64,000 nucleotides of DNA from Marinomonas sp. TW1 (lineage in GTDB: Bacteria; Pseudomonadota; Gammaproteobacteria; Pseudomonadales; Marinomonadaceae), in the NCBI RefSeq assembly GCF_001625355.1, contig NZ_JSEE01000002.1, positions 62,001-126,000 of the forward strand, read 5' to 3'. The notes under the pieces are model-generated. The model saw nothing but the letters and a program-made list of their open reading frames with translations, did not search any database and had not been told where the DNA came from. Both the position numbers and the translations under genes were made by a program. Within the stretch, counting starts at the first letter, position 1. Each line of letters starts with the position of its first letter. Shown here in pieces: positions 1 through 64,000 of the stretch.

Positions 1-558
1 ATTAGCTTGCGCTTGCGCTCCCAAAGTCGGTGCGACGACAGGGTCCTGAGAGCCATGATGAATTAAAAATGAGGTTTTTCCGTTTGGGCAAAATTCAGCC
101 TGAGGCACCTTGTCACTGCTCACCAAATAAGTAGACAAAGCCATTACACCACCCAACACATGAGGAGTGTGAAGCCCCACCTGATATGCAATGACGCCGC
201 CTTGTGAAAAACCAGCCAAAATAATGCGGTCAGCAGAGATACCTTTACCAATTTGATCTTCAATGAGGTCTTCGACTTGCTGCGCAGACTCTTGAATATT
301 CGCCATGTCGACTTTGCGCTCCAACGTCATTTCCAAAATATCGTACCAAGCGCGCATTGGCATCCCACCATTAATGGTAACTGGACGCTGTGGCGCATGA
401 GGAAACACAAATCGTATCGCCAAACCATCTTGCAAGGACAATGCAGGGACCAAGGCTTCAAAATCATGACCATCAGCCCCCAATCCATGCAACCAAATTA
501 CCGCTGCATCCGGTTTAGCGGCGGTTTCTACTTCTACTGTTGGCAGCAAATCTGTCAT
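1..558 (-). CDS. Carboxylesterase / phospholipase-type alpha/beta hydrolase (3' part outside window)
   Basis: The gene runs off the left edge, so only the first 186 residues are visible. Reading starts at the ATG whose complement is at 556-558 (MTDLLPTVEV). The fold features of the small carboxylesterase/phospholipase family (Pseudomonas EstB type) are visible: VIWLHGLGADGHDF forms the oxyanion region near residues 21-34, GFSQGG is the nucleophile elbow with the catalytic serine, and HHGSQDPVV near the window edge carries the catalytic aspartate. The catalytic histidine would lie in the missing part. The family hydrolyses short-chain esters in the cytoplasm; the natural substrate cannot be told. 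The gene is divided from the upstream kinase gene by a terminator, so it probably has its own promoter in the short gap. Confidence 0.85.
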   Translation of the reverse strand, partial: MTDLLPTVEVETAAKPDAAVIWLHGLGADGHDFEALVPALSLQDGLAIRFVFPHAPQRPVTINGGMPMRAWYDILEMTLERKVDMANIQESAQQVEDLIEDQIGKGISADRIILAGFSQGGVIAYQVGLHTPHVLGGVMALSTYLVSSDKVPQAEFCPNGKTSFLIHHGSQDPVVAPTLGAQAQAN

Positions 559-622
559 TCTCTAAACTCTCCCAAAAAACATCATAAAGCGTTAAATACA
601 AAAATGGCTCTAGTACCTAAGC

Positions 623-659
623 CAAAAAAAATAGGCTATCGCGAATCGCTATAGCCTAT
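623..659 (-). terminator. Rho-independent terminator after the P-loop kinase gene
   Basis: ATAGGCTAT (631-639) pairs with ATAGCCTAT (651-659), and the stem extends inward with one mismatch. On the minus strand it is followed by a run of eight T residues. It sits just after the stop of the kinase gene at 697 and overlaps the leader region of the esterase gene. Confidence 0.8.
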
Positions 660-696
660 CATATTGATGCTCTTACCGTGCTGCTTAAGACATTTT

Positions 697-1677
697 TTAG
701 TGCTCGGTTGGGTACCGAACCTCTTGCACACCTTGATTTTCATCCAAACGCATAAGCACATCGGCCCGCTCCGGCATCACCGCCAACATATGACGCGTAA
801 GGCGCTCATAATATTGCATAAACCCCTTTAACTCTTCCGGTGACATGACTTTTAAATCTAAGGTATCTAACAGCACACCGTGAATATCATGCAAGTGCGC
901 CTCCAATAGCCGCTCTTGCTTATTGCGCCATTCATAGACGATGTCATAATTTGGCGCCTGCATCCAAACCATTAAATCCAACATGGAAAACAACTCGCGA
1001 TATTCATTTTTTAACAATTCATTGACCGATTGTCGCCAAACCTCCTGCCCATCTCTATCGCGTTCTAAGGCATTCAGTGGTGAATGCAGATCCCCCGTCA
1101 TCTCAGGCGCACCAACACACCAACCTTCAAATAAAATCACATCAATCGGGCCCCGAACCTCCTTCCAAAGATGCACCGGCTTTCTTTCATCAATGGACTT
1201 ATCAAAGCATGGAAACATCATCACTTCACCGTCCTTTAATTGTCTCGCACGCTGGAATAGATTCATGGCCAAAGAGACATCGTGCGTCCCTGGCACTCCG
1301 CGCACTGAAAATAGGGACGTGGTCTGATCAGCAAAATTCAACCGGTCCTGACGAGTACTGTACAAATCATCCAAACTAATCACGACTGCATTTAATTCAA
1401 ACCCTTTCACCAAGACTCGACTAACAATGCTCGCAAAAGTGGTTTTACCGCAACCCTGTGCACCGCCTAGCCCCACAATCATAGGCCCTTCTCGATGACC
1501 CACTTTATTACTTAACCAACTCGCGAAAGGCAAATACAAACGATCAAGCTGATCAATTAAAGATACATCGGCATACAATGCATGTAATGTTTGCTCAACT
1601 TCGAATCTCAAACGCTGGGACAAAGGATCTGGTAAGCTGGAATGAATCACATGAGATTTTGCTTGCTGCTCTAACAT
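697..1677 (-). CDS. P-loop kinase of the glycerate/uridine kinase-like family
   Basis: A protein of about 326 residues with a Walker A motif (GAQGCGKTTF) after roughly 80 residues. SLDDLY follows, as in phosphoribulokinase/uridine-kinase-fold enzymes, and then GVPGTHD and ILFEGWCVG, which match the YggC/Tda10/plant-type D-glycerate 3-kinase branch. The likely reaction is ATP-dependent phosphorylation of a small hydroxyacid or similar metabolite in the cytoplasm; D-glycerate is the best guess but is not proven. A longer frame starts at 1692, but its ATG is part of the Shine-Dalgarno sequence: ATGGAGGTGTTTATTATG puts GGAGG eight bases before the second ATG, so 1677 is preferred. A terminator follows at 623-659. 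Confidence 0.75.
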   Translation of the reverse strand: MLEQQAKSHVIHSSLPDPLSQRLRFEVEQTLHALYADVSLIDQLDRLYLPFASWLSNKVGHREGPMIVGLGGAQGCGKTTFASIVSRVLVKGFELNAVVISLDDLYSTRQDRLNFADQTTSLFSVRGVPGTHDVSLAMNLFQRARQLKDGEVMMFPCFDKSIDERKPVHLWKEVRGPIDVILFEGWCVGAPEMTGDLHSPLNALERDRDGQEVWRQSVNELLKNEYRELFSMLDLMVWMQAPNYDIVYEWRNKQERLLEAHLHDIHGVLLDTLDLKVMSPEELKGFMQYYERLTRHMLAVMPERADVLMRLDENQGVQEVRYPTEH

Positions 1678-1751
1678 AATAAACACCTCCATACCGTTGG
1701 CCTTAAAGTATAGTCAGAGATATTCAGAGCTGTACAAATTTTACACAGAAA

Positions 1752-2813
1752 TTAAAAAGGCAATAACAATTGCGAAGAAATCACATTGGATAAACGGTAG
1801 CCAACACCAATCAAACGCACAGGCCGCTTCGAACGTGAATGAGCTTGCCGCAACAACTCAGAAAAAACGGCCGTAGAAAGTTTTTTTTGGATCGGTTGCT
1901 CTATCGTGGTTTGTTTAAAATCATCAAACTTAAGCTTCAGATAATATTTGCTCAAACGCGCTTCATACCCTCGTCCAGCCATACGCTTTTGTAACGCATC
2001 AATCAGTTCAGGCAAAACAGTCAAACAGGGCTCAATTCCCGTTAGATCTTCAGCAAAAGTATGCTCAACAGAAATACTTTTTCGCTCTCTCGAGATTTGC
2101 ACAGGGCGCTCATCAATACCTAACGCAAATTGAGATAAACGAAATGCCATGCCACCAAAGTGTTTTTGCAATACTGGAAACGCCACTTTTTGTAGATCCG
2201 CACAATAGTACACACCAAGTTCTGCCAGTTTTTGCTGAGCAACTTTGCCAATCCCAGAAATGCATTTCACAGGAATAGCGGCGACAAAATCCGTTTGCTG
2301 CTTAGGAGTCACAAGTGTGAGACCGTCGGGTTTATTCCAGTCACTCGCTACTTTGGCGATGAACTTATTCGTAGCAATGCCAGCTGATACTGTGATTCCA
2401 ACCGTCGATAGAATTTGTTGACGTATACGATCGGCCATGAGGGTCGCACTGCCCTGACATTGTACTGAGTGAGTCACATCCAAATAGGCTTCATCCAAAG
2501 ACAAAGGCTCAATAATATGAGTATATTGCTTAAAGATATTGTGCATTTGCTGTGAAGCAAGACGATACTTCTCCATGCACCCAGGTAAGATCAGCAAATC
2601 GGGACACAAACGTTTCGCGACAGCCACTGGCATTGCCGATCGAACCCCATAGGAACGAGCAGGATAATTAGCAGTAGATAATACGCTGCGACGCTCAGAT
2701 GAACCGCCAATAGCCAAAGGTCGATCTTTCAAGGCGGGGTTGTCACGCATCTCAATGGCAGCATAAAAACAGTCTGCATCAATGTGTATAATTTTACGTT
2801 CTGAAAGTGTCAT
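1752..2813 (-). CDS. dinB: DNA polymerase IV (Y-family translesion polymerase)
   Basis: Pol IV is the SOS-induced, error-prone Y-family polymerase that extends past damaged template bases. The 353-residue protein starts MTLSERKIIHIDADCFYAA, with metal-binding Asp12 in the first motif and the SLDEAYLD motif (Asp107, Glu108) completing the active site. The little-finger domain follows. The C-terminus ends QLLLPF, which fits a beta-clamp binding peptide. The open frame extends 47 codons further upstream, but that part encodes a hydrophobic stretch unlike any DinB and overlaps the LexA site, so the start at 2813 is chosen. The perfect LexA box 19 bases upstream fits SOS control. Length is normal for the family (about 350). 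Confidence 0.95.
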   Translation of the reverse strand: MTLSERKIIHIDADCFYAAIEMRDNPALKDRPLAIGGSSERRSVLSTANYPARSYGVRSAMPVAVAKRLCPDLLILPGCMEKYRLASQQMHNIFKQYTHIIEPLSLDEAYLDVTHSVQCQGSATLMADRIRQQILSTVGITVSAGIATNKFIAKVASDWNKPDGLTLVTPKQQTDFVAAIPVKCISGIGKVAQQKLAELGVYYCADLQKVAFPVLQKHFGGMAFRLSQFALGIDERPVQISRERKSISVEHTFAEDLTGIEPCLTVLPELIDALQKRMAGRGYEARLSKYYLKLKFDDFKQTTIEQPIQKKLSTAVFSELLRQAHSRSKRPVRLIGVGYRLSNVISSQLLLPF

Positions 2814-2831
2814 GATAGAAAGCACAAAATA

Positions 2832-2847
2832 CTGTATATAAAAACAG
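2832..2847 (-). promoter_or_regulatory. LexA box controlling dinB
   Basis: CTGTATATAAAAACAG is a perfect CTGT-N8-ACAG SOS box. It lies 19 bases upstream of the dinB start codon, within the expected promoter. An extra ACAG overlaps on the right (2853-2856) but has no matching CTGT partner. The rest of the 2814-3202 gap holds AT-rich sequence and the putative promoter for the flagellar genes; I see no further gene in it. Confidence 0.85.
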
Positions 2848-3140
2848 TATATACAGCAAATCACACTGAAACAACTTAATGTAAATTCTATGATCAAGCC
2901 CACGAGACCTGATAGAATCAAAAAATATCCGTAAAAATACCAGTCGAAAAACATCAGCCAATGGCTAAGTTGTTATTTTTGCCATATAAAACAAAGAAAA
3001 TCGTCGATTTGAGACTGTAAAAATAGACGCTAACACGTAAAATAGTTTACATTTTATCCATGGGACAGAATGTCTCGAATAGGAAGCGAGCCTTCGTCAC
3101 TGCGAATGCAAGGATTCATTTCTAACTGACAAGGTAAAAG

Positions 3141-3167
3141 TGAAGAAACTCTGACACTTGCCGACAA
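3141..3167 (+). promoter_or_regulatory. Putative sigma-28 (FliA)-type promoter for flgP
   Basis: GCCGACAA (3160-3167) matches seven of eight bases of the FliA -10 element GCCGATAA. TGAA at 3141-3144, 15 bases upstream, is a near match to the TAAA core of the -35 element. The site lies 35 bases before the flgP start codon. The -35 half is weak, so this is a suggestion based mainly on the -10 element and on the flagellar nature of the genes downstream. Confidence 0.4.
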
Positions 3168-3202
3168 GAAAAAGTAGAGACTACTACACAAAGGGCACCA
3201 CC

Positions 3203-3847
3203 ATGACACACGTAATTCGCATTCTTTTGATTGCAACAGGGACAATCCTATTAGCAGGTTGTCAAAGCCTAAACCAAACCAGTACTGCTGGCGCAGGCAC
3301 CTGTACTTCCGTGGCACCATGTAATGGAAATCAAGTTGGCCCCTCTGGCGGCGCTTTAAACTATGGTCAAACAGGTGCCATCAATGCAAACAACACGATT
3401 GCCGTCATCAAACAAGAACCCATCATCATAACGGCAACAGGTTATGCCGCGCTAACAACCAATAAGCGTCTAACTAAATCACAAGCCCGCATCATGACAT
3501 TACGCAGCTCTATGCTAGACGCTTACCGCAACCTTTCTGAACGTGTTTACGGTTTAAAAATTGACGGTTCAAGCTCCTTAAGCAATATGGTGATTCAGAA
3601 CGACGAATTACGTACTTACGTTGATGCTTATTTAGTCGGTGCAAAAGTCGTGTCTCAAAGAGAACACGAAGATGGCACTTTCGAAACCGTTGTTGAAATG
3701 GCACTACAAGAAAACTTCCGTCAATGTGTTTCAGCGGCTCATGGACATGGCATTGCCAACGACCCTAATTGCCAAGTTCAACCAGGTTACCGTGCGGTCA
3801 ATGTACAAAGCTCAACACCGACAACTAACTTCTACAGCATTGAGTGA
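3203..3847 (+). CDS. flgP: Flagellar outer-membrane lipoprotein FlgP (LPP20 family)
   Basis: A 214-residue lipoprotein with a short signal peptide and lipobox LLAGC (lipidated Cys near residue 20). A low-complexity linker rich in Ser, Gly, Ala and Asn follows, then the LPP20/FlgP core, seen in ATGYAALTTNKRLTKSQARI and DAYRNLSERVYGLKIDG. In Vibrio and Campylobacter FlgP builds a ring at the outer membrane around the flagellar motor. The longer frame from 3158 is rejected because the signal peptide begins exactly at the ATG at 3203. Its TGA overlaps the flgT start codon, indicating one transcript and coupled translation. Confidence in FlgP rather than another LPP20 protein rests on the flgT neighbour. 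Confidence 0.85.
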   Translation: MTHVIRILLIATGTILLAGCQSLNQTSTAGAGTCTSVAPCNGNQVGPSGGALNYGQTGAINANNTIAVIKQEPIIITATGYAALTTNKRLTKSQARIMTLRSSMLDAYRNLSERVYGLKIDGSSSLSNMVIQNDELRTYVDAYLVGAKVVSQREHEDGTFETVVEMALQENFRQCVSAAHGHGIANDPNCQVQPGYRAVNVQSSTPTTNFYSIE

Positions 3848-5040
3848 TGACTTTGCAACTCAACAGACGACTCTTTAGCCTCGTGTTATTGGCTTTATCT
3901 AATGCCACATTTGCGGTCACCATTGACGCCGTTGGTGAAGCCGTTATCTATAATAACGACATAGCGGATGCACGCTATCGAGCAACAGAACAGGCCATAA
4001 AACAGGCCGTTTTGGAATCAGGCTCAAGAGTGAATGTAAAAGATGAAATGACCAATGGTGAAGTGAACTCGAGCATTACTATTCGCAGCTCAAGCCACGT
4101 TCAACGAGCCAAAATCCTCTCAGAGGAACAAACAGGCAATTTTTTAAAAATCATTGCCCGCATTGATGTCACCCCAGACTCTCAATGCAGCACTGGACCA
4201 ACAAGCTATTACCGAAAAACGGTTGGGGTAACTGGCTTTGACCTGCAAATACCACAACAGGCTCAACTTGGTGCCATTAATAACATTTCTCGAGAACTGC
4301 CCAAGAACCTAGCTGACGAAATCAATAAACAAGGGTATTTAAAAGCCTTAACCGCCACCAACATTTCAATCTATCCTGATTTAATCAACGCTCCCTCTTC
4401 TACTAATTATGACGGCTCTCTGACCAATGTCACCCGCATCAGTGAGCAACTCGGTGTACAGTACATCATAAGTGGTGTCATTCGTGACATCGGTGAACTT
4501 TACCAACGACAACCCAACAACAAAACCAATACCACATCTTTAGCCGCTGAGGATAAAGAAAGGAACTTTGTGGTCGATATCTATCTATACGACGGTTTCA
4601 GTGGTGCCTTGCTGTTTGAGCACAGATACAACGAAATAGGTCATTGGGATATAGCTGACAATCAGCGCGTTGGTTTTGGTAGCGCCAAGTTTTGGACCGT
4701 AAATTATGGCAAAGTGGTTCAGCAAGCACTAAAGCAAAGCGCCTTAGATACTAGCGAACAGTTGCGCTGCCAGCCATTCATTGCCAATATCTTTCGTACA
4801 GAAGGCAATCGCATCCACATTGCTGCCGGGTCAATTGCCGGCATTAAAGTAGGGGATAAATTTAACGTATACCGTCGTTACGAAGTATTTAATCAGCTGC
4901 AGTCCGCTCAGACTCAGCTGAACAATGCCAATATCAGTGTTACAATCAAACAGGTACAGCCTAATTTTTCAGTTGGCGAACTGGTTGTTGACTCACATAT
5001 ATTGAACGTTCAGCAACAAGATGTTGTCATTGCTTGGTAA
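3847..5040 (+). CDS. flgT: Flagellar assembly protein FlgT (H-ring component)
   Basis: A 397-residue exported protein with a signal peptide ending near NATFA, then the FlgT N-terminal domain (VTIDAVGEAVIYNNDIADAR), a middle domain with the SEQLGVQYIISGVIRDIGE segment and a C-terminal domain (IHIAAGSIAGIKVGDKFNVY). In Vibrio, FlgT forms the H ring around the LP ring and helps recruit the T ring MotX/MotY for the sodium-driven polar flagellum. A GTG at 3844 is possible, but ATG 3847 overlaps the flgP stop (TGATG) and gives a clean signal peptide. The cluster suggests a sheathed or polar Vibrio-like motor; the other flagellar genes are not in this window. Confidence 0.88.
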   Translation: MTLQLNRRLFSLVLLALSNATFAVTIDAVGEAVIYNNDIADARYRATEQAIKQAVLESGSRVNVKDEMTNGEVNSSITIRSSSHVQRAKILSEEQTGNFLKIIARIDVTPDSQCSTGPTSYYRKTVGVTGFDLQIPQQAQLGAINNISRELPKNLADEINKQGYLKALTATNISIYPDLINAPSSTNYDGSLTNVTRISEQLGVQYIISGVIRDIGELYQRQPNNKTNTTSLAAEDKERNFVVDIYLYDGFSGALLFEHRYNEIGHWDIADNQRVGFGSAKFWTVNYGKVVQQALKQSALDTSEQLRCQPFIANIFRTEGNRIHIAAGSIAGIKVGDKFNVYRRYEVFNQLQSAQTQLNNANISVTIKQVQPNFSVGELVVDSHILNVQQQDVVIAW

Positions 5041-5104
5041 ACTGACGCACTTTAAAACACACGCTCAACATCAGCGATTATATTTATTTTTTTAGGATTT
5101 GATT

Positions 5105-5335
5105 ATGAATAACGAACTACTTCATCACTTAGAACAACGCATCAACGAAGCAGTTGAAGAAATTGGCTCTCTGCGCAAGCGCATTGCTGATTTAGAAATG
5201 CAGAACTACGAGCTAAATGAAGAAAAATCTGAACTACAGAACACGTTAAATCAAACCAAAGAACAGCAATCAAATTGGGAAAGCTCACTCTCTCAAATGC
5301 TGAGCCGATTAAATCAAATGGACAATAAACAATGA
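5105..5335 (+). CDS. ZapB-like coiled-coil protein
   Basis: A 76-residue protein that is one continuous coiled coil. It follows the layout of E. coli ZapB closely: an N-terminal LEQRINEAVEEI segment, a central QNYELNEE stretch, and a C-terminal KEQQSNWESSLSQML part comparable to the KEQQNGWQERLQALL region of ZapB. ZapB is a cytoplasmic FtsZ-ring organiser that works with ZapA. The ATG at 5105 has AGGA seven bases upstream; a TTG two codons earlier is less likely. The gene starts 64 bases after flgT, on the same strand, and its stop overlaps the next ATG by four bases. Its role in division here is inferred from sequence similarity only. Confidence 0.7.
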   Translation: MNNELLHHLEQRINEAVEEIGSLRKRIADLEMQNYELNEEKSELQNTLNQTKEQQSNWESSLSQMLSRLNQMDNKQ

Positions 5336-5814
5336 GATCCCTACTACTAGCAGCACTGATGTTAGTCAGTGCTCATACTTATGCTAATGACCAAGGTGGT
5401 CAAATTGCGAGCCTAATCACCTTTGAATCCGCTGCAGCTCGTCCTGATGGACGAGATGGAAAAGACAATGTGACCTCCATATTAAATGCTGGCATGGAAT
5501 TCACCACACCCGAAAACATTTCTTTCCATGGCGGCTTTACTTTCGTTTTAGGCGAGACCTTTGAAAGTGCAATCCACCTAGGCACACGCTTTTACAGTGC
5601 TAGCCCAGCATTACAGATTTTTCCAGGCTTGCCTATGTGGTCCTATATCGGAGGCGGAGTATCGTTTCTAGATGAGACCGTATTTTACCCAGAAGCTGGC
5701 TTTCGCATCGCCACCTCCGATGTCTCTCGTATTGATGTATTCATTAAAATACTGAACAGCGATGACGAAACCTATGACAAGCACATCATGGTTGGCGCAG
5801 GATTAACGTTTTAA
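5332..5814 (+). CDS. Small outer-membrane beta-barrel protein, function unknown
   Basis: A 160-residue exported protein. The signal peptide MRSLLLAALMLVSAHTYA is followed by a series of short amphipathic strands rich in Gly and aromatic residues, and the chain ends VGAGLTF with a terminal Phe, as in outer-membrane barrels recognised by BamA. The start overlaps the zapB-like stop (ATGA), so the two are translationally coupled. I recognise no named family. An eight-strand barrel would suit this length. A structural or adhesion role at the cell surface is possible, but nothing in the sequence points to a specific job. Confidence 0.7.
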   Translation: MRSLLLAALMLVSAHTYANDQGGQIASLITFESAAARPDGRDGKDNVTSILNAGMEFTTPENISFHGGFTFVLGETFESAIHLGTRFYSASPALQIFPGLPMWSYIGGGVSFLDETVFYPEAGFRIATSDVSRIDVFIKILNSDDETYDKHIMVGAGLTF

Positions 5815-5819
5815 ACAAG

Positions 5820-5987
5820 ATGAAATTTGCACCATTTATCATTGCAGGCTTTTTGATTACAACAACCTACGTTTGGTGGCAAAGTAATGAAGACATTACC
5901 ATCACGCTGCCAAATGAAGCGCAAAAAAAAGAAATGCTTGGCACCAGTAGTACCCGAAGCATTCCATTAAGCCCAATACAAAACTGA
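5820..5987 (+). CDS. Small single-pass membrane protein (55 residues), unknown
   Basis: This short frame begins six bases after the outer-membrane protein stop and ends 11 bases before the next ATG, so it fills the gap in the gene row exactly. The protein has an N-terminal hydrophobic helix (FAPFIIAGFLITTTYVWW) followed by about 35 polar residues, with a type II signal-anchor appearance. No clear Shine-Dalgarno is seen (only AAGATG at the start), so it may rely on coupling to the upstream gene. Tight spacing and the coherent membrane segment argue for a real gene; no family is recognised. Confidence 0.5.
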   Translation: MKFAPFIIAGFLITTTYVWWQSNEDITITLPNEAQKKEMLGTSSTRSIPLSPIQN

Positions 5988-5998
5988 GCCTCGTGTTT

Positions 5999-6934
5999 AT
6001 GGAACATTTAATTGCCCAACTCGAAGCAAGGATTGACTGGCTAACAAAACAGCTAGAAGATGCTAACGAGGAGATACAACAGCTAAAGGATAGCAAATCA
6101 AGTACCACTGAGCACAACGCCTCAATGGACTTACTAACACAAATGGAAAGTCGCTCAACTGAAGATCAACTGCAATTTTATATAGCAGATTCATTGGATC
6201 TTCTGGAAACTAAAACCGCAGCAGTGACACCACAACAAAAAGCAAGTCCAGCAGTTGAGCAACAACTCAACTTTGACTTACTGTACGAAGGTGTTGAAAC
6301 TGACACCACCAACACGACAACTGAACAGACGAATTACATGACTACACAACAACCAGAGCCTAGCAAGCTAGCGGAAGAAGATAAGCAAACTGATGTCGAT
6401 ACGACGCCAAGTGACACGCCTACTCAACAGGAAGCCACGATGACAGCGGAGCAACGCAGACGTCAGCGCAATCAAAAAAACAACCGTCGTCTTATTAAGA
6501 TGTTGGAAGACCGCTACCCGAAAGCCTTCAACTGGAACCAACCTAAGCCTCTGAAAGTAGGCATAGACCAAGATATGGTTTTAGATGATGACTTTAACGC
6601 CAGCAAACAAAAACGAGCGCTTGCCGCCTACACACGCTCAGACAGATATAAGAAATGTCTTTTGTCTGGCCAGCCTCGCATTGATTTAGAAGGCATCGCC
6701 GTAAACGACGAACCCGCCTTACCAGAATCCATGATGCCGCGTAAACCAAAAGCGACAACCAATCGCCCGAACAAAGACAAAGCGCCACGCCCCAACAAGG
6801 CCAAAGCAAACACAAAAAGCCAACCCAATAAAAAGCCTAAGAAAGTTGCTCCGAAGGCAGACAGTCAATACGACAATCTATCACCTGAAGATCGAATGAA
6901 GGCAAAACTGGAAAAATTGTTAAATAAATCTTAA
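5999..6934 (+). CDS. ProQ/FinO-domain RNA-binding protein with N-terminal coiled coil
   Basis: A 311-residue protein in three parts. Residues 1-35 form a coiled coil (LIAQLEARIDWLTKQLEDAN). Residues about 36-140 are an acidic, Thr/Gln-rich linker. A ProQ/FinO domain follows at about 145-240 (LIKMLEDRYPKAFNW, PLKVGIDQDMV, KRALAAYTRSDRY, PRIDLEG). The tail is Lys/Pro/Asn rich and very basic, and ends with a short helix (SPEDRMKAKLEKLL). ProQ-type proteins bind structured small RNAs and mRNA 3' ends. The N-terminal coiled coil is not part of ordinary ProQ. A GTG at 5993 is an alternative start two codons earlier. It closes the row of genes that starts at flgP. Confidence 0.8.
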   Translation: MEHLIAQLEARIDWLTKQLEDANEEIQQLKDSKSSTTEHNASMDLLTQMESRSTEDQLQFYIADSLDLLETKTAAVTPQQKASPAVEQQLNFDLLYEGVETDTTNTTTEQTNYMTTQQPEPSKLAEEDKQTDVDTTPSDTPTQQEATMTAEQRRRQRNQKNNRRLIKMLEDRYPKAFNWNQPKPLKVGIDQDMVLDDDFNASKQKRALAAYTRSDRYKKCLLSGQPRIDLEGIAVNDEPALPESMMPRKPKATTNRPNKDKAPRPNKAKANTKSQPNKKPKKVAPKADSQYDNLSPEDRMKAKLEKLLNKS

Positions 6935-6941
6935 AAAACAG

Positions 6942-6970
6942 TTTACATCCCTGAGCGCGGTATATATTAT
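6942..6970 (+). promoter_or_regulatory. Promoter of tRNA-Tyr
   Basis: TTTACA (6942-6947) and TATTAT (6965-6970) are spaced by 17 bases and lie just ahead of the tRNA. The following GCCGCGCT is a GC-rich discriminator, as is common for stable RNA promoters under stringent control. AGCGCGG (6954-6960) and CCGCGCT (6974-6980) form an inverted repeat across the -10 region; it has no T run, so it is not a terminator of the upstream gene. Confidence 0.6.
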
Positions 6971-6985
6971 ATGCCGCGCTGCTGT

Positions 6986-7069
<84 letters not shown>

Positions 7070-7380
7070 TTTCTCTTTTTACAAGATAACGTCTTGTTTC
7101 TTATCTAAAAAATTCCTCAAGATCTTAGACACAACCCAACAGCACAAAACACATATTATCCAAGCAACATCCATTTAATACAAACAATAGTTCAAGTCAA
7201 AAAATCAGCTCCTGATATACAGCAAGCTCAGAACACCACAGAGCCCAGCACAGAGCCAAATCCTACCAAACAACAAATCACCAAGCCAAACTCAAAAACC
7301 ACCTTACAACTAAGATCACAACCCTCTACAAGACATAAAAACCAATACAGACCAAAAAGCACAGCATATAGCCATTTTAA
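7070..7380. other. AT-rich intergenic stretch before the octamer array
   Basis: About 310 bases between tRNA-Tyr and the GCTGGAAA array. It is AT-rich with many A runs on the plus strand and has no convincing reading frame, RNA gene or perfect terminator hairpin. Long frames that cross it on the minus strand come only from the open reading of the repeat array. Confidence 0.6.
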
Positions 7381-7684
7381 GCTGGAAAACTGGAAAGCTG
7401 GAAAGCTGGAAAGCTGGAAAGCTGGAAAGCTGGAAAGCTGGAAAGCTGGAAAGCTGGAAAGCTGGAAAGCTGGAAAGCTGGAAAGCTGGAAAGCTGGAAA
7501 GCTGGAAAGCTGGAAAGCTGGAAAGCTGGAAAGCTGGAAAGCTGGAAAGCTGGAAAGCTGGAAAGCTGGAAAGCTGGAAAGCTGGAAAGCTGGAAAGCTG
7601 GAAAGCTGGAAAGCTGGAAAGCTGGAAAGCTGGAAAGCTGGAAAGCTGGAAAGCTGGAAAGCTGGAAAGCTGGAAAGCTGGAAA
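7381..7684. repeat. Octanucleotide tandem array, 38 units of GCTGGAAA
   Basis: 304 bases made of 38 head-to-tail copies of GCTGGAAA. Unit 1 (7381-7388) is canonical, unit 2 (7389-7396) is ACTGGAAA, and units 3-38 (7397-7684) are identical. Because eight is not a multiple of three, every frame on the minus strand stays open in blocks of eight residues (FPAFQLSS), which makes artificial frames of over 100 codons. The array lies between convergent tRNA transcription units and outside any real gene. The perfect identity implies recent expansion or constant homogenisation by slippage, so its length probably differs between strains. Confidence 0.97.
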
Positions 7685-7774
7685 ATAAACAACACCCCAT
7701 AAGCAATCAAGAAAAATCTTAATAAAAGGCAAAATAAAGGGGAAATAGAATTGAAACAAAGAGTAGAGTAAGAA

Positions 7775-7850
7775 TGGTGGGTCGTACTGGATTCGAACCA
7801 GTGACCAATTGATTAAAAGTCAACTGCTCTACCAACTGAGCTAACGACCC
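7775..7850 (-). tRNA. tRNA-Lys (TTT), copy 2 in transcription order
   Basis: A 76-base tRNA with anticodon TTT, encoded CCA and acceptor GGGTCGT pairing with ACGACCC. It is the last gene of the minus-strand tRNA cluster, and its sequence appears identical to the other Lys gene at 8070-8145. Confidence 0.96.
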
Positions 7851-7876
7851 ATTCTTAGTGATATTCTGTATTCTGA

Positions 7877-7953
7877 TGGTCGGAGTAGAGGGATTCGAAC
7901 CCCCGACATCCTGCTCCCAAAGCAGGCGCGCTACCAGACTGCGCTATACTCCG
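7877..7953 (-). tRNA. tRNA-Pro (TGG), copy 2
   Basis: A 77-base tRNA with anticodon TGG, the GGTTCGAATCC T loop and encoded CCA. It is one base away from the tRNA-Asn at 7955-8030, and the pair is repeated at 8259-8412. Confidence 0.96.
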
Positions 7954-7954
7954 A

Positions 7955-8030
7955 TGGCTCCTCGAACTGGACTCGAACCAGTGACCCAATGATTAACAGT
8001 CATTTGCTCTACCAACTGAGCTATCGAGGA
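7955..8030 (-). tRNA. tRNA-Asn (GTT), copy 2
   Basis: A 76-base tRNA with anticodon GTT and encoded CCA. The acceptor stem TCCTCGA pairs with TCGAGGA. It is the upstream member of a Pro-Asn pair that occurs twice in the cluster. Confidence 0.96.
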
Positions 8031-8069
8031 ATTAATCAGATTAGTGCAGAATCTTGCATCAGAGATAGT

Positions 8070-8145
8070 TGGTGGGTCGTACTGGATTCGAACCAGTGAC
8101 CAATTGATTAAAAGTCAACTGCTCTACCAACTGAGCTAACGACCC
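8070..8145 (-). tRNA. tRNA-Lys (TTT), copy 1
   Basis: A 76-base tRNA with anticodon TTT and encoded CCA, matching the Lys gene at 7775-7850. It lies between tRNA-His and the second Asn-Pro pair in transcription order. Confidence 0.96.
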
Positions 8146-8159
8146 AACTATCATAGTAA

Positions 8160-8236
8160 TGGGGTGGACGATGGGGCTCGAACCCACGACCGATGGAATC
8201 ACAATCCATAGCTCTACCAACTGAGCTACGCCCACC
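8160..8236 (-). tRNA. tRNA-His (GTG)
   Basis: A 77-base tRNA with anticodon GTG in GATTGTGATTC. The gene encodes the extra 5' G (position -1) that pairs with C73, a hallmark of tRNA-His. It is the only tRNA apart from Ser that is single in the cluster. Confidence 0.96.
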
Positions 8237-8258
8237 ATTACTAAATGGTAGATAAAAA

Positions 8259-8335
8259 TGGTCGGAGTAGAGGGATTCGAACCCCCGACATCCTGCTCCC
8301 AAAGCAGGCGCGCTACCAGACTGCGCTATACTCCG
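8259..8335 (-). tRNA. tRNA-Pro (TGG), copy 1
   Basis: A 77-base tRNA identical by eye to the Pro gene at 7877-7953, with anticodon TGG and encoded CCA, one base from tRNA-Asn. Confidence 0.96.
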
Positions 8336-8336
8336 A

Positions 8337-8412
8337 TGGCTCCTCGAACTGGACTCGAACCAGTGACCCAATGATTAACAGTCATTTGCTCTACCAACTG
8401 AGCTATCGAGGA
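8337..8412 (-). tRNA. tRNA-Asn (GTT), copy 1
   Basis: A 76-base tRNA identical by eye to the Asn gene at 7955-8030, with anticodon GTT and encoded CCA. Confidence 0.96.
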
Positions 8413-8454
8413 ACTAATTTTATCTTGTTCGCAACACACTTCCTTTAAGGAAGA

Positions 8455-8545
8455 TGGCGGAGGAGGAGAGATTCGAACTCTCGGTAGGCTATTAACCTAC
8501 GCCAGTTTTCAAGACTGGTGCATTAAACCGCTCTGCCACCCCTCC
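8455..8545 (-). tRNA. tRNA-Ser (TGA)
   Basis: A 91-base class II tRNA with a long variable arm. Anticodon TGA lies in CTTGAAA and the CCA is encoded. It is the first gene of the minus-strand cluster and lies just behind the promoter at 8562-8589. Confidence 0.95.
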
Positions 8546-8561
8546 GTTGCGAGCGAGGTGT

Positions 8562-8589
8562 ATATTACTGATTTGAAATTTCAGTGCAA
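8562..8589 (-). promoter_or_regulatory. Promoter of the eight-tRNA cluster
   Basis: Read on the minus strand, TTGCAC and TAATAT are 16 bases apart and are followed after 16 bases by tRNA-Ser. The sequence after the -10 (CACCTCGCTCGC) is GC-rich, as expected for a stringently controlled stable-RNA promoter. Confidence 0.6.
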
Positions 8590-8607
8590 CATTTTTTTGA
8601 AAAAATT

Positions 8608-9687
8608 TTAACTTTTTTCGCTTACATAGTTTTGATCTGCCGCTGCACGAATCCAAACATTGGAATACCAATAGTAACTACGCCCCGTTCTATCCGGCAT
8701 GGTACAGTTAATACGACCACGCCCTGTGCCGAATGCTTTCGGCGCTGTCGCCACTACCTCATAGTCTGAAGCCCATTCTAGAGTGGCTTTTCCCTGGCCA
8801 GAAACATAACAAGCCAAATCTTTGAGACGATATTTACCTTCTTTAAAGGTCAAACGAATCGATACAGGGTTTGCGCCTGCAAAATCCCCTCCAGCATCCA
8901 CATTCAATAATGGCATAGGCTGTGAATTTAGCTTGGTTTTCAAGGTCGACAACTTAGCATAGGCACCTGACGCAGGAAAACGTGGCAAATTCTCAAAATC
9001 GGAATCTGCACTGACCACACCGGATTGCTGGCCAAACGCCATGATGCCCTTGTCGGCCATCATGTCACGAATCGTGTGATCAGACTCACCATATGGGTAA
9101 GCCAACATTTTCGGCGAATGACCAAGGTGTTCATTCAACAAGGCTTCGACGGTATCGACTTCCTTTTCCATGCGCTTAAGCCAAGCCACATCCGTTTCAC
9201 CTTCCAGCTTACGCAACATATAAGGATGGCTGATAGTATGATTGGCAAATACCCCACCAAATTCTTCCATCTCTTTCATTTGTTGCCACGTTAAGAAACT
9301 ACGACTGTTACGCTCAACTGGTTCAGTATTAATGAAAACCGTAAAAGGAAAGTTGCGCTCTTTTAAAATTGGAAAACCCGCTTTATAGATATTACGGTAA
9401 GCATCATCAAACGTAATGGCGACCGCCTTTTCAGGCAAAGGTTTATTGGCTTTTAAATCCTCTAACGCGGTTTTAAGGTCAATCACCTTAAAGCCTGCCG
9501 TTTGAAGATAGTCCATATGCTCAGTAAATTGTTCAGGGGTTACTGAGGTGGATTTCGGTGATGTCGTACTCACATGGTGATATTGCAAAACAGGGATAAA
9601 ATCCTGCGCTTGCGCCATCACACTCATACCCAACGCACCGACCAGCAAACCACAACGCATCACTCCATAGCGAACCTTTGACCACAT
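8608..9687 (-). CDS. Secreted polysaccharide deacetylase (NodB-homology) protein
   Basis: A 359-residue protein with a signal peptide ending in VMAQAQ. The NodB-type deacetylase domain follows: VLQYHHVS near residue 33, the metal and catalytic TFDDA motif near residue 95, and the HTISHP histidine pair near residue 150. MLAYPYGESD is a later family motif. A C-terminal stretch of about 100 residues after the deacetylase core may be a separate carbohydrate-binding or beta-sandwich module. Such enzymes remove N- or O-acetyl groups from polysaccharides in the periplasm or at the surface. The start has AGAGGAAG upstream. No exopolysaccharide genes lie nearby, so the substrate is unknown. Confidence 0.85.
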   Translation of the reverse strand: MWSKVRYGVMRCGLLVGALGMSVMAQAQDFIPVLQYHHVSTTSPKSTSVTPEQFTEHMDYLQTAGFKVIDLKTALEDLKANKPLPEKAVAITFDDAYRNIYKAGFPILKERNFPFTVFINTEPVERNSRSFLTWQQMKEMEEFGGVFANHTISHPYMLRKLEGETDVAWLKRMEKEVDTVEALLNEHLGHSPKMLAYPYGESDHTIRDMMADKGIMAFGQQSGVVSADSDFENLPRFPASGAYAKLSTLKTKLNSQPMPLLNVDAGGDFAGANPVSIRLTFKEGKYRLKDLACYVSGQGKATLEWASDYEVVATAPKAFGTGRGRINCTMPDRTGRSYYWYSNVWIRAAADQNYVSEKS

Positions 9688-9896
9688 GCCACTTCTTCCT
9701 CTTTGTTTAAAGTTTGCCTCATTCTACGCGACCCTTGGGCAAAATGACCAGCTCAGCCCAGAACTTCCAATCAGCACAAACTGTTATGGCCGTTTTACTA
9801 TGCCACTGCATCTACTTTTCTCATCATCAGAACTCTACACTCAAATGATCTTACCCTTCTTACTTACCCCTATTAGACGACACTCTGGAGTGCATT

Positions 9897-11108
9897 ATGA
9901 AAAAAGCTGATTTTTACCAAAACCTCGCCACTCAACTAGAGCAATTAAAAGATCAAGGTTTATATAAACAAGAGCGTCCCATGATTACGCCGCAGTCCAG
10001 CCAAATTACCACGGCAGACCAACAAGCTATGATCAATCTATGCGCCAACAACTATTTAGGGTTAGCCAATGACTCTGACGTGACGCAAGCGGCTCATCGG
10101 GCGTTAGATCAGTTTGGCTATGGCATGGCTTCAGTACGCTTTATTTGTGGCACTCAAAACATACATACCGAACTTGAACAAAGTATTAGCCAATTTTTGG
10201 GTATGGACGACACCATCCTCTACTCATCCTGCTTTGATGCCAATGGCGGCTTATTTGAAACACTCTTAGATAAAGACGACGCCATCATCAGCGATGCCCT
10301 TAATCATGCCAGCATTATTGATGGTATTCGCCTCTGCAAAGCTCAGCGTTATCGCTATGCTAATAATGATATGGCCGAACTCGAAGCGGCTCTACAAGAT
10401 GCGGACAATAATGGGGCAAAAACCAAACTCATCGTCACTGACGGCGTGTTTTCGATGGATGGTATCATTGCAGACCTAAAGAGCATCTGCGACCTTGCGG
10501 ATCAATATCAAGCGTTAGTCATGGTAGATGATTCACATGCAGTAGGCTTTCTTGGTGAACATGGCCGTGGCAGTCATGAATACTGCGATGTGATGGGTCG
10601 CATCGACATTATCACGGGGACATTAGGAAAAGCCTTAGGCGGCGCGTCAGGTGGCTATACCAGTGCGTCTAGAGAGATTGTGGAATGGTTGCGCCAACGC
10701 TCCCGTCCTTACCTCTTCTCGAACGCCCTAGCCCCTGTCATTACCGCGACTAGCCTTAGCATTTTGGAAAAAATACAAGACAATAGCCAAGTACGCAGAC
10801 AGTTAAAAGCCAACAGCCAATATTTCAGAACGGAAATGGCCGCACTGGGCTTCGAGCTGGTAGCAGGAGACCACCCGATCATTCCTGTCATGTTAGGTGA
10901 CGCAAAGCTGGCACAAACCATGGCAAATGCGCTATACAAAGAAGGGATTTTCGTTACTGGCTTTGCGTTTCCGGTCGTTCCAATGGGGAAAGCCAGAATT
11001 CGAACGCAAATGTCAGCAGCACATACACAGGAGCAACTCGATCAAGCCATACAAGCCTTCGCTAAAGTGGGTCGAGAAATGGGCATTATTAAAGGAGAAG
11101 TGCGATGA
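9897..11108 (+). CDS. kbl: 2-amino-3-ketobutyrate CoA ligase (glycine C-acetyltransferase)
   Basis: A 403-residue PLP enzyme of the alpha-oxoamine synthase family. It splits 2-amino-3-ketobutyrate with CoA to glycine and acetyl-CoA, the second step of threonine breakdown through threonine dehydrogenase. Seen are [12 protein letters not shown] near the N-terminus, [11 protein letters not shown] for cofactor binding, and the PLP lysine in GTLGKALGG near residue 245. GGAG lies before the ATG. The stop overlaps the tdh start by four bases, so the two steps are coupled in one operon. Length matches E. coli Kbl (398). Confidence 0.95.
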
Positions 11109-12130
11109 AAACACTGGCCAAACTGCACGCTGAGAAAGGCATCTGGTTAACCCAGACGGAAGCCCCAGAATGCGGTCACAATGATGTGATTATTAAAATT
11201 CGAAAAACAGCGATTTGCGGCACTGATATGCACATTTACCATTGGGATGAATGGTCACAAAACACCATTCCTGTGCCCATGACAATAGGCCATGAATTTG
11301 TTGGTGACATTGTTGAGATTGGCCCTGAAGTAAGCGGTTTTAAAATAGGGGATCGTGTCTCAGGAGAAGGCCACATTACTTGCGGTCATTGTCGCAACTG
11401 TCGCGCAGGTCGTCGTCACCTCTGCCGTAAAACCCTCGGAGTGGGGGTGAATCGCACTGGGGCTTTTGCCGAATATCTGGCCATTCCAGCCAGTAACGCG
11501 TTTAAAATTCCAGATAACATCAGTGATGATTTGGCGGCCATTTTTGATCCTTTTGGTAATGCCGTTCACACGGCTTTATCTTTTGACTTAATTGGTGAAG
11601 ACGTCCTTATTACCGGTGCTGGCCCCATTGGCGCAATGGCTGCCGCTATTGCTAAGCATGTGGGCGCACGCAATGTAGTGATTACAGACATCAACGACTT
11701 CCGTTTAGACTTAGCTAAAAAACTGGGCGCGACTCGCACCGTCAATGTGACACGCGAATCACTCACTGACGTCATGAAAGACTTGGGCATGAGCGAAGGC
11801 TTTGATGTGGGTCTAGAAATGTCTGGTAACGATCAGGCGTTTCGCTCCATGTTGGAAAACATGAATCATGGGGGCAAAGTGGCCATGCTCGGCATTCCGG
11901 GCAACAACACCCTGATTGACTGGAATCAGGTGATCTTCAAGGGTTTAATCATTAAAGGCATCTATGGTCGAGAAATGTTTGAAACCTGGTACAAAATGGT
12001 GGCCATGCTGCAATCTGGTTTAGACATTAGCCCTATTATTACCCATCAATTTTCAGTCGATGAGTTTCAAAAGGGCTTCGATACAATGGGATCGGGTCAA
12101 TCAGGAAAAGTCATCTTGGACTGGCGCTAA
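11105..12130 (+). CDS. tdh: L-threonine 3-dehydrogenase
   Basis: A 341-residue zinc-dependent medium-chain dehydrogenase, the same length as E. coli Tdh. It oxidises L-threonine to 2-amino-3-ketobutyrate with NAD+. Catalytic zinc ligand Cys38 lies in AICGTDMH, the GHE motif follows near residue 60, and the structural zinc site is [15 protein letters not shown]. The Rossmann loop is [18 protein letters not shown]. The start overlaps the kbl stop. Together kbl-tdh allow use of threonine as a source of glycine and acetyl-CoA. Confidence 0.96.
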
Positions 12131-12141
12131 GTGATTAAAAC

Positions 12142-13008
12142 TTGCGTCAAAAACATGATCGCGTTAGCGTGATTCTTTTCGACGCAAAACTGAGCGGTAA
12201 CATGTTAGAAATTGGCACTCAAGCGCATCCGCGTCCACACCAAGATGCGCTCTATATTCTGTTACATCGTCAACAAGTACTGGTCGAAGCTGACCAGCAA
12301 TTTTTAATTCCCTTTCACCATTTTCAACCTAACGCCAATATGGGCGCTGTCTATTGTGGTCAATGGCACGGTCAGGACGTGTTTGTTTGCCGCTTTGACA
12401 CCGTGCCAAAAGGCTTTACGGAAATAGGGTTGCGTGAACTCTTGTTCCTACAGGATCAAGAGCACTACATCTTACTCAGTCGGGCCCATCAATTATCCAC
12501 TTGGGACAGAGATCATCAGTTTTGTGGTCGCTGTGGCACAAGCCTGCAAGAAAAACACCACAAAGAACACACGAAAATTTGCCCGAAATGCCATTTACGT
12601 CATTATCCACGCATTTCACCTTGTATCATCGTCTCCATTCGATATGACAATCGCATTTTGCTTGCTCGTGGCCCACAGGCTCCGAAAGACCGTTACAGCA
12701 ACATTGCCGGATTTGTCGAAGCTGGCGAAACCTTAGAACAAGCTGTCGCTCGTGAAGTCAAAGAAGAAGTCGGCATTGAGATCAACAACATTCGCTATAT
12801 CAGTAGCCAACCTTGGTCATTTCCCCATCAATTGATGGCAGGCTTTTTCGCAGATTACCAGTCTGGCGAATTAACACCTGCGCCTGGCGAAATCGAAGAA
12901 GCAGATTGGTGGCATATAGACGATTTACCCATGATACCAAACGCGGCCACCATATCAGGCCAACTGATATTGCAGCATGTTGATTGGATCAAGACTGAAC
13001 AAAATTAA
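12142..13008 (+). CDS. nudC: NAD(H) pyrophosphatase / RNA deNADding enzyme
   Basis: A Nudix hydrolase of about 288 residues with the NudC layout: an N-terminal domain, a four-cysteine zinc ribbon (CGRCG near residue 128, then CPKC), the Nudix box with GFVEAGE and REVKEEVG, and the NudC-specific SQPWSFPHQLM motif. It cleaves NADH to NMNH and AMP and can remove NAD caps from RNA. The start is uncertain: a TTG at 12142 gives the longest form, and a GTG at 12169 or an ATG at 12202 are alternatives; no strong ribosome binding site decides. It begins 11 bases after tdh and may be co-transcribed with it. Confidence 0.9.
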   Translation: MRQKHDRVSVILFDAKLSGNMLEIGTQAHPRPHQDALYILLHRQQVLVEADQQFLIPFHHFQPNANMGAVYCGQWHGQDVFVCRFDTVPKGFTEIGLRELLFLQDQEHYILLSRAHQLSTWDRDHQFCGRCGTSLQEKHHKEHTKICPKCHLRHYPRISPCIIVSIRYDNRILLARGPQAPKDRYSNIAGFVEAGETLEQAVAREVKEEVGIEINNIRYISSQPWSFPHQLMAGFFADYQSGELTPAPGEIEEADWWHIDDLPMIPNAATISGQLILQHVDWIKTEQN

Positions 13009-13014
13009 AGCGCC

Positions 13015-13042
13015 GGTTGGCACTGGTATTCCCGTGCCAACC
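13015..13042 (+). terminator. Hairpin after nudC
   Basis: GGTTGGCAC (13015-13023) and GTGCCAACC (13034-13042) form a perfect nine-base stem with a ten-base loop. The downstream sequence is only mildly T-rich, so it is either a weak terminator after nudC or a leader structure for glutaminase. Confidence 0.45.
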
Positions 13043-13107
13043 TCCTATACTAGCTTTCCCCTTTAGTCGTGTGTTCACTCCCTATTAATAATAAGACTGA
13101 GAAAAAC

Positions 13108-14019
13108 GTGGAAGCCTTACTTCAATCCATTGAGAAAAAAGTTCGCCCTTTAATTGGCCAAGGTAACGTGGCCGACTACATCCCAGCCTTAGCAGAGGTT
13201 GACCCTAATCAGTTTGGTATCGCCATTTACAGTAACGATGGCACGCTATATCAAGCTGGGCAAGCAAACACCGAATTCTCCATACAAAGTATCTCAAAAG
13301 TGTTCAGCCTCACACTGGCCATTAAGCATTATGGTGAAAGCATGTGGCAACGAGTCGGTCGAGAACCTTCTGGTAATCCATTTAATTCTTTAGTGCAGCT
13401 AGAATACGAAGCAGGCGTACCAAGAAACCCCTTCATCAATGCAGGGGCATTAGTGGTCAGCGATATGAACCAATCGCGCTTTGCCTCACCCCATTACGCT
13501 ATGCGCGAGTTCATCCGACGGTTGGCCGATAATCCACATATAACATCAGATAAAGCGGTCTCTGACTCAGAGTATGAATTTCGTGCTCGCAATGCGTCCA
13601 TGGCCTATTTAATGAAAGCGTTTGGCAATTTTGATAATGACGTTGAAGCCGTATTACACAGCTATTTTGATAATTGTGCAGTGCGTATGAATTGCATCGA
13701 CCTTGCCAAAGCCTTCAGCTTTTTGGCGAACAAAGGGTTTTCACAACATTCTAATGAGCAAATTCTAAGTCCGAGAGAAACCACACAAATCAATGGTTTA
13801 CTGGCCACCAGCGGCTTATACGATGAAGCCGGAAACTTTGCCTATCGTGTTGGTTTACCTGGAAAAAGTGGCGTTGGCGGAGGCATCATCGCCATTGTGC
13901 CAAACCAATTCTCCGTGTGCGTCTGGTCACCTGAACTCAACCAGTCAGGTAACTCCTTAGCGGGCATGGCGGCCCTAGAAGCGCTATCCGAAAGCATTGG
14001 CTGGTCAGTATTCGGCTAA
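13108..14019 (+). CDS. glsA: Glutaminase
   Basis: A 303-residue serine-dependent beta-lactamase-like glutaminase, which converts L-glutamine to glutamate and ammonia. Seen are [20 protein letters not shown], the catalytic SIQSISK motif (Ser-X-X-Lys) near residues 58-64, NAGALVVSD, and GKSGVGGGI near the C-terminus. The GTG at 13108 gives an N-terminus with 11 residues before VRPLIG, as in pseudomonad enzymes. A GTG at 13069 would add 13 residues and has no better ribosome binding site. It ends before a strong bidirectional terminator. Confidence 0.93.
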
Positions 14020-14050
14020 TCCTATTGGTCTAATCAAGCACCAAACATTA

Positions 14051-14084
14051 AAAAAGGCGCTCAAACTGTGTTGAGCGCCTTTTT
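14051..14084. terminator. Bidirectional terminator between glsA and ppnN
   Basis: AGGCGCTCAA (14055-14064) pairs perfectly with TTGAGCGCCT (14071-14080), with A residues on the left and T residues on the right. It serves the two convergent genes. Confidence 0.92.
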
Positions 14085-14111
14085 GTTTATTACCTAGCTA
14101 GATACAAATAA

Positions 14112-15485
14112 CTAATCAGTGATCACTTTGTAACAAGGTACATAAGCCGTACCGGGTAGTTTCATACGCTGCTGATCAACAAAGGCTTGTAACAGTACAT
14201 CCAATTTGGCTAACAAGGCCTTATCACCATGAATTTCAAACGGGCCAAACTCTTTAATGTGAGCCACACCTTGCGCTTTCACATTACCCGCCACAATAGA
14301 AGAAAAGGCACGACGTAAGTCGGCAGCCAGTAAATGCAACTCTTGTCCGAAGTGCAGGTTCAAGCTGCGGACATTGTCATGAGTGGGCTCAAAAGGATGC
14401 TGAAACTCTTCTGGAATGTGTAATTTCCAATTGTAGTAAAACGCATCTTGATGCGCTTTACGATAATCACGCACCTCTTCCATACCCTGTTTCATGATAC
14501 GCGCCACCGCCACTTCATCATCAATGACAATTTGGTATTTGTTTTGCGCTTCTTTTCCTAGCACGTCCCCAATAAAAGCGTGAATTTGCTCAAAATAATC
14601 CGCACTTTCTTTTGGTCCAGTGAATACCAATGGAAAAGGAATATTGGCATTTTTAGGGTGCAATAAAATCCCCAAAATATAGAGAATTTCTTCCGCAGTG
14701 CCAGCGCCACCAGGGAAAACAACGATACCATGCCCAGCTCGTACAAAGGCCTCAAGACGTTTTTCAATGTCCGGCATAATTACCAATTGATTGACGATCG
14801 GATTTGGCGATTCGGCGGCAATAATACCAGGCTCAGTTAACCCCAAATACACGCCATCTTTAATGCGTTGCTTAGCATGCGCAATCGCCGCGCCTTTCAT
14901 CGGCCCTTTCATGGCACCAGGCCCACAGCCAGTACAAATATTGAGATCCCGCAACCCCAATTCATGACCAACACGCTTAGTGTAATCATATTCATGACGG
15001 GCAATAGAGTGGCCCCCCCAACACACAATCAAATCTGGATTCTGAATACGGCGAAACACATCGGCATTACGCAGCAATTCAAACACCACATTCGTCAGTT
15101 TTTCTGAACTTGCGGTTTTTAAGCCATTTTCTAAATCGTATTCATGATGGGTAAAAATAATGTCGCGCAGCACACTAAATAGCATTTCACGCACACTGCT
15201 GATCATCTTACCGTCAACAAACGCACTACCGGGCGCATTTTTTAGCTGTAGCTTCACACCACGTTCTTGTTGAATAATTTTAATATCAAAATCACGATAT
15301 TCATCCATAATCGCTTGCGGATCATCCGAATCACTGCCGCAGTTCAAAATGGCCAACGCACAACGGTGGAATAAATCATGAAGCGGCCCTGATTCCTCAG
15401 ACAAACGCGCCATTTCATCTTGTGACAACATTTCCAAAGCGCCTTTTGGCGCCACTAACGCATCTACGCGATCTTCATACTGCAT
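14112..15485 (-). CDS. ppnN: Nucleotide 5'-monophosphate nucleosidase PpnN (LOG family)
   Basis: A 457-residue protein matching PpnN (YgdH) in length and arrangement: an N-terminal domain, a central LOG/lysine-decarboxylase-like domain with GTAEEI in the PGGAGTAEE motif near residue 257, and a C-terminal domain. PpnN cleaves purine and pyrimidine nucleoside monophosphates to base and ribose 5-phosphate, and in E. coli it is activated by (p)ppGpp. GAGGAGGG lies seven bases before the ATG. It is a single gene between terminators. Confidence 0.93.
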   Translation of the reverse strand: MQYEDRVDALVAPKGALEMLSQDEMARLSEESGPLHDLFHRCALAILNCGSDSDDPQAIMDEYRDFDIKIIQQERGVKLQLKNAPGSAFVDGKMISSVREMLFSVLRDIIFTHHEYDLENGLKTASSEKLTNVVFELLRNADVFRRIQNPDLIVCWGGHSIARHEYDYTKRVGHELGLRDLNICTGCGPGAMKGPMKGAAIAHAKQRIKDGVYLGLTEPGIIAAESPNPIVNQLVIMPDIEKRLEAFVRAGHGIVVFPGGAGTAEEILYILGILLHPKNANIPFPLVFTGPKESADYFEQIHAFIGDVLGKEAQNKYQIVIDDEVAVARIMKQGMEEVRDYRKAHQDAFYYNWKLHIPEEFQHPFEPTHDNVRSLNLHFGQELHLLAADLRRAFSSIVAGNVKAQGVAHIKEFGPFEIHGDKALLAKLDVLLQAFVDQQRMKLPGTAYVPCYKVITD

Positions 15486-15610
15486 GATCGCCCTCCTCTT
15501 TTTTTATCTTACTTTTTAACGGTTTTATCATTACTTTATATTGGTAGTGATGGACCGCTTTATCAAGCAGACTAAACAAAGTTAACAAAATATCCCTAAT
15601 TAAAGATCAA

Positions 15611-16837
15611 TTAGTTAGTCGCCATTTGAGTTCGTAAGCGCCCAACAGGGCGCTCATCAATCACAATGTGAATCAAGGCCGTAACCAGAGCAATGAGGCA
15701 AGCGGCCCACCAAACAACATCATAAGATCCAGTGTGATCGTATAAGTAACCACCTAACCAAACGCCACTGAATGAGCCAAGCTGATGACCAAGGAAAACA
15801 ATACCGTACAACATGCCCATGTATCGCAAACCAAACATTTGCGCGACCAAACCTGAGGTCGGTGGAACCGTGGCTAACCAAAGCAACCCAGTCACAATCG
15901 AGAACAGATACACAGACCAATCCGTCATTGGAAACACCATAAAGAGTGCAATAGCGACGGCGCGTAACGCATAGATAATGGTGAGCAACTTTTTCTTCGA
16001 ATAGATGCCCGCCCAACTACCCGATAACAAACAACCAAAAATATTAAACAAACCAATTAGCGACAAACTGGCGACGGCCACTTCGGATGAAAAGCCTTCA
16101 TCGGACAAGAAAGCTGGCATATGTACGGTAATAAAGGCCAACTGAAAACCGCACACAAAAAAGCCCACCACCAGCAACCAGTAATGCGAATACACGCCCG
16201 CTTCTTTTAATGCTTGCGCCATAGTTTGCGTATTTTCTGAATTCCCTGACTGAGTAAGTTTCATGTCTTTTTCATTGCGAAACGGGCTCGACAACAACAC
16301 CATCATCAAAGCACCACCCGCGAGCAAAAGCAACGCGGTACTCCAGCCATAAGCTGAAATAAAACCTTGTGCCACAGGGATGACCAAAAGCTGTCCAGCC
16401 GAACCTGCTGCACTGCCTAGCCCCAAGGCGAAAGAACGTTTTTCAGGAGCCACCATTCTCGCCATAGCTGGCAAAACAACCCCAAAGCCTGTGGCGGCAA
16501 TGCCCATTCCCATCAAGACCCCGGCGCCAAGATTAAGGCCAAAAATAGTACTGGCTTCCGCCGTAACATACAGACCTAATGCGTATAAAACCGCCCCAAT
16601 AAATAAGGTTTTCAAGGTACCAAAGCGATCAGAAAAAGCCCCGGCTAGAGGCTGAAACAATCCCCAACATAAGTTCTGCAATGCCAACGCGAAAGCAAAC
16701 ACTTCACGACCATAACCAAACTCTTCAGAAATAGGCGCCATAAAGAAGCCCATGGACGAGCGCAAGCCAAAATTTAACGCCAATAATATGCACACAAGCG
16801 CCATGGCTAAACTGAATAATCGAACGGGTTGTGACAT
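15611..16837 (-). CDS. MFS transporter
   Basis: A 408-residue major facilitator with about 12 membrane helices. The motif A-like GAFSDRFGTLK loop lies between helices 2 and 3, and a polar central loop (NEKDMKLTQSGNSENTQT) separates the two halves. The substrate cannot be told; resemblance to monocarboxylate/oxalate-formate type carriers is only general. The longest frame begins five codons upstream, but ATGCAGGGGATCAGCATG shows that this first ATG belongs to the Shine-Dalgarno region (AGGGGA), so the second ATG is chosen. A perfect palindrome lies about 35 bases upstream. Confidence 0.85.
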   Translation of the reverse strand: MSQPVRLFSLAMALVCILLALNFGLRSSMGFFMAPISEEFGYGREVFAFALALQNLCWGLFQPLAGAFSDRFGTLKTLFIGAVLYALGLYVTAEASTIFGLNLGAGVLMGMGIAATGFGVVLPAMARMVAPEKRSFALGLGSAAGSAGQLLVIPVAQGFISAYGWSTALLLLAGGALMMVLLSSPFRNEKDMKLTQSGNSENTQTMAQALKEAGVYSHYWLLVVGFFVCGFQLAFITVHMPAFLSDEGFSSEVAVASLSLIGLFNIFGCLLSGSWAGIYSKKKLLTIIYALRAVAIALFMVFPMTDWSVYLFSIVTGLLWLATVPPTSGLVAQMFGLRYMGMLYGIVFLGHQLGSFSGVWLGGYLYDHTGSYDVVWWAACLIALVTALIHIVIDERPVGRLRTQMATN

Positions 16838-16870
16838 GCTGATCCCCTGCATCGTCCATAGCTAAAGATA

Positions 16871-16889
16871 AGCTCTAAATCATAGAGCT
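16871..16889. promoter_or_regulatory. Inverted repeat upstream of the MFS gene, possible operator
   Basis: AGCTCTA and TAGAGCT are separated by five bases (AATCA), 34 bases upstream of the MFS start codon and on the other side of the protease terminator. The position suits a repressor site over the promoter. No regulator gene lies next to it. Confidence 0.35.
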
Positions 16890-16911
16890 AAGCGCAGAAC
16901 AAGAGCAAGCC

Positions 16912-16947
16912 AAAAGAAAAAAAGGCCCAGTGACAATCACTGAGCCT
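16912..16947 (-). terminator. Terminator after the M16 protease gene
   Basis: AGGCCCAGTGA (16923-16933) pairs with TCACTGAGCCT (16937-16947) with one mismatch and a three-base loop. On the minus strand it is followed by eight T residues. It ends the receptor/protease transcription unit. Confidence 0.85.
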
Positions 16948-16985
16948 TTCGCCAACAAAGAGCATTTAATATTTAACGACCATGG

Positions 16986-19820
16986 TCATTCTGATGACTT
17001 GGGTCGCAAATAAGCCAAGACCTTATTATCAAACTGCAGTGAGTGCACCAATTTTTGGAAGTCATCCAGTGTCAAAGAGCCAGCCAATTGAGACATGTCG
17101 TTTAAATAACGGGCATCGTCAAACTTAACAAAACTCAACTCTAACCTGTGCACTAAGGTTGAACGGAAAGACGTTTTTAAACGGTTGTTTTCCACATCAA
17201 CAAAAGCGGCCTGAGTTTCTGCCACCCACTGAGGCGTAATGAGCGCAGGCAAGTCCGCCAATACTTGCTCCGTTTGCGATGCCAAAGCGTCGACTCGCTG
17301 TGGGTCACTAGAAAATTGAACAGAAAGTTCTGCGCGATTTGATTCACGATTTAGCTCCAGACCCACTCGAACACTGTAAACGCCTTGTACCTTATCGCGA
17401 AGTTGTCGTTTCAACACCTCTTCCAAGCGCTCGCCAAGATAGATGAGCTGTAATGCCAATTGTGGCGACCAAGGCATGTCTTGATAAGCGTACAAACGAA
17501 ACTCCGCTTTTGGTGTTTCATTTATCGGCAAATCTAATATTCTGTGCCCTGCTTTTTGCAACACGGCTTGAGTTTGCCACACTGATGATGCTGTTTGTGT
17601 ATCCACACGCGGAATGCTCGCTAAATGCTTTGCTACGGACATCAGCAGTTCTTGCTCATCCAGACGAGAAACTATGAAGTATTGAACTGGCTGCGCAATC
17701 TGTCGCTCACGAACTTGGTTCAACTCAGCAAAACTAAGCGGCTCAAGCCCCTCTACACTGGGCACTAACTCTTGCTCATCACCAAAACGCGTTTTGGCAA
17801 CCGCCCTTGCAAAAGCCTCATTCACTCTTACCACATCCACTTTGGCATTGCGCAACAACGTCTCCATTACGTCCTGATACACCGGCAGGTTAATGTTTGG
17901 CAGGCTTTGTGACTGATGATAATAAGCGAATAAGGTATCGAAGTTTTCATCTTCTGTGTTGCCTCGGTAAAACACGCTTTGCGCTTTTTGTTTGATGGAC
18001 AAATTTATTTTGTGCGTTTGTCGCCATTTGATTAGCTCTTTTTCTGTCCAACCATAGATGCCAGTCGCTTCTGAGAGTTGTAATGCAATTTGCTCCGCCC
18101 AGTGATTACCCTCTAATACTTGATAACCTGCTTTAGAGTAAGCAGAGAAATAACTAATAGACTCTTCAGCAGGCTGATAAACGTCTGCATAGCGCTCCGC
18201 CAAAACCGTCGGATCCAATAAGGTCAATCCATCACCATTTGATAACTGCCACTCAGACAAACCTAATTGCGTATCACGAGACAACAAACGATACTCCCCA
18301 CTCGAATCACTTTCCGGCAGTACTTTATCTACTACTTGTACGGCTTTTTGCAAGGGATTGTGGGTAGCTTGCAAAGCGTTTGAAAATAGTTTCTCTACTG
18401 CTTCAGCGTTGCCAAGCTCTACTTTCTTTCCGCCAACCGCTTGGCTGTAGAGAATGCGATCCGCGGAACTCAACCAGTCTCGCATTCGCTGATTAACATC
18501 GTCTAAATGAATCGTTGGCAATACTTCAAGCACTTGATTATTAGACATCTCGGGGTCCGCTAAAACTTTATTAGAGGCAACCGCATCTAACATTTTCATG
18601 CTCCATAAACTGCCTCTTTGTTGCGCTGCCTGCTTATTCGTTTCAACTGTATCCATGACTTTTTGTCGTATTGCATCAAAATCAGCTTGGTAAAAACCTT
18701 GCTGTTGAATGGCGGCCAATTCTGACGCCAATACAGACAAACCGAGCGCGTGAAAGCCCGTATCGACATTCACTGAAAAGCCCAGAATATCCACATTTGG
18801 AGACACACTGCCTTTGGTACTTGAAAACGTTCTCACCTGATCGTCTAGCGTGCTGTTTTGACGACGCACTTGTTGCGTTAGTAGACGACGGGCCATGTAA
18901 TCGATCAAACCATTACGTCGCCCTTGTTGTGAATTATCATAATAATTGGCATAACGCAGTAGATAGGCCACGCGATTAATTTTGCCCGCCGCATCCGTTA
19001 ATTGACCGATTTTCAGCGTATCATCTAGTTGCGGGTCTTTTTCATGGCGCGGCGGTAATGGGTTATTTTCAACTTGACCAAACAGTTGCTGTATTTGCTT
19101 AGCAAGATGCTCAGGATTGCTTGGAGTATAGAGGATTAACGCCATGTTACTGGGCTGATACCAGTCCTGATAAAAGGCTTTTAGTCGCTCTACCGAGGTA
19201 TTTTTAATGGACTCTTGAGTACCAATAACAGGACGCTCAGGATACAAAGACCCCACCCGTAATAACGATTTTTTCTCTTCATTAATACGCGTTCTGGGCG
19301 ACAATTTTTTACGCCACTCTTCTTCTATTACCAAACGTTCTTTAATTAAGGATTCATCCTTAATTTGCGCATAAAAAGCCATTTGTTGATAAATTTTCAG
19401 CATAGCGGATAAGCTTTTGTCATCCGTCTTTTTTAGATTCATCATATAGCGCGTATTTTCGCTGTTGGTCATCGCATTAAAGCCCCGACCTTGCTTAAGA
19501 CCAAGTTCAGTTAATGCACTTCTCACGCTCTGCGGGTAATCATCACTTTCGTGGAACACCATGTGCTCAACCATATGTGCCACGCCCAGTTGATCCTGCT
19601 CTTCATCCATGGCACCCGCTTTGACGAATAAGGTCGCCATGGTCAATTGCTCTGGGTAGTCACTCTCTTGTCGTGAGTCAAAAATATAATACTGAAAACC
19701 ATTGTCCAAAGTGCCACGAACAATCCGTTTATCCCAAGACAGCTCCCCCACTTCATTAGCCAACACTGGCTGAACGAGCAAACAAAACAAGACACTCAAA
19801 ACTCGCTGATAAAACATCAT
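16986..19820 (-). CDS. Periplasmic M16 zinc protease (PqqL/FusC-like)
   Basis: A 944-residue exported protease. A signal peptide of about 20 residues (cleavage near QPVLA) is followed by an M16 peptidase domain with the inverted zinc motif His82-X-X-Glu85-His86 (HMVEH). The downstream LVIEEEW helix would hold the third ligand. The single long chain carries the further M16 domains, as in pitrilysin, PqqL (about 930 residues) and FusC. FusC cuts imported ferredoxin in the Pectobacterium periplasm, and PqqL pairs with receptor YddB in E. coli. Here the gene starts 82 bases after the TonB-dependent receptor, on the same strand, and ends at a terminator. I infer that it degrades a protein or peptide brought in by that receptor; the substrate is unknown. 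Confidence 0.85.
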   Translation of the reverse strand: MMFYQRVLSVLFCLLVQPVLANEVGELSWDKRIVRGTLDNGFQYYIFDSRQESDYPEQLTMATLFVKAGAMDEEQDQLGVAHMVEHMVFHESDDYPQSVRSALTELGLKQGRGFNAMTNSENTRYMMNLKKTDDKSLSAMLKIYQQMAFYAQIKDESLIKERLVIEEEWRKKLSPRTRINEEKKSLLRVGSLYPERPVIGTQESIKNTSVERLKAFYQDWYQPSNMALILYTPSNPEHLAKQIQQLFGQVENNPLPPRHEKDPQLDDTLKIGQLTDAAGKINRVAYLLRYANYYDNSQQGRRNGLIDYMARRLLTQQVRRQNSTLDDQVRTFSSTKGSVSPNVDILGFSVNVDTGFHALGLSVLASELAAIQQQGFYQADFDAIRQKVMDTVETNKQAAQQRGSLWSMKMLDAVASNKVLADPEMSNNQVLEVLPTIHLDDVNQRMRDWLSSADRILYSQAVGGKKVELGNAEAVEKLFSNALQATHNPLQKAVQVVDKVLPESDSSGEYRLLSRDTQLGLSEWQLSNGDGLTLLDPTVLAERYADVYQPAEESISYFSAYSKAGYQVLEGNHWAEQIALQLSEATGIYGWTEKELIKWRQTHKINLSIKQKAQSVFYRGNTEDENFDTLFAYYHQSQSLPNINLPVYQDVMETLLRNAKVDVVRVNEAFARAVAKTRFGDEQELVPSVEGLEPLSFAELNQVRERQIAQPVQYFIVSRLDEQELLMSVAKHLASIPRVDTQTASSVWQTQAVLQKAGHRILDLPINETPKAEFRLYAYQDMPWSPQLALQLIYLGERLEEVLKRQLRDKVQGVYSVRVGLELNRESNRAELSVQFSSDPQRVDALASQTEQVLADLPALITPQWVAETQAAFVDVENNRLKTSFRSTLVHRLELSFVKFDDARYLNDMSQLAGSLTLDDFQKLVHSLQFDNKVLAYLRPKSSE

Positions 19821-19902
19821 TCACATCCAAAAAAACGAGAAAAGTAGTGACCAAATTGCGTCACTACTGATAAAAGAGATTTAATCCAACCATTAGCATC
19901 AA

Positions 19903-22665
19903 TTAGAAACGCATTCCCACTTCGATAGTGCTTGAGCGCCCCAGGGTGTAAGAATAAGTATTGGAGTTCGTGGAAGTATCAATGTAGTCATCAAAGACAT
20001 TATTGATCTTTAATTTTAGGTAACCATCCACATCATTGAACAGCTCTGGTCGCCACTCAAACGTGGTGTCTAAGGTAACCAATTGATCAAAGTCTAGATC
20101 ATCGTATATGTCATATGTGCCAGTACTGTCTGTGTAATCCTCGTTCGTGTCTTTCGCTATCGTACCGCCAGCTTTCACATTAATGCGGTTTGACCAAGTC
20201 AGGTTCCATTTAGGAATAAACGTCTCAGTAGAAAACTTAACAGTAAAAGGAATATTAAAATCCGTTTTTGGCAATTGAGTTTCGTAGATCACTTGACCGT
20301 GGTAGTAGATAGAGTCAGAAGAAATCTCCTCTTCGTATGACACATCACTCAACACGTTGGTTTCGCTTTCTTGATAACTGATGGAAAAACCACCGTAAGT
20401 TTGTGTGCCTGCGACTTCAAAAGGTTTCAGTGTTTCGAAACTCAAAGAAAGGGTTTCAGTAAGACTTTCCCCTTCATTTGTGTAGTAATCACCAGTGTCG
20501 TTTTCAGCACGCGTCACTAAATCCTGAGAATCTCGACGTACCCACTTGAGAGTGGCGTTAACGTTGCCCAGTTTTTGCGACACTCCCAACACCAATTCAT
20601 CCGAATAAGGCGTGTCTAAGTCATACTGGTAGAAAGAATCATCGGAATAATTCGTCACACGATTTAAACTACCATCGGAATTGTATCGATACACGGTACG
20701 CCATGAGCGTAACTGACTGTTCACCTCGTAACGGAAGAAATCACGGCCATAGTATCGATTGGCGCCAGTAATCAAATAGGTTTGCTGGTTACTGAAAATA
20801 TCCCAAGTGGCACTAGCGCGGGGAGAAATATCCAAGTTTTCAAGCGAAGTATTGTAGTCGGCTCTCAACCCCAAGTAGTAAGTCCAATCTTTGTGTTTGA
20901 TGGAGTCCTCAACAAAAGCACCGTAAGCCAAATAGCTTTTTTCTAATTTGTTTGCTGCGATTTCACTTTGAAATAACAGATATTCATCATCGTAATCCAC
21001 CACACCATCAGAGTTTGCATCGGCACAAAACTGATTAACAGTGCTAATGCACTTATAAGTTTGACTAATAATGTCGTCTTCTACTTCATAAAACTGCTTA
21101 ATATGTTTTAGCTCTCCACCCAGGTGAAAAGAGTGCTGAAAATCCCCAACAACAAAGGCATTTTGTAACCAGTCCAATGTCAGTGCTGCGGTATTCTGTT
21201 GCTGATTCACATCACCAAAACCACCGGAATAAGGCCAGTCACCATTGGCTGCATCCGCTGGGTGGTTGATATAAATCGAGTCATCGGATGCTAAGGTATC
21301 TTGCGCCTGGTTATAGCTCAAACGGCTAGTCAACAAGCCTTTTTGCGCTTGATAAACCGTATCAAAGGCGATACCTGTCGCTTTGTGGGATTTTACAAAA
21401 GCCGACTCGTATGAACTACTGGTGAGGCCATCGTGATAACGATTCGAATAAAGGACTGACGCACCAAGGTTTAAATCTGAGGTGGCTTTAAAATCAATGC
21501 GCGTTGCGAGATTATCCACAGTATCGTCGTATTCAATTCCCTGACGCCCTAAATCAAGGTTTGATGTCTTCCTCTGATAACTCTGAGCAAAACGAGAGGT
21601 TCCGCGTGAAAAGCTATAGGTCATGCCAGCTTTCTCTCCCAACCTTTGAGCACCTGAGAGGGTATAACGCTGCTTTAGATAATCTGGCGTGTACTCACCT
21701 GCTATAGAGTTCCCTTCCTCCATTTTTTCTTCCAATGACTCATCAGCGTGCATTTCATCCCATTCATCGCGTGAAATCTGATACCTCCAAGAAAAATAAT
21801 CTTCACCATCATAACGTTTGATTTCCGAGCTAATCACACCGCCAAGAAAGCCCCCAAACGCCGCTGGCACGTTGGAATCATAAATGGTCACCGATTCCAA
21901 AATTGCTGGATCCACATAGAAGCTCTGTGATGAGCTACCAGACAACATTTTGAGGCTGGCTGGATTAATTGGGTTAGTATATTTGTCCTCTGAATCCCCA
22001 GGACTCAAGTCATTGTTGGCCGACATGCCATCGATAATATAAGCATTCTGATAATGAGCTTGGCCGTGAATAGAGACTTCATCAGGGCGCATACTGGCAC
22101 TACTAGCAGAGTTACTGGAAGATAGACTGAAACGCGCAGCCGCATTACCTTTCAGCAAGTCAGTTAAATTGGTGCTCTCCCCTGCCATACTTTCTATCTC
22201 AGAAGAACGAATGGTTTTCTCTCCAATCTTGGTCGTATCTTTGGTGTCGTTAATTAATATAGGAGAGAGTTCAATGCCATCTGAGGTTTCCGTTACGCTG
22301 TTCGCATCAACCAAAACAAGGCTGTTACCCGTGCCTTCTTGATAAGATAACCCAGTACCTGACAATAAAAGATCTAACGCTTGTGTGCGCGAGTATTGCC
22401 CTTCTAAACCCTTTGTTCGTTTGCCGCGGGTTAATTGAGCATTCCCACCAATAAACCAACCTGATGTTACTGCGAATTGGTTTAACGCTTTCTCTAACGA
22501 TCCTTCTGGAATACGATAAAATTTATGCTCATTAATAACGGATGCCGCAAGCGCACTATTTGGCACAATAAAAGAAAAGCTTCCTGTTACCAAGCCTATG
22601 CTCAAAGCTAGTAACGTGGGAGTGGTTCGCTGCTTGACACAACGAAAAGAACGGCGGGTTAACAT
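19903..22665 (-). CDS. TonB-dependent receptor with N-terminal STN signalling domain
   Basis: A 920-residue outer-membrane receptor. The signal peptide is long (to about residue 40). An STN domain follows at about 45-120 (FYRIPEGSLEKALNQFAVTS; GLSYQEGTGNSLVLV), then a plug domain at about 140-280 and a barrel ending EVGMRF with terminal Phe. The STN domain is used by FecA-type receptors to signal through FecR to an ECF sigma factor, and both partners lie immediately upstream. An extracellular or loop segment near residues 549-560 has the EF-hand-like pattern DANSDGVVDYDD, flanked by two cysteines (CISTVNQFC). The gene is followed by the M16 protease. Import of a protein or peptide is inferred; an ordinary iron chelate is the main alternative. 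Confidence 0.9.
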   Translation of the reverse strand: MLTRRSFRCVKQRTTPTLLALSIGLVTGSFSFIVPNSALAASVINEHKFYRIPEGSLEKALNQFAVTSGWFIGGNAQLTRGKRTKGLEGQYSRTQALDLLLSGTGLSYQEGTGNSLVLVDANSVTETSDGIELSPILINDTKDTTKIGEKTIRSSEIESMAGESTNLTDLLKGNAAARFSLSSSNSASSASMRPDEVSIHGQAHYQNAYIIDGMSANNDLSPGDSEDKYTNPINPASLKMLSGSSSQSFYVDPAILESVTIYDSNVPAAFGGFLGGVISSEIKRYDGEDYFSWRYQISRDEWDEMHADESLEEKMEEGNSIAGEYTPDYLKQRYTLSGAQRLGEKAGMTYSFSRGTSRFAQSYQRKTSNLDLGRQGIEYDDTVDNLATRIDFKATSDLNLGASVLYSNRYHDGLTSSSYESAFVKSHKATGIAFDTVYQAQKGLLTSRLSYNQAQDTLASDDSIYINHPADAANGDWPYSGGFGDVNQQQNTAALTLDWLQNAFVVGDFQHSFHLGGELKHIKQFYEVEDDIISQTYKCISTVNQFCADANSDGVVDYDDEYLLFQSEIAANKLEKSYLAYGAFVEDSIKHKDWTYYLGLRADYNTSLENLDISPRASATWDIFSNQQTYLITGANRYYGRDFFRYEVNSQLRSWRTVYRYNSDGSLNRVTNYSDDSFYQYDLDTPYSDELVLGVSQKLGNVNATLKWVRRDSQDLVTRAENDTGDYYTNEGESLTETLSLSFETLKPFEVAGTQTYGGFSISYQESETNVLSDVSYEEEISSDSIYYHGQVIYETQLPKTDFNIPFTVKFSTETFIPKWNLTWSNRINVKAGGTIAKDTNEDYTDSTGTYDIYDDLDFDQLVTLDTTFEWRPELFNDVDGYLKLKINNVFDDYIDTSTNSNTYSYTLGRSSTIEVGMRF

Positions 22666-22768
22666 GTGATACTCCGGTAATAGTAATACTTCTTATTTCT
22701 ATTACCGAACACAGTTACGAAAAAGGGACATAAGAAAGGTTATTTATTTTAAGGCATCGCTTAAATTC

Positions 22769-23761
22769 TTATGCGGCTACGACATTAATCCACCAAGGCA
22801 TGATTTTTTCGACCTTAATAGGAAATGCCGTTTCTAACATTGCCAAAACGGTATCAATATCTTGGGTTGGATAGGTTCCAACCACGCGCCAGCTTGCTAA
22901 GCTTGGATCGAGATTAATATGACCATACTGATAACGGCCAATCTCATTAATAAAATCTCTTAAAGACATGTCATCGACAATTAATTGACCACGAGTCCAA
23001 GACTCATACATAGCCAATACTGACTGAGGTTGCATCGAAGCATTTTTATGTAAATGCACCTCTTCTCCAGCATTAATCAGCCTAGACTGTTTCGAGTGCA
23101 AGGAAGAAAAAGACAGTTGTCCATGATAGACAGCCAGTACAGCCTGTTGATCAGATAAATGGCGCAAACAAAAACGAGCTTTTGGGGACGTCAGTTTTAT
23201 GACCGCATGAGGGCAACTCACTAAGAAAGGCCGTTCATCTTGTGTTTCATTTAAATCGAAAAATGCTTCGCCTGAAATCAAAGACATGGCCCGCACGTTG
23301 TCATCAAACTCATCATTTAAGCCTGTCAATGTGTTTAACCAAACATCAGAACCATCTGCTAGCGTGAAATGCTTCACCTCACCAGTCGAAGTATGAAAAT
23401 CGGCCTTCCAAACCGCCACCATAGTGGACAAGCTGACCTTCTCCCATCCAATCCAACCAAGGCCTAACGCCGCCGTGACGCCGAATAAACCTTTAGTAAA
23501 TTGTCGACGTGACACTTGTCTGGCATGACTGTGGTCGAGAACCTGCTTAACGGGAGTGTTAAGCCCCTGTTGTTGAAAAGAGTCAAACATGGCGCCGACT
23601 GATTCAACTTTTGACCAAGCCCGCTGATGCTCTATATCAGCCTCTAACCATTTTTGCCAAGCTTGTTTATCTTGTTCCGATACCGCTTCATCCGACAATA
23701 TGGCAAACCACTCAGATGCCGCTTCTAACTGTTTGAAGTGATTCGATTTTGAATTAATCAT
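22769..23761 (-). CDS. FecR-type anti-sigma factor / signal transducer
   Basis: A 330-residue inner-membrane protein. The cytoplasmic N-terminus has the FecR-associated domain (SEWFAILSDEAVSEQDKQAW, HQRAWSKVE), one membrane segment follows near residues 95-115 (GLFGVTAALGLGWIGW), then the periplasmic FecR domain (HFTLADGSDVWLNTLTGLN, SGEAFFDL) and a C-terminal STN-like lobe. The start at 23761 is an ATGA overlap with the sigma-factor stop; a longer frame to 23791 is not needed. It should hold the ECF sigma factor until the receptor binds its ligand. Confidence 0.92.
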   Translation of the reverse strand: MINSKSNHFKQLEAASEWFAILSDEAVSEQDKQAWQKWLEADIEHQRAWSKVESVGAMFDSFQQQGLNTPVKQVLDHSHARQVSRRQFTKGLFGVTAALGLGWIGWEKVSLSTMVAVWKADFHTSTGEVKHFTLADGSDVWLNTLTGLNDEFDDNVRAMSLISGEAFFDLNETQDERPFLVSCPHAVIKLTSPKARFCLRHLSDQQAVLAVYHGQLSFSSLHSKQSRLINAGEEVHLHKNASMQPQSVLAMYESWTRGQLIVDDMSLRDFINEIGRYQYGHINLDPSLASWRVVGTYPTQDIDTVLAMLETAFPIKVEKIMPWWINVVAA

Positions 23762-24276
23762 GGGGAAAGTTCCGACTGCAACATCACGCACTCAAGCATC
23801 GCCTGGGCCATATAACGTTTTACCATTCGCTCAGAAACAGACAAATGATCAGCGATCTCTCGATACGTTAAACCGTGTAATTGCGATAAAATGAGCGTGT
23901 TTGCTACCTTCATCGGCATTTTTGCAATCAAGGCATCAAGCTGGCACAAAACCTCGATCATCTCTGCGGAATGCTCGGCTGACGGTTGAAAATCTTCTTC
24001 TAAGTTTGTCAGCGACTCAAGCCAAGCCTGCTCAATTTGTTTACGGCGCCAGTGATCAATAAACAAACCTCGGGCAATGGTGGCAAGCAAGCCTTTTGCT
24101 TCCCTACCATTCCATGAGGTATTTGATTTTTTCAGCAGGCGCACAAAAGTATCTTGAGTTAAGTCTGCCGCCAACTCATTGCAACCCAGTTTTTTACGAA
24201 TCCATCCTTTTAACCATTGATGATGCTCAATATAAATGTCTCCAACCCTTTGAGCATTTTCTTGTTCAGGACTCAT
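23758..24276 (-). CDS. FecI-like ECF sigma factor
   Basis: A 172-residue sigma-70 family protein. Region 2 includes AADLTQDTFVRLLKK near residues 38-52, and region 4 is the helix-turn-helix LTYREIADHLSVSERMVKRY. It is the first gene of a four-gene row: sigma factor, FecR, receptor, protease. A Fur-like box lies 58 bases upstream, so the whole signalling row is probably made under iron limitation and then amplified when ligand is present. Confidence 0.93.
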   Translation of the reverse strand: MSPEQENAQRVGDIYIEHHQWLKGWIRKKLGCNELAADLTQDTFVRLLKKSNTSWNGREAKGLLATIARGLFIDHWRRKQIEQAWLESLTNLEEDFQPSAEHSAEMIEVLCQLDALIAKMPMKVANTLILSQLHGLTYREIADHLSVSERMVKRYMAQAMLECVMLQSELSP

Positions 24277-24333
24277 CGCTTGGGAGCACCTCGCCTTATA
24301 TCACTGTATGAAGAGCGAGCAAAATAGCAAAAA

Positions 24334-24348
24334 TGAGAATCAATATCA
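24334..24348 (-). promoter_or_regulatory. Fur box upstream of the ECF sigma factor gene
   Basis: TGAGAATCAATATCA; on the minus strand it matches 12 of 14 bases of the 7-1-7 Fur pattern TGATAAT-n-ATTATCA. It sits 58 bases before the sigma-factor start codon, between this gene and the glutathione transferase gene. Confidence 0.65.
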
Positions 24349-24354
24349 ATTAAT

Positions 24355-25020
24355 TTAAAGCGTCGTAAAAGCCCCGCCTTTTGCCAATGCCCGTTGGTAA
24401 CCCGCTTGTTTTTCCACCTGAGACAAAAAATGGCGGATGTTAGGATAAGAAGATAAGTCCATTCGCGTACTGGAAGCCTGTAATGGGAAACTCATTTGAA
24501 TGTCCGCCGCCGTTAATTCTTCTCCGGCAAACCAAGTTCGATCCGCAAGCGTCGCTTCAATAAACTCAATTTGCGGCTCTAAACGCGGCTGAATGAATTT
24601 TTGTATTACTTTACCTGTCAGCGCTTTGGCAATTGGCTTTATAAAAAATGGCATAGGATTTTTTGGCACTCGAGTCATGACCAGCTTCATAACCAACAAA
24701 GGCATTAGCGAACCTTCGGCAAAGTGCAACCAATATCGATAGTCCAGTAAAGCTTGCCCTTTGGTTGGTCGAAGACGATTGTCTTCATCATATTGATCCA
24801 ACAAATATTCAATGATAGCGCCGGACTCAGCAAGAGTATGATCGCCATCAGTCAAAATCGGCGCCTTTCCTAAAGGGTGCATTTTTTTAAGTGATTCAGG
24901 CGCTGAAGCGGTGTCGGGGTCACGTTTATATTCAATGATTTCATAGGCCAAATTGAGTTCTTCAAGCAGCCACAAAATACGCTGTGAACGAGAATTTTCT
25001 AGATGATGAACTTGAATCAT
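24355..25020 (-). CDS. Glutathione S-transferase
   Basis: A 221-residue cytoplasmic GST with a thioredoxin-like N-terminal domain (LENSRSQRILWLLEELNL, then LGKAPILTDGDHTLAESGAI, the glutathione-binding SNAIL-like region) and a helical C-terminal domain (AADIQMSFPL). The start at 25020 has AAGGA seven bases upstream; a further 18 codons upstream are open but lack support. It conjugates glutathione to electrophiles or reduces peroxides; the substrate is unknown. Its stop is close to the Fur box of the next unit, which probably marks a separate transcript. Confidence 0.88.
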   Translation of the reverse strand: MIQVHHLENSRSQRILWLLEELNLAYEIIEYKRDPDTASAPESLKKMHPLGKAPILTDGDHTLAESGAIIEYLLDQYDEDNRLRPTKGQALLDYRYWLHFAEGSLMPLLVMKLVMTRVPKNPMPFFIKPIAKALTGKVIQKFIQPRLEPQIEFIEATLADRTWFAGEELTAADIQMSFPLQASSTRMDLSSYPNIRHFLSQVEKQAGYQRALAKGGAFTTL

Positions 25021-25086
25021 AACGGTATCCTTACATTTAGGTATTTCAAACGTAACACAGTCGTAAAGACACAATTAGGAAAGAAA

Positions 25087-25110
25087 GCTGAAATAACAAC
25101 CGTATTCAGC
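25087..25110 (-). terminator. Weak hairpin after the GGDEF-EAL regulator gene
   Basis: GCTGAA (25087-25092) and TTCAGC (25105-25110) can pair, with a short extension, and the minus-strand continuation is moderately T-rich (TTTCTTTCC). It is the only terminator-like structure between this gene and the GST gene. Confidence 0.3.
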
Positions 25111-25145
25111 CTTTTATGATCATTTCAGTCTGCACCATGATAGCG

Positions 25146-26861
25146 CTATTGTAATGCAGGTTTAGGTTGCCACATTTTCTCAATTTCTTTGGCCGGTATT
25201 GGTGGCGAGAAGAAGTACCCTTGCAGTCGCTTAACCCCTAACCTAGCACAAAGGTCTCTTTGAAAACTGGTTTCCACACCTTCTGCAACCGTATCAAAAC
25301 CAAGAGAATGGGCGAACGAACTAATGGCTTTTAACAAATTGGCTTCGTCTTCATGTTCAATAAAACGGACAAAAGACTTATCAATCTTAAGAATATTAAA
25401 CGGGTATTCGTTCAGGTGAGACAACGAAGAATAGCCAGTACCAAAATCATCCAAGGCTAACTTCACGCCTATTGTGGACAATTTTTTCAGCATATCGAGC
25501 GCAACTAGACTGCTCTCTAAACTACTTTCTGTTAATTCCAATTCGATTCGTTCAGCAGGAATACAATATCGATCTAAACATTCCAACAAAAATTCACTAA
25601 GACCTGTATCTTTAAATTGACGTGCTGATAAATTCACAGAAATGGTGAAATTGAGTTCTTTCATACTCGGCTTATTCAACCAAATCTGAAACTGTTTACA
25701 CGCTTCATTCATGACCCAGCGTCCCAGTTCAATGATCAAATGATTTTCTTCCGCGATGGGAATAAACTCATCTGGTGGCACCAACCCCATCTCAGGGTGT
25801 TGCCAACGAATTAAAGCTTCCACTCCGACTAAATCAAAGCTTTGTGAATCCACTTGAGGCTGGTAATACAGCACAAATTCATCTCGCTCAATGGCTCGCT
25901 TCAAGTCATGCTCAATTCGAATACGACTTTCGATTTTCTGATGAAACTGTTTTGAGTAATACTGAGCTTGCTTACCCCCCAAGCCCTTTGAGCGATACAT
26001 GGCAACATCAGCGCACTTCATTAGATCAATCGCTGATACTGCGCATTCAGGATAAGTAGCCACCCCAACACTGCCCGATATGTCAATGGTTCGGCCACTG
26101 TAATGAACCGGTTGTGACAACTCAAACATGACTTCATCAACCAAACAACGAACTTGATTAAGGTGCTCAAAATGGCTAAGTAAAATAGCAAATTCATCGC
26201 CGCCAAGACGACATATTTTATCTCCAATCCCCAAAACACATCGCAATCGAGACGCCACCTTTTTCAACACGTCATCACCAACGGCATGTCCAAGAGTATC
26301 ATTGATGTGTTTAAATTTATCCAAGTCCAATAGCAACAAGGCTATTTTTCGGCCATCAAGTTGCGCTTGGGTAATCTGGTCTTTTAGTGCCGCATCAAAA
26401 AAGTAGCGATTACTTAAACCGGTTAAACTGTCTTGCTCAGCCAAGTTTCTCAGTTGCTCATGACTCTCTCTAACCTGTTTTTCCAAATTACTCCGTTCCG
26501 CCGCAATCAGAATGGCTCGCTTTAGCCTTGAAGCCGTAATTTCACTCTTCATTATAAAGTCTTGTGCGCCAGCTTCCACACACTGTAAAGCGAGCTCTTC
26601 ATCACTACTATGACTTAGCATGACAATAGCGGATGAGAAATTCTCGGCACCTCTTAGCTCTCGTAATACTTCAATACCATTTTGCGACGGCAACTGATAA
26701 TCCAACAAAACAATGTCATATTGTTTTTTATTAGCGAAATGAATTCCCTCATCAGCAGAGTGAGCTTGATCGATGCTACTTAAAGGCAAATCTGAGCGCC
26801 TTAACGTTCTAATTGCCGCCATTCTATCAACCGCGTCATCATCAATAATCAATAAATCCAT
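25146..26861 (-). CDS. Response regulator with GGDEF and EAL domains (c-di-GMP turnover)
   Basis: A 571-residue three-domain protein. Residues 1-125 form a receiver domain with the phospho-acceptor Asp in VLLDYQLPSQNG. A GGDEF domain follows with the intact motif RLGGDEF near residue 220, and an EAL domain with VEALIRW near residue 347 plus DDFGTGYSS and the KIDKSFV strand. Both catalytic motifs look intact, so it could make and break c-di-GMP under control of phosphorylation. It is third in an operon after a CHASE kinase and a single-domain response regulator, 18 bases after the latter. Confidence 0.93.
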   Translation of the reverse strand: MDLLIIDDDAVDRMAAIRTLRRSDLPLSSIDQAHSADEGIHFANKKQYDIVLLDYQLPSQNGIEVLRELRGAENFSSAIVMLSHSSDEELALQCVEAGAQDFIMKSEITASRLKRAILIAAERSNLEKQVRESHEQLRNLAEQDSLTGLSNRYFFDAALKDQITQAQLDGRKIALLLLDLDKFKHINDTLGHAVGDDVLKKVASRLRCVLGIGDKICRLGGDEFAILLSHFEHLNQVRCLVDEVMFELSQPVHYSGRTIDISGSVGVATYPECAVSAIDLMKCADVAMYRSKGLGGKQAQYYSKQFHQKIESRIRIEHDLKRAIERDEFVLYYQPQVDSQSFDLVGVEALIRWQHPEMGLVPPDEFIPIAEENHLIIELGRWVMNEACKQFQIWLNKPSMKELNFTISVNLSARQFKDTGLSEFLLECLDRYCIPAERIELELTESSLESSLVALDMLKKLSTIGVKLALDDFGTGYSSLSHLNEYPFNILKIDKSFVRFIEHEDEANLLKAISSFAHSLGFDTVAEGVETSFQRDLCARLGVKRLQGYFFSPPIPAKEIEKMWQPKPALQ

Positions 26862-26879
26862 ACTTCCCTCTGATTCAAT

Positions 26880-27296
26880 TTACCTTGGCAATTCTGCCAA
26901 TTGCCAATATTTCACTAATAGATCTGACAAAGACTGAAAACCTTGTCCTAAACTCGTTTTACTAAAATAACCCGCGACATTAAGACGATAGGAAGCGGCC
27001 ACTTCATTTGGGCTGTTTGACGTGGTTAGAACAAACACGGGGAGATCTTGTAACGATTCATCTTGCCTGACTCTCTCTAACATTTCCAGACCGCCCATTC
27101 GAGGCATGTTCAAATCCAACAAAGTAATAAAAGGTCGCTTTGATTTATTTTCATGGAGCCATTCCAATGCTTCAATGCCATCTTTAACACGCTGCAGTGA
27201 GTAGTCACACCCAAGCTGACAAAGCGCTCTTTCGACGACCATGGCATCCACATCATCGTCTTCAATCAATAACACATTAAACGCTGTTTTATTCAT
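26880..27296 (-). CDS. Single-domain response regulator (Rcp1-like)
   Basis: A 138-residue receiver domain with no output domain. It contains the acidic pair EDDDVDA, the phospho-acceptor Asp in LLDLNMPRMGG, and the conserved Thr and Lys in VLTTSN and FSKTS. It abuts the histidine kinase gene (their coordinates touch) and probably passes phosphate within the relay, as Rcp-type regulators do with phytochrome-like kinases. Confidence 0.9.
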   Translation of the reverse strand: MNKTAFNVLLIEDDDVDAMVVERALCQLGCDYSLQRVKDGIEALEWLHENKSKRPFITLLDLNMPRMGGLEMLERVRQDESLQDLPVFVLTTSNSPNEVAASYRLNVAGYFSKTSLGQGFQSLSDLLVKYWQLAELPR

Positions 27297-29087
27297 TTAT
27301 TCCTCTCTCAGCGCCGTTTCAAATGGCCACTCAAATTCAAAACTGGTACCTCGCTCGCCATTCGATGAAATCTGATAATGACATTCGTAACGGTCGAGTA
27401 TTTTTTTCACCATGGACAAGCCCAATCCACTGCTTTCTACTTCGTCTCTCGGTTTTAAGGTTTTGAACAAATCAAACACTTTTTCCTGATACTGTAATGG
27501 AATACCAGGGCCGTCATCGATCACACAAATTCGATAATGATCAGATTGTTTTTCCGCTTTGAACTGAATCGTTCCTTGGCCTTTGTCATGATGCTTTATT
27601 GCATTCGATAATAAGTTTCTTAACACCAACTCAAGTGGTACCGCTAAGGTATTCATTTCGCCTACGTTATCTTCGCACTCAAAAATAAACGCCTTATTGG
27701 CGTTGATCAAAGAAAACAACTCTGTAACCCGTGCCCCCAAATGAAACTGTTCAAAGGTATTCTGTTCACGACCAATTCGGGAGTAACTTAACAACGCATC
27801 AAGTAGCTTTTCTAAGCGTTGAATTCGACCTTGTAATAAGTCCATAAATTCACGAGTTTGACTCGTAAAATTCTCTCTTAGGTCTTCTTCAATCCACTGG
27901 GCTAATTGGCTAATCCCTCGTAATGGCGCTTTTAAATCATGTGATGCCACAAACGCAAATTGATCCAAATCTTTATTGGCTTCTTCTAACTCTTGATTAC
28001 GCAACTGCAAGTCTTCATGAGCGATTTCCAATTCTTCTTTTTGCTGTTTCAAATCCTGTGTTACTTTATCAGCATAAGACACAGCGCGATGATTTGCGCG
28101 AGAAAGTAGGATAAAAATGATCAACAAGAGTGAATCAATCACAATCCCCCCTGCAAGAATAATCAAGGGTTGATTCTGGGTGTTTTGCGCTCGAAACAGG
28201 CTAGATGATTGCACCGTAAACAACCAGTCTCGACCATACATGTTGATTTCTATTTGCTTGGAATACAGAGGATTATCGTCATAATTTTCTGAGCTTTCAT
28301 TCAGCTCACTGTATAACGCTTCACCACTATCATGAATACTAAAGTTGACCTGACGATTACTGTTCGTTAGCACCCCCCCCATCAATTTCTTCATAATAAA
28401 AGGCGAGTAAACCAAACCAAGAAAATCACCGTTCTGATCACCGTAAAAATGTCCACCCTGACGGTCGCCATACCATGGCGCATAAAATAAAAATCCTGGG
28501 GTCCTCTTGGCATCTTGAACGAGGGTAATGGGAGCGGTGATAGTCGCTTTCCCTGTATCTCTTGCTTTTTTAGCGGCACTGTAACGGTTGATTTCATGTG
28601 CCATATCCAACCCGACCGCAGCTTGATTTGTCACCTGCGGTTCAATGTAAGTAATCGGCCAATATTCATTTTTTGTGTGTGCAGGGTGCAGGGTAAAGTT
28701 TGGTGTGGTTTCACGTTGCCAAGCAAGGTATGAATTCAACTTATCCTGCTCTAGATAATGAATAACACCAATCCCATTAATACCAGGAAAACGATCTTCT
28801 ACTTTTAGGCTATTTGCAAAAATTCGCCAATCAGCACGAGCCATATTATTCGGCAAGGTATGAAGTGCAGCGACACCAGCCCACAAGGCTTCTTCATATT
28901 TTTCCATGCGCTCTTGCACCAAACTCACAATTTGCTCCGCTTGAAAGTCAAATTGCGCTTTGGTTTTTTGCTCCGCTTGCTGATTGCTAAAGTACCAAGC
29001 TCCCAGAGTCAGCAATAGTGACAGGCTGATAACAGCCCAATGACTCCAGTGGAATCCGTTAAAAGAAATTCCCTTCTGATCTTGCAT
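27297..29087 (-). CDS. CHASE-domain membrane sensor histidine kinase
   Basis: A 596-residue kinase. An N-terminal membrane helix is followed by a periplasmic CHASE domain (about residues 70-270), a second membrane helix (about 300-320), a coiled coil, a HisKA domain with the phospho-acceptor His in ASHDLKAPLRG near residue 383, and a HATPase domain with N box NLLSNAIKH and G boxes DDGPGIP and GLGLSMVK. CHASE domains sense small extracellular ligands. A run of eight G residues lies within the coding strand at 28373-28380. The output is through the two downstream regulators, so the likely effect is a change in c-di-GMP. Confidence 0.92.
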   Translation of the reverse strand: MQDQKGISFNGFHWSHWAVISLSLLLTLGAWYFSNQQAEQKTKAQFDFQAEQIVSLVQERMEKYEEALWAGVAALHTLPNNMARADWRIFANSLKVEDRFPGINGIGVIHYLEQDKLNSYLAWQRETTPNFTLHPAHTKNEYWPITYIEPQVTNQAAVGLDMAHEINRYSAAKKARDTGKATITAPITLVQDAKRTPGFLFYAPWYGDRQGGHFYGDQNGDFLGLVYSPFIMKKLMGGVLTNSNRQVNFSIHDSGEALYSELNESSENYDDNPLYSKQIEINMYGRDWLFTVQSSSLFRAQNTQNQPLIILAGGIVIDSLLLIIFILLSRANHRAVSYADKVTQDLKQQKEELEIAHEDLQLRNQELEEANKDLDQFAFVASHDLKAPLRGISQLAQWIEEDLRENFTSQTREFMDLLQGRIQRLEKLLDALLSYSRIGREQNTFEQFHLGARVTELFSLINANKAFIFECEDNVGEMNTLAVPLELVLRNLLSNAIKHHDKGQGTIQFKAEKQSDHYRICVIDDGPGIPLQYQEKVFDLFKTLKPRDEVESSGLGLSMVKKILDRYECHYQISSNGERGTSFEFEWPFETALREE

Positions 29088-29871
29088 AATAATGTTTTCA
29101 TCCTAAAAATTTAATTTCTCCACACTGAGCTTAAACACATTATTGGCTACAACATCTCGACCCAACTCATAAGCTTAGAAATTAGAAATGATAATCTCTC
29201 TTAAATAGCATAGCGAAAAGCGATTATATTGAGTGCCTAATCGTGTTTATTTTTGTCACCATTTCCGCTTTAAAAGCGCATTTTAGATACAAATGAAAAC
29301 AAAGGTGCGTTTTACCAAGTAAACGTTAGGCGCCAATATTTTTTATTGTTTCAGCCAACAATAAGGTACGACGCTTTCTGAAAACGAAAACAGCAAAAAA
29401 ATATCACCTTAAGTCAAGTCAATATCAAAAAAACCACATTCCTCTTTTTTTGCACGATTACAGCTATATTTTATCTTAGATCACGCTACCTATGAAAAAA
29501 AAGGGCTGCTATAGTTCGTCGCGGCTTATAAATAACAAAATAAGTTATTAAAAATACAAAAATAAAAGCTAATAACTATCGAAATACGATCTATATAGAT
29601 ACTTTTATGCGGTCTTGTTTACGCTCCTACGTTTTAAGGAAGAGCGAATTTCATCAAACTCAAACACGAGCATTCCTGCTTAGTACTTTCAGCGATTCTC
29701 ATGTTTTTCAAATTGCTTTAATTTGACCCTTTTTGAAACCACACAAGCTCAATTCAGAGAAAGACTCGTCTTAAAACGATGTCGACCCACTGTCGATCTG
29801 ACACCGTAAACAAAACCTATAAGCACACAGACAAACCACGATTAATCCTTGAAAATTAAAGAGATAAGAAT
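29088..29871. other. Long AT-rich divergent intergenic region
   Basis: 784 bases between the kinase (minus) and the NCS1 permease (plus). It has no convincing gene. It holds a perfect hairpin, TTATTGTT (29343-29350) with AACAATAA (29357-29364), several A/T runs and a short CGCTTT-A-AAAGCG palindrome near 29265-29277. GAGAT precedes the permease start at 29872. Promoters for both neighbours must lie here but no clear -35/-10 pair stands out. The length would allow a small RNA or a multi-site control region. Confidence 0.5.
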
Positions 29872-31575
29872 ATGAATTTCAAGCAACTGGATAATGTCAG
29901 CGAAGAACAACTGCCGATAGCAAAACATAAGCGCCATGGTTGGAAACACTTCTTAGGCTTATACGCAGGTGAGCACGTTGCTGCGACCGAATTTGTCATT
30001 GGTGCCACGTTTGTCGCACTTGGCGCTAAGACAATGGATATTCTGCTGGGGCTACTCATTGGCAATCTACTGGCGATCTTAAGCTGGACTCTAATTACAG
30101 CGCCAATCGCAACCCAAACCCGCTTGAGCTTATACACCTACCTACATAAAATTGCCGGCGACTCGATGACTAAGCTTTATAACTGGGCCAATGTCATTAT
30201 TTTCACCGTCATATCCGCCGCCATGATAACGGTCTCAAGTACTGCTGTTCGTTATCTATTTAACATTCCCGCGCAACTCAATTGGTATCCGACAAATCTC
30301 TGGTTTGTCTGTGTTGTGTTGTTTGTTGGCATAGTGGTTGTATTTGTAGCCATGTACGGCTTTAAAGCCGTCTCTGAATTTTCCAGTATTTGCGGCCCTT
30401 GGCTATTTGTCATGTTTATTTCCGGCGCGCTTGTCATCATGCCTGCTCTGGCTGATTCTGTGTTAGGCACAACCAGTCTGTCCAACTTTACCGACTTTAT
30501 TACCATAGGGGACCAATCCATTTGGACGGGCATCAATGCTCAAGGCGAACCTGGTATCGGTCTAGTTGAGGTTATTGGCTTTGCCTGGGCAGCCAATACC
30601 ATTACACATTTTGGCTTGATCGATATGGCATTATTGCGCTACGCCAAAAAACCTATTTACGGTTTGGCCACCAGTTCAGGCATGTTATTTGGACATTTTG
30701 TTGCTTGGGTTTCGGCAGGCATCATGGGTGCAGGTACGGCAGTACTTGTTAAGAAGTCAATTACCGAGCTGGATCCAGGTGATGTGGCTTTTCAAGCACT
30801 GGGATTATCCGGATTTGTGATAGTCATTATCGCTGGTTGGACCACCGCTAATGCGAACCTGTATCGTGCTGGATTAGCAGCTCAGGCCATTTTTAAACAA
30901 CGCACTCGAAAACAAACAACACTCGCGGTTGGCCTAGTGACTATTTTAGTGGCCTGCTTTCCTTTTGTGTTCAGTAAAATGCTACCACTACTGACTTACG
31001 CAGGACTACTAGTAGTACCTGTCGGCGCGATTGTGTTCGCCGAACACATAATTTTCCCAAAAATAGGCTACAGCCGTTATTGGGCAAGTTACCAAAAACT
31101 GACTCACAGTCGCCCTGCCGTGACCGCATGGGGAGTCGGTTTGGTATTTGGGTTTGGCTTAAATGCACTCAACATCATGTCGTTCTACTATCTCTTTTTA
31201 CCCACCTGGTGCGTCACTATTATCATTTACACCTTGCTAGCAAAGCGTCATGGGGCCAATAAAACCTACCCCGTAGAGCAAGCTGAAATGGAAAAATACG
31301 ACGCTTTAGTTGAAGACTACCAAGCCAAACAAGCGCAACAAGAAAGTCCTTTGATAGAAGATCAACGTGCCTTTTCTAAAGCCTTGGTTACCATCTCTTG
31401 GATCAGTCTTGCCATCACCTTAATGCTGGCCTGCATCACCATGTTCTTAAGCTCTGATGTGGACAGCTATCAACAAAACCGAGATACCTTCTTTTTTTAC
31501 GGCTTCACCTGCACCGTCATTTACTTTGTCACGGCATATTGGTCATTACGCCGTCGTAAAGCGTTGCAAGCTTAA
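29872..31575 (+). CDS. NCS1-family permease
   Basis: A 567-residue transporter of the nucleobase/cation symporter 1 family, longer than CodB (about 420). About 12 membrane helices are seen, with the first-helix motif GLYAGEHVAATEFVIGATF and the WAANTITHFGLIDMALL segment. A charged cytoplasmic insert (PVEQAEMEKYDALVEDYQAK) is followed by two extra C-terminal helices. NCS1 carriers usually take up cytosine, hydantoins, allantoin or thiamine-related compounds. Here the next gene, 20 bases on, is a mannitol-type dehydrogenase, which suggests a polyol or sugar-acid substrate instead. The substrate is not shown by sequence. Confidence 0.8.
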   Translation: MNFKQLDNVSEEQLPIAKHKRHGWKHFLGLYAGEHVAATEFVIGATFVALGAKTMDILLGLLIGNLLAILSWTLITAPIATQTRLSLYTYLHKIAGDSMTKLYNWANVIIFTVISAAMITVSSTAVRYLFNIPAQLNWYPTNLWFVCVVLFVGIVVVFVAMYGFKAVSEFSSICGPWLFVMFISGALVIMPALADSVLGTTSLSNFTDFITIGDQSIWTGINAQGEPGIGLVEVIGFAWAANTITHFGLIDMALLRYAKKPIYGLATSSGMLFGHFVAWVSAGIMGAGTAVLVKKSITELDPGDVAFQALGLSGFVIVIIAGWTTANANLYRAGLAAQAIFKQRTRKQTTLAVGLVTILVACFPFVFSKMLPLLTYAGLLVVPVGAIVFAEHIIFPKIGYSRYWASYQKLTHSRPAVTAWGVGLVFGFGLNALNIMSFYYLFLPTWCVTIIIYTLLAKRHGANKTYPVEQAEMEKYDALVEDYQAKQAQQESPLIEDQRAFSKALVTISWISLAITLMLACITMFLSSDVDSYQQNRDTFFFYGFTCTVIYFVTAYWSLRRRKALQA

Positions 31576-31595
31576 CCCTCTATCGAGATGTATAA

Positions 31596-33083
31596 ATGAC
31601 AAACGTACAACTAAATCAACAAACACTTTCGTCTTTACCTGACGCTATTGCGCGTCCTAACTATGATAGAAGCAACTTGAAGGCTGGCATTGTTCACATT
31701 GGCGTAGGTGGTTTTCACCGCTCCCATGAAGCTTTTTATACCGACCAACTGCTCAATCAAAACCAAACGCTGGATTGGGGAATTTGCGGCATTGGGCTTA
31801 GAGAGTCTGATCGTCAAATCGCAACCGCCTTAGCGCAGCAGGACTATCTCTACACACTAATAGAAAAGCATCCTAGTGGTGAGGTAAAACATCGTGTTAT
31901 TGGTGCCATCATTGACTTTATTTTAGCCATTGATGATGCACCTGCAGCGATTAATAAAATGGCACATGAAGACACTAAAATTGTGTCATTAACCATTACT
32001 GAAGGAGGCTATTATTTCAATCCAGCAAGCAACGAATTTGATCTGTCTCATCCAGATGTACAACACGATCTAAATAATCCAGACAACCCTAAAATGGTAT
32101 TCGGCTTTTTAACCGCGGCCTTGAAAAAAAGACGCTCAGCAGGACTCCCTGCGTTTACGGTTCAGTCCTGTGACAATATTCAACACAATGGCGACATGAC
32201 CAAAAAAATGCTGCTGGCGTTTGTTCAGCAACACGACGCTGATCTCGCAAGCTGGATTGAACAGGAGGTCAAATTCCCTAATGCCATGGTCGATAGAATC
32301 ACCCCCGTCACCACTCGCGATGACATTGACGCACTTGCAAACGCAGGTGTTACAGACGCTTGGCCGGTAGTATGTGAGTCATTCCATCAATGGGTTATCG
32401 AGGACGAATTCGGCAATGGACGTCCTGCATGGGAACGGGCTGGAGCACACTTTGTCAGTGATGTAACCCCCTATGAAACCATGAAAATTCGTCTCTTAAA
32501 CGCAGGTCATTCGGTGTTGGGGCTATTAGGCTCTATTCATGGTCACCAAACCATTGATGGTTGTGTTGCCGACCCTCTTTTTGCAAGCTACCTAAGACGA
32601 TTCATGGATGTTGAAGCAACACCTATATTAGATCCAGTAGACGGAATTGACCTTGATGACTACAAAAACACCTTAATTGAGCGCTTTGGCAATCCTAATG
32701 TCAAAGATCATTTATCTCGTATTTGCCTAGAAAGTTCCTCTAAATTACCCAAGTTTTTGATCTCAACGATCAAAGAAAACTTAGCCAATGGTGGCAGTAT
32801 CCGTTACGCCACCTTAGTCATTGCAGCATGGTGTTATTATTCTGACAAAGGCACTGACCAAACAGGGCAAGCACTAGACATTATTGACGAGATGAAAGAA
32901 CAGCTTCATCACGCCGCAACCAACTCAAAATCGGATCCATTGGCTTTTCTGAAACTGTATAATGTGTTTGGCGATTTAGCGAAAGAGCCCTCTTTTACCG
33001 CTGTGTATAAACCGATGCGTGAGACCCTATATCAAACGTCTAACATCGCAACACAAATGCAAAACCTCATGGCAGAGCATTAA
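31596..33083 (+). CDS. Mannitol 2-dehydrogenase-family polyol dehydrogenase
   Basis: A 495-residue NAD-dependent long-chain polyol dehydrogenase. The N-terminal Rossmann segment is IGVGGFHRSHEAF, the typical GxGxFHRxH form, and the catalytic motif Lys-X4-Asn-X2-His lies in KIRLLNAGH near residue 295. Length equals Pseudomonas mannitol 2-dehydrogenase (about 490). It should oxidise mannitol, arabitol, sorbitol or a hexuronate to the keto form. It follows the NCS1 permease by 20 bases and is probably in the same transcript. No kinase for the product lies nearby. Fructuronate or mannonate oxidoreductase activity is the main alternative. Confidence 0.88.
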   Translation: MTNVQLNQQTLSSLPDAIARPNYDRSNLKAGIVHIGVGGFHRSHEAFYTDQLLNQNQTLDWGICGIGLRESDRQIATALAQQDYLYTLIEKHPSGEVKHRVIGAIIDFILAIDDAPAAINKMAHEDTKIVSLTITEGGYYFNPASNEFDLSHPDVQHDLNNPDNPKMVFGFLTAALKKRRSAGLPAFTVQSCDNIQHNGDMTKKMLLAFVQQHDADLASWIEQEVKFPNAMVDRITPVTTRDDIDALANAGVTDAWPVVCESFHQWVIEDEFGNGRPAWERAGAHFVSDVTPYETMKIRLLNAGHSVLGLLGSIHGHQTIDGCVADPLFASYLRRFMDVEATPILDPVDGIDLDDYKNTLIERFGNPNVKDHLSRICLESSSKLPKFLISTIKENLANGGSIRYATLVIAAWCYYSDKGTDQTGQALDIIDEMKEQLHHAATNSKSDPLAFLKLYNVFGDLAKEPSFTAVYKPMRETLYQTSNIATQMQNLMAEH

Positions 33084-33178
33084 AACAGACTTAACCAATA
33101 CCACCACCAATTAGCGCTAAAGCGAGAGCCACCATATAACGAAAAAGTAACAGTGGCTCTTATCTTCCACAAAAAGTA

Positions 33179-33193
33179 GAATGAGTCTCATTC
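33179..33193. promoter_or_regulatory. Perfect 15-base palindrome upstream of the AraC-type gene
   Basis: GAATGAG-T-CTCATTC is a 7-1-7 perfect inverted repeat 30 bases before the regulator start. It shares the ATGA...TCAT core of Fur sites but only 11 of 19 bases of the full Fur consensus. It may be a degenerate Fur box or the site of autoregulation. Confidence 0.4.
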
Positions 33194-33223
33194 ATCAATT
33201 TATAGAGCTATTCTACTCTCACA

Positions 33224-33967
33224 ATGAAAGACACCATTCAAGTTACCTCATTGGCGCCAAATGAAGCCTTGTCTCCCTTCATCGAAAGCTATTGGATGAT
33301 TCGTAACCCCAGTGATCAGGATGAAGAACTGGTCACCTTTCCTGACGGCGGTATTGATGTCTATTTTTTCAGTAATGAGGAGTTTCCCTTACACGTTTCT
33401 TTAGTCGGATTGGAAACACAGAAACAACAAGGCATCATGCCAAAACAATCCGTATTAATGGGCGTCCGATTGAACCTGCTAGCGGTGGAATATTTATTAA
33501 AAAGATCCGTTGCAGATATTCTTAATGACCACATCAGCTTAACATCAGGTTACGCTGGCATAAAGCAAGTAGATCTTGAAGATTTTAATGGTTTTTGTGA
33601 CAAGCTGGAGCGCTACTTTACCTCTCAGCTAAAACAAAAAATAGACTCTCGAAAGCGCATCATGTCTGATTTAATCTACCAAACAAATGGTACAATCACC
33701 GTTAACGACATTGCTCAATCAGCCAATTGGAGTAGTCGCCAGATAAACCGCTATTTCAATAAATGGTTGGGATTACCCCTGAAAAACTATTGTGACATCC
33801 TTCGCTTCCGACACAGTTTTGACTCATTAAAAGCGGGAGAACTCTTTCCTGATAGAGGCTTTAATGACCAATCTCACTACATTCGATTCACTCGAAAATA
33901 CGCCAGCCTTACCCCCAAACAACTCGCTCATGATAAAAGTGACCGATTTATACAATTATCTTCTTAA
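33224..33967 (+). CDS. AraC-family transcription regulator
   Basis: A 247-residue regulator. The N-terminal part (LSPFIESYWMIRNP, LVTFPDGGIDVYF) is the FPDG-type sensor domain of a class of AraC regulators. The C-terminal DNA-binding domain holds two helix-turn-helix units (ITVNDIAQSANWSSRQINRYF and GFNDQSHYIRFTRKYASLTPKQ). It lies 140 bases after the polyol dehydrogenase and 210 bases before a siderophore receptor gene, on the same strand. Either could be its target. The palindrome upstream may be an autoregulatory site. Confidence 0.88.
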   Translation: MKDTIQVTSLAPNEALSPFIESYWMIRNPSDQDEELVTFPDGGIDVYFFSNEEFPLHVSLVGLETQKQQGIMPKQSVLMGVRLNLLAVEYLLKRSVADILNDHISLTSGYAGIKQVDLEDFNGFCDKLERYFTSQLKQKIDSRKRIMSDLIYQTNGTITVNDIAQSANWSSRQINRYFNKWLGLPLKNYCDILRFRHSFDSLKAGELFPDRGFNDQSHYIRFTRKYASLTPKQLAHDKSDRFIQLSS

Positions 33968-34108
33968 CAAGACTCCTATCATCTTTTTGCTTGTATCAAA
34001 TATAACGAGATACGTTCAGATAAAAGATGAAAGCCATGGCCCTACATCCTGTACGCATCTCATAAACCTCCCTTTTTAAAATGTTATGATGTGACAAAGA
34101 TGCATTTT

Positions 34109-34120
34109 GTTATTAATAAC
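34109..34120. promoter_or_regulatory. Palindrome GTTATTAATAAC upstream of the first siderophore receptor
   Basis: A perfect 12-base palindrome 57 bases before the receptor start. It shares the TTATTA/TAATAA core with the palindrome just upstream of the TetR gene (39169-39183), so the same regulator could bind both. Confidence 0.35.
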
Positions 34121-34176
34121 CATTAACACTAGCATTGTTATTCATTGATTGGGGAGAAACGCTACTGGAGAAAACG

Positions 34177-36243
34177 ATGAGAAGAAAACTAACCCCATAT
34201 ACCACCTCCCTATTCTGCTGTTCAGTCATATTACCCAGTGCAGCTTTAGCCGAAACAGATGAAGACGTATTTCGTCTTTCGCCCATACTCATCAACAGCC
34301 AAGCCGAAGAGGCCGATGATGACAGCGAATCCATCGTTGCGACAGAACTTTGGGTTGGCGGTAAAGTCGCCACCAGCATTCAAGACACACCGGCGTCGGT
34401 CTCCGTCATCACAGAAAAAGAAATCCAGCAACGCGGAGCTTCCACAACAGAAGAAGTTCTGCAATATACGCCAGGTACTGTAACGGGTTACTACGGCGCC
34501 GACGATCGTACCGATTTCTATCAAATTCGAGGCTTTAACGCTTCCACTTACCGTGACGGTTTGTATCTTGGCTCTCTATTCGACATCCGTGAAGAACCCT
34601 TTGCTTACAAACGAGTTGAAGTGATTCGCGGTGCGAATTCGACCTTATTCGGCCCAGCAGAACCTGGCGGTTCCATTAATTTCGTTAGTAAAACACCAAA
34701 ATTTGATGAATTTTCCAGCGCCTATTTAACCTATGGTTCTCACGACCATAAAGAAATTGGCCTTGATGTGAACAGTACTTTGGACGAGAGTGATACCCTA
34801 GCCTATCGCTTAACGGCTAAGGTGAAAGACAGTGACCGAGAGTACGACTACTCAAAAGACGATTCACAGTTTGTTATGGGCGGCTTAACCTGGCAACCAA
34901 ACAGCCAAACCAGTGCAACACTTCTTGTTGATTACCTAAATACAGATACCAGTGCCAATAGTAGCGGCGCACCGTTTGATAAAGAATACGATAGAAGTAC
35001 TTTCTTTGGTGAGCCAGACTTTAACTATCAAGATGTAGAACGCACCAACATCAGTACGCAACTTAATCACAGCCTAGATAATGGCCTTAACATCTCATCC
35101 AACCTAAGATACACAGATTCAACAAACCGATATGGCTACACTTATATTACGGACACAAGCGATCGAGTAGGCGACACAGTCAATCGCGGTTTCATTGCAA
35201 CAGACACGGCAATACAACAATTTAGCGGTAACTTACTAGGACAATACGACATTACCTTTGATCGTCTCGACAGCAGCACAGTATTTGGTATTGAGTACCA
35301 AGATTCTAGCAAGACTGAGAACAGTGCTTGGGGAACCGCGACCAGTATCGATGTCAATAATATTGTCTATTCTGGCGCACCAAGCGTTCTAAACCCTCTC
35401 GCCGATAAAAAAACCGACTATCAAACGCAAGCCGCTCTATTACAGCAAAACTTAGCATGGGATGATAAATACATTCTTTCCATCGGCGCTCGACACGATG
35501 ACATTGAGGTTTCAGAAAACGATTATCAGAATAATACTGAAACCCAAAGTGACTTTTCTGAAAACACTTTCCGTTCGGCCTTTACCTACAAATTCAACGA
35601 CCAAGTGTCGGCTTACATCAGTCAAGTAGAATCTGTTTCTCCACCTTCTGTAGGCACAGAAATTGTGCGTGGAGACCAAACTGAAATCGGCGCAAAATTT
35701 TCGCCTAGCGATCTAAATGCCATTTTCTCTGTGGCAATTTACGAGCTTGAAAAAAGCAATGTCAACATCGCTGTCGCACAGAATGATGGTTCAATTGATC
35801 GTGAGGTCATCGGCAAAAACCGCGTTAAAGGTGTTGATTTAGAAATGAGAGCAGAACTAACAGAAAGCTTGAGCCTTTCTGGAGGTTATTCTTACATGGA
35901 TTCTAAAGTCACCGAAGACGACTCTTATGAAGGCAAAGATTTCGCGATCACACCACAACATTCCGCTTCCCTGTGGGGACATTACATCTTACCACGTCAA
36001 GATATGTCTGTCGGATTAGGCGCGCGTTATATAGGCTCATACTACTTCGACGCGGCTAACAGCAAAAAAAGTGAAGCAGCAGTGACTCTTGATGCCTCGT
36101 TTAACTACGACATCACCCCAGCGACGCAACTCGCTATAAACGTCAGTAACCTATTAGATGAGCAACACGTTGTTGGATCAGGTACTGCGGATTTTTACAA
36201 TCGAGGCCGCGACATAACCATGACCCTAAACCACGCTTGGTAA
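34177..36243 (+). CDS. TonB-dependent siderophore receptor 1
   Basis: A 688-residue outer-membrane receptor. A signal peptide ends near AALAETD, a plug domain of the ferrichrome/pyoverdine receptor class follows (SIQDTPASVSVITEKEIQQR, FYQIRGFNASTYRDG, VEVIRGANSTLFGPAEPGG), then a 22-strand barrel ending MTLNHAW with an aromatic terminus. It takes up a ferric siderophore using TonB energy. ATG 34177 is chosen because GGAG lies six bases before it and the signal peptide begins there; a longer frame from 34135 is not supported. It ends at a strong terminator. The siderophore is unknown. Confidence 0.9.
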   Translation: MRRKLTPYTTSLFCCSVILPSAALAETDEDVFRLSPILINSQAEEADDDSESIVATELWVGGKVATSIQDTPASVSVITEKEIQQRGASTTEEVLQYTPGTVTGYYGADDRTDFYQIRGFNASTYRDGLYLGSLFDIREEPFAYKRVEVIRGANSTLFGPAEPGGSINFVSKTPKFDEFSSAYLTYGSHDHKEIGLDVNSTLDESDTLAYRLTAKVKDSDREYDYSKDDSQFVMGGLTWQPNSQTSATLLVDYLNTDTSANSSGAPFDKEYDRSTFFGEPDFNYQDVERTNISTQLNHSLDNGLNISSNLRYTDSTNRYGYTYITDTSDRVGDTVNRGFIATDTAIQQFSGNLLGQYDITFDRLDSSTVFGIEYQDSSKTENSAWGTATSIDVNNIVYSGAPSVLNPLADKKTDYQTQAALLQQNLAWDDKYILSIGARHDDIEVSENDYQNNTETQSDFSENTFRSAFTYKFNDQVSAYISQVESVSPPSVGTEIVRGDQTEIGAKFSPSDLNAIFSVAIYELEKSNVNIAVAQNDGSIDREVIGKNRVKGVDLEMRAELTESLSLSGGYSYMDSKVTEDDSYEGKDFAITPQHSASLWGHYILPRQDMSVGLGARYIGSYYFDAANSKKSEAAVTLDASFNYDITPATQLAINVSNLLDEQHVVGSGTADFYNRGRDITMTLNHAW

Positions 36244-36272
36244 ACACAAGCCTTAATAGCCCCCCCCCTTTA

Positions 36273-36303
36273 AGCCAGAACATACCTTGTTCTGGCTTTT
36301 TTC
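36273..36303 (+). terminator. Terminator after siderophore receptor 1
   Basis: AGCCAGAAC (36273-36281) pairs with GTTCTGGCT (36289-36297), with a seven-base loop followed by T residues. Confidence 0.93.
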
Positions 36304-36718
36304 AAGCAAAATCATCCATATCGAAGATAATATCCATTTATGCCTCATCCCATTACAGACATAATGTTAAATCCAGTTATCTGACGTTTCGACTGACATT
36401 CAATTCATCGAGGACATCGATAACCTTGAAACAAACAGATACTTCCAATCAAATCTCAAGCCCATCTCCTACAGACGCGCTATCAGCGATTTTATGTCAT
36501 TCGCACGATTAATATCTCATGAAAATACTGCGGCCTAATAATATGGCAAAGCAATGCCATCAAAGTTAATCAACATTGGGGGTAAAGCACCATAGCAAGA
36601 CCAGATCCCCATTAAATCCTTTCTTTTTCACTTACACATTTTATCCGTAGCCTTTAGACACCGCTTAATTTTATTTAAACATCACACCATTTCAATTTAC
36701 TTCGCACCTAAAAAAACA
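36304..36718. other. Intergenic region between the two receptor genes
   Basis: About 415 bases, AT-rich and without a convincing gene. A short open frame around 36237-36512 has no ribosome binding site or family features and overlaps the terminator. The control sites for receptor 2 begin at 36719. Confidence 0.6.
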
Positions 36719-36743
36719 ATTTATAAACATCACGTTTATAAAT
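36719..36743. promoter_or_regulatory. Perfect inverted repeat next to the Fur box, possible operator
   Basis: ATTTATAAAC (36719-36728) and GTTTATAAAT (36734-36743) are perfect ten-base arms separated by five bases. The repeat ends five bases before the Fur box, so a second regulator (the TetR or AraC protein encoded nearby) may act on the same promoter. Confidence 0.45.
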
Positions 36744-36748
36744 CTATT

Positions 36749-36767
36749 GATAATGATAATAACTTGC
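36749..36767 (+). promoter_or_regulatory. Fur box upstream of siderophore receptor 2
   Basis: GATAATGATAATAACTTGC matches 15 of 19 bases of the Fur consensus, with two perfect GATAAT hexamers in a row. It lies about 75 bases before the receptor start, where it would block the promoter when iron is plentiful. Confidence 0.75.
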
Positions 36768-36840
36768 ATTAGTATCCTTTTAAAAATTTCCACATACTGT
36801 TGGAAAATAGATTTTAACCAATAAATGGAAGGCACTTACG

Positions 36841-39093
36841 ATGTACGATGTTCAGCATTTAGATCACGACCATAAGGTTACAAAGAATATAACTCAGGCA
36901 ACGCAATACTCTGCACGAAACACTCTGAGCACAAAGAAAAATAGCGTTTTATTCAGTATTGTCGTTGGCGCCATGCTGACATGTGGTTCATCGGTTTATG
37001 CTGAAGCAACAACCAATATAGAAACGGCTAATACGGCGTCAGAAGTAATGCTATCTACTGTAAAGGTGGAAGGTGATCGTGAGGAAAACCCTGTTTATTC
37101 CGGCTCAGAAGGTCAGATAACCGAGACCAATCATGCTGGTTTTTTGGGAAATAAAGACGCATTAGAGACGCCATTCAGCGCTATCAGCTATACAGATAAG
37201 TTTATAAATGATCAACAAGCAACAGATGTCATTGATGTCATTGCGGCGACTGACCCTGCGATTCATACCAGTAATGTCGTTGGTGAAAACCTTGAAAGTT
37301 ATTCTATCCGAGGCTTTTCCTCAAACAGCAACGATGTCACTTTCAATGGTTTATCCGGTATGGCTCCCTATTATCGTAGTGCCACTGAAATGTTTGAACG
37401 TATTGAGGTATTAAAAGGACCATCAGCGATGCTAAATGGTATGGCTCCAAATGGCTCTATTGGTGGCTCTGTTAATTTAGTAACTAAACGAGCAGATAAT
37501 GAGTCTCTCACTCGTTTCACAACGAAATACATTTCTGACTCGCAAATCGGTACAAGCATAGATATTGGTCGCCGCTTTGGTGAAGACAAAGCATTTGGTG
37601 TGCGAATCAATGGTGCCTACTCAGAGGGTGACACCACGATTAACCGTCAGGAAAAAGAATCCGAGCTGGGGTCGGTCGCTTTGGATTGGCGAGGAGACCG
37701 AATTCGTTTATCCGCTGACTTATATCGCACTTCTGAGCATGCTGATGCGCCAATTAGAGGAATCACCATTGCTTCGGGGGTGGACATTCCAAGCGCGCCA
37801 GACTCCGACACCATACTTAATCCAAGTTGGGCTTTTTTTGATACAGAAACCGAAGGCGTGATCACTCGCGGTGAATTTGATGTGAATACGCAACTAACGA
37901 TTTATGCAGCTCTGGGGGCGAATAAAATGTCCTATGAAGGGTTAAGTGCATCAAAAGCAGAAGTCTCTAATTCAGATGGTGATATTGATACTACCCTTGG
38001 TTACGTAGACGATACGAACGAAAGAATGTCTATGGAAATCGGATTAAATGGTGACTTTAAAACAGGCCAAGTAAATCATCAAGTTGCATCTAACATCACG
38101 CATTACAATGAAACATACAACCTAAATGGCCTCAGGTTTACAGATGTATATTCTACTAATATTTATAATCCAGTATGGGGCGATCGACCTGATTTAGATT
38201 TAAATGCCCCTCTTTTATTGACAACAGAAACGAATTTAACAAGCGTTGGCGTGGCTGACACCTTATCTTTTTCTGAAGATAAATATCAACTCACTTTGGG
38301 TGCGCGCTACCAAGAAGTCAAAACCGAACAAACAGGTGGATTACTTTCATCTGGCGCTAAATACGATGAAAGCGCAGTGACACCATCCCTTGCCTTTGTT
38401 ATAAAAATGACAGATCAAGTCTCTCTGTATGCCAATTACATTGAGGGCCTAAGTGAAGGCGACACAGTCACTGATAATAGTGCCAGTAATTATGGTGAGA
38501 TTTTCGCTCCCTACAAAACAAAACAAAAAGAAATAGGAGTGAAATTTGACGGAGGGGAATTCTCTCATACCGTTAGTCTTTATGAAATTAAAAAACCGAA
38601 CGCATATAAAGACAATGATACTGACGTATATGACTATTATGGTGAGCAACGCAACAGAGGTATAGAGTGGAGTTTCTTCGGTACACCAGTTAATCATCTC
38701 CGTTTAATGGGTGGTGTTTCACACATTGATGCCAAAATAACCTCCGCAAGTGATGCATCTACTGTAGGCAATCAAGCTTCGAAGACACCTAAATGGCAGG
38801 CAAAACTTGGTTTAGAATGGGATACACCTCAAATTCAGAACCTAACACTGACGGCCAACACTACCGCGGTCTCTAAACAGTATCTTAAGAACGATAATAA
38901 GCAATCTTTACCAAGCTATACTGTTTATGCTTTAGGCGCTCGCTATGTCACTACAATTAAACAAGCCCCTCTGACCATCCGTGCGAATATCGAAAACCTG
39001 CTGGATAAAAATTATTGGTCAACCAGTCATTACAATGATTTAGCGTTAGGCCAAGGTCGCACATTCACACTTTCTGCAAGCATGGATTTTTAA
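36841..39093 (+). CDS. TonB-dependent siderophore receptor 2
   Basis: A 750-residue outer-membrane receptor. The N-terminus is unusually long before the hydrophobic core of the signal peptide (VLFSIVVGAMLTCGSSVYA, residues about 37-55). The plug domain (ETPFSAISYTDKFINDQQA, YSIRGFSSNSNDVTFNG, IEVLKGPSAMLNGMAPNGS) and barrel follow, with end SASMDF. GGAAGG eight bases before the ATG supports the long start. The Fur box makes it part of the iron response. It is distinct from receptor 1 and likely takes a different chelate, perhaps the one handled by the permease genes that follow the TetR gene. A terminator follows. Confidence 0.9.
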   Translation: MYDVQHLDHDHKVTKNITQATQYSARNTLSTKKNSVLFSIVVGAMLTCGSSVYAEATTNIETANTASEVMLSTVKVEGDREENPVYSGSEGQITETNHAGFLGNKDALETPFSAISYTDKFINDQQATDVIDVIAATDPAIHTSNVVGENLESYSIRGFSSNSNDVTFNGLSGMAPYYRSATEMFERIEVLKGPSAMLNGMAPNGSIGGSVNLVTKRADNESLTRFTTKYISDSQIGTSIDIGRRFGEDKAFGVRINGAYSEGDTTINRQEKESELGSVALDWRGDRIRLSADLYRTSEHADAPIRGITIASGVDIPSAPDSDTILNPSWAFFDTETEGVITRGEFDVNTQLTIYAALGANKMSYEGLSASKAEVSNSDGDIDTTLGYVDDTNERMSMEIGLNGDFKTGQVNHQVASNITHYNETYNLNGLRFTDVYSTNIYNPVWGDRPDLDLNAPLLLTTETNLTSVGVADTLSFSEDKYQLTLGARYQEVKTEQTGGLLSSGAKYDESAVTPSLAFVIKMTDQVSLYANYIEGLSEGDTVTDNSASNYGEIFAPYKTKQKEIGVKFDGGEFSHTVSLYEIKKPNAYKDNDTDVYDYYGEQRNRGIEWSFFGTPVNHLRLMGGVSHIDAKITSASDASTVGNQASKTPKWQAKLGLEWDTPQIQNLTLTANTTAVSKQYLKNDNKQSLPSYTVYALGARYVTTIKQAPLTIRANIENLLDKNYWSTSHYNDLALGQGRTFTLSASMDF

Positions 39094-39115
39094 TTTAGGC
39101 ATGGTTTAAATCTAT

Positions 39116-39157
39116 ATGAAAAGGGAGAGGCTTGCGCTCATCCCTTTTCATGAGTTT
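39116..39157 (+). terminator. Terminator after siderophore receptor 2
   Basis: ATGAAAAGGGA (39116-39126) pairs with TCCCTTTTCAT (39141-39151), with a further GAG/CTC pair inside the loop, then GAGTTTT. The T run is short but the stem is long. Confidence 0.7.
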
Positions 39158-39168
39158 TACTTCACGCC

Positions 39169-39183
39169 TTTATTACTAATAAA
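39169..39183. promoter_or_regulatory. Perfect palindrome upstream of the TetR gene, likely operator
   Basis: TTTATTA-C-TAATAAA is a perfect 7-1-7 inverted repeat that ends 15 bases before the TetR start codon, the usual place for an autoregulatory operator. The TTATTA/TAATAA core recurs upstream of receptor 1. Confidence 0.5.
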
Positions 39184-39198
39184 CATAGGGACAAATGC

Positions 39199-39885
39199 AT
39201 GACAGATTCTTCAACCCCAGTAAAACGTAAACGTGGACGCCCAAGTAAAATAACTCGTCAAAGTATTGCACGAGCCGCTTTGGAGATTGGCGTCAATAAA
39301 GCCACTATTCCGACACTGGCGTTGCATCTTGGGGTGGATCACTCCTCGCTATATCACCACGTAAAGAGCCGTGATGAAATCATTGCAATGGCCGCCGAAA
39401 TTGCCATTGAAGAGCTCGAGTGGCGAGCGCCAGAAACCGTAAACTGGAGAGAAGAACTTGTTGTTCTAACCGACTCTATTTGGGCTTTATATGATAAACA
39501 TCCAGGTCTTGCAGAGGCATTAAATCAAGCTGAAATCGCCCCCCAAAATGGCATTTTATCTTTTGCAGAATCAGTCAAATCATTACAAGAAAAAGGCTTT
39601 CCATTAGATGAAGCCGTTGTCGCAGTGGATATGTTAGTGGATATGGTGAAGGAATGCTTCATCGGCTGGTGGTCTATTGTGAAAACCGAGCAAGATGGCC
39701 GTCTTCGTATAGAGCGCATGATTGAAATATGGGAAACAGAAGCACATAACTCACCAGAACGAGCTGAACAAATAAACGCTATGGTGAATATTATGAAAGC
39801 AGGCCCTAGAGCATGGTGGGAACGTAAACGAGACATTGCCTTAGATGGTATCGCCATAGCTCGTGAACGTCACACCCCCCTATAA
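39199..39885 (+). CDS. TetR-family transcription regulator
   Basis: A 228-residue repressor. The N-terminal tail is basic (KRKRGRPSKITRQS), the helix-turn-helix is TIPTLALHLGVDHSSLYHHVKSRDEI, and the C-terminal domain is helical and tryptophan-rich, consistent with ligand binding. It sits between receptor 2 and the importer genes and precedes the permease gene by 13 bases, so it is probably the first gene of the importer operon and controls it together with iron. A perfect palindrome lies upstream. Confidence 0.88.
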   Translation: MTDSSTPVKRKRGRPSKITRQSIARAALEIGVNKATIPTLALHLGVDHSSLYHHVKSRDEIIAMAAEIAIEELEWRAPETVNWREELVVLTDSIWALYDKHPGLAEALNQAEIAPQNGILSFAESVKSLQEKGFPLDEAVVAVDMLVDMVKECFIGWWSIVKTEQDGRLRIERMIEIWETEAHNSPERAEQINAMVNIMKAGPRAWWERKRDIALDGIAIARERHTPL

Positions 39886-39898
39886 AAGAAAGTGAATA

Positions 39899-40882
39899 AT
39901 GTATAAACATACTACCAATGAGAAAATCTACACATCGATAAATATGCTTTTCATAGGATTACTTTTTTTTATCTTATGTGTAATTTCTCTTTTAGTAGGT
40001 GCTAAGCAGCTGTATTTATCACAGATCATGTCCTTCTCCAGCGAGGCTTGGTTAACCTTAACAGCGAGCCGCTTCCCAAGACTTATGTCACTTATTTTAG
40101 CTGGTGTCGGGCTGTCGGTTTGTGGCGTGATTCTGCAACAGATTGTCCGTAATAAATTTGTTGAACCCGCAACGTCAGGAGGGTTAGATGCCGCAAAACT
40201 TGGCATTCTGATTTCGCTTATTCATTTCCCCACGTTGGGCATCGTAGGGAAAATGCTTTCTACATTGGTTTTCTGTCTCATTTCTAGCGTATTTTTTATC
40301 ACCATTATTCGCCTTATCCGATTTAAAAATGCCGTGTTAGTTCCCGTTATTGGTTTAATGTATGGGGCTATTTTAAGTGCTATCGCTGAGTTTTACGCCT
40401 ATCAAAATAACATATTGCAAAGCATGCAAGGCTGGCTATTAGGTGACTTTTCAAGGGTGGTTCAAGGACATTATGAAATTATCTATTTCATTTTTCCAAT
40501 AGTAGCTCTTACTTATTTATTTGCTCATCGCTTTACTATTGTCGGCATGGGAGAGACGTTAGCAACGAGCCTTGGTTTAAATTACGTAGGGGTCACTGCT
40601 TTAGGTCTTATTTTAGTGGCCATTACGATTTCTTCAGTCGTCATTACAGTAGGCGCCATTCCTTTTGTTGGGCTAATTATCCCCAATTTAGCCGCCATGT
40701 TTTATGGCGATAATCTAAAACGAACGTTACCGATTATTGCCTTAGGAGGTGCATCGGTATTACTCATATGTGACATTTTTGGTCGTCTTTTATTGTACCC
40801 CTTTGAAATCCCTATTGGCTTGACCGCTAGTTGTGTTGGCGGATTCATGTTTCTTATTGTGATCTGGAAAACAAAAAAATGA
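39899..40882 (+). CDS. Ferric-siderophore ABC importer permease 1 (FecCD family)
   Basis: A 327-residue integral membrane protein with about nine helices of the FecCD/BtuC type (SRFPRLMSLILAGVGLSVCGVILQQIVRN near the N-terminus and GAIPFVGLIIPNLAAMF near residue 255). By order with the next three genes it corresponds to CeuB/YclN of the catecholate/petrobactin-type importers. It acts in the inner membrane with the second permease and the ATPase. Its stop overlaps the next start. Confidence 0.9.
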   Translation: MYKHTTNEKIYTSINMLFIGLLFFILCVISLLVGAKQLYLSQIMSFSSEAWLTLTASRFPRLMSLILAGVGLSVCGVILQQIVRNKFVEPATSGGLDAAKLGILISLIHFPTLGIVGKMLSTLVFCLISSVFFITIIRLIRFKNAVLVPVIGLMYGAILSAIAEFYAYQNNILQSMQGWLLGDFSRVVQGHYEIIYFIFPIVALTYLFAHRFTIVGMGETLATSLGLNYVGVTALGLILVAITISSVVITVGAIPFVGLIIPNLAAMFYGDNLKRTLPIIALGGASVLLICDIFGRLLLYPFEIPIGLTASCVGGFMFLIVIWKTKK

Positions 40883-41826
40883 TGAATTTTGCACGGTATT
40901 TTCTGTGGATACTGGTATGCATACTAGCGGTAACTTTTGTTTTTATGGGTGCCGAATTCGATTATAACTACATCATTCCAAACCGGATAACCCGATTGGC
41001 GGCCATCATCATTGGAGGCGTTTGCATTGCGTTTTCTTCGATCACTTTTCAAACAATTACAGAGAATAAAATACTCACTCCAGCGATCATGGGTTATGAA
41101 GCCATCTACCTTTTATTCCAATCACTATTGGTCTTGTATATGGGTATGGAAAGCCAAATCGTCATTGATAAAAACAGTAATTTTTTCCTTTCCATTGGCA
41201 TTATGCTGCTGTATTCATGGGTAATTCACCGTTGGTTGCTTGCTGGTGAAAATAACAATGTTTATTTACTTCTGCTTGTTGGGCTTGTATTGACGCTTCT
41301 ATTAAGTGCTTTTACCCAATTAATTCAATTTAGTATCAGTCCCGGAGAATTCTCTCTATTACTTAGTTATAGCCAAGCGTCTTTTAACCGAGCACAGCTA
41401 AGTCAACTGACAATAGCAGCCGTTTTAGTCGGGGCTGTCTGCATCATAATATGGAAGGCACTGCCTACTTTTGATGTACTTTCATTAGGTCGATATCAAG
41501 CGACATCGCTTGGTATTGATTACCAAGTGTTTATCAAACGGCATTTTGCTTTGATCGCGTTACTTGTGGCGACATCTACCAGCCTACTTGGTCCAACGGC
41601 TTTTATGGGGATTTTTGTAGCCAATACTGCTTATATGATCGCCCGTTCCCCCAAGCATCGCCTGACTTTGCCATCGGGATGCGCAATAGCGATCGCGACC
41701 TTCCTGATAGCTCAAATCATGGTTGAACACCTATTTAACTATAAGACAACAGTGGGAATTCTCGTCAATTTGATGTGTGGGACGTATTTTCTCATGTTGA
41801 TTTTACGCCTAAGGAAAGCCTCATGA
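40879..41826 (+). CDS. Ferric-siderophore ABC importer permease 2 (FecCD family)
   Basis: A 315-residue FecCD-type permease, partner of the preceding one and comparable to CeuC/YclO (RITRLAAIIIGGVCIAFSSITFQTI, GPTAFMGIFVANTAYM). The start at 40879 overlaps the previous stop in ATGATGA; the ATG three bases on is an alternative. No separate ribosome binding site is visible, so translation is probably coupled. The gene also ends in an ATGA overlap with the ATPase gene. Confidence 0.9.
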   Translation: MMNFARYFLWILVCILAVTFVFMGAEFDYNYIIPNRITRLAAIIIGGVCIAFSSITFQTITENKILTPAIMGYEAIYLLFQSLLVLYMGMESQIVIDKNSNFFLSIGIMLLYSWVIHRWLLAGENNNVYLLLLVGLVLTLLLSAFTQLIQFSISPGEFSLLLSYSQASFNRAQLSQLTIAAVLVGAVCIIIWKALPTFDVLSLGRYQATSLGIDYQVFIKRHFALIALLVATSTSLLGPTAFMGIFVANTAYMIARSPKHRLTLPSGCAIAIATFLIAQIMVEHLFNYKTTVGILVNLMCGTYFLMLILRLRKAS

Positions 41827-42596
41827 TTCATGTCAATAACATTCATAAATCCTATGGAACAAAATCCGTGCTAAACAATGTGAGCGCGAGCTTTCCAGCG
41901 GGTCAACTTACATCGCTCATTGGCCCTAACGGCGCTGGGAAAACCACACTATTAATGATGATTGGTCGCTTATTAAAAGTGGATTCTGGCGAGATATTTA
42001 TCAATGAACAGAACATAACCGACATTCGCATTAGTATGTTTGCAAAACAAGTCGCGACATTGCGCCAGTCTCAAGATTTTACCATGCGTTTGACTGTCGA
42101 AGAGCTCGTCGCCTTTGGCCGTTTCCCTTATAGCCGAGGTTCACTGACCAAGGAAGATCATCAAGCCATTGATAATGCAATTTCGTTCCTATCACTGGAA
42201 CCATTACGCCAGTCTTATATTGATGAACTGAGTGGAGGCCAGCGACAGATGGCCTTTTTGGCAATGACCATCGCGCAGGAAACTGACTATCTGCTACTAG
42301 ATGAACCATTGAATAATCTAGACATGAAGCACGCGGTTGAAATAATGCGGGCCCTTCGTCGTCTATGTGATGAGCAGAACCGAACGGTCATTTTGGTTAT
42401 TCACGACATCAATTTTGCAGCCAATTATTCCAATCACATTGTTGCAATGAAATCAGGCAATGTCTATGACTCAGGCTCTGTAAAAAACATCGTTACGGAA
42501 GAAAACTTAAAAGCATTGTATGAAATAGAATTTGAAATTTTACAAAGTAAACATGGGATCGTATGCAATTACTTTCATCCACAGGAGGAGTTTTAA
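41823..42596 (+). CDS. Ferric-siderophore ABC importer ATPase
   Basis: A 257-residue ATP-binding subunit with Walker A GPNGAGKTTL, signature LSGGQRQMA, Walker B YLLLDEPLNNLD and the H-loop in VIHDINFA. The text around LTVEELVAFGRFPYSRG and DMKHAVEIMRALRRL is very close to YclP/CeuD, the ATPases of petrobactin and enterobactin-type importers. AAGGAAA precedes the ATG; the start overlaps the permease stop and the stop overlaps the next start. Confidence 0.93.
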   Translation: MIHVNNIHKSYGTKSVLNNVSASFPAGQLTSLIGPNGAGKTTLLMMIGRLLKVDSGEIFINEQNITDIRISMFAKQVATLRQSQDFTMRLTVEELVAFGRFPYSRGSLTKEDHQAIDNAISFLSLEPLRQSYIDELSGGQRQMAFLAMTIAQETDYLLLDEPLNNLDMKHAVEIMRALRRLCDEQNRTVILVIHDINFAANYSNHIVAMKSGNVYDSGSVKNIVTEENLKALYEIEFEILQSKHGIVCNYFHPQEEF

Positions 42597-43609
42597 TGGA
42601 CATTTTCACAAATAGACGACGTGTCAGAAAAAATAGTTTGGTAATGACCTTTCTGTTCATATCAACCGCATTAATTTATGGTTGTGACCAGCAAAAAAAT
42701 AACATGCATGACACAAACATGGCTCAATCATCGAAAAATGACTTTGCGCCAATGACCATTGAGCATAGATTGGGGACAATTACTCTACAACATCGTCCTC
42801 ATAGAGTCGCTGCGCTTGGTATGAATGATGTTGATTTACTCGATGTCTTGGACATCGCCGTTGCAGGTATGCCTAAAGATTTTGCGCCTGAATACTTATC
42901 AGATTACGTAAATGACCCAGAGATAGTAGATCTTGGCGCGATAGTGCAACCAAATATGGATCGAATCTACTCTCTTAAACCAGACCTCATACTTATTTCA
43001 CCACTGCATGCTAGTCACTATGAACAGCTATCAAAGTTAGCACCCACCTTATATTTTGATGTGAATTATAAAGACAGTGGTAGCAACCACTTTGATATCG
43101 TAAAAGATCACCTACTAACACTTGGTAAAATTTTTGGCAAAGAAGCCCTTGCAAAACGTAAAGCGTCTGAGCTTGAAGCTAAAGTGGCGAACGCCAAATC
43201 CATTATTCAAAACCACTCAGATAAAGCAATGATAGTGATCCATAATAATGGCGCCTATCGCTTCTTAGGTGAAAAGTCGCGTTATGGTTTTGTCTTCGAA
43301 GCCTTGGGCGTCCAGCCCGTCTATTCCCCCATGGAAGCTGGCTTGCATGGACAGCCTATTTCCAGTGAATTTATCTATGAGAATAATCCCGACATTATTT
43401 ATGTTCTAGATCGAACCGCCGTGATGGAAAAACACTCAGGGCTCAACCTAGAAAACATGGATAATCCACTACTTCGTCAAACGAATGCTTGGAAAAACAA
43501 TCGAGTCATTTTTGTAGACTCCGAAGCTTGGTACATCACTGGTGCTGGCGTAACATCTCTGGAAATTATCATTGATGATGTGCTAAAGGGATATCTCAAT
43601 GACAAATAA
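42596..43609 (+). CDS. Ferric-siderophore binding lipoprotein
   Basis: A 337-residue lipoprotein with signal peptide and lipobox LIYGC near residue 30. The class III binding-protein fold follows: PHRVAALGMNDVDLLDVLDIA in the first lobe, a long helix near residues 190-215, and NPDIIYVLDRTAV in the second lobe. It resembles CeuE/YclQ. It delivers the iron chelate from receptor to permease in the periplasm. AGGAGGAG lies just before the ATG, whose A is the last base of the ATPase stop (TAATG). The stop lies ten bases inside the next gene. Confidence 0.9.
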   Translation: MDIFTNRRRVRKNSLVMTFLFISTALIYGCDQQKNNMHDTNMAQSSKNDFAPMTIEHRLGTITLQHRPHRVAALGMNDVDLLDVLDIAVAGMPKDFAPEYLSDYVNDPEIVDLGAIVQPNMDRIYSLKPDLILISPLHASHYEQLSKLAPTLYFDVNYKDSGSNHFDIVKDHLLTLGKIFGKEALAKRKASELEAKVANAKSIIQNHSDKAMIVIHNNGAYRFLGEKSRYGFVFEALGVQPVYSPMEAGLHGQPISSEFIYENNPDIIYVLDRTAVMEKHSGLNLENMDNPLLRQTNAWKNNRVIFVDSEAWYITGAGVTSLEIIIDDVLKGYLNDK

Positions 43610-45371
43610 GTCCCCTGTTGATCGGTTATTACTGCCCATAAGAGGACCATTACTTTTCGTAATGGTCCTAGCTGGCCTTGGCGCCATGCTAACACTTGTG
43701 CCATTGGCCGGAATTGCTTATATCGCCAAGCTTTTAATAGGTAACCCCAATACAACGACCACTTTATTTCAAGCAAATATAGAGTCTGAAATATGGTGGG
43801 TCATGGGAATCAGTTTGCTAAGCCTAGTTATTGGCACTCTTTTAATCGTGACAAGTGAGCTGCTTGCCCACCTTGCGGACCACAAGATTACGCATAGTCT
43901 ACGACGGTCAGTATTGCAACGCCTCACAAAAGTGCCACTAGGATGGTTTACAAATCAAGCATCAGGCGATGTTAAACAAGCGATGCAGGATGACATCAGT
44001 TCATTACATGAATTAACGGCTCACTTTTATAGCACTAGAGGCAGATGTTATGGCGTTATTTCACTCTCAGTGATTTACCTGTTCCTAATGGACTGGCGCA
44101 TGGCAATTGTATCTCTCATCCCCTTCCCTTGTTTTTATTTGATCTTCGGTGCTGCCAAAAAAGCCATTAGTGAAGAACGTATGAAAGGGTTTATATCAGG
44201 GCAAGCTCTCATCAACAACGCCATTACTGAGTTTATTGGCGGGATTTCAGTAATTAAATCCTTCGCGGTAAGTGGCCAAGCCCACAAGGGATACCATGAA
44301 GCAGTGGACAGTTTCCTACAAGGATTTTTGAATTTTACTCGCCCATTAGTAGCCCCCTTAGCAAATGCTAATGCAGTCATCGCCCCAATAACCGTTTTGG
44401 GTACGGTACTCACTTTCGGCACCTTGTTTGTGAGTTTTAATTGGATGGATCCTATTGATCTACTTCCTTTTATTCTTGTGGCACCAGGAATTTCATCTCC
44501 CTTAATGCTATTAAGCTTTAGCACCCATAATTTAGCTCACGCCACAGCGGCAGCAGATAGATTGCAAGCACTATTAGAAACGCCTGTTCTTACACAACCA
44601 ACAGTAGAAAAAAGCAACCATATGGTTAATCACCAGATTTGTATTAATAACCTCAGTTATGCTTATGATGATCAAAATGCAGTATTGAAAAATATTAATC
44701 TAACTCTTACTCCGAATACCGTTACCGCTATTGTTGGTGCTTCAGGTTCAGGAAAGTCCACATTAGCACGGTTAATCTTACGCTTCTTTGATCCTTCAGA
44801 AGGTTCTATTACGCTTGGAGGCGTTGATTTAAGAGACATAAACACGACGGAGCTCTATCGACGTATAGGTTTCGTATTACAAGAGGTTCGCCTCATTCAC
44901 GCTAGTTTGCACGACAATATTGCGTTAGGGCGTCCATCAGCGACACGACTTGATGTTGAAGAAGCCGCGCGTGCAGCGAATATTCACCAACGTATCATGG
45001 ATTTACCAAAAGGCTACGATTCCATTATTGGCGAAGACATAACCCTTTCGGGGGGAGAACAGCAGCGAGTAAGTATTGCACGCGCTATTCTTTTAGATCC
45101 ACCCATCTTGGTGCTTGATGAAGCAACCGCCTCGACCGACGCTGAAAATGAAGTCGTTATTCAAGAGTCTCTTTCTCAATTTTCTCAAGGACGAACCGTC
45201 CTTGTTATTGCTCATAAACTGGACACCATTATGACCGCAAACCAGATTGTTGTTCTCGAAAATGGTGAAATAAGAGAACAAGGAACACACGAAAGCCTAC
45301 TATCAATACATGGCCGTTATGCTCAATTGTGGTCGTTAGGAAATTATCAAGCCCCCTTAGAGGCACTTTAA
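43599..45371 (+). CDS. Fused ABC half-transporter 1, YbtP/YbtQ-like (siderophore uptake)
   Basis: A 590-residue protein with a six-helix type IV (exporter-fold) membrane domain (residues 1-310) and an ATP-binding domain. Walker A is VGASGSGKSTL near residue 380, the signature is LSGGEQQR and Walker B is ILVLDEATAS. It overlaps the binding-protein gene by 11 bases and precedes a second half-transporter by two bases. Paired half-transporters of this fold in siderophore loci (YbtPQ, IrtAB) import ferric siderophores although their fold is that of exporters. Context favours that role; export of a metabolite is the alternative. Confidence 0.85.
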   Translation: MTNKSPVDRLLLPIRGPLLFVMVLAGLGAMLTLVPLAGIAYIAKLLIGNPNTTTTLFQANIESEIWWVMGISLLSLVIGTLLIVTSELLAHLADHKITHSLRRSVLQRLTKVPLGWFTNQASGDVKQAMQDDISSLHELTAHFYSTRGRCYGVISLSVIYLFLMDWRMAIVSLIPFPCFYLIFGAAKKAISEERMKGFISGQALINNAITEFIGGISVIKSFAVSGQAHKGYHEAVDSFLQGFLNFTRPLVAPLANANAVIAPITVLGTVLTFGTLFVSFNWMDPIDLLPFILVAPGISSPLMLLSFSTHNLAHATAAADRLQALLETPVLTQPTVEKSNHMVNHQICINNLSYAYDDQNAVLKNINLTLTPNTVTAIVGASGSGKSTLARLILRFFDPSEGSITLGGVDLRDINTTELYRRIGFVLQEVRLIHASLHDNIALGRPSATRLDVEEAARAANIHQRIMDLPKGYDSIIGEDITLSGGEQQRVSIARAILLDPPILVLDEATASTDAENEVVIQESLSQFSQGRTVLVIAHKLDTIMTANQIVVLENGEIREQGTHESLLSIHGRYAQLWSLGNYQAPLEAL

Positions 45372-45373
45372 TT

Positions 45374-47125
45374 ATGTTAAATACCTTGCTCCAATTATTA
45401 GGAGAAGACGCATCAAAATTCCGACGTTACGCGTCTATGGCCATTATTTATGGACTGCTTAATGGACTTACCATTATTTCATTAGTGCCTCTGCTTCGTT
45501 ACCTTTTACTCAGCGAGACAATCAATACTGTCATTTGGTTGGTGGTTTTGTTAATGGGTGCCTTAGTGTGTTGGCGTTGGCGGCTAAGAGTCGAAAAAGC
45601 TGGTATAGAAGTCGGTATTGCCCTTTTGCAAGGCGGTCGCCATCGATTAGGCGATCATATATCACGGTTACCCCTTGGTTGGTTTAACTCTCATAATACC
45701 GCTCGTCTCAGCCAGGTTATTTCCCAAGGTATAATGGAAATAGCACAACTTCCGGCTCACGTTTTTACGCCAGTGTTGAGTGGCGCCATGACTCCGTTGA
45801 TTATTGTGTTGAGTCTGTTTTCGATCAACTGGAAAATGGGAATAATTGCCCTATTCTCACTGCCTTTACTGGCCATTGTGTTTATCATAACAGCACGCCT
45901 AGGTCAGCGCATAGATCAAGAGTTTCATCATAATACCGCTGAAGTTAGTCATCGCATTATTGAATTTTCACAAGCACAGTCTGTACTACGAGCATTTAAC
46001 GGTGAAGGAAGCAGTACAGATTTTCTAAAAAAAGCATTCGAGTCACAAAAAAAATCCAGCAAGAAAATCATCTACCTTTCAGTTATGTCAGTGATACTTA
46101 ACGCTTGGGTAGTACAAGCAATTCTTGCCGTTTTAATGATTACAGCCTTGTTATCATTTAACAGCTCTGCAGTCATAGGCGTAACCAATACCAATGAAAT
46201 ACTCATTAGTATTATTACGTCTTTATTACTTGTTAACCGCTTTGTTGAGCCACTACTAGATGTGACAGGCTACAGTGAAGCCATTCGAGGCGCTCGCAAT
46301 CAACTCAAAGACGTACAGGGAATTCTTGATATTGAACCATTGCCAGAGCCCGAAAAACCTCAATTTTCTCAAGACCATACCCTGACTCTAAATGGCGTTG
46401 GTTTTACTTACCCAGAAAACAAACAGAGCGCCATCCATGACATCAACTTAAGTATTAAACCTGGAAGTATGACTGCACTGATTGGCCCTTCTGGTTCAGG
46501 TAAAACCACTTTACTGTCATTAATATCACGCTTTTTTGATGTCACCGAAGGAAGTATCAGCATTGGTGGCATTGATTTACGACAAATGTCTAATGAACAA
46601 TTGAGTGAAAAAATCAGTCAGATTTTCCAAACACCTTATTTATTTCAAAGTAGCATAGCTGACAATATTCGTATCGGTAAACCAGACGCTAGCGATGCTG
46701 AAATAAAGGAAGTTGCTCAACTATCCGGCGTCACTGAAATCATCTCGCGCCTCCCAGAAGGCCTGAACACCTTGGTAGGGGAAGGTGGAGCACGGTTATC
46801 AGGCGGAGAACGTCAACGTATATCCATTGCTCGCGCATTATTGAAAGATACACCAATCTTATTAATTGATGAAGCAACCGCCGCTTTAGACACGGAAAAT
46901 AAAGCCATTATTACCCAAACATTTGCTCGGTTACGTGGCCAAAAAACCCTAATCATTATTTCGCATCAACTGTCGACCATTGAAATGGCCGATCAAATCA
47001 TTTTTCTAGAAAACGGACATATACAAGAGCAAGGGTCTCCGGATCTGTTATCCGACTCAAATGGCCTTTACAGTCACTTTCTAAAACAACAACATAAAAT
47101 TAAGAAATGGAAGGTCGTAAAGTAA
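45374..47125 (+). CDS. Fused ABC half-transporter 2, YbtP/YbtQ-like (siderophore uptake)
   Basis: A 583-residue protein with six membrane helices and an ATP-binding domain: Walker [12 protein letters not shown] near residue 372, signature LSGGERQR, Walker [13 protein letters not shown]. It should pair with the preceding protein as a heterodimer. The start at 45374 lies two bases after the previous stop; an in-frame upstream extension from 45329 overlaps that gene and is not used. It is the last gene of the iron island and no clear terminator follows before tRNA-Arg. Confidence 0.85.
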
Positions 47126-47166
47126 ACAGAGAAGATCAAGCCATCCCTGCCAGTGGATTAAAGAAA

Positions 47167-47243
47167 TGGCACGCCCGAAAGGATTTGAACCTTCGACCTT
47201 CGCCTCCGGAGGGCGACGCTCTATCCAGCTGAGCTACGGGCGC
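47167..47243 (-). tRNA. tRNA-Arg (CCG)
   Basis: A 77-base tRNA with anticodon CCG in CCTCCGGAG, acceptor GCGCCCG and encoded CCA. It marks the edge of the iron-uptake island, a common border for acquired segments, but I see no integrase or attachment-site repeat. Confidence 0.95.
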
Positions 47244-47443
47244 ATTAGACACTTTTGATCGACCGATCAGAAGTAAATTGGAGTGCGTATTCTAAAGGAA
47301 ATCACGCAGGATGCCAGTGCTTAATCGCAGAAAAATGGGTGTTTTATCCCAGCGGTTTGATCCATTGCATTTACCTCATCGTAAAAGTGGCAGATAATTC
47401 ATCCCAGTTCCCTTACGCTGGATTTTATAGGAAGCCGATCCAC

Positions 47444-47797
47444 ATGCTTTATCAAAGCGTTAAGCACCATTCCATCTTTTCTCAGGCCACCCACCTCTTC
47501 CTTTTATTGACTGGCATGATGATTAGTTCTGCAGCATTGAGCGCAAGTGCTTCCACTGAACGGTCTGGCGGTAAAATATTTAACTCGTTTTGCGTAGCGT
47601 GTCATATGCACGGTGTGGCGGGCGCGCCAAAATTAGGGAGCCAGGCGGATTGGCTACCGAGAAAAGAACAAGGCATGCCTACCTTGTTGAAGCATGCCAT
47701 TGAAGGTTTGAACGCCATGCCGCCAAAAGGCATGTGCTCCAATTGCAGTGAGAACGAAATTCAAGCGGCGATTCAATTTATGTTAGACAATAGCTAA
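47444..47797 (+). CDS. Periplasmic cytochrome c5-like protein
   Basis: A 117-residue exported c-type cytochrome. The signal peptide spans about residues 12-36 (LFLLLTGMMISSAALSAS), the haem motif is CVACH, the axial Met is probably in NAMPPKGM, and an extra CSNC pair near the C-terminus is typical of cytochrome c5. The frame is open further upstream but the signal peptide supports ATG 47444 (AGGA about ten bases before). Its end overlaps the convergent rep gene by four bases. It probably carries electrons to a terminal oxidase or denitrification enzyme. Confidence 0.85.
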   Translation: MLYQSVKHHSIFSQATHLFLLLTGMMISSAALSASASTERSGGKIFNSFCVACHMHGVAGAPKLGSQADWLPRKEQGMPTLLKHAIEGLNAMPPKGMCSNCSENEIQAAIQFMLDNS

Positions 47798-49842
47798 TCG
47801 TTTAACATGGCTTTCAATGCGGATAACGAGGCTTGTCCACGCTCTTTTTTCGCACTTTCGCCTTCATCGCCACGACCTTCCCATACTAGGTCCTCTTCTG
47901 GTAGTTCATCCAGAAAACGACTAGGGAGACAGTCAATTTCTTCACCATACTGACGGCGCTTTGCGGCTAAGGTAATGCATAAAGTTCGCTTTGCTCGGGT
48001 AATCCCTACGTAAGCCAGGCGACGCTCTTCTTCTATATCATCGTTTTCAATGCTGTTACGGTGCGGCAGTAACTCTTCTTCACAGCCAATCAGAAACACA
48101 TGGGGGTATTCCAACCCTTTGGAAGCGTGTAAGGTCAGCAGTTGCACCTTGTCTTCGTCTTCCTCTTCTTCTTGTCGCTCTAACATATCGATTAACAAGA
48201 GCTTGCTGATGGCTTGGTCCAGTTCTGCACTTTCGTCTTCTTCCCAAGCGGATTCCATCATGCGCTGAATGGAATCCAGTAAAAAGCGTACGTTTTCAAT
48301 GCGGCGCTCAGCGGCTTTGGTTGACGAGCTTTGTTCTTGAATCCAGCCATAATAATCCATGTCATGAATCATTTGCTCTATCACAGGCACTGGCGAAGCC
48401 CCTTGCAGGCGTTGTCGCAAGGTTGACATCCAACGCTCAAAATCTTGCAGACTTTTTAGAGAGCGACCAGTAACGGTTTCTTCCAGCTCTTTGTACCCAG
48501 ACGCTTCAAATAAACTGACTTGACGCTCAGTGGCAAGATTGCCCACTTTTTCCAAGGTCGCAGGACCAATTTCTCGACGCGGTAAATTCACCACACGCAG
48601 AAACGCATTATCGTCCGAAGGGTTCACTAAAAGACGCAAATACCCCATCAAATCCTTGATTTCAGCGCGAGAAAAGAAGGATGTGCCACCATTCATCTTG
48701 TATGGAATGCGATAGGCTTGCAGCTTAATTTCCAGTAAGCGTGCTTGGTGGTTACCTCGATAGAGGATGGCAAAATCCCGATAAGGAATGTCATGACGCA
48801 AGTGACGAGATTGAATTTCGGCAGCGACACGTTCGGATTCGGCATCTTCATTGCGCGTCACCATCACTCGAATCGGATCCCCTAACCCCAAATCACTCCA
48901 TAAGGATTTATCGTACACGTGTGGGTTATTGGCGATTAAGGTGTTGGCGGCTTTCAGAATGGTTTTAGTGGAACGATAATTTTGCTCCAGTTTGACCAAT
49001 TTCAAATTCGGATAGTCCACCGATAAGCGCTCTAGGTTTTCGGGTCGCGCCCCACGCCAAGCGTAAATGGATTGGTCATCGTCACCCACTAGGGTGAAAC
49101 AACGACGGAAGCCAGCTAAGAGGCGAATCAATTCGTACTGACTGGCATTGGTATCCTGACACTCATCCACCAAGAGATAACGAACTTTCTTCTGCCACTT
49201 ATCTCTTAACTCTTCATCCGACATCAAGAGACTGACAGGCAACAGAATCAAATCATCAAAATCCACCGCATTGTAAGCACGAAGGTAGCGTTGATATTGC
49301 GCATAAACTTGTGCCGCGAGAAGGTATTCCTCTGTGTCCGCATTGGTCATCGCCTCTTGCGGCGTGGTCAGATCATTCTTCCAATTAGAAATAGTGTGCT
49401 GGCAATGGGCAGCGGAATCCGTTTGACCATTAAATTCTTTGTCCAAAATTTCTTTAATCAGCGACAAGGAGTCTTGTGAATCGAAGAGAGTAAAGCCTTC
49501 TTTTAAACCCACTCGACGGTATTCACGGCGTAAAATGCGCAGCCCTAAATTGTGAAAGGTCGAAATGCTCAACCCTCGACTTTCGGCTTTACTCAGCATG
49601 CCCACCACACGCTCTTTCATTTCTCGCGCCGCTTTGTTGGTAAAGGTGACCGCGATAATGCTGCTGGCCTTGAAACCACATGTTTGAATCAGATAGGCAA
49701 TTTTCGTGGTGATTACGCTGGTTTTACCCGATCCTGCGCCCGCTAACACAAGCAGAGGCCCGTCAATCTGCTTTACCGCTTCGAGTTGGCGATCATTTAG
49801 ATTACGCATGCGTTGTGATATGGAAGGTAAGGATTCACTCAT
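47794..49842 (-). CDS. rep: ATP-dependent DNA helicase Rep
   Basis: A 682-residue superfamily 1A helicase, the expected length for Rep (673 in E. coli). Seen are the Q motif LNDRQLEAV, Walker A AGAGSGKTSV, motif II LLVDECQDTN, motif III GDDDQSIYAWRGA, motif IV QNYRST, and motifs V-VI near HASKGLEYPHVFLIGCEE and AYVGITRAKRTL. Rep moves 3' to 5' and helps replication forks through protein roadblocks. It faces the cytochrome gene with a four-base overlap of stop regions. Confidence 0.95.
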   Translation of the reverse strand: MSESLPSISQRMRNLNDRQLEAVKQIDGPLLVLAGAGSGKTSVITTKIAYLIQTCGFKASSIIAVTFTNKAAREMKERVVGMLSKAESRGLSISTFHNLGLRILRREYRRVGLKEGFTLFDSQDSLSLIKEILDKEFNGQTDSAAHCQHTISNWKNDLTTPQEAMTNADTEEYLLAAQVYAQYQRYLRAYNAVDFDDLILLPVSLLMSDEELRDKWQKKVRYLLVDECQDTNASQYELIRLLAGFRRCFTLVGDDDQSIYAWRGARPENLERLSVDYPNLKLVKLEQNYRSTKTILKAANTLIANNPHVYDKSLWSDLGLGDPIRVMVTRNEDAESERVAAEIQSRHLRHDIPYRDFAILYRGNHQARLLEIKLQAYRIPYKMNGGTSFFSRAEIKDLMGYLRLLVNPSDDNAFLRVVNLPRREIGPATLEKVGNLATERQVSLFEASGYKELEETVTGRSLKSLQDFERWMSTLRQRLQGASPVPVIEQMIHDMDYYGWIQEQSSSTKAAERRIENVRFLLDSIQRMMESAWEEDESAELDQAISKLLLIDMLERQEEEEDEDKVQLLTLHASKGLEYPHVFLIGCEEELLPHRNSIENDDIEEERRLAYVGITRAKRTLCITLAAKRRQYGEEIDCLPSRFLDELPEEDLVWEGRGDEGESAKKERGQASLSALKAMLND

Positions 49843-50055
49843 ATAGGCTCACAGCTGAACGGATAAAAGACCCATTCTACACCAGAGAGGAGCCAAGGTT
49901 CGATACAAAGACAACACCACTTTAAAAATGGCTCTATTGAATGGCTCAGTACACTCGCGTTGGTCTTTCAATATGACATCATTTTGTCACTTATTAAACT
50001 CACTAAAAACTCGAATTTCATCCGGATAGTCAGCAGCAAACGCAGACTTAATACC

Positions 50056-50087
50056 AATAAAAACAGGTAGCCAAGCTACCCGTTTTT
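50056..50087 (-). terminator. Terminator after the BASS transporter gene
   Basis: GGTAGC (50066-50071) and GCTACC (50075-50080) with a three-base loop, extended by AAAAAC/GTTTTT around one mismatch. On the minus strand a T run follows. The rest of 49843-50055 holds no gene. Confidence 0.85.
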
Positions 50088-50107
50088 ATTCACTGAAAGA
50101 TACTCGA

Positions 50108-51022
50108 TTAAGCGTCAGTTTTGTCCACAGAGCGACGGCTCCAATAACTGGCCAATAACGAACCAGAAATATTATGCCAAACACTAAAGATGGTACCTGG
50201 CAATGCCGCCATCGGCGTAAAGAATTTCACTGCCAGCGCCGCGGCCAAACCTGAGTTTTGTAGGCCAACTTCAAACGCAATGGTACGACACACGCGAGCA
50301 TCAAAGCCCAAGGCTTTGGTGACCCAGTAACCTAATAACAAACCAATGCTGTTATGAATAATCACGGCTGCTGCGACAATCAATCCTACCTGAACAATTT
50401 TCGATGCACTCAATGCCACCACAATCGCAATGATTAATACAATGGCGAACATGGAAATATAAGGAAACACCACTTCTGCTTTGCGCACATATTGAGCGAA
50501 GAAAGTGTTAATCAATACCCCAGCGGCTACCGGTAACAGCACAATTTTAAACAAGCTCCACAACATGGACACAACGGGCACATCCACGCTTTGACCTATC
50601 ATCAAAGAGACCAGTAGAGGCGTTAAGACGACGCCTAATAAAGTCGAGATGGCCGTCATAGAAATAGACAGCGCAGTATCGCCTTTTGCTAAGTAACACA
50701 TCACATTGGATGATGTACCACCTGCCACGCTGCCCACCAGCAACATGCCAACCGTCAACTCGCTATCGAAACCAAACGCAAACGCCACACCGAAAGCCGC
50801 GATTGGCATGACTAAAAACTGCAGCAATACGCCCACGCCTACTGCTTTACCATTTTTTAACACCTGTTTGAAATCACTAGGGCTCAGGGTTAACCCCATT
50901 GCCAGCATGATCACCGTAAGAAGAGGAACAATTTGAGTCTTCAAACCAACAAACAGATCAGGTTGGAAAAAAGCCAATACTGAAAGCAAAATAGCCCAAA
51001 GAGGGAATAACTGAATTACCAT
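50108..51022 (-). CDS. Bile acid:sodium symporter (BASS) family transporter
   Basis: A 304-residue membrane protein with nine to ten helices and the BASS hallmarks MLAMGLTLSPSDF, GSVAGGTSSNVMCYLAKGD and EVGLQNSGLAAAL. The crossing-helix motifs that bind sodium are present. Bacterial BASS proteins carry pantoate, pyruvate-like organic anions or bile acids with sodium, which suits a marine cell. The start is uncertain: TGGAGTTTAAAAATATG gives a ribosome binding site for the inner ATG (51022), while the ATG at 51037 contains that same sequence. A longer frame to 51091 is unlikely. Confidence 0.85.
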   Translation of the reverse strand: MVIQLFPLWAILLSVLAFFQPDLFVGLKTQIVPLLTVIMLAMGLTLSPSDFKQVLKNGKAVGVGVLLQFLVMPIAAFGVAFAFGFDSELTVGMLLVGSVAGGTSSNVMCYLAKGDTALSISMTAISTLLGVVLTPLLVSLMIGQSVDVPVVSMLWSLFKIVLLPVAAGVLINTFFAQYVRKAEVVFPYISMFAIVLIIAIVVALSASKIVQVGLIVAAAVIIHNSIGLLLGYWVTKALGFDARVCRTIAFEVGLQNSGLAAALAVKFFTPMAALPGTIFSVWHNISGSLLASYWSRRSVDKTDA

Positions 51023-51237
51023 ATTTTTAAACTCCATTTTGACAACATCATGTCCACCACATGGCTGCCATTCATTATTATTGATTCCCAATTCACGCCT
51101 TCCAGTCCACTATGTGTATAGGAAAAAGGTCTTCCAGAATACGAAAGTCATTGTTCTGAAAAGGAGAAAACAAAACTGGGAGCGGAATTGTAACCAAATG
51201 AGGTGTTGAAGAATAGAGAACTGGAAAATAGCGAAGA

Positions 51238-52008
51238 TTAAAAAGACAATAAAAGGGAGACGCCCCACTCATTAGAAGAATGATTGGCCGTATTCGCCGC
51301 TAAACCTGATTTCTCGGCGTCGTTTGCTTGCCAGTATTTGTAAAAGGGTTCAATCACAATCCCCCCACCATCTGGGTTCAATAAACGTTGTAACTGCAAA
51401 TAAAAGTGGTAGCCACGCGCTTTGGTTAAATCGGTTTCTATGTCTCGATACCCTTCAGCAGCGGAGAGCCGTGTTTCATTTCTTGCCAACAGCACGGTAT
51501 CGTATTCAATGCGCGCCCCTAACGCCCAACCGGCTTCGTTCACCAGTTCTTGAAATTCGATACCAATAGGGTTGTAAAGGTAGGTTTGTTGGCTCTTGTA
51601 ACCTTCAATAGACGTGCTGGATAGCTTGCCTCGAGAATCCAAAAGAGAACGTCGGTAGCCCAACCCTAAATAGGGCGTAATTCGATAACGGTTATTCACA
51701 TACAAAGCCCGACCAATCATGCTTCGTAAGTCATAGACTTCATTCTTCACTGACTTAATTTTGCCAGCGCCTTTTTGACTAATGTCATCACTGGCGTAAG
51801 ACACATCAACGAATAAAACAGAAAAATTATAATAAGAAGAATAGCGGGCCAACACACCCGTCAACACCCCGTATTGGCTGACATCACCATGCTCACTATA
51901 GTCCATGTAGGACAGATATGGTCCCATCTCAAGATCGAAGCCTCGATCATTCGCCATAACGATGGAGGAAAAAAGTGTCAATAAAGCGGCCAAAAAGAAA
52001 GTCTTCAT
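51238..52008 (-). CDS. Outer-membrane beta-barrel protein, unknown function
   Basis: A 256-residue exported protein. The signal peptide ends SSIVMA and the remainder alternates in short strands with Tyr- and Gly-rich edges; the C-terminus is VSLLLSF with final Phe. A segment reading RYRITPYLGLGYRRSLLD is typical of eight- to ten-strand barrels. I do not recognise a named family. It stands alone between the BASS gene and the IclR gene, on the same strand as both. Confidence 0.7.
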   Translation of the reverse strand: MKTFFLAALLTLFSSIVMANDRGFDLEMGPYLSYMDYSEHGDVSQYGVLTGVLARYSSYYNFSVLFVDVSYASDDISQKGAGKIKSVKNEVYDLRSMIGRALYVNNRYRITPYLGLGYRRSLLDSRGKLSSTSIEGYKSQQTYLYNPIGIEFQELVNEAGWALGARIEYDTVLLARNETRLSAAEGYRDIETDLTKARGYHFYLQLQRLLNPDGGGIVIEPFYKYWQANDAEKSGLAANTANHSSNEWGVSLLLSF

Positions 52009-52079
52009 GATGCCTCTGGTTTGCGTTCCCTGTTCAGTACACTATATACACTCACTAGAAATCATGAAAGTACTCCGCT

Positions 52080-52859
52080 CTACTCGCTTCCTATGTACCC
52101 CATCGCCGCTGATATTTTACGACCCGTAGTACGCAATTGCTCCAACACTTCGCCTTCTAGCTGCTCAGTGGAAATGGTTGCTAGCGGACAAGATACACTG
52201 ATTGCCGCCACACATTGCGAATGCAGGTTCAATACAGGCACGGCAATACACTGAAGCCCCATAGCATGCTCCTGAAGATCCAACCCATAACCACGATTTT
52301 TTGTCAGTAGCAGCTGCGCTTCAAATTTTTCAATATCGGTTTCCGTAAACGGCGTAATTTTATGCGGTTCAAGAGAAGCTAGAATATTTTTAAGGGCACC
52401 CAATTCTAAATTGGAGAGCAGTACTTTGCCTGATGCTGTTGAATACACATCCGTTCGTAAACCGATGAAAGAAGCACAATGCAAAGCCCCCGCCTGATGC
52501 TGAACATCCACTTTATCAACATACACCACTTCATTCTGATCCAGCACCAGCATATGTACCGTTTGGTTTAAGGCTTTACTCAGCTCTTCAAGGTAAGCGT
52601 GACCGCGCTCTCTGACATCCAACCGTTGTAAATACGCTTGACCAACACGCACTAAATTTAAGCCGATTTCATATTTTCGCGTCTCAACATCTTGCTGCAG
52701 GTAACCAAACTCCACCAACGTTTTCATATGATGGTGCAAAGACGATTTATTTAGCATCAAGGTTTCTGCAATCTCTTTCATGCTTAACGGTTTTTTTGCG
52801 TCGCGAATCGCTTCAAGTACCGCAATGGCTTTACCAATCGTGTTCAATTTTGTTGTCAT
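52080..52859 (-). CDS. IclR-family transcription regulator
   Basis: A 259-residue regulator with an N-terminal winged helix-turn-helix (LSMKEIAETLMLNKSSLHHHMKTL) and a C-terminal effector-binding domain (YSTASGKVLLSNLE and GLQCIAVPVLNLH). The ATG at 52859 has AAGGAGG four bases upstream; a longer frame to 52895 is not used. It is divergent from the tripartite tricarboxylate transporter genes, 229 bases away, so it very likely controls them in response to the transported acid or a breakdown product. Confidence 0.9.
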   Translation of the reverse strand: MTTKLNTIGKAIAVLEAIRDAKKPLSMKEIAETLMLNKSSLHHHMKTLVEFGYLQQDVETRKYEIGLNLVRVGQAYLQRLDVRERGHAYLEELSKALNQTVHMLVLDQNEVVYVDKVDVQHQAGALHCASFIGLRTDVYSTASGKVLLSNLELGALKNILASLEPHKITPFTETDIEKFEAQLLLTKNRGYGLDLQEHAMGLQCIAVPVLNLHSQCVAAISVSCPLATISTEQLEGEVLEQLRTTGRKISAAMGYIGSE

Positions 52860-53088
52860 AACCCCTCCTTTTCGTTTGATATTATGAAACAACATTTCTA
52901 ATTAGTAAATTTTTTTCTGTAAAACGGATTATTTTATTGACGCTCTGAATTTAAAGTATTAGTTTTAATTTGCGTTCAATATAAAGCAACACCATTTCAA
53001 ATAAAGAAACGAACTCACAAGTATTAAGGTATTCCCCCTTAAATCATGTGAATAAGGCTAAGAAAAAAAACAAGAAGGAGACACAGCC

Positions 53089-54042
53089 ATGAAGAAAACT
53101 CTATGTCTTGCCGCTGCTGCAATACTTGCTTTCAGCTCGTCCAGCTTCGCTGCATTCCCAGAAAAAGATATAACTCTTGTCGTACCTTGGTCCGCAGGGG
53201 GTGGAACAGACACCATAGCACGGGCCCTTGTCAAAAATGCCAAACAGCATATTGGTGTTAATGTGAATGTCGTCAACAAAACCGGTGGACAAGGTATTGT
53301 TGGTATGGGAGCAACCAAAATGGCTCGTCCTGACGGTTATACCGTAGGATTAATTACCTTTGGACTAAGCACCTACAAGCTTATGGGCTTATCACAACTC
53401 ACCTACCGAGATTTTGATTTATTGCAACTACTGAACCAAAGCTCAGCGGGCCTCAGTGTCAATGCGGATTCAAAATGGAACAGCCTTGACGAAGTCATGC
53501 AACATGCCAAAGCCAATCCAAGAGACGTTTCCTTAGGCCATACAGGCGCAGGGGTTGCATGGCATTTATCTGCCGCAGCACTTGGCGTGATGTATGACAC
53601 TGAATTTAACTTTATTCCATTTGATGGTGGCGCTCCTACTCGTTCTGCCTTGCTAGGTGGACATGTTGATCTCGCGGCCACAGGCATTGATGAAGTCAAA
53701 CAGCTGCATGAAGCAGGTGAAGTAAAAGTATTGGCGGTCAATGCGCTACAACGTCACCCGGCATTTCCTGACGTTCCGACCTTGGCTGAAGCAGGCTATA
53801 AAATTGATGCGCCTGTTTTAGATTGGCGTGGTCTTGCCTTGCCAAAGAATGTTCCTGCAGATCGCAAGCAGTTCTTAAAAGAAGGGTTTAAAAAGATGTT
53901 TGATGACCCGGAATTCCGTAAGTACTGTGAAGATGTCGGCCTCATATTGGTCTACGAAGATTCCGCAGGGTTTGAACAGTTCCTCGCCAACATGGAAGAA
54001 GTACTGACGCCAACCTTGGACGCTGTGGGCTTAATTCGATAA
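53089..54042 (+). CDS. Tripartite tricarboxylate transporter binding protein (TctC/Bug family)
   Basis: A 317-residue periplasmic binding protein with signal peptide (cleavage after SSSFA). The Bug-family N-terminus FPEKDITLVVPWSAGGGTD forms part of the carboxylate pocket, and GHTGAGVAWHLSAAAL and LGGHVDLAATGIDEV are further family motifs. It captures an organic acid and hands it to TctA/TctB. AAGGAGA precedes the ATG. A strong hairpin separates it from tctB, which may let the binding protein be made in excess. The ligand is unknown. Confidence 0.92.
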   Translation: MKKTLCLAAAAILAFSSSSFAAFPEKDITLVVPWSAGGGTDTIARALVKNAKQHIGVNVNVVNKTGGQGIVGMGATKMARPDGYTVGLITFGLSTYKLMGLSQLTYRDFDLLQLLNQSSAGLSVNADSKWNSLDEVMQHAKANPRDVSLGHTGAGVAWHLSAAALGVMYDTEFNFIPFDGGAPTRSALLGGHVDLAATGIDEVKQLHEAGEVKVLAVNALQRHPAFPDVPTLAEAGYKIDAPVLDWRGLALPKNVPADRKQFLKEGFKKMFDDPEFRKYCEDVGLILVYEDSAGFEQFLANMEEVLTPTLDAVGLIR

Positions 54043-54069
54043 CCCTAAAACTCGTTTCAAGCCAAAGTT

Positions 54070-54109
54070 AAACCTGTTCAAAGCACTGCATTCTTGTTTG
54101 AACAGGTTT
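54070..54109 (+). promoter_or_regulatory. Intra-operon hairpin between the binding-protein and TctB genes
   Basis: AAACCTGTTCAAA (54070-54082) and TTTGAACAGGTTT (54097-54109) form a perfect 13-base stem with a 14-base loop, followed by TTTT-like sequence and then the tctB ribosome binding site (GGGAGA). It may be a partial terminator or an mRNA-stabilising structure that raises the amount of binding protein over the membrane subunits. Confidence 0.7.
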
Positions 54110-54122
54110 TGGGAGAATCATC

Positions 54123-54575
54123 ATGAAATCCAATCGAATTGACTTACTGACGGGGATTGGTTTGTGCCTAATCAGCCTAGCCGTCTTTATTTATGCCTTT
54201 GAATTCTCGGGTCGAGGAGTAAACAGCTATGGTCCTAACTTTTTCCCTCAAGCCATTGCCTGCCTATTATTTTTAGCGTCTGCTGGGCTGATATATCAAG
54301 CATTGAAAGGCCATACTACCGCCAGTATAGAGAGCATTAATAAAGCCGGCTTTATCAAAGCCAGCGTGACGTTAGCATTGGCCATCATTTATGTATTTGC
54401 AATGAATTTTGTCGGCTTCTTTATTGCCACCATAGCGTTCTTGTATGCCGTTATGTTCTACCTAGGACAGCGTAAGCAAATTGTATTAACCATCACCGCG
54501 TTGAGTGTGGCCAGCGTCATTTATGGCATTTTCTCTGTTTTCCTCAAAATCCCCTTACCTGAGGGCATCTTATGA
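54123..54575 (+). CDS. Tripartite tricarboxylate transporter small membrane subunit (TctB)
   Basis: A 150-residue membrane protein with four helices, typical of TctB (FEFSGRGVNSYGPNFFPQAIACLLFLAS; LKIPLPEGIL at the C-terminus). It pairs with TctA in the inner membrane. GGGAGA precedes the ATG just after the hairpin. Sequence conservation in TctB is low, so identity rests partly on position between tctC and tctA. Confidence 0.88.
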   Translation: MKSNRIDLLTGIGLCLISLAVFIYAFEFSGRGVNSYGPNFFPQAIACLLFLASAGLIYQALKGHTTASIESINKAGFIKASVTLALAIIYVFAMNFVGFFIATIAFLYAVMFYLGQRKQIVLTITALSVASVIYGIFSVFLKIPLPEGIL

Positions 54576-54612
54576 AGACTTTCATCACCCGTTTTTTAAA
54601 AGGTAAGTTGAG

Positions 54613-56136
54613 ATGAGCTTTTTTTATTTATTAGAGGCATTTCAAACCATTTTCAGTGACTTATCCAGTCTGCTATTCATCCTTATGGGCGTGACCGCAG
54701 GCATCATGGTAGGTTGCTTACCAGGATTAACGGCCACCATGGGGTGTGCCTTGCTTATTCCTTTTACCTTCTCTTTGCCTCCCGTGCAGGGGCTCCTTAT
54801 GCTAATGGGGATTTTTACAGGGGGAATATATGGCGGCTCCATATCCGCTATTTTGATCCGCACCCCAGGCACTCCCGCTGCGGCGGCCACACTATTGGAC
54901 GGTCACCCTCTGTCCATGCGCGGCGAAGCTGGTAAAGCCATCGGCATTGGTACCATCGCCTCGTTTGTGGGTGGCACGATAGGCGCACTGATAATGGCGT
55001 TTATGGCACCACAAATAGCCAAATTTGGCTTACTGTTTGGCCCACCTGAATTCTTTGCATTGGCCATTTTTGGTCTCTCTATGATCATTTCAATTTCAGG
55101 TGAATCCTTATTAAAAGGAGCGATTGCCGCTTTAATTGGTTTACTCATTACCACCATTGGATTTGATCCTCTATCAGGCGTACCACGCTTTACTTTTAAC
55201 AATGAAAACCTATTAGGTGGCATTACCTTTATTCCAGCACTGATCGGTATGTTTGGTTTTGCTCAGGTTTTCAGAAACATTGAGCGCATGGAATTAGTCC
55301 CTCAAGTAAAGTCGAAAGTTGGTCGTCTATTGCCACCTTTTAAGGAAGTCCGTTCATTACTGCCCACCATGGCAAAATCGGGCAGTATGGGAGCCGTTAC
55401 TGGCAGTGTTCCGGGGCTAGGCTGCGACATTGCCGCGTTCATCGCTTACGGTGAAGCCAAACGTACGTCAAAAACCCCAGAAAAATTTGGCCAAGGCTCA
55501 CTAGAAGGCATTGCCGCACCCGAAGCCGCTAATAATGGGGCCACTGGTGGCGCAATGATCCCTATGCTGACCCTAGGGGTTCCTGGGGATGCTGTAACAG
55601 CGGTATTACTTGGGGCTTTAACCATTCATGGTTTTCAGCCTGGGCCGCTATTATTTAGAGACCATTTGGACGTCGTCTACCCAATATTTGCCGGTATGAT
55701 TTTGTGTCAGCTGGTTTTATTAATTGTGGGATTGAGCGGTGCACGACTGTTCGCCAAACTCATTAATATTGATACTCGTATACTGACCCCAGTCATTTTC
55801 TTGCTGTGCATTGTCGGCTCGTACTCAATGCGTTTCAGCTTTTTCGACGTAGGCTTAGCATTAACCATCGGCGTGATTGCTTATTTTATGGGCAAAGCCA
55901 AATTCCCTGTTTCTCCAGTACTATTGGCGCTCATTTTAGGCCCTATGGCCGAACAGAACATGCGTCGTTCATTGATGTATTCACAAGATGATTTGAGCAT
56001 ATTTGTGACCCGTCCAATCAGTGCGGCCTTTCTTATTCTAGCCGTCATCATGGTGTATTCAGGCTATCGAAGGTTTAAGAAAATTAAAGAAATCGAAGCA
56101 CGAATGCAGACAGAAAGTCAGCACCAAGAGGGATAA
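54613..56136 (+). CDS. Tripartite tricarboxylate transporter large membrane subunit (TctA)
   Basis: A 507-residue permease with about 12 helices and the TctA signatures GCLPGLTATMGCALLIPFTF, YGGSISAILIRTPGTPAAAAT and APEAANNGATGGAMIPMLTLG. It carries the organic acid across the inner membrane, driven by an ion gradient. It begins 37 bases after tctB. A beta-hydroxyacid dehydrogenase gene follows 241 bases on, and the gap holds no convincing gene. Confidence 0.93.
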   Translation: MSFFYLLEAFQTIFSDLSSLLFILMGVTAGIMVGCLPGLTATMGCALLIPFTFSLPPVQGLLMLMGIFTGGIYGGSISAILIRTPGTPAAAATLLDGHPLSMRGEAGKAIGIGTIASFVGGTIGALIMAFMAPQIAKFGLLFGPPEFFALAIFGLSMIISISGESLLKGAIAALIGLLITTIGFDPLSGVPRFTFNNENLLGGITFIPALIGMFGFAQVFRNIERMELVPQVKSKVGRLLPPFKEVRSLLPTMAKSGSMGAVTGSVPGLGCDIAAFIAYGEAKRTSKTPEKFGQGSLEGIAAPEAANNGATGGAMIPMLTLGVPGDAVTAVLLGALTIHGFQPGPLLFRDHLDVVYPIFAGMILCQLVLLIVGLSGARLFAKLINIDTRILTPVIFLLCIVGSYSMRFSFFDVGLALTIGVIAYFMGKAKFPVSPVLLALILGPMAEQNMRRSLMYSQDDLSIFVTRPISAAFLILAVIMVYSGYRRFKKIKEIEARMQTESQHQEG

Positions 56137-56377
56137 AGGCATCATGTTAAACGCACCAATGATGGTCCATGCACCACCCTAATTAAACGCCGCCATTCTA
56201 TGCCTTGCCAAGAGCCATTGTCGTTTTTGAAACGACGGATTTTGGCCGCCCAGTTTCACTCAATTAAAACACTCATCGCGAACAACGGAGACGATCGAAC
56301 TCGCTCGGTTTATCGCTTGCTTTCAAGTCAAACCAAATCACTTTGGCTGACTAAATATGTTAATAAAGGATCTTATT

Positions 56378-57277
56378 ATGACACAGAAAACGCTACCAAA
56401 AATTGGCTTTATCGGCTTGGGACTTATGGGCTCCGCTATGGTGCAACGTCTTCTTGACCTTGGTTATCCAATGCATGTATTGGGACGGAATAATCGTACT
56501 CCCATTGACGCGGCAGTCGAACGAGGCGCACTAGAAGCGAGCAGTCCCAAAACCCTAGCCGAAGCGGTGGACATAATCATGATATGTGTTGATAAATCGG
56601 CTTCGGTCGAGAATGTCATGTATGGTGCTGATGGCGTCATTGCTGGTGTCAAAAAAGGCAGTGTGGTGATCGATTTTGGCACCTCGGTTCCAGAATCCAC
56701 ACAAAGAATCGGCGCGGAATTGAATGCGGTTGGAGCGGAATGCATGGACGCCGCAATTGGTCGCACACCAGCACACGCTCGACAAGGTTTATTGAATCTT
56801 ATGGTCGGTGGCACAGCAGCCAATTTCCAAGCACTTTCCCCCGTGCTAAAGGATTTGGGCGAGAACCTTTTCCACTTAGGTCATTTAGGGGCGGGTCACA
56901 CAGTCAAACTGATCAATAACTTTTTTGGTATGACATTGGCCACGGCGATGTCGGAAGCGTTCGCTGTGGCGGACGTTGCAGGCGTGTCACGAGAAAAACT
57001 CTATGACATTATGTCGAGTGGTCCTCTGCACTCTCCAATGATGGACTTCGTGAAAGCCAACGCGGTAGACGGTGATGCCAATAAGCTGGGGTTTTCAATC
57101 GCCAATGCACGTAAAGATCTGGGGTACTACTCAAACATGGTCGATGGCCTCGATGTTCCTAGTTTTATCAGCCCAGCAACCCGCCATGCTCTTACTCTTG
57201 CTGTGGCACAAGGCTATGGTGATAAAGATGTCCCTGTCATGGTGGACTTTTTTGAATCCGCTTTTAAACCAGCCTAA
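56378..57277 (+). CDS. Beta-hydroxyacid dehydrogenase (3-hydroxyisobutyrate dehydrogenase family)
   Basis: A 299-residue NAD(P)-dependent dehydrogenase with Rossmann motif GFIGLGLMGSAM, substrate-binding DAAIGRTPAHARQG (the DAPVSGG position of the family, here with a different sequence), and catalytic Lys in GAGHTVKLINNF. Members oxidise 3-hydroxyisobutyrate or reduce tartronate semialdehyde. AAAGGA lies seven bases before ATG 56378. Its place after the transporter suggests that it acts on the imported acid or a product of it. The altered substrate loop means the exact substrate cannot be named. Confidence 0.88.
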   Translation: MTQKTLPKIGFIGLGLMGSAMVQRLLDLGYPMHVLGRNNRTPIDAAVERGALEASSPKTLAEAVDIIMICVDKSASVENVMYGADGVIAGVKKGSVVIDFGTSVPESTQRIGAELNAVGAECMDAAIGRTPAHARQGLLNLMVGGTAANFQALSPVLKDLGENLFHLGHLGAGHTVKLINNFFGMTLATAMSEAFAVADVAGVSREKLYDIMSSGPLHSPMMDFVKANAVDGDANKLGFSIANARKDLGYYSNMVDGLDVPSFISPATRHALTLAVAQGYGDKDVPVMVDFFESAFKPA

Positions 57278-57292
57278 TGCGGGAACTCTATC

Positions 57293-57748
57293 ATGCATAA
57301 GAATCACAAACATTCACATCAAGAGATTGCCCAACAAGCCATCGATTTGGTGCGTCCAGCCATCGATGAATTGTTTAAGCGCAGTATTCGATCAGAATTA
57401 CACATTGTCATTTTAGACCCTAGATTGAAACCTTGGGAAGGTGACTTTGATGAGGCGATCCTATACCAAGAATCCATCAAAAGCGGTGCGCCATGGGAAA
57501 AGCCATTTGATGATTTTGCCCGAAACAAAGCCAAACAAGCATGGCGAGCTCAGAGACACAACTTGCATTTGCAGGTACAGCATCCTTCCTCTCTTAAAGA
57601 TGACGATCTGCCATTCTATGGTGCTTTCGTCTATGGCGATTTGGTGGTTGCTTGCAGTGGCGTTGAGCAATGGTTCGATATGTTGGTCAGTAGCTGGGTC
57701 GCCATGAGTTTTGAGCAATTAATGATTCATCAACAACATCAAGCCTAG
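57293..57748 (+). CDS. Uncharacterised protein in the organic-acid cluster, possibly GlcG/HbpS-like
   Basis: A 151-residue soluble protein 15 bases after the dehydrogenase. It has an N-terminal helix (IDLVRPAIDELFKRS), a strand LHIVILD, a helix with FARNKAKQAWRAQR, a segment LPFYGAFVYGDLVVACSG and a final helix. The order of helix, strand, KAxxA helix, then a GG-type strand pair resembles the GlcG/HbpS haem-degrading fold, which often travels with organic-acid transport genes, but the match is loose and the usual glycine-rich VSG motif is only partly present. GGGAA precedes the ATG. I treat it as unknown. Confidence 0.6.
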   Translation: MHKNHKHSHQEIAQQAIDLVRPAIDELFKRSIRSELHIVILDPRLKPWEGDFDEAILYQESIKSGAPWEKPFDDFARNKAKQAWRAQRHNLHLQVQHPSSLKDDDLPFYGAFVYGDLVVACSGVEQWFDMLVSSWVAMSFEQLMIHQQHQA

Positions 57749-57753
57749 ACAAT

Positions 57754-57783
57754 TTACCTGGTGACAAATACGTCATCAGGTAA
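57754..57783. terminator. Hairpin between convergent genes
   Basis: TTACCTGGTGAC (57754-57765) pairs with GTCATCAGGTAA (57772-57783), with one G-T wobble and a six-base loop. There is no T run on either side, but the location between convergent genes suits a bidirectional stop. Confidence 0.6.
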
Positions 57784-57798
57784 TAGGTCATCAACATC

Positions 57799-59319
57799 TC
57801 AAGCATTGGATTGGAGATTGGCCAATGTTTTCTCCATTTTACGATAACTGAGGGATTCCATTAGATGTGCTCTCGTCACAGGGGTGTCATTTAAGTCCGC
57901 CAAGGTTAAAGCGACTTTTAACACCCTATGATAGGCTCGTGCAGACAGCTTTAGTGTGTCTAAGGCTTGCTGCATGAAACGTTTATCCTCTTCACTTAGC
58001 GCGCAAATGGCTTCTAGTTGACGACCACTTAACAGGGCATTTTGAACACCTTGCCGAGTCCTTTGTCGCGCTACCGCCCGCTCCACCCTCAAGCGAATAC
58101 TGTCGCTTGATTCGCCCTCTTCCTGCGCATTCACTAACACATCAGACGGCAACGGCGGCACTTCCACATGCAAATCAATGCGGTCCAAAAACGGCGCTGA
58201 GAGTTTCTTTAAATACTTTTGACTGGCACTGGATTGATAATAATCTTGCCCCCCACGATACGCTTCATTACTGGCATTCATCGCGGCCACCAGCTGAAAT
58301 CTAGCAGGAAAAGTCACCTGCCCACGAGCCCGCGAGATATGCACTTCACCATTTTCTAAAGGCTCACGTAACACTTCCAATACTTTACGATCAAACTCAG
58401 GCAATTCGTCTAAAAACAACACGCCACAATGAGCCAACGATGCTTCGCCCGGTTTGGGTATTGAGCCACCGCCCACTAAAGCCGCCGCCGAACAGGAATG
58501 GTGAGGCGAACGAAAAGGTCGCTCTGACCAATGCCAATCTTGCCCCATTTTACGACCTGCTACAGATTGCACCGACGCCACAGACAAGGCTTCAGCTTCC
58601 GTCATTTGTGGCATGATACTCGGAAGTCGGGAGGCCAACATGGTTTTCCCTGTGCCTGCCGGGCCGATAAACAACAGATTGTGGCCACCAGCGGCCGCCA
58701 CTTCTAACGCTCGTCTTGCTTGGTATTGCCCTTTCACATCGCGCATATCTTTAAACGCTTGGCGCATAGCAATATCCGTTTCAGGACGCCCCTGACAAAA
58801 AGGCAATGCTGCTTGCTTGAGTAAATGTGCTGTCACTTGCGTTAAATGTTTGGCGAACACAGAATGCCCTTCCACTAGTGCGGCTTCAGCTTGGTTATCC
58901 GCCGGAAGAATCAGTTGTCGATTCGATTGGTGACAAGCAATCGCCGAAGGTAATAAACCGGAGACACCACGAATATCACCAGATAACGCTAACTCACCAA
59001 TGAATTCTGTATCACCTAGATTCAACTCTCCGAGCTGTCCAGAGGCCACTAGCACACTAATAGCAATCGCCAGATCATAGCGCCCGCCTTCTTTGGGCAA
59101 ATCGGCAGGCGCGAGGTTAATCGTGACTCGGCGAGTAGGAAACTCAAAATGACTGTTGATAATGGCACTGCGTACTCTATCTTTGGCTTCTCGAACAGCC
59201 GCTTCAGGTAATCCCACAATATTAAGAGAAGGCAGACCATTGGAAATGTGAGTTTCGACAGTAACAAGAGGGGACGCCACACCAACACGGGCACGACTGT
59301 AAATAGTAGCTAAACTCAT
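57799..59319 (-). CDS. comM: ComM/YifB family AAA+ ATPase (Mg-chelatase-like)
   Basis: A 506-residue protein: N-terminal ChlI-like domain (TIYSRARVGVASPLVTVETHIS), AAA+ core with Walker A GPAGTGKTML near residue 220 and Walker B VLFLDELPEF, and C-terminal helical domain. In Vibrio and Acinetobacter ComM is a hexameric branch-migration helicase that aids integration of taken-up DNA. AAGGAGTGATC precedes ATG 59319; 32 open codons upstream lack support and are left out. It is divergent from a small Trp-rich gene. Confidence 0.9.
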   Translation of the reverse strand: MSLATIYSRARVGVASPLVTVETHISNGLPSLNIVGLPEAAVREAKDRVRSAIINSHFEFPTRRVTINLAPADLPKEGGRYDLAIAISVLVASGQLGELNLGDTEFIGELALSGDIRGVSGLLPSAIACHQSNRQLILPADNQAEAALVEGHSVFAKHLTQVTAHLLKQAALPFCQGRPETDIAMRQAFKDMRDVKGQYQARRALEVAAAGGHNLLFIGPAGTGKTMLASRLPSIMPQMTEAEALSVASVQSVAGRKMGQDWHWSERPFRSPHHSCSAAALVGGGSIPKPGEASLAHCGVLFLDELPEFDRKVLEVLREPLENGEVHISRARGQVTFPARFQLVAAMNASNEAYRGGQDYYQSSASQKYLKKLSAPFLDRIDLHVEVPPLPSDVLVNAQEEGESSDSIRLRVERAVARQRTRQGVQNALLSGRQLEAICALSEEDKRFMQQALDTLKLSARAYHRVLKVALTLADLNDTPVTRAHLMESLSYRKMEKTLANLQSNA

Positions 59320-59448
59320 GATCACTCCTTGATCGTTTGATAGTATTCTCGCTAGGTCATCTAACTTAGCGTTTGTCGCGTATTGCTTATGACTTACGTC
59401 TTTCTTTTGGAACAATAAGTTAACAACGGCGGATTAACAGGATAAACC

Positions 59449-59670
59449 ATGTCAAAGCATCAAATTAACCCGAATAAATTATTACTCTCTAAATGGACAT
59501 CCCATTCACCACAACAAAAGGAAAAACACTTTATTGTGACTGAACTCATCCGTGATGAGGACGACAAGGTAATCGAATGTGTATTGGAGGCCGTTATCAA
59601 TCACCAACAATATAGATTACCTTGGCAATCCCTCAGCACAAAGGAACTGTGGCAACAAGGCTGGAAATAA
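59449..59670 (+). CDS. Small tryptophan-rich protein (TIGR02450-type)
   Basis: A 73-residue protein with the family text NPNKLLLSKWTSHSPQQKEKHF, IRDEDDKVIECVLEAVI and LPWQSL, ending in WQQGWK. Four Trp residues in 73 is high. Proteins of this kind occur in marine gammaproteobacteria; the function is unknown, and no membrane segment is present. It stops two bases before the convergent end of ubiK. Confidence 0.8.
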   Translation: MSKHQINPNKLLLSKWTSHSPQQKEKHFIVTELIRDEDDKVIECVLEAVINHQQYRLPWQSLSTKELWQQGWK

Positions 59671-59672
59671 GC

Positions 59673-59912
59673 TTATTGATCGCTTTCCAATTCCGCCAAA
59701 CGCGCTTCCAAAGCGGTTAGCTTTTCTCGGTATTTAGCCAACATCGCTGCCTGTACTTCAAACTCTTCGCGAGTCACCAAGTCCATTTTACTTAATGTGG
59801 CTTGTGCCACTTGATGCAACTGAGCTTGAATTTCTTCTTTCGGCAGCTTACCTAAGGTTTCCGCTGCCTGCTCCAAACCAGTGCCTAACTGTTTAATAAA
59901 TTGATCAATCAT
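59673..59912 (-). CDS. ubiK: Ubiquinone biosynthesis accessory factor UbiK (YqiC family)
   Basis: A 79-residue protein with two helices: FIKQLGTGLEQAAETL at the N-terminus and a coiled coil (MLAKYREKLTALEARLAELE) at the C-terminus. This is the BMFP/YqiC form. UbiK works with UbiJ in the ubiquinone-producing Ubi complex. GAGAG lies close before the ATG. It lies alone between the Trp-rich gene and the glnK control region. Confidence 0.88.
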   Translation of the reverse strand: MIDQFIKQLGTGLEQAAETLGKLPKEEIQAQLHQVAQATLSKMDLVTREEFEVQAAMLAKYREKLTALEARLAELESDQ

Positions 59913-60180
59913 TTTACTCTCATTGCTCCCTGATAGGGCTTATTTAAATAGTACGAATCATTTGTCTAGTATAGTGGTCGAGTAAAGGTACAAACAAGCT
60001 CAGTAACACACTCATTCACGCCTTTTTTTTGTGCAGTAAAAACGGCAGGTTGACCATTTAGTTATCATTATATGGCCTTTTTCGTCATTTTCAGTTCTGC
60101 TACAGCCTTGTCTATTTTTGTATTAGGAGCAAGCAGATAGAGCGAAAGGATAGAATAATGCTATGTGATAGATGACATTT
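59913..60180. other. Intergenic region before glnK, distal part
   Basis: About 270 bases without a gene, AT-rich, between the ubiK start and the NtrC-like sites. It must hold the ubiK promoter; I see no RNA gene or repeat in it. Confidence 0.6.
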
Positions 60181-60241
60181 TGCACCAACTTAAAGCAAGC
60201 CTCATTTGACACACCCCAATATGCTGCACCAAATCAATTAT
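60181..60241 (+). promoter_or_regulatory. Two NtrC-like enhancer sites upstream of glnK
   Basis: TGCACCA occurs at 60181-60187 and 60225-60231, each the perfect left half of the NtrC site TGCACCA-n3-TGGTGCA. The right halves are degenerate (TAAAGCA in the first, AATTA-like in the second). The two starts are 44 bases apart, about four helical turns, and lie roughly 85-135 bases before the sigma-54 promoter, a normal enhancer distance. Confidence 0.6.
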
Positions 60242-60314
60242 TCCCTGCCCTTTTTAATTTCAATAAGCCGACAAAATCCTTACAAAGCCCTTGTCACTTG
60301 GGCTGTTCAAGAGA

Positions 60315-60330
60315 TGGCACGCATATTGAA
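60315..60330 (+). promoter_or_regulatory. Sigma-54 promoter of glnK-amtB
   Basis: TGGCACGCATATTGAA has a perfect -24 element (TGGCACG) and a -12 element TTGAA, close to TTGCA. Transcription would start about 12 bases downstream, leaving a leader of some 45 bases before glnK. With the NtrC-like sites this predicts induction under nitrogen limitation. Confidence 0.85.
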
Positions 60331-60366
60331 TAAAGACATCTACCTGCGATACGACAATAAAACTGA

Positions 60367-60726
<360 letters not shown>

Positions 60727-60763
60727 TACGGTTCGAATATTTTAGCCTTTAGGGGGGCGAAAC

Positions 60764-62026
60764 ATGCAAGATCAAATTTTTCACTTACAATATGCCATGG
60801 ACACCTTCTACTTCTTGGTGTGTGGTGCACTGGTTATGTGGATGGCAGCTGGATTTGCCATGTTGGAAGCAGGTTTAGTACGCGCTAAAAACACCACGGA
60901 AATCCTAACAAAGAACGTCGCGCTATTTGCGATCTCTTGTATTATGTACCTAGTTTGCGGTTACTCAATCATGTACGGTGGTACTTGGTTCCTAACTGGC
61001 ATTCAAGATGTAGACGTTACTTCTACTCTAACTGACTTTGCTGGCCGTGATGGCGGTTTTGAAGGCGGTTCTATTTACTCTGGCGCTTCTGACTTCTTCT
61101 TCCAAGTGGTATTCGTAGCAACCGCTATGTCTATCGTTTCTGGTGCCGTTGCTGAGCGTATGAAACTGTGGTCTTTCCTAATCTTCGCCGTCGTTATGAC
61201 AGCGTTCATCTACCCAATGGAAGGTTCTTGGACTTGGGGTGGCAACGATGTATTCGGTATGTTCAACCTAGGCGACTTAGGTTTCTCTGACTTTGCAGGT
61301 TCTGGTATCGTTCACATGGCTGGTGCGGCAGCCGCTCTTGCTGGTGTGCTTGTACTAGGCGCTCGTAAAGGCAAATACGGTCCAAACGGTGAAGTACGTG
61401 CCATTCCTGGTGCTAACCTACCATTGGCGACACTAGGTACATTCATCCTTTGGATGGGTTGGTTCGGTTTCAACGGCGGTTCTGTATTGAAACTAGGTGA
61501 TATTGCTAACGCAAACTCTGTTGCCATGGTTTTCCTAAACACCAACGCAGCAGCTGCTGGTGGTGCGATCGGTGCCCTTCTTCTAGCTCGCATCCTATTT
61601 GGTAAAGCTGACCTAACAATGCTACTTAACGGTGCGCTAGCAGGTCTGGTTGCAATCACAGCAGAACCTTCTACACCTTCTGCTCTGGGTGCGACGTTAA
61701 TCGGTGTTGTTGGTGGTCTGATCGTTGTGATGTCTATCCTAACACTTGATAAGCTAAAAATTGATGATCCAGTTGGTGCCATCTCTGTCCACGGTGTCGT
61801 GGGTGTTTGGGGTCTACTAGCTGTGCCACTAACCAACGACGGTGCCAGCTTCAGCGGTCAAATCGCCGGTGCATTAACGATCTTCGTTTGGGTATTCGTA
61901 ACAAGCTTGGTCGTTTGGTTAATCATCAAAGCTATCATGGGCGTTCGTGTTAGCGAAGAAGAAGAATACGAAGGTGTTGATCTATCTGAATGCGGTATGG
62001 AAGCTTACCCAGAATTCAAGAAATAA
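60764..62026 (+). CDS. amtB: Ammonium transporter AmtB
   Basis: A 420-residue transporter with 11 helices. It has the Amt signatures MWMAAGFAMLEAGLVRAKNTTEIL, DFAGSGIVHMAGAAAAL (with the first pore His) and VHGVVGVWGLLAVPL (second pore His). It conducts ammonium or ammonia through the inner membrane and is blocked by GlnK. Codon use looks biased to few codons, suggesting high expression. A terminator follows. Confidence 0.95.
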   Translation: MQDQIFHLQYAMDTFYFLVCGALVMWMAAGFAMLEAGLVRAKNTTEILTKNVALFAISCIMYLVCGYSIMYGGTWFLTGIQDVDVTSTLTDFAGRDGGFEGGSIYSGASDFFFQVVFVATAMSIVSGAVAERMKLWSFLIFAVVMTAFIYPMEGSWTWGGNDVFGMFNLGDLGFSDFAGSGIVHMAGAAAALAGVLVLGARKGKYGPNGEVRAIPGANLPLATLGTFILWMGWFGFNGGSVLKLGDIANANSVAMVFLNTNAAAAGGAIGALLLARILFGKADLTMLLNGALAGLVAITAEPSTPSALGATLIGVVGGLIVVMSILTLDKLKIDDPVGAISVHGVVGVWGLLAVPLTNDGASFSGQIAGALTIFVWVFVTSLVVWLIIKAIMGVRVSEEEEYEGVDLSECGMEAYPEFKK

Positions 62027-62065
62027 CAGACCTTTCGAACCTCTCTTACTAATTGAGTAAGATTT

Positions 62066-62090
62066 AAACCCTCGCTTCGGCGGGGGTTTT
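62066..62090 (+). terminator. Terminator after amtB
   Basis: AAACCCTCGC pairs with GCGGGGGTTT around a TTCG loop, followed by T residues. Confidence 0.88.
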
Positions 62091-62204
62091 CTGTTTTAGA
62101 GAAATGAAAACCAAGGGATTGAAAAGAAATTTTAACGCCTTATCACTTAATACACGTTATTATCAAATTTTGTCGAGAACAAAGCTCAAAGGGGCTTAGC
62201 TATC

Positions 62205-63734
62205 ATGCGTGAAGATTTACATTTAAAAATTCGCAACATCACTAACCAAGATTACACTCAAGTCAAAACCCTGATGGATAAGGTGTACCATGACATTGGC
62301 GGGGCTTGGCCCGAGCACACAATTCACAAACTCATTAAAGACTTTCCAGAAGGTCAGATCTGTCTGGAAGATCACGGCGAAATCGTCGGTATTGCTCTGT
62401 CAGTGCAAGTAAATTATCAGCGTTTTAGTAACCCGCACACTTACGATGATCTAGTGGACCAAAAAGAAAACATTCTCAATGACCGCCTTGGTGATGCCAT
62501 GTACGGCCTCGATGTTTTAATCGCACCGGAATATCGAGGTTATCGTCTTGGTCGTCGTTTATACGAAGCACGAAAAGAACTGTGCCGTCAGCACAACTTA
62601 CGTGCCATTCTAGCGGGCGGTCGCATTCCAAATTACCACGAACATGCTCATGAAATGACACCAGCCGAATACCTAGAAGCCGTGCGCGAGCGTAAGATTT
62701 ATGACCCTATTCTCACCTTCCAGCTCTCAAACGATTTCCAAGTCACTCGCTTATTAAAACGCTATATGCCAGAGGATGAAAAGTCTCAAGGTTACGCCAC
62801 TCTTCTGGAGTGGAAAAACATCTTCTTTTCACCCGAAACTACGGTCATTAAATCCAGAAAGACACAGGTTCGAATCGGTGCCATTCAATGGCAAATGCGC
62901 GAAGTGGAAAGTGTCGATGAACTGCTCACACAAGTGGAATATTTTGTCGACGCGGTATCCGATTACAAAAGTGACTTTGTCCTGTTTCCGGAGTTTTTCA
63001 ACGCGCCTTTAATTGGCCTGAGTCCAGATCAGAGTAACCAAACGGAAGCGATCCGCTTTCTTGCCAGTTACACTGAGCGTTTTAAAAATGAAATGTCGCA
63101 ACTGGCGGTGAGTTATAACATTAACGTGATTACAGGCTCCATGCCCTTGATGGAAGACGACACGCTCTACAACGTCAGTTATCTCTGCCGTCGTGATGGC
63201 ACCGTCGAAGAGCAAAAGAAAATCCACATCACACCACATGAACGTCGTGACTGGATTATTGAAGGGGGTCACGACCTAAAGGTATTTGATACCGACGCAG
63301 GCCGAGTGGGCATTTTGATTTGTTACGATGTGGAGTTCCCAGAATTAGGTCGCTTATTGGCGTCTCAGGACATGGACATTCTGTTCGTCCCTTTCTGGAC
63401 GGATACCAAAAATGGTTACCTTCGTGTTCGTCGCTGTGCGCAGGCTCGCGCCATTGAAAACGAATGTTATGTGGTCATTTGCGGTAGCTGTGGCAACTTG
63501 CCTCAGGTGGAAAACCTGGACATCCAATACGCCCAAAGCTCGGTATTTTCACCGTCTGACTTCTCCTACCCACACGATGCTGTGATGGCAGAAACCACCC
63601 CAAATACAGAGATGATCATGTTTTCGGATTTGGACTTAGATAAGCTCAAACTGACACGCAGCGAAGGCTCTGTAAACAACCTGAAAGACCGTCGAACCGA
63701 CCTGTATTCACTGAATTGGAAGCATACTAAGTAA
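62205..63734 (+). CDS. GNAT acetyltransferase fused to a carbon-nitrogen hydrolase
   Basis: A 509-residue two-domain protein. Residues 1-200 form a GNAT fold (IRNITNQDYTQVKTLMDKVY; the acetyl-CoA loop in YRGYRLGRRLYEARK). Residues about 220-500 form a nitrilase-superfamily amidase with the Glu-Lys-Cys triad: Glu in VLFPEFFNAP, Lys in QKKIHITPHE and Cys in ILICYDVEFPE. The pair could act on the same small amide or amine in succession. The fusion is known in marine and other bacteria but its substrate has not been established to my knowledge. It starts 178 bases after amtB and has its own upstream region. Confidence 0.9.
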   Translation: MREDLHLKIRNITNQDYTQVKTLMDKVYHDIGGAWPEHTIHKLIKDFPEGQICLEDHGEIVGIALSVQVNYQRFSNPHTYDDLVDQKENILNDRLGDAMYGLDVLIAPEYRGYRLGRRLYEARKELCRQHNLRAILAGGRIPNYHEHAHEMTPAEYLEAVRERKIYDPILTFQLSNDFQVTRLLKRYMPEDEKSQGYATLLEWKNIFFSPETTVIKSRKTQVRIGAIQWQMREVESVDELLTQVEYFVDAVSDYKSDFVLFPEFFNAPLIGLSPDQSNQTEAIRFLASYTERFKNEMSQLAVSYNINVITGSMPLMEDDTLYNVSYLCRRDGTVEEQKKIHITPHERRDWIIEGGHDLKVFDTDAGRVGILICYDVEFPELGRLLASQDMDILFVPFWTDTKNGYLRVRRCAQARAIENECYVVICGSCGNLPQVENLDIQYAQSSVFSPSDFSYPHDAVMAETTPNTEMIMFSDLDLDKLKLTRSEGSVNNLKDRRTDLYSLNWKHTK

Positions 63735-63771
63735 GGTTTCAGCTGTGATAACATGGATGTTATTTCCAATA

Positions 63772-63793
63772 AGCTGGGTCAATAAACCCAGCT
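63772..63793 (+). terminator. Hairpin between the fusion gene and radA
   Basis: AGCTGGGT (63772-63779) and ACCCAGCT (63786-63793) form a perfect stem. A second, weaker hairpin, ATAACAT/ATGTTAT, lies at 63748-63763. Neither is followed by a T run, so the terminator reading is tentative; the structure could instead lie in the radA leader. Confidence 0.45.
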
Positions 63794-63815
63794 GACTTAT
63801 GACAAAGAGACTCTA

Positions 63816-64000
63816 ATGGCTAAAGCAAAAACCGCCTTTGTATGTAATGAATGCGGCGCAGATTACGCGAAATGGCAAGGACAATGTCAAGCGTGTGGTG
63901 CGTGGAACTCACTCTCTGAAATCCGTTTAACCTCTGGCAAAACCTCTGCTCGAGTGGCCGCTAGCCAAGACGCTCGAACATTGGGTTATGCTGGAGCCAC
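63816..64000 (+). CDS. radA: DNA repair protein RadA (5' part; continues past the window)
   Basis: The first 61 residues are visible. The N-terminal four-cysteine zinc finger is complete (CNECG, then CQACG with AKWQGQ between), the hallmark of RadA/Sms. RadA is a RecA-like branch-migration helicase for recombination repair. The ATPase and Lon-like domains would lie beyond the window. AAAGAGA precedes the ATG. Confidence 0.93.
   Translation, partial: MAKAKTAFVCNECGADYAKWQGQCQACGAWNSLSEIRLTSGKTSARVAASQDARTLGYAGA

Follow-up and report, generated by a model that had tools for sequence, protein, structure and literature searches.

The four genes considered here lie in a row on the minus strand of a 64,000-nucleotide stretch of DNA from Marinomonas sp. 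TW1 (the window), in the order ECF sigma factor, FecR-type regulator, STN-bearing TonB-dependent receptor and M16 protease. All four are present where the first-pass annotation had placed them, including the 944-residue protease, as are the Fur-like box it had described ahead of the row and the terminator behind. Listed in the direction of transcription, the elements of the locus are:

24329–24347, minus strand: Fur-like box ahead of the sigma gene, agreeing with the classical Fur consensus at 15 of 19 positions on one strand and 14 of 19 on the other
23758–24276, minus strand: FecI-type ECF sigma factor, 172 aa (Pfam Sigma70_r2, Sigma70_r4_2)
22769–23791, minus strand: FecR-type sigma regulator, 340 aa from a GTG start (Pfam DUF4880, FecR)
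22700–22729, minus strand: presumed ECF (FecI-type) promoter of the receptor gene, a conserved, fecA-like block
19903–22665, minus strand: TonB-dependent receptor of the FusA/YddB family with N-terminal STN, 920 aa (Pfam STN, Plug)
22300–22527, minus strand: STN signalling domain, approximately residues 47–122 (Pfam STN at 75–119; FecA signalling-domain chains within 47–123)
20026–22173, minus strand: plug-barrel segment, residues 165–880, the counterpart of a segment apparently exchanged between other Marinomonas species
20980–21021, minus strand: EF-hand-like acidic loop after a Cys pair, receptor residues 549–562 (weak dockerin match, E 0.94)
19843–19868, minus strand: hairpin with T-rich tail between receptor and protease, from the search for terminator-like sites
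16986–19820, minus strand: FusC-like M16 metalloprotease, 944 aa, with a signal-peptide-like N terminus (Pfam Peptidase_M16, M16_C)
19563–19577, minus strand: HxxEH zinc motif (HMVEH, residues 82–86), the same motif as in the FusC alignment
16920–16950, minus strand: terminator-like site (Rho-independent) behind the protease, 14-pair stem and T tail

The top NCBIfam scores of the sigma factor are to FecI-type models, under the cut-offs of those models, and the regulator scores 200 bits with the FecR model, likewise under its cut-off. The regulator carries a twin-arginine motif (SRRQFTK) ahead of a presumed membrane segment, with the RR pair present in all 16 aligned sequences. Since FecR begins downstream of the sigma stop in 12 of 15 relatives, its true start is likely about 10 codons after the annotated GTG.

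GST-like and MFS genes are frequent neighbours of the operon. As parts of the system they were rejected, because the neighbours vary among the 16 Marinomonas loci while the four genes are constant: the downstream MFS gene is absent from five (L050, L052, L053, L054 and L064), and the flanking families of L050 and L054 have none in common with those of the other 14.

The receptor and protease had been related to the FusA/FusC and YddB/PqqL pairs, and near full-length matches bear this out. A receptor profile built from 34 relatives (alignment A2) and run against PDB sequences matches FusA (4zgv) with 565 bits over positions 99–915 and YddB (6ofr) with 539 bits over positions 141–915. At E ≤ 1e-6, these two are the only PDB sequences matched across plug and barrel, the other nine of 11 matches covering only the N-terminal part with STN. 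By sequence, then, the receptor is a member of the FusA/YddB family, and not of the siderophore or sugar transporters that the first-pass annotation had held out as an alternative. The stretch aligned to the FusA plug loop is similar in length to it. The EF-hand-like loop pattern is present in the majority consensus of A2 and is not found at the aligned place in FusA.

The protease matches FusC (6b03) with 415 bits over residues 35–940 and PqqL with 147 bits, and is thus closer in sequence to the former. The H, E and H of its zinc motif, together with E161, are invariant in 16 of 16 aligned sequences, and read by eye its N terminus resembles a signal peptide.

At a threshold of at least 14 positions, the window contains 11 Fur-like matches (at 8 places, both strands counted) against an average of 2.65 in 20 block-wise mononucleotide shuffles of the window, so that a Fur-like site taken alone is weak evidence. 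What makes the box convincing is its recurrence: a Fur-like block precedes the sigma gene in all 16 aligned Marinomonas loci, variable in sequence and most so in L050 and L054. This recurrence also bears on the purpose of import. M16 proteases in general degrade peptides, and the receptor could import a peptide or protein that the protease digests as a source of nitrogen or carbon, not of iron. Grinter et al. state that the substrates across the family are not known and that ferredoxin is unlikely to be the substrate in every case (PMC6793856), which leaves room for such a role. Given that each of the 16 loci has a Fur-like box, however, and that FecI/FecR control is described for iron carriers (PMC9249621), we consider a food function quite unlikely.

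Ahead of the receptor gene lies a conserved promoter-like block that was absent from the first-pass annotation. It consists of TGTCCC followed, at about equal spacing, by CGGT in all 16 aligned Marinomonas loci, and is similar to the E. coli fecR-fecA intergenic sequence. A strict form of the pattern has a single match in the 3.77 Mb TW1 genome. Across 56 genomes it matched eight, six at the operon and two elsewhere (G006 and G055), while missing seven of the 13 operon-bearing genomes; a reversed control matched five of the 56. We therefore dropped the notion that the promoter is confined to the operon across these genomes and use only the single match in its own genome. By eye, L086 is the only one of 10 non-Marinomonas FecIR loci with a fecA-like promoter; pattern matches in L087 and L105, located at or inside the receptor start, were counted as chance.

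The spacer between receptor and protease genes folds a hairpin in 14 of the 16 aligned loci (L054 and L064 lack it, and the L050 hairpin belongs to another type). It is possible that this hairpin is a partial terminator or an RNA-stability element. Terminator-like sites number 17 in the 12 kb scanned around the operon, compared with 11.9 in shuffles.

The order sigma, FecR, receptor, M16 is kept in all 16 named Marinomonas loci, one of which has frame breaks, and in all 13 same-genus genomes that carry the receptor (from 35 searched, TW1 included, a set that overlaps the named loci). The protease thus adjoins the receptor throughout these 16 loci, contrary to the unlinked arrangement that the annotation had allowed for. 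The four-gene arrangement does not hold as a general feature of the bacterial order, since the 13 receptor-bearing genomes, among 56 searched, are all of the same genus. Outside Marinomonas, all four genes occur together in four of 64 loci, and near the four closest Marinobacterium receptors (L055, L062, L078 and L082) there is no FecR, STN or M16 match. Coupling of FecIR to the protease is not obligatory: among the 10 loci outside Marinomonas that combine FecIR with an STN receptor, six are without an M16 match (L086, L087, L092, L101, L103 and L105). Conversely, 18 of the 64 loci have an M16 protease near a receptor of this kind without any sigma or FecR match, so the protease is tied more closely to the receptor than to FecR.

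These distributions help to weigh a reading in which the cargo of the receptor is a small ligand and the protease works in signalling or defence, either by trimming FecR or the receptor or by degrading bacteriocins that enter through the latter. Such a role for the protease has some precedent in Prc and RseP, which cut FecR proteins (PMC9249621), and the six receptors with FecIR and STN but no M16 match are compatible with it. Nevertheless, it appears distinctly improbable given that the only group matched by the receptor over its length is FusA/YddB and that M16 genes accompany such receptors in the 18 loci devoid of sigma and FecR. A search for Colicin_M-family bacteriocins as a clue to the ligand gave no match in the 56 genomes; as the control genomes gave none either, the result does not argue for absence of such bacteriocins.

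In a midpoint-rooted FastTree of 36 M16 proteins, from which matches below 350 bits or approximately 700 residues were left out (for example L089, L110 and L115), the FecIR-linked proteins fall in three places: Marinomonas; L088, L095 and L122, beside Tatumella and Acinetobacter, whose loci are without FecIR matches; and Azonexus L091, a weaker match. On the question of whether cell-surface signalling of Fus receptors is one old invention, the tree points to repeated events, either gains or losses of the FecIR linkage.

The operon shares features with several known systems. Similar to the ferredoxin-uptake (Fus) system of Pectobacterium (FusA, FusB, FusC and FusD), it has a receptor of the same family and a protease of the same M16 type, with their genes side by side. 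It differs in adding STN, sigma and FecR and in lacking FusB and FusD beside the unit, whereas the Pectobacterium operon includes the TonB-like FusB and the ABC transporter FusD (PMC5095587). Receptor and M16 genes are also adjacent in YddA/YddB/PqqL of E. coli, for which Fur control is reported (PMC6793856). In the stretches examined of three E. coli-type loci (L085, L089 and L090), there is no STN, sigma or FecR match, in line with the earlier statement that the known receptor/protease systems lack FecIR control. The regulatory half instead resembles E. coli FecI-FecR-FecA, with the same sigma-FecR-receptor order, an STN domain and a similar receptor promoter block, although the plug and barrel are FusA-like, unlike those of FecA, and a protease gene takes the place of the FecBCDE transporter genes. 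A protein takes part in the induction of cell-surface signalling in the haem-acquisition system HasI-HasS-HasR of Serratia, where it is the hemophore HasA (PMC9249621). HasA, however, is Serratia's own secreted protein and stays outside the cell, and no M16 protease is named in that account.

Grinter et al. (2019) name a Marinomonas cluster of FusA homologues (PMC6793856), which is most likely the family of the TW1 receptor. FecI, FecR and STN do not occur in the text of that paper, where 'sigma' is found solely in the name of a company; such genes may be shown in Fig. 2 and S1 Table. PMC6963963, on Pectobacterium, contains the words ferredoxin-uptake, sigma factor and FecR. Among the literature matches listed, from which subscription papers are mostly absent, none links FecI/FecR to a Fus-type receptor or reports that receptor blocks are exchanged in Fus-type systems.

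Taken together, the locus is probably a Fus-type (protease-associated) protein-import operon under cell-surface signalling, and the following sequence of events can be proposed. In low iron, Fur would leave the box ahead of the sigma gene, allowing some synthesis of sigma factor, FecR and receptor. Binding of a small protein that contains iron, perhaps a seagrass, algal or cyanobacterial ferredoxin, would then cause the STN domain of the receptor to signal via FecR and free the sigma factor. The freed sigma would presumably fire the fecA-like promoter of the receptor gene, the protease being made by read-through past the hairpin between the two genes. The receptor would move the protein into the periplasm using a TonB protein encoded elsewhere in the genome, and there the M16 protease would capture and cut it, freeing the iron. 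Among the flanking genes scanned there is no gene for a TonB-like FusB or an ABC-type FusD; on other contigs of the genome, TonB_C is matched at three places and ABC_membrane_2 at one (49 bits, above the cut-off).

The identity of the prey deserves separate comment. PqqL cleaved neither ferredoxin nor a panel of mammalian iron proteins (PMC6793856), so membership of the family does not fix the substrate. With the mechanism otherwise as proposed, the prey could be a haem protein or cytochrome instead of an iron-sulphur protein: related receptors adjoin CCP_MauG di-haem enzymes in six of 10 neighbour proteins scanned (L055, L087, L091, L092, L103 and L105), and according to Grinter et al. these enzymes may reduce the imported substrate (PMC6793856). 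There is, however, no CCP gene among the neighbours of the TW1 operon, and ferredoxin is the only substrate proven for any member of the family (PMC5095587; PMC6071955). On balance, haem prey seems unlikely.

Within Marinomonas, the plug and barrel of the receptor, presumably the prey-recognising part, appear to be traded between species. Identity matrices, silent sites, AU tests and segmentation indicate that sigma, FecR, STN and protease mostly follow a common history, other than that of the plug-barrel. Between M. rhodophyticola and M. arctica, identity at 4-fold sites is 80% in STN and 79% in M16, compared with 28% and 38% in the two barrel halves. The pairs alcarazii/UCMA3892 and polaris/lutimaris deviate in the opposite direction, with 95% identity inside the barrel versus 76% outside in the former, and 94% versus 78% in the latter.

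Receptor loops diverge fast, and the incongruence between plug-barrel and flank trees might reflect rapid adaptive divergence of surface loops rather than segment exchange. The first barrel half of TW1 is indeed fast-changing relative to that of M. aquiplantarum (77% identity, 41% at 4-fold sites). Divergence of this kind is nonetheless a highly improbable explanation, as silent sites drop along with the protein in the rhodophyticola/arctica barrel, and the alcarazii/UCMA3892 and polaris/lutimaris barrels are more alike than their flanks. Building on segment exchange, we tentatively suggest, at somewhat less than even confidence, a prey-sensing import system in which two blocks, the sensor (sigma, FecR and STN) and a general-purpose protease, are fixed, while the third, the plug-barrel, is interchangeable and moves from one species to another through recombination within the receptor gene. 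Acquiring such a block would let a cell detect, take in and degrade a new prey protein in one step, with regulation and protease left as they were.

Few Fus-type systems have a known substrate, and because the receptor would report on its own ligand, a direct reporter screen for that ligand would be possible. Natural exchange of the plug-barrel also gives strain pairs with the same sensor and protease and a different recognition block, from which specificity could be mapped; M. arctica with M. rhodophyticola, and M. polaris with strain UCMA 3892, are two such pairs. If the proposal is true, cell-surface signalling in bacteria can extend to the detection of foreign proteins, and the protease step would be generic.

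The operon on the minus strand of the window consists of four genes and two predicted RNA features, with the STN and Plug domains residing on the same receptor:

24276-23758, minus strand, ECF sigma factor (Pfam Sigma70_r2/r4_2)
23791-22769, minus strand, FecR-type regulator (Pfam DUF4880, FecR)
22665-19903, minus strand, TonB-dependent receptor (Pfam STN, Plug)
19820-16986, minus strand, M16 protease (Pfam Peptidase_M16, M16_C)
between the receptor and protease genes, a hairpin
3' of the protease gene, a terminator-like site

The sigma factor and FecR clearly match the FecI/FecR models of NCBIfam best, yet both score below the curated cut-offs, so by these profiles the pair is FecI/FecR-like and not the ferric citrate pair itself. 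FecR (gene 22769-23791) carries a twin-arginine motif, SRRQFTK, at residues 94-100, N-terminal to the presumed membrane segment, and the RR pair is kept in 16/16 aligned sequences. FecR of E. coli is a Tat substrate.

The receptor is 98% identical to a Marinomonas posidonica protein, which suggests that the window stems from M. posidonica or a closely related species. By family it belongs with FusA and YddB. A profile of 34 related receptors found 11 distinct chains among PDB sequences (E 1e-6 or better). FusA (565 bits) and YddB (539 bits) were matched across plug and barrel, whereas the match to the nine others (FecA, FoxA, CntO, PupB and FemA) was confined to the N-terminal, STN-bearing part; a single-sequence search with the receptor gave the same picture. 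The extended plug loop of FusA (PMC5095587) is matched in the window's receptor by an aligned stretch of similar length. Beside a cysteine pair, receptor residues 549-562 (window 20980-21021) form an EF-hand-like acidic loop, D-x-N-x-D-G-x-x-D-x-x-D-E, which is present in the majority consensus of the 34 relatives and absent at the aligned place in FusA. It may be a calcium-stabilised surface loop.

The protease scores 415 bits against FusC (over residues 35-940), 147 bits against PqqL and 136 bits against the M16 protein of entry 9ldy. Its zinc motif and Glu161 are invariant in 16/16 aligned Marinomonas sequences. Among matches with an organism name, relatives beyond the genus share at most 40% identity (39% in Pokkaliibacter and 31% in Pectobacterium fontis, for instance). 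Within the genome itself the protease has one other match, which covers only residues 56-260 (28% identity).

In the Fus system, FusA is the ferredoxin-binding receptor and FusC the protease (PMC5095587, PMC6071955). Since the receptor and protease are of the FusA/FusC family, the ligand would by analogy be a protein, and the Fur-like box together with FecI/FecR-type control suggests that it would carry iron. An ABC_membrane_2 match lies above cut-off elsewhere in the genome. Protease-associated import is of a known kind, and Grinter et al. (2019) named a Marinomonas cluster (PMC6793856). FecI/FecR-type control of such import is absent from the paper's main text, as distinct from its Fig. 2 and S1 Table, and from the literature matches listed. 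There is precedent for cell-surface signalling involving a protein in HasR/HasA (PMC9249621).

Within Marinomonas the four genes stay together. In a survey of 56 genomes, 35 of them from the genus (this one included), the receptor was found over most of its length in 13/35, with the copy in G010 split over two frames; sigma factor, FecR and M16 protease surround it in unchanged order in all 13. A collection of named genomes yielded 193 relatives; 80 were retained, and the 16 from Marinomonas all have sigma factor, FecR, STN receptor and M16 protease in order; the two sets overlap and their counts are not additive. The genes flanking the unit vary. One of the 16, L083 (M. pontica LMG 22531, 8360-12710), has frame breaks in sigma factor and receptor, reflecting either a decaying copy or assembly errors.

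Outside the genus the association is looser. All counts for the 64 non-Marinomonas loci are lower bounds, because many loci end at contig ends and the detection models were grown from the window's genes. Sigma factor, FecR and STN receptor adjoin in 10 (L086, L087, L088, L091, L092, L095, L101, L103, L105 and L122); FecR and STN are present in L108, on a short contig, and STN alone in L098. An M16 gene lies downstream in four of the ten (L088, L091, L095 and L122, that of L091 being a weaker match), a CCP_MauG gene occurs in five (L087, L091, L092, L103 and L105, so that L091 has both) and a rhodanese gene is nearby in two (L086 and L101). That six of the ten lack an M16 match slightly lowers our confidence in a Fus-type protein import operon under cell-surface signalling. 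L086 (Pseudomonas abyssi, 3902-12115) contains two tandem sigma-FecR-STN receptor sets. In 18/64 loci a FusA-type receptor has an M16 gene close by and no sigma or FecR match; these include loci of E. coli, Vibrio, Acinetobacter, Shewanella, Gilliamella and Tatumella (L110 and L115 cover part of the M16 gene, and in L107 it is on the other strand). No STN, FecR or M16 match came from the 25 loci (0/25) that are the nearest relatives of the Marinomonas ones, in the range L055-L084 (Marinobacterium, Oceanimonas, Thiorhodococcus and other gammaproteobacterial MAGs); two of them (L067, L075) have a distant sigma match on the other strand. In L055, the sole one of the 25 tested with Pfam in this respect, a CCP_MauG gene lies immediately upstream; reading L057 and L059 by eye shows CxxCH-bearing proteins of this kind at the same place. 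CCP partners were described by Grinter et al. (PMC6793856).

A Fur-like box lies 5' of the sigma gene in 16/16 aligned Marinomonas loci (an alignment without L083). Taken alone, the operon's box is a moderate match, and equally good sites occur elsewhere in the window. The gap between FecR and receptor contains TGTCCC and then, at about the same distance, CGGT in all 16 aligned loci; in E. coli the region between fecR and fecA carries TGTCC, then TTCGA at about the distance of the Marinomonas CGGT. A stringent search pattern built on the Marinomonas block matches once in the genome, 5' of the operon's receptor, and is less reliable across genomes, missing 7 of the 13 that bear the operon. As no block of this kind was seen 5' of the protease gene in the alignment of 16 loci, expression of the protease probably relies on read-through. 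A hairpin between receptor and protease genes is predicted to fold in 14/16 loci, with differing sequences.

Elsewhere in the window, a second iron-type cluster, probably for siderophore or haem uptake, occupies 34135-47125 on the plus strand. Its Fur-like site, at 36749, agrees at 15/19 positions, and its genes are:

34135-36243, plus strand, TonB-dependent receptor
36841-39093, plus strand, TonB-dependent receptor
further genes, plus strand: a protein without Pfam match, two FecCD permeases, an ABC ATPase, a periplasmic binding protein and two ABC exporter-type proteins

Eight tRNA genes cluster at 7778-8545 (minus strand), several in equal-score pairs as if duplicated, and single tRNAs lie at 6986-7066 (plus) and 47170-47243 (minus).

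Pairwise identities among the Marinomonas loci reveal two sets of operon blocks that part company: the sensor (sigma factor, FecR and STN) with the protease, and the plug-barrel, the presumed recognition segment of the receptor (residues 165-880 in the window's copy). M. rhodophyticola and M. arctica share 97% (sigma), 96% (FecR), 99% (STN) and 93% (M16) identity, with 81% in the plug and 54 and 57% in the barrel halves. M. polaris and strain UCMA 3892 share 99, 89, 88 and 90% in the same four blocks and 64 and 61% in the barrel, while the barrel of UCMA 3892 is 94-95% identical to that of M. alcarazii. Conversely, M. foliarum and M. profundimaris share 92% in the barrel, 51% in FecR and 60% in STN. 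Silent sites follow the protein-level pattern, fourfold sites of rhodophyticola/arctica being 80% identical in STN (n = 40), 28% (46) and 38% (84) in the barrel halves and 79% (385) in M16.

Two breakpoints were fitted to ten pairs picked after viewing the identity matrix, the gain being twice the log-likelihood, with no null distribution. In four of the ten both edges fall inside the receptor with a large gain: rhodophyticola/arctica (residues 223-888, 59% inside vs 92% outside, gain 984), alcarazii/UCMA 3892 (154-842, 95% vs 76%, 461), polaris/lutimaris (173-874, 94% vs 78%, 315) and foliarum/profundimaris (187-912, 85% vs 66%, 269). The fit for polaris/UCMA 3892 starts at residue 10 and ends at 904 (gain 512), and that for foliarum/alcarazii runs from 118 to M16 residue 34, ending in the protease (gain 330). 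The remaining four gained only 59-99, two with edges outside the receptor. One of these four is the window with M. aquiplantarum (residues 549-774, 94% vs 84%); the two are mutually nearest in all six blocks, and therefore no whole exchange is visible there, just a divergent first barrel half. Two M. pontica proteins (P0039 and P0042) have a near-identical STN start followed by different plugs, a pattern that fits plug-barrel exchange. P0039 (968 aa) and P0040 (652 aa) join STN, plug and some of the barrel in frame to the later portion of M16. The internal deletion that links the receptor gene to the protease gene differs between the two; both are probably remnants, though both frames are open.

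The trees agree with exchange of a block. The sensor and protease trees have six sister pairs in common. The plug-barrel tree splits three of them with full support and a fourth, profundimaris/rhizomae, with weak support (65). In AU tests on protein data, where p-values this small are formal, the plug-barrel data reject the sensor (p 4e-47) and protease (p 7e-95) trees, and sensor and protease data both reject the plug-barrel tree (p 2e-48 and 7e-50). The picture is not entirely simple, in that the sensor and protease trees reject one another as well (p 7e-36 and 9e-8), but the likelihood loss is 116 and 73 vs 690-1375 for the plug-barrel conflicts, about one-tenth, with SH p-values of 0.027 and 0.088. 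Identities across 16 loci (120 pairs) correlate at 0.78-0.97 among sensor genes and M16, at 0.92 for plug with barrel and at 0.44-0.63 between the groups; without L050, L054 and L064 (78 pairs) the values are 0.72-0.92, 0.95 and 0.19-0.43. M. colpomeniae is an exception in that its STN is unlike the STN of its FecR relatives. Exchange of the plug-barrel as a block suggests that STN must match its own FecR, whereas the protease may serve any cargo.
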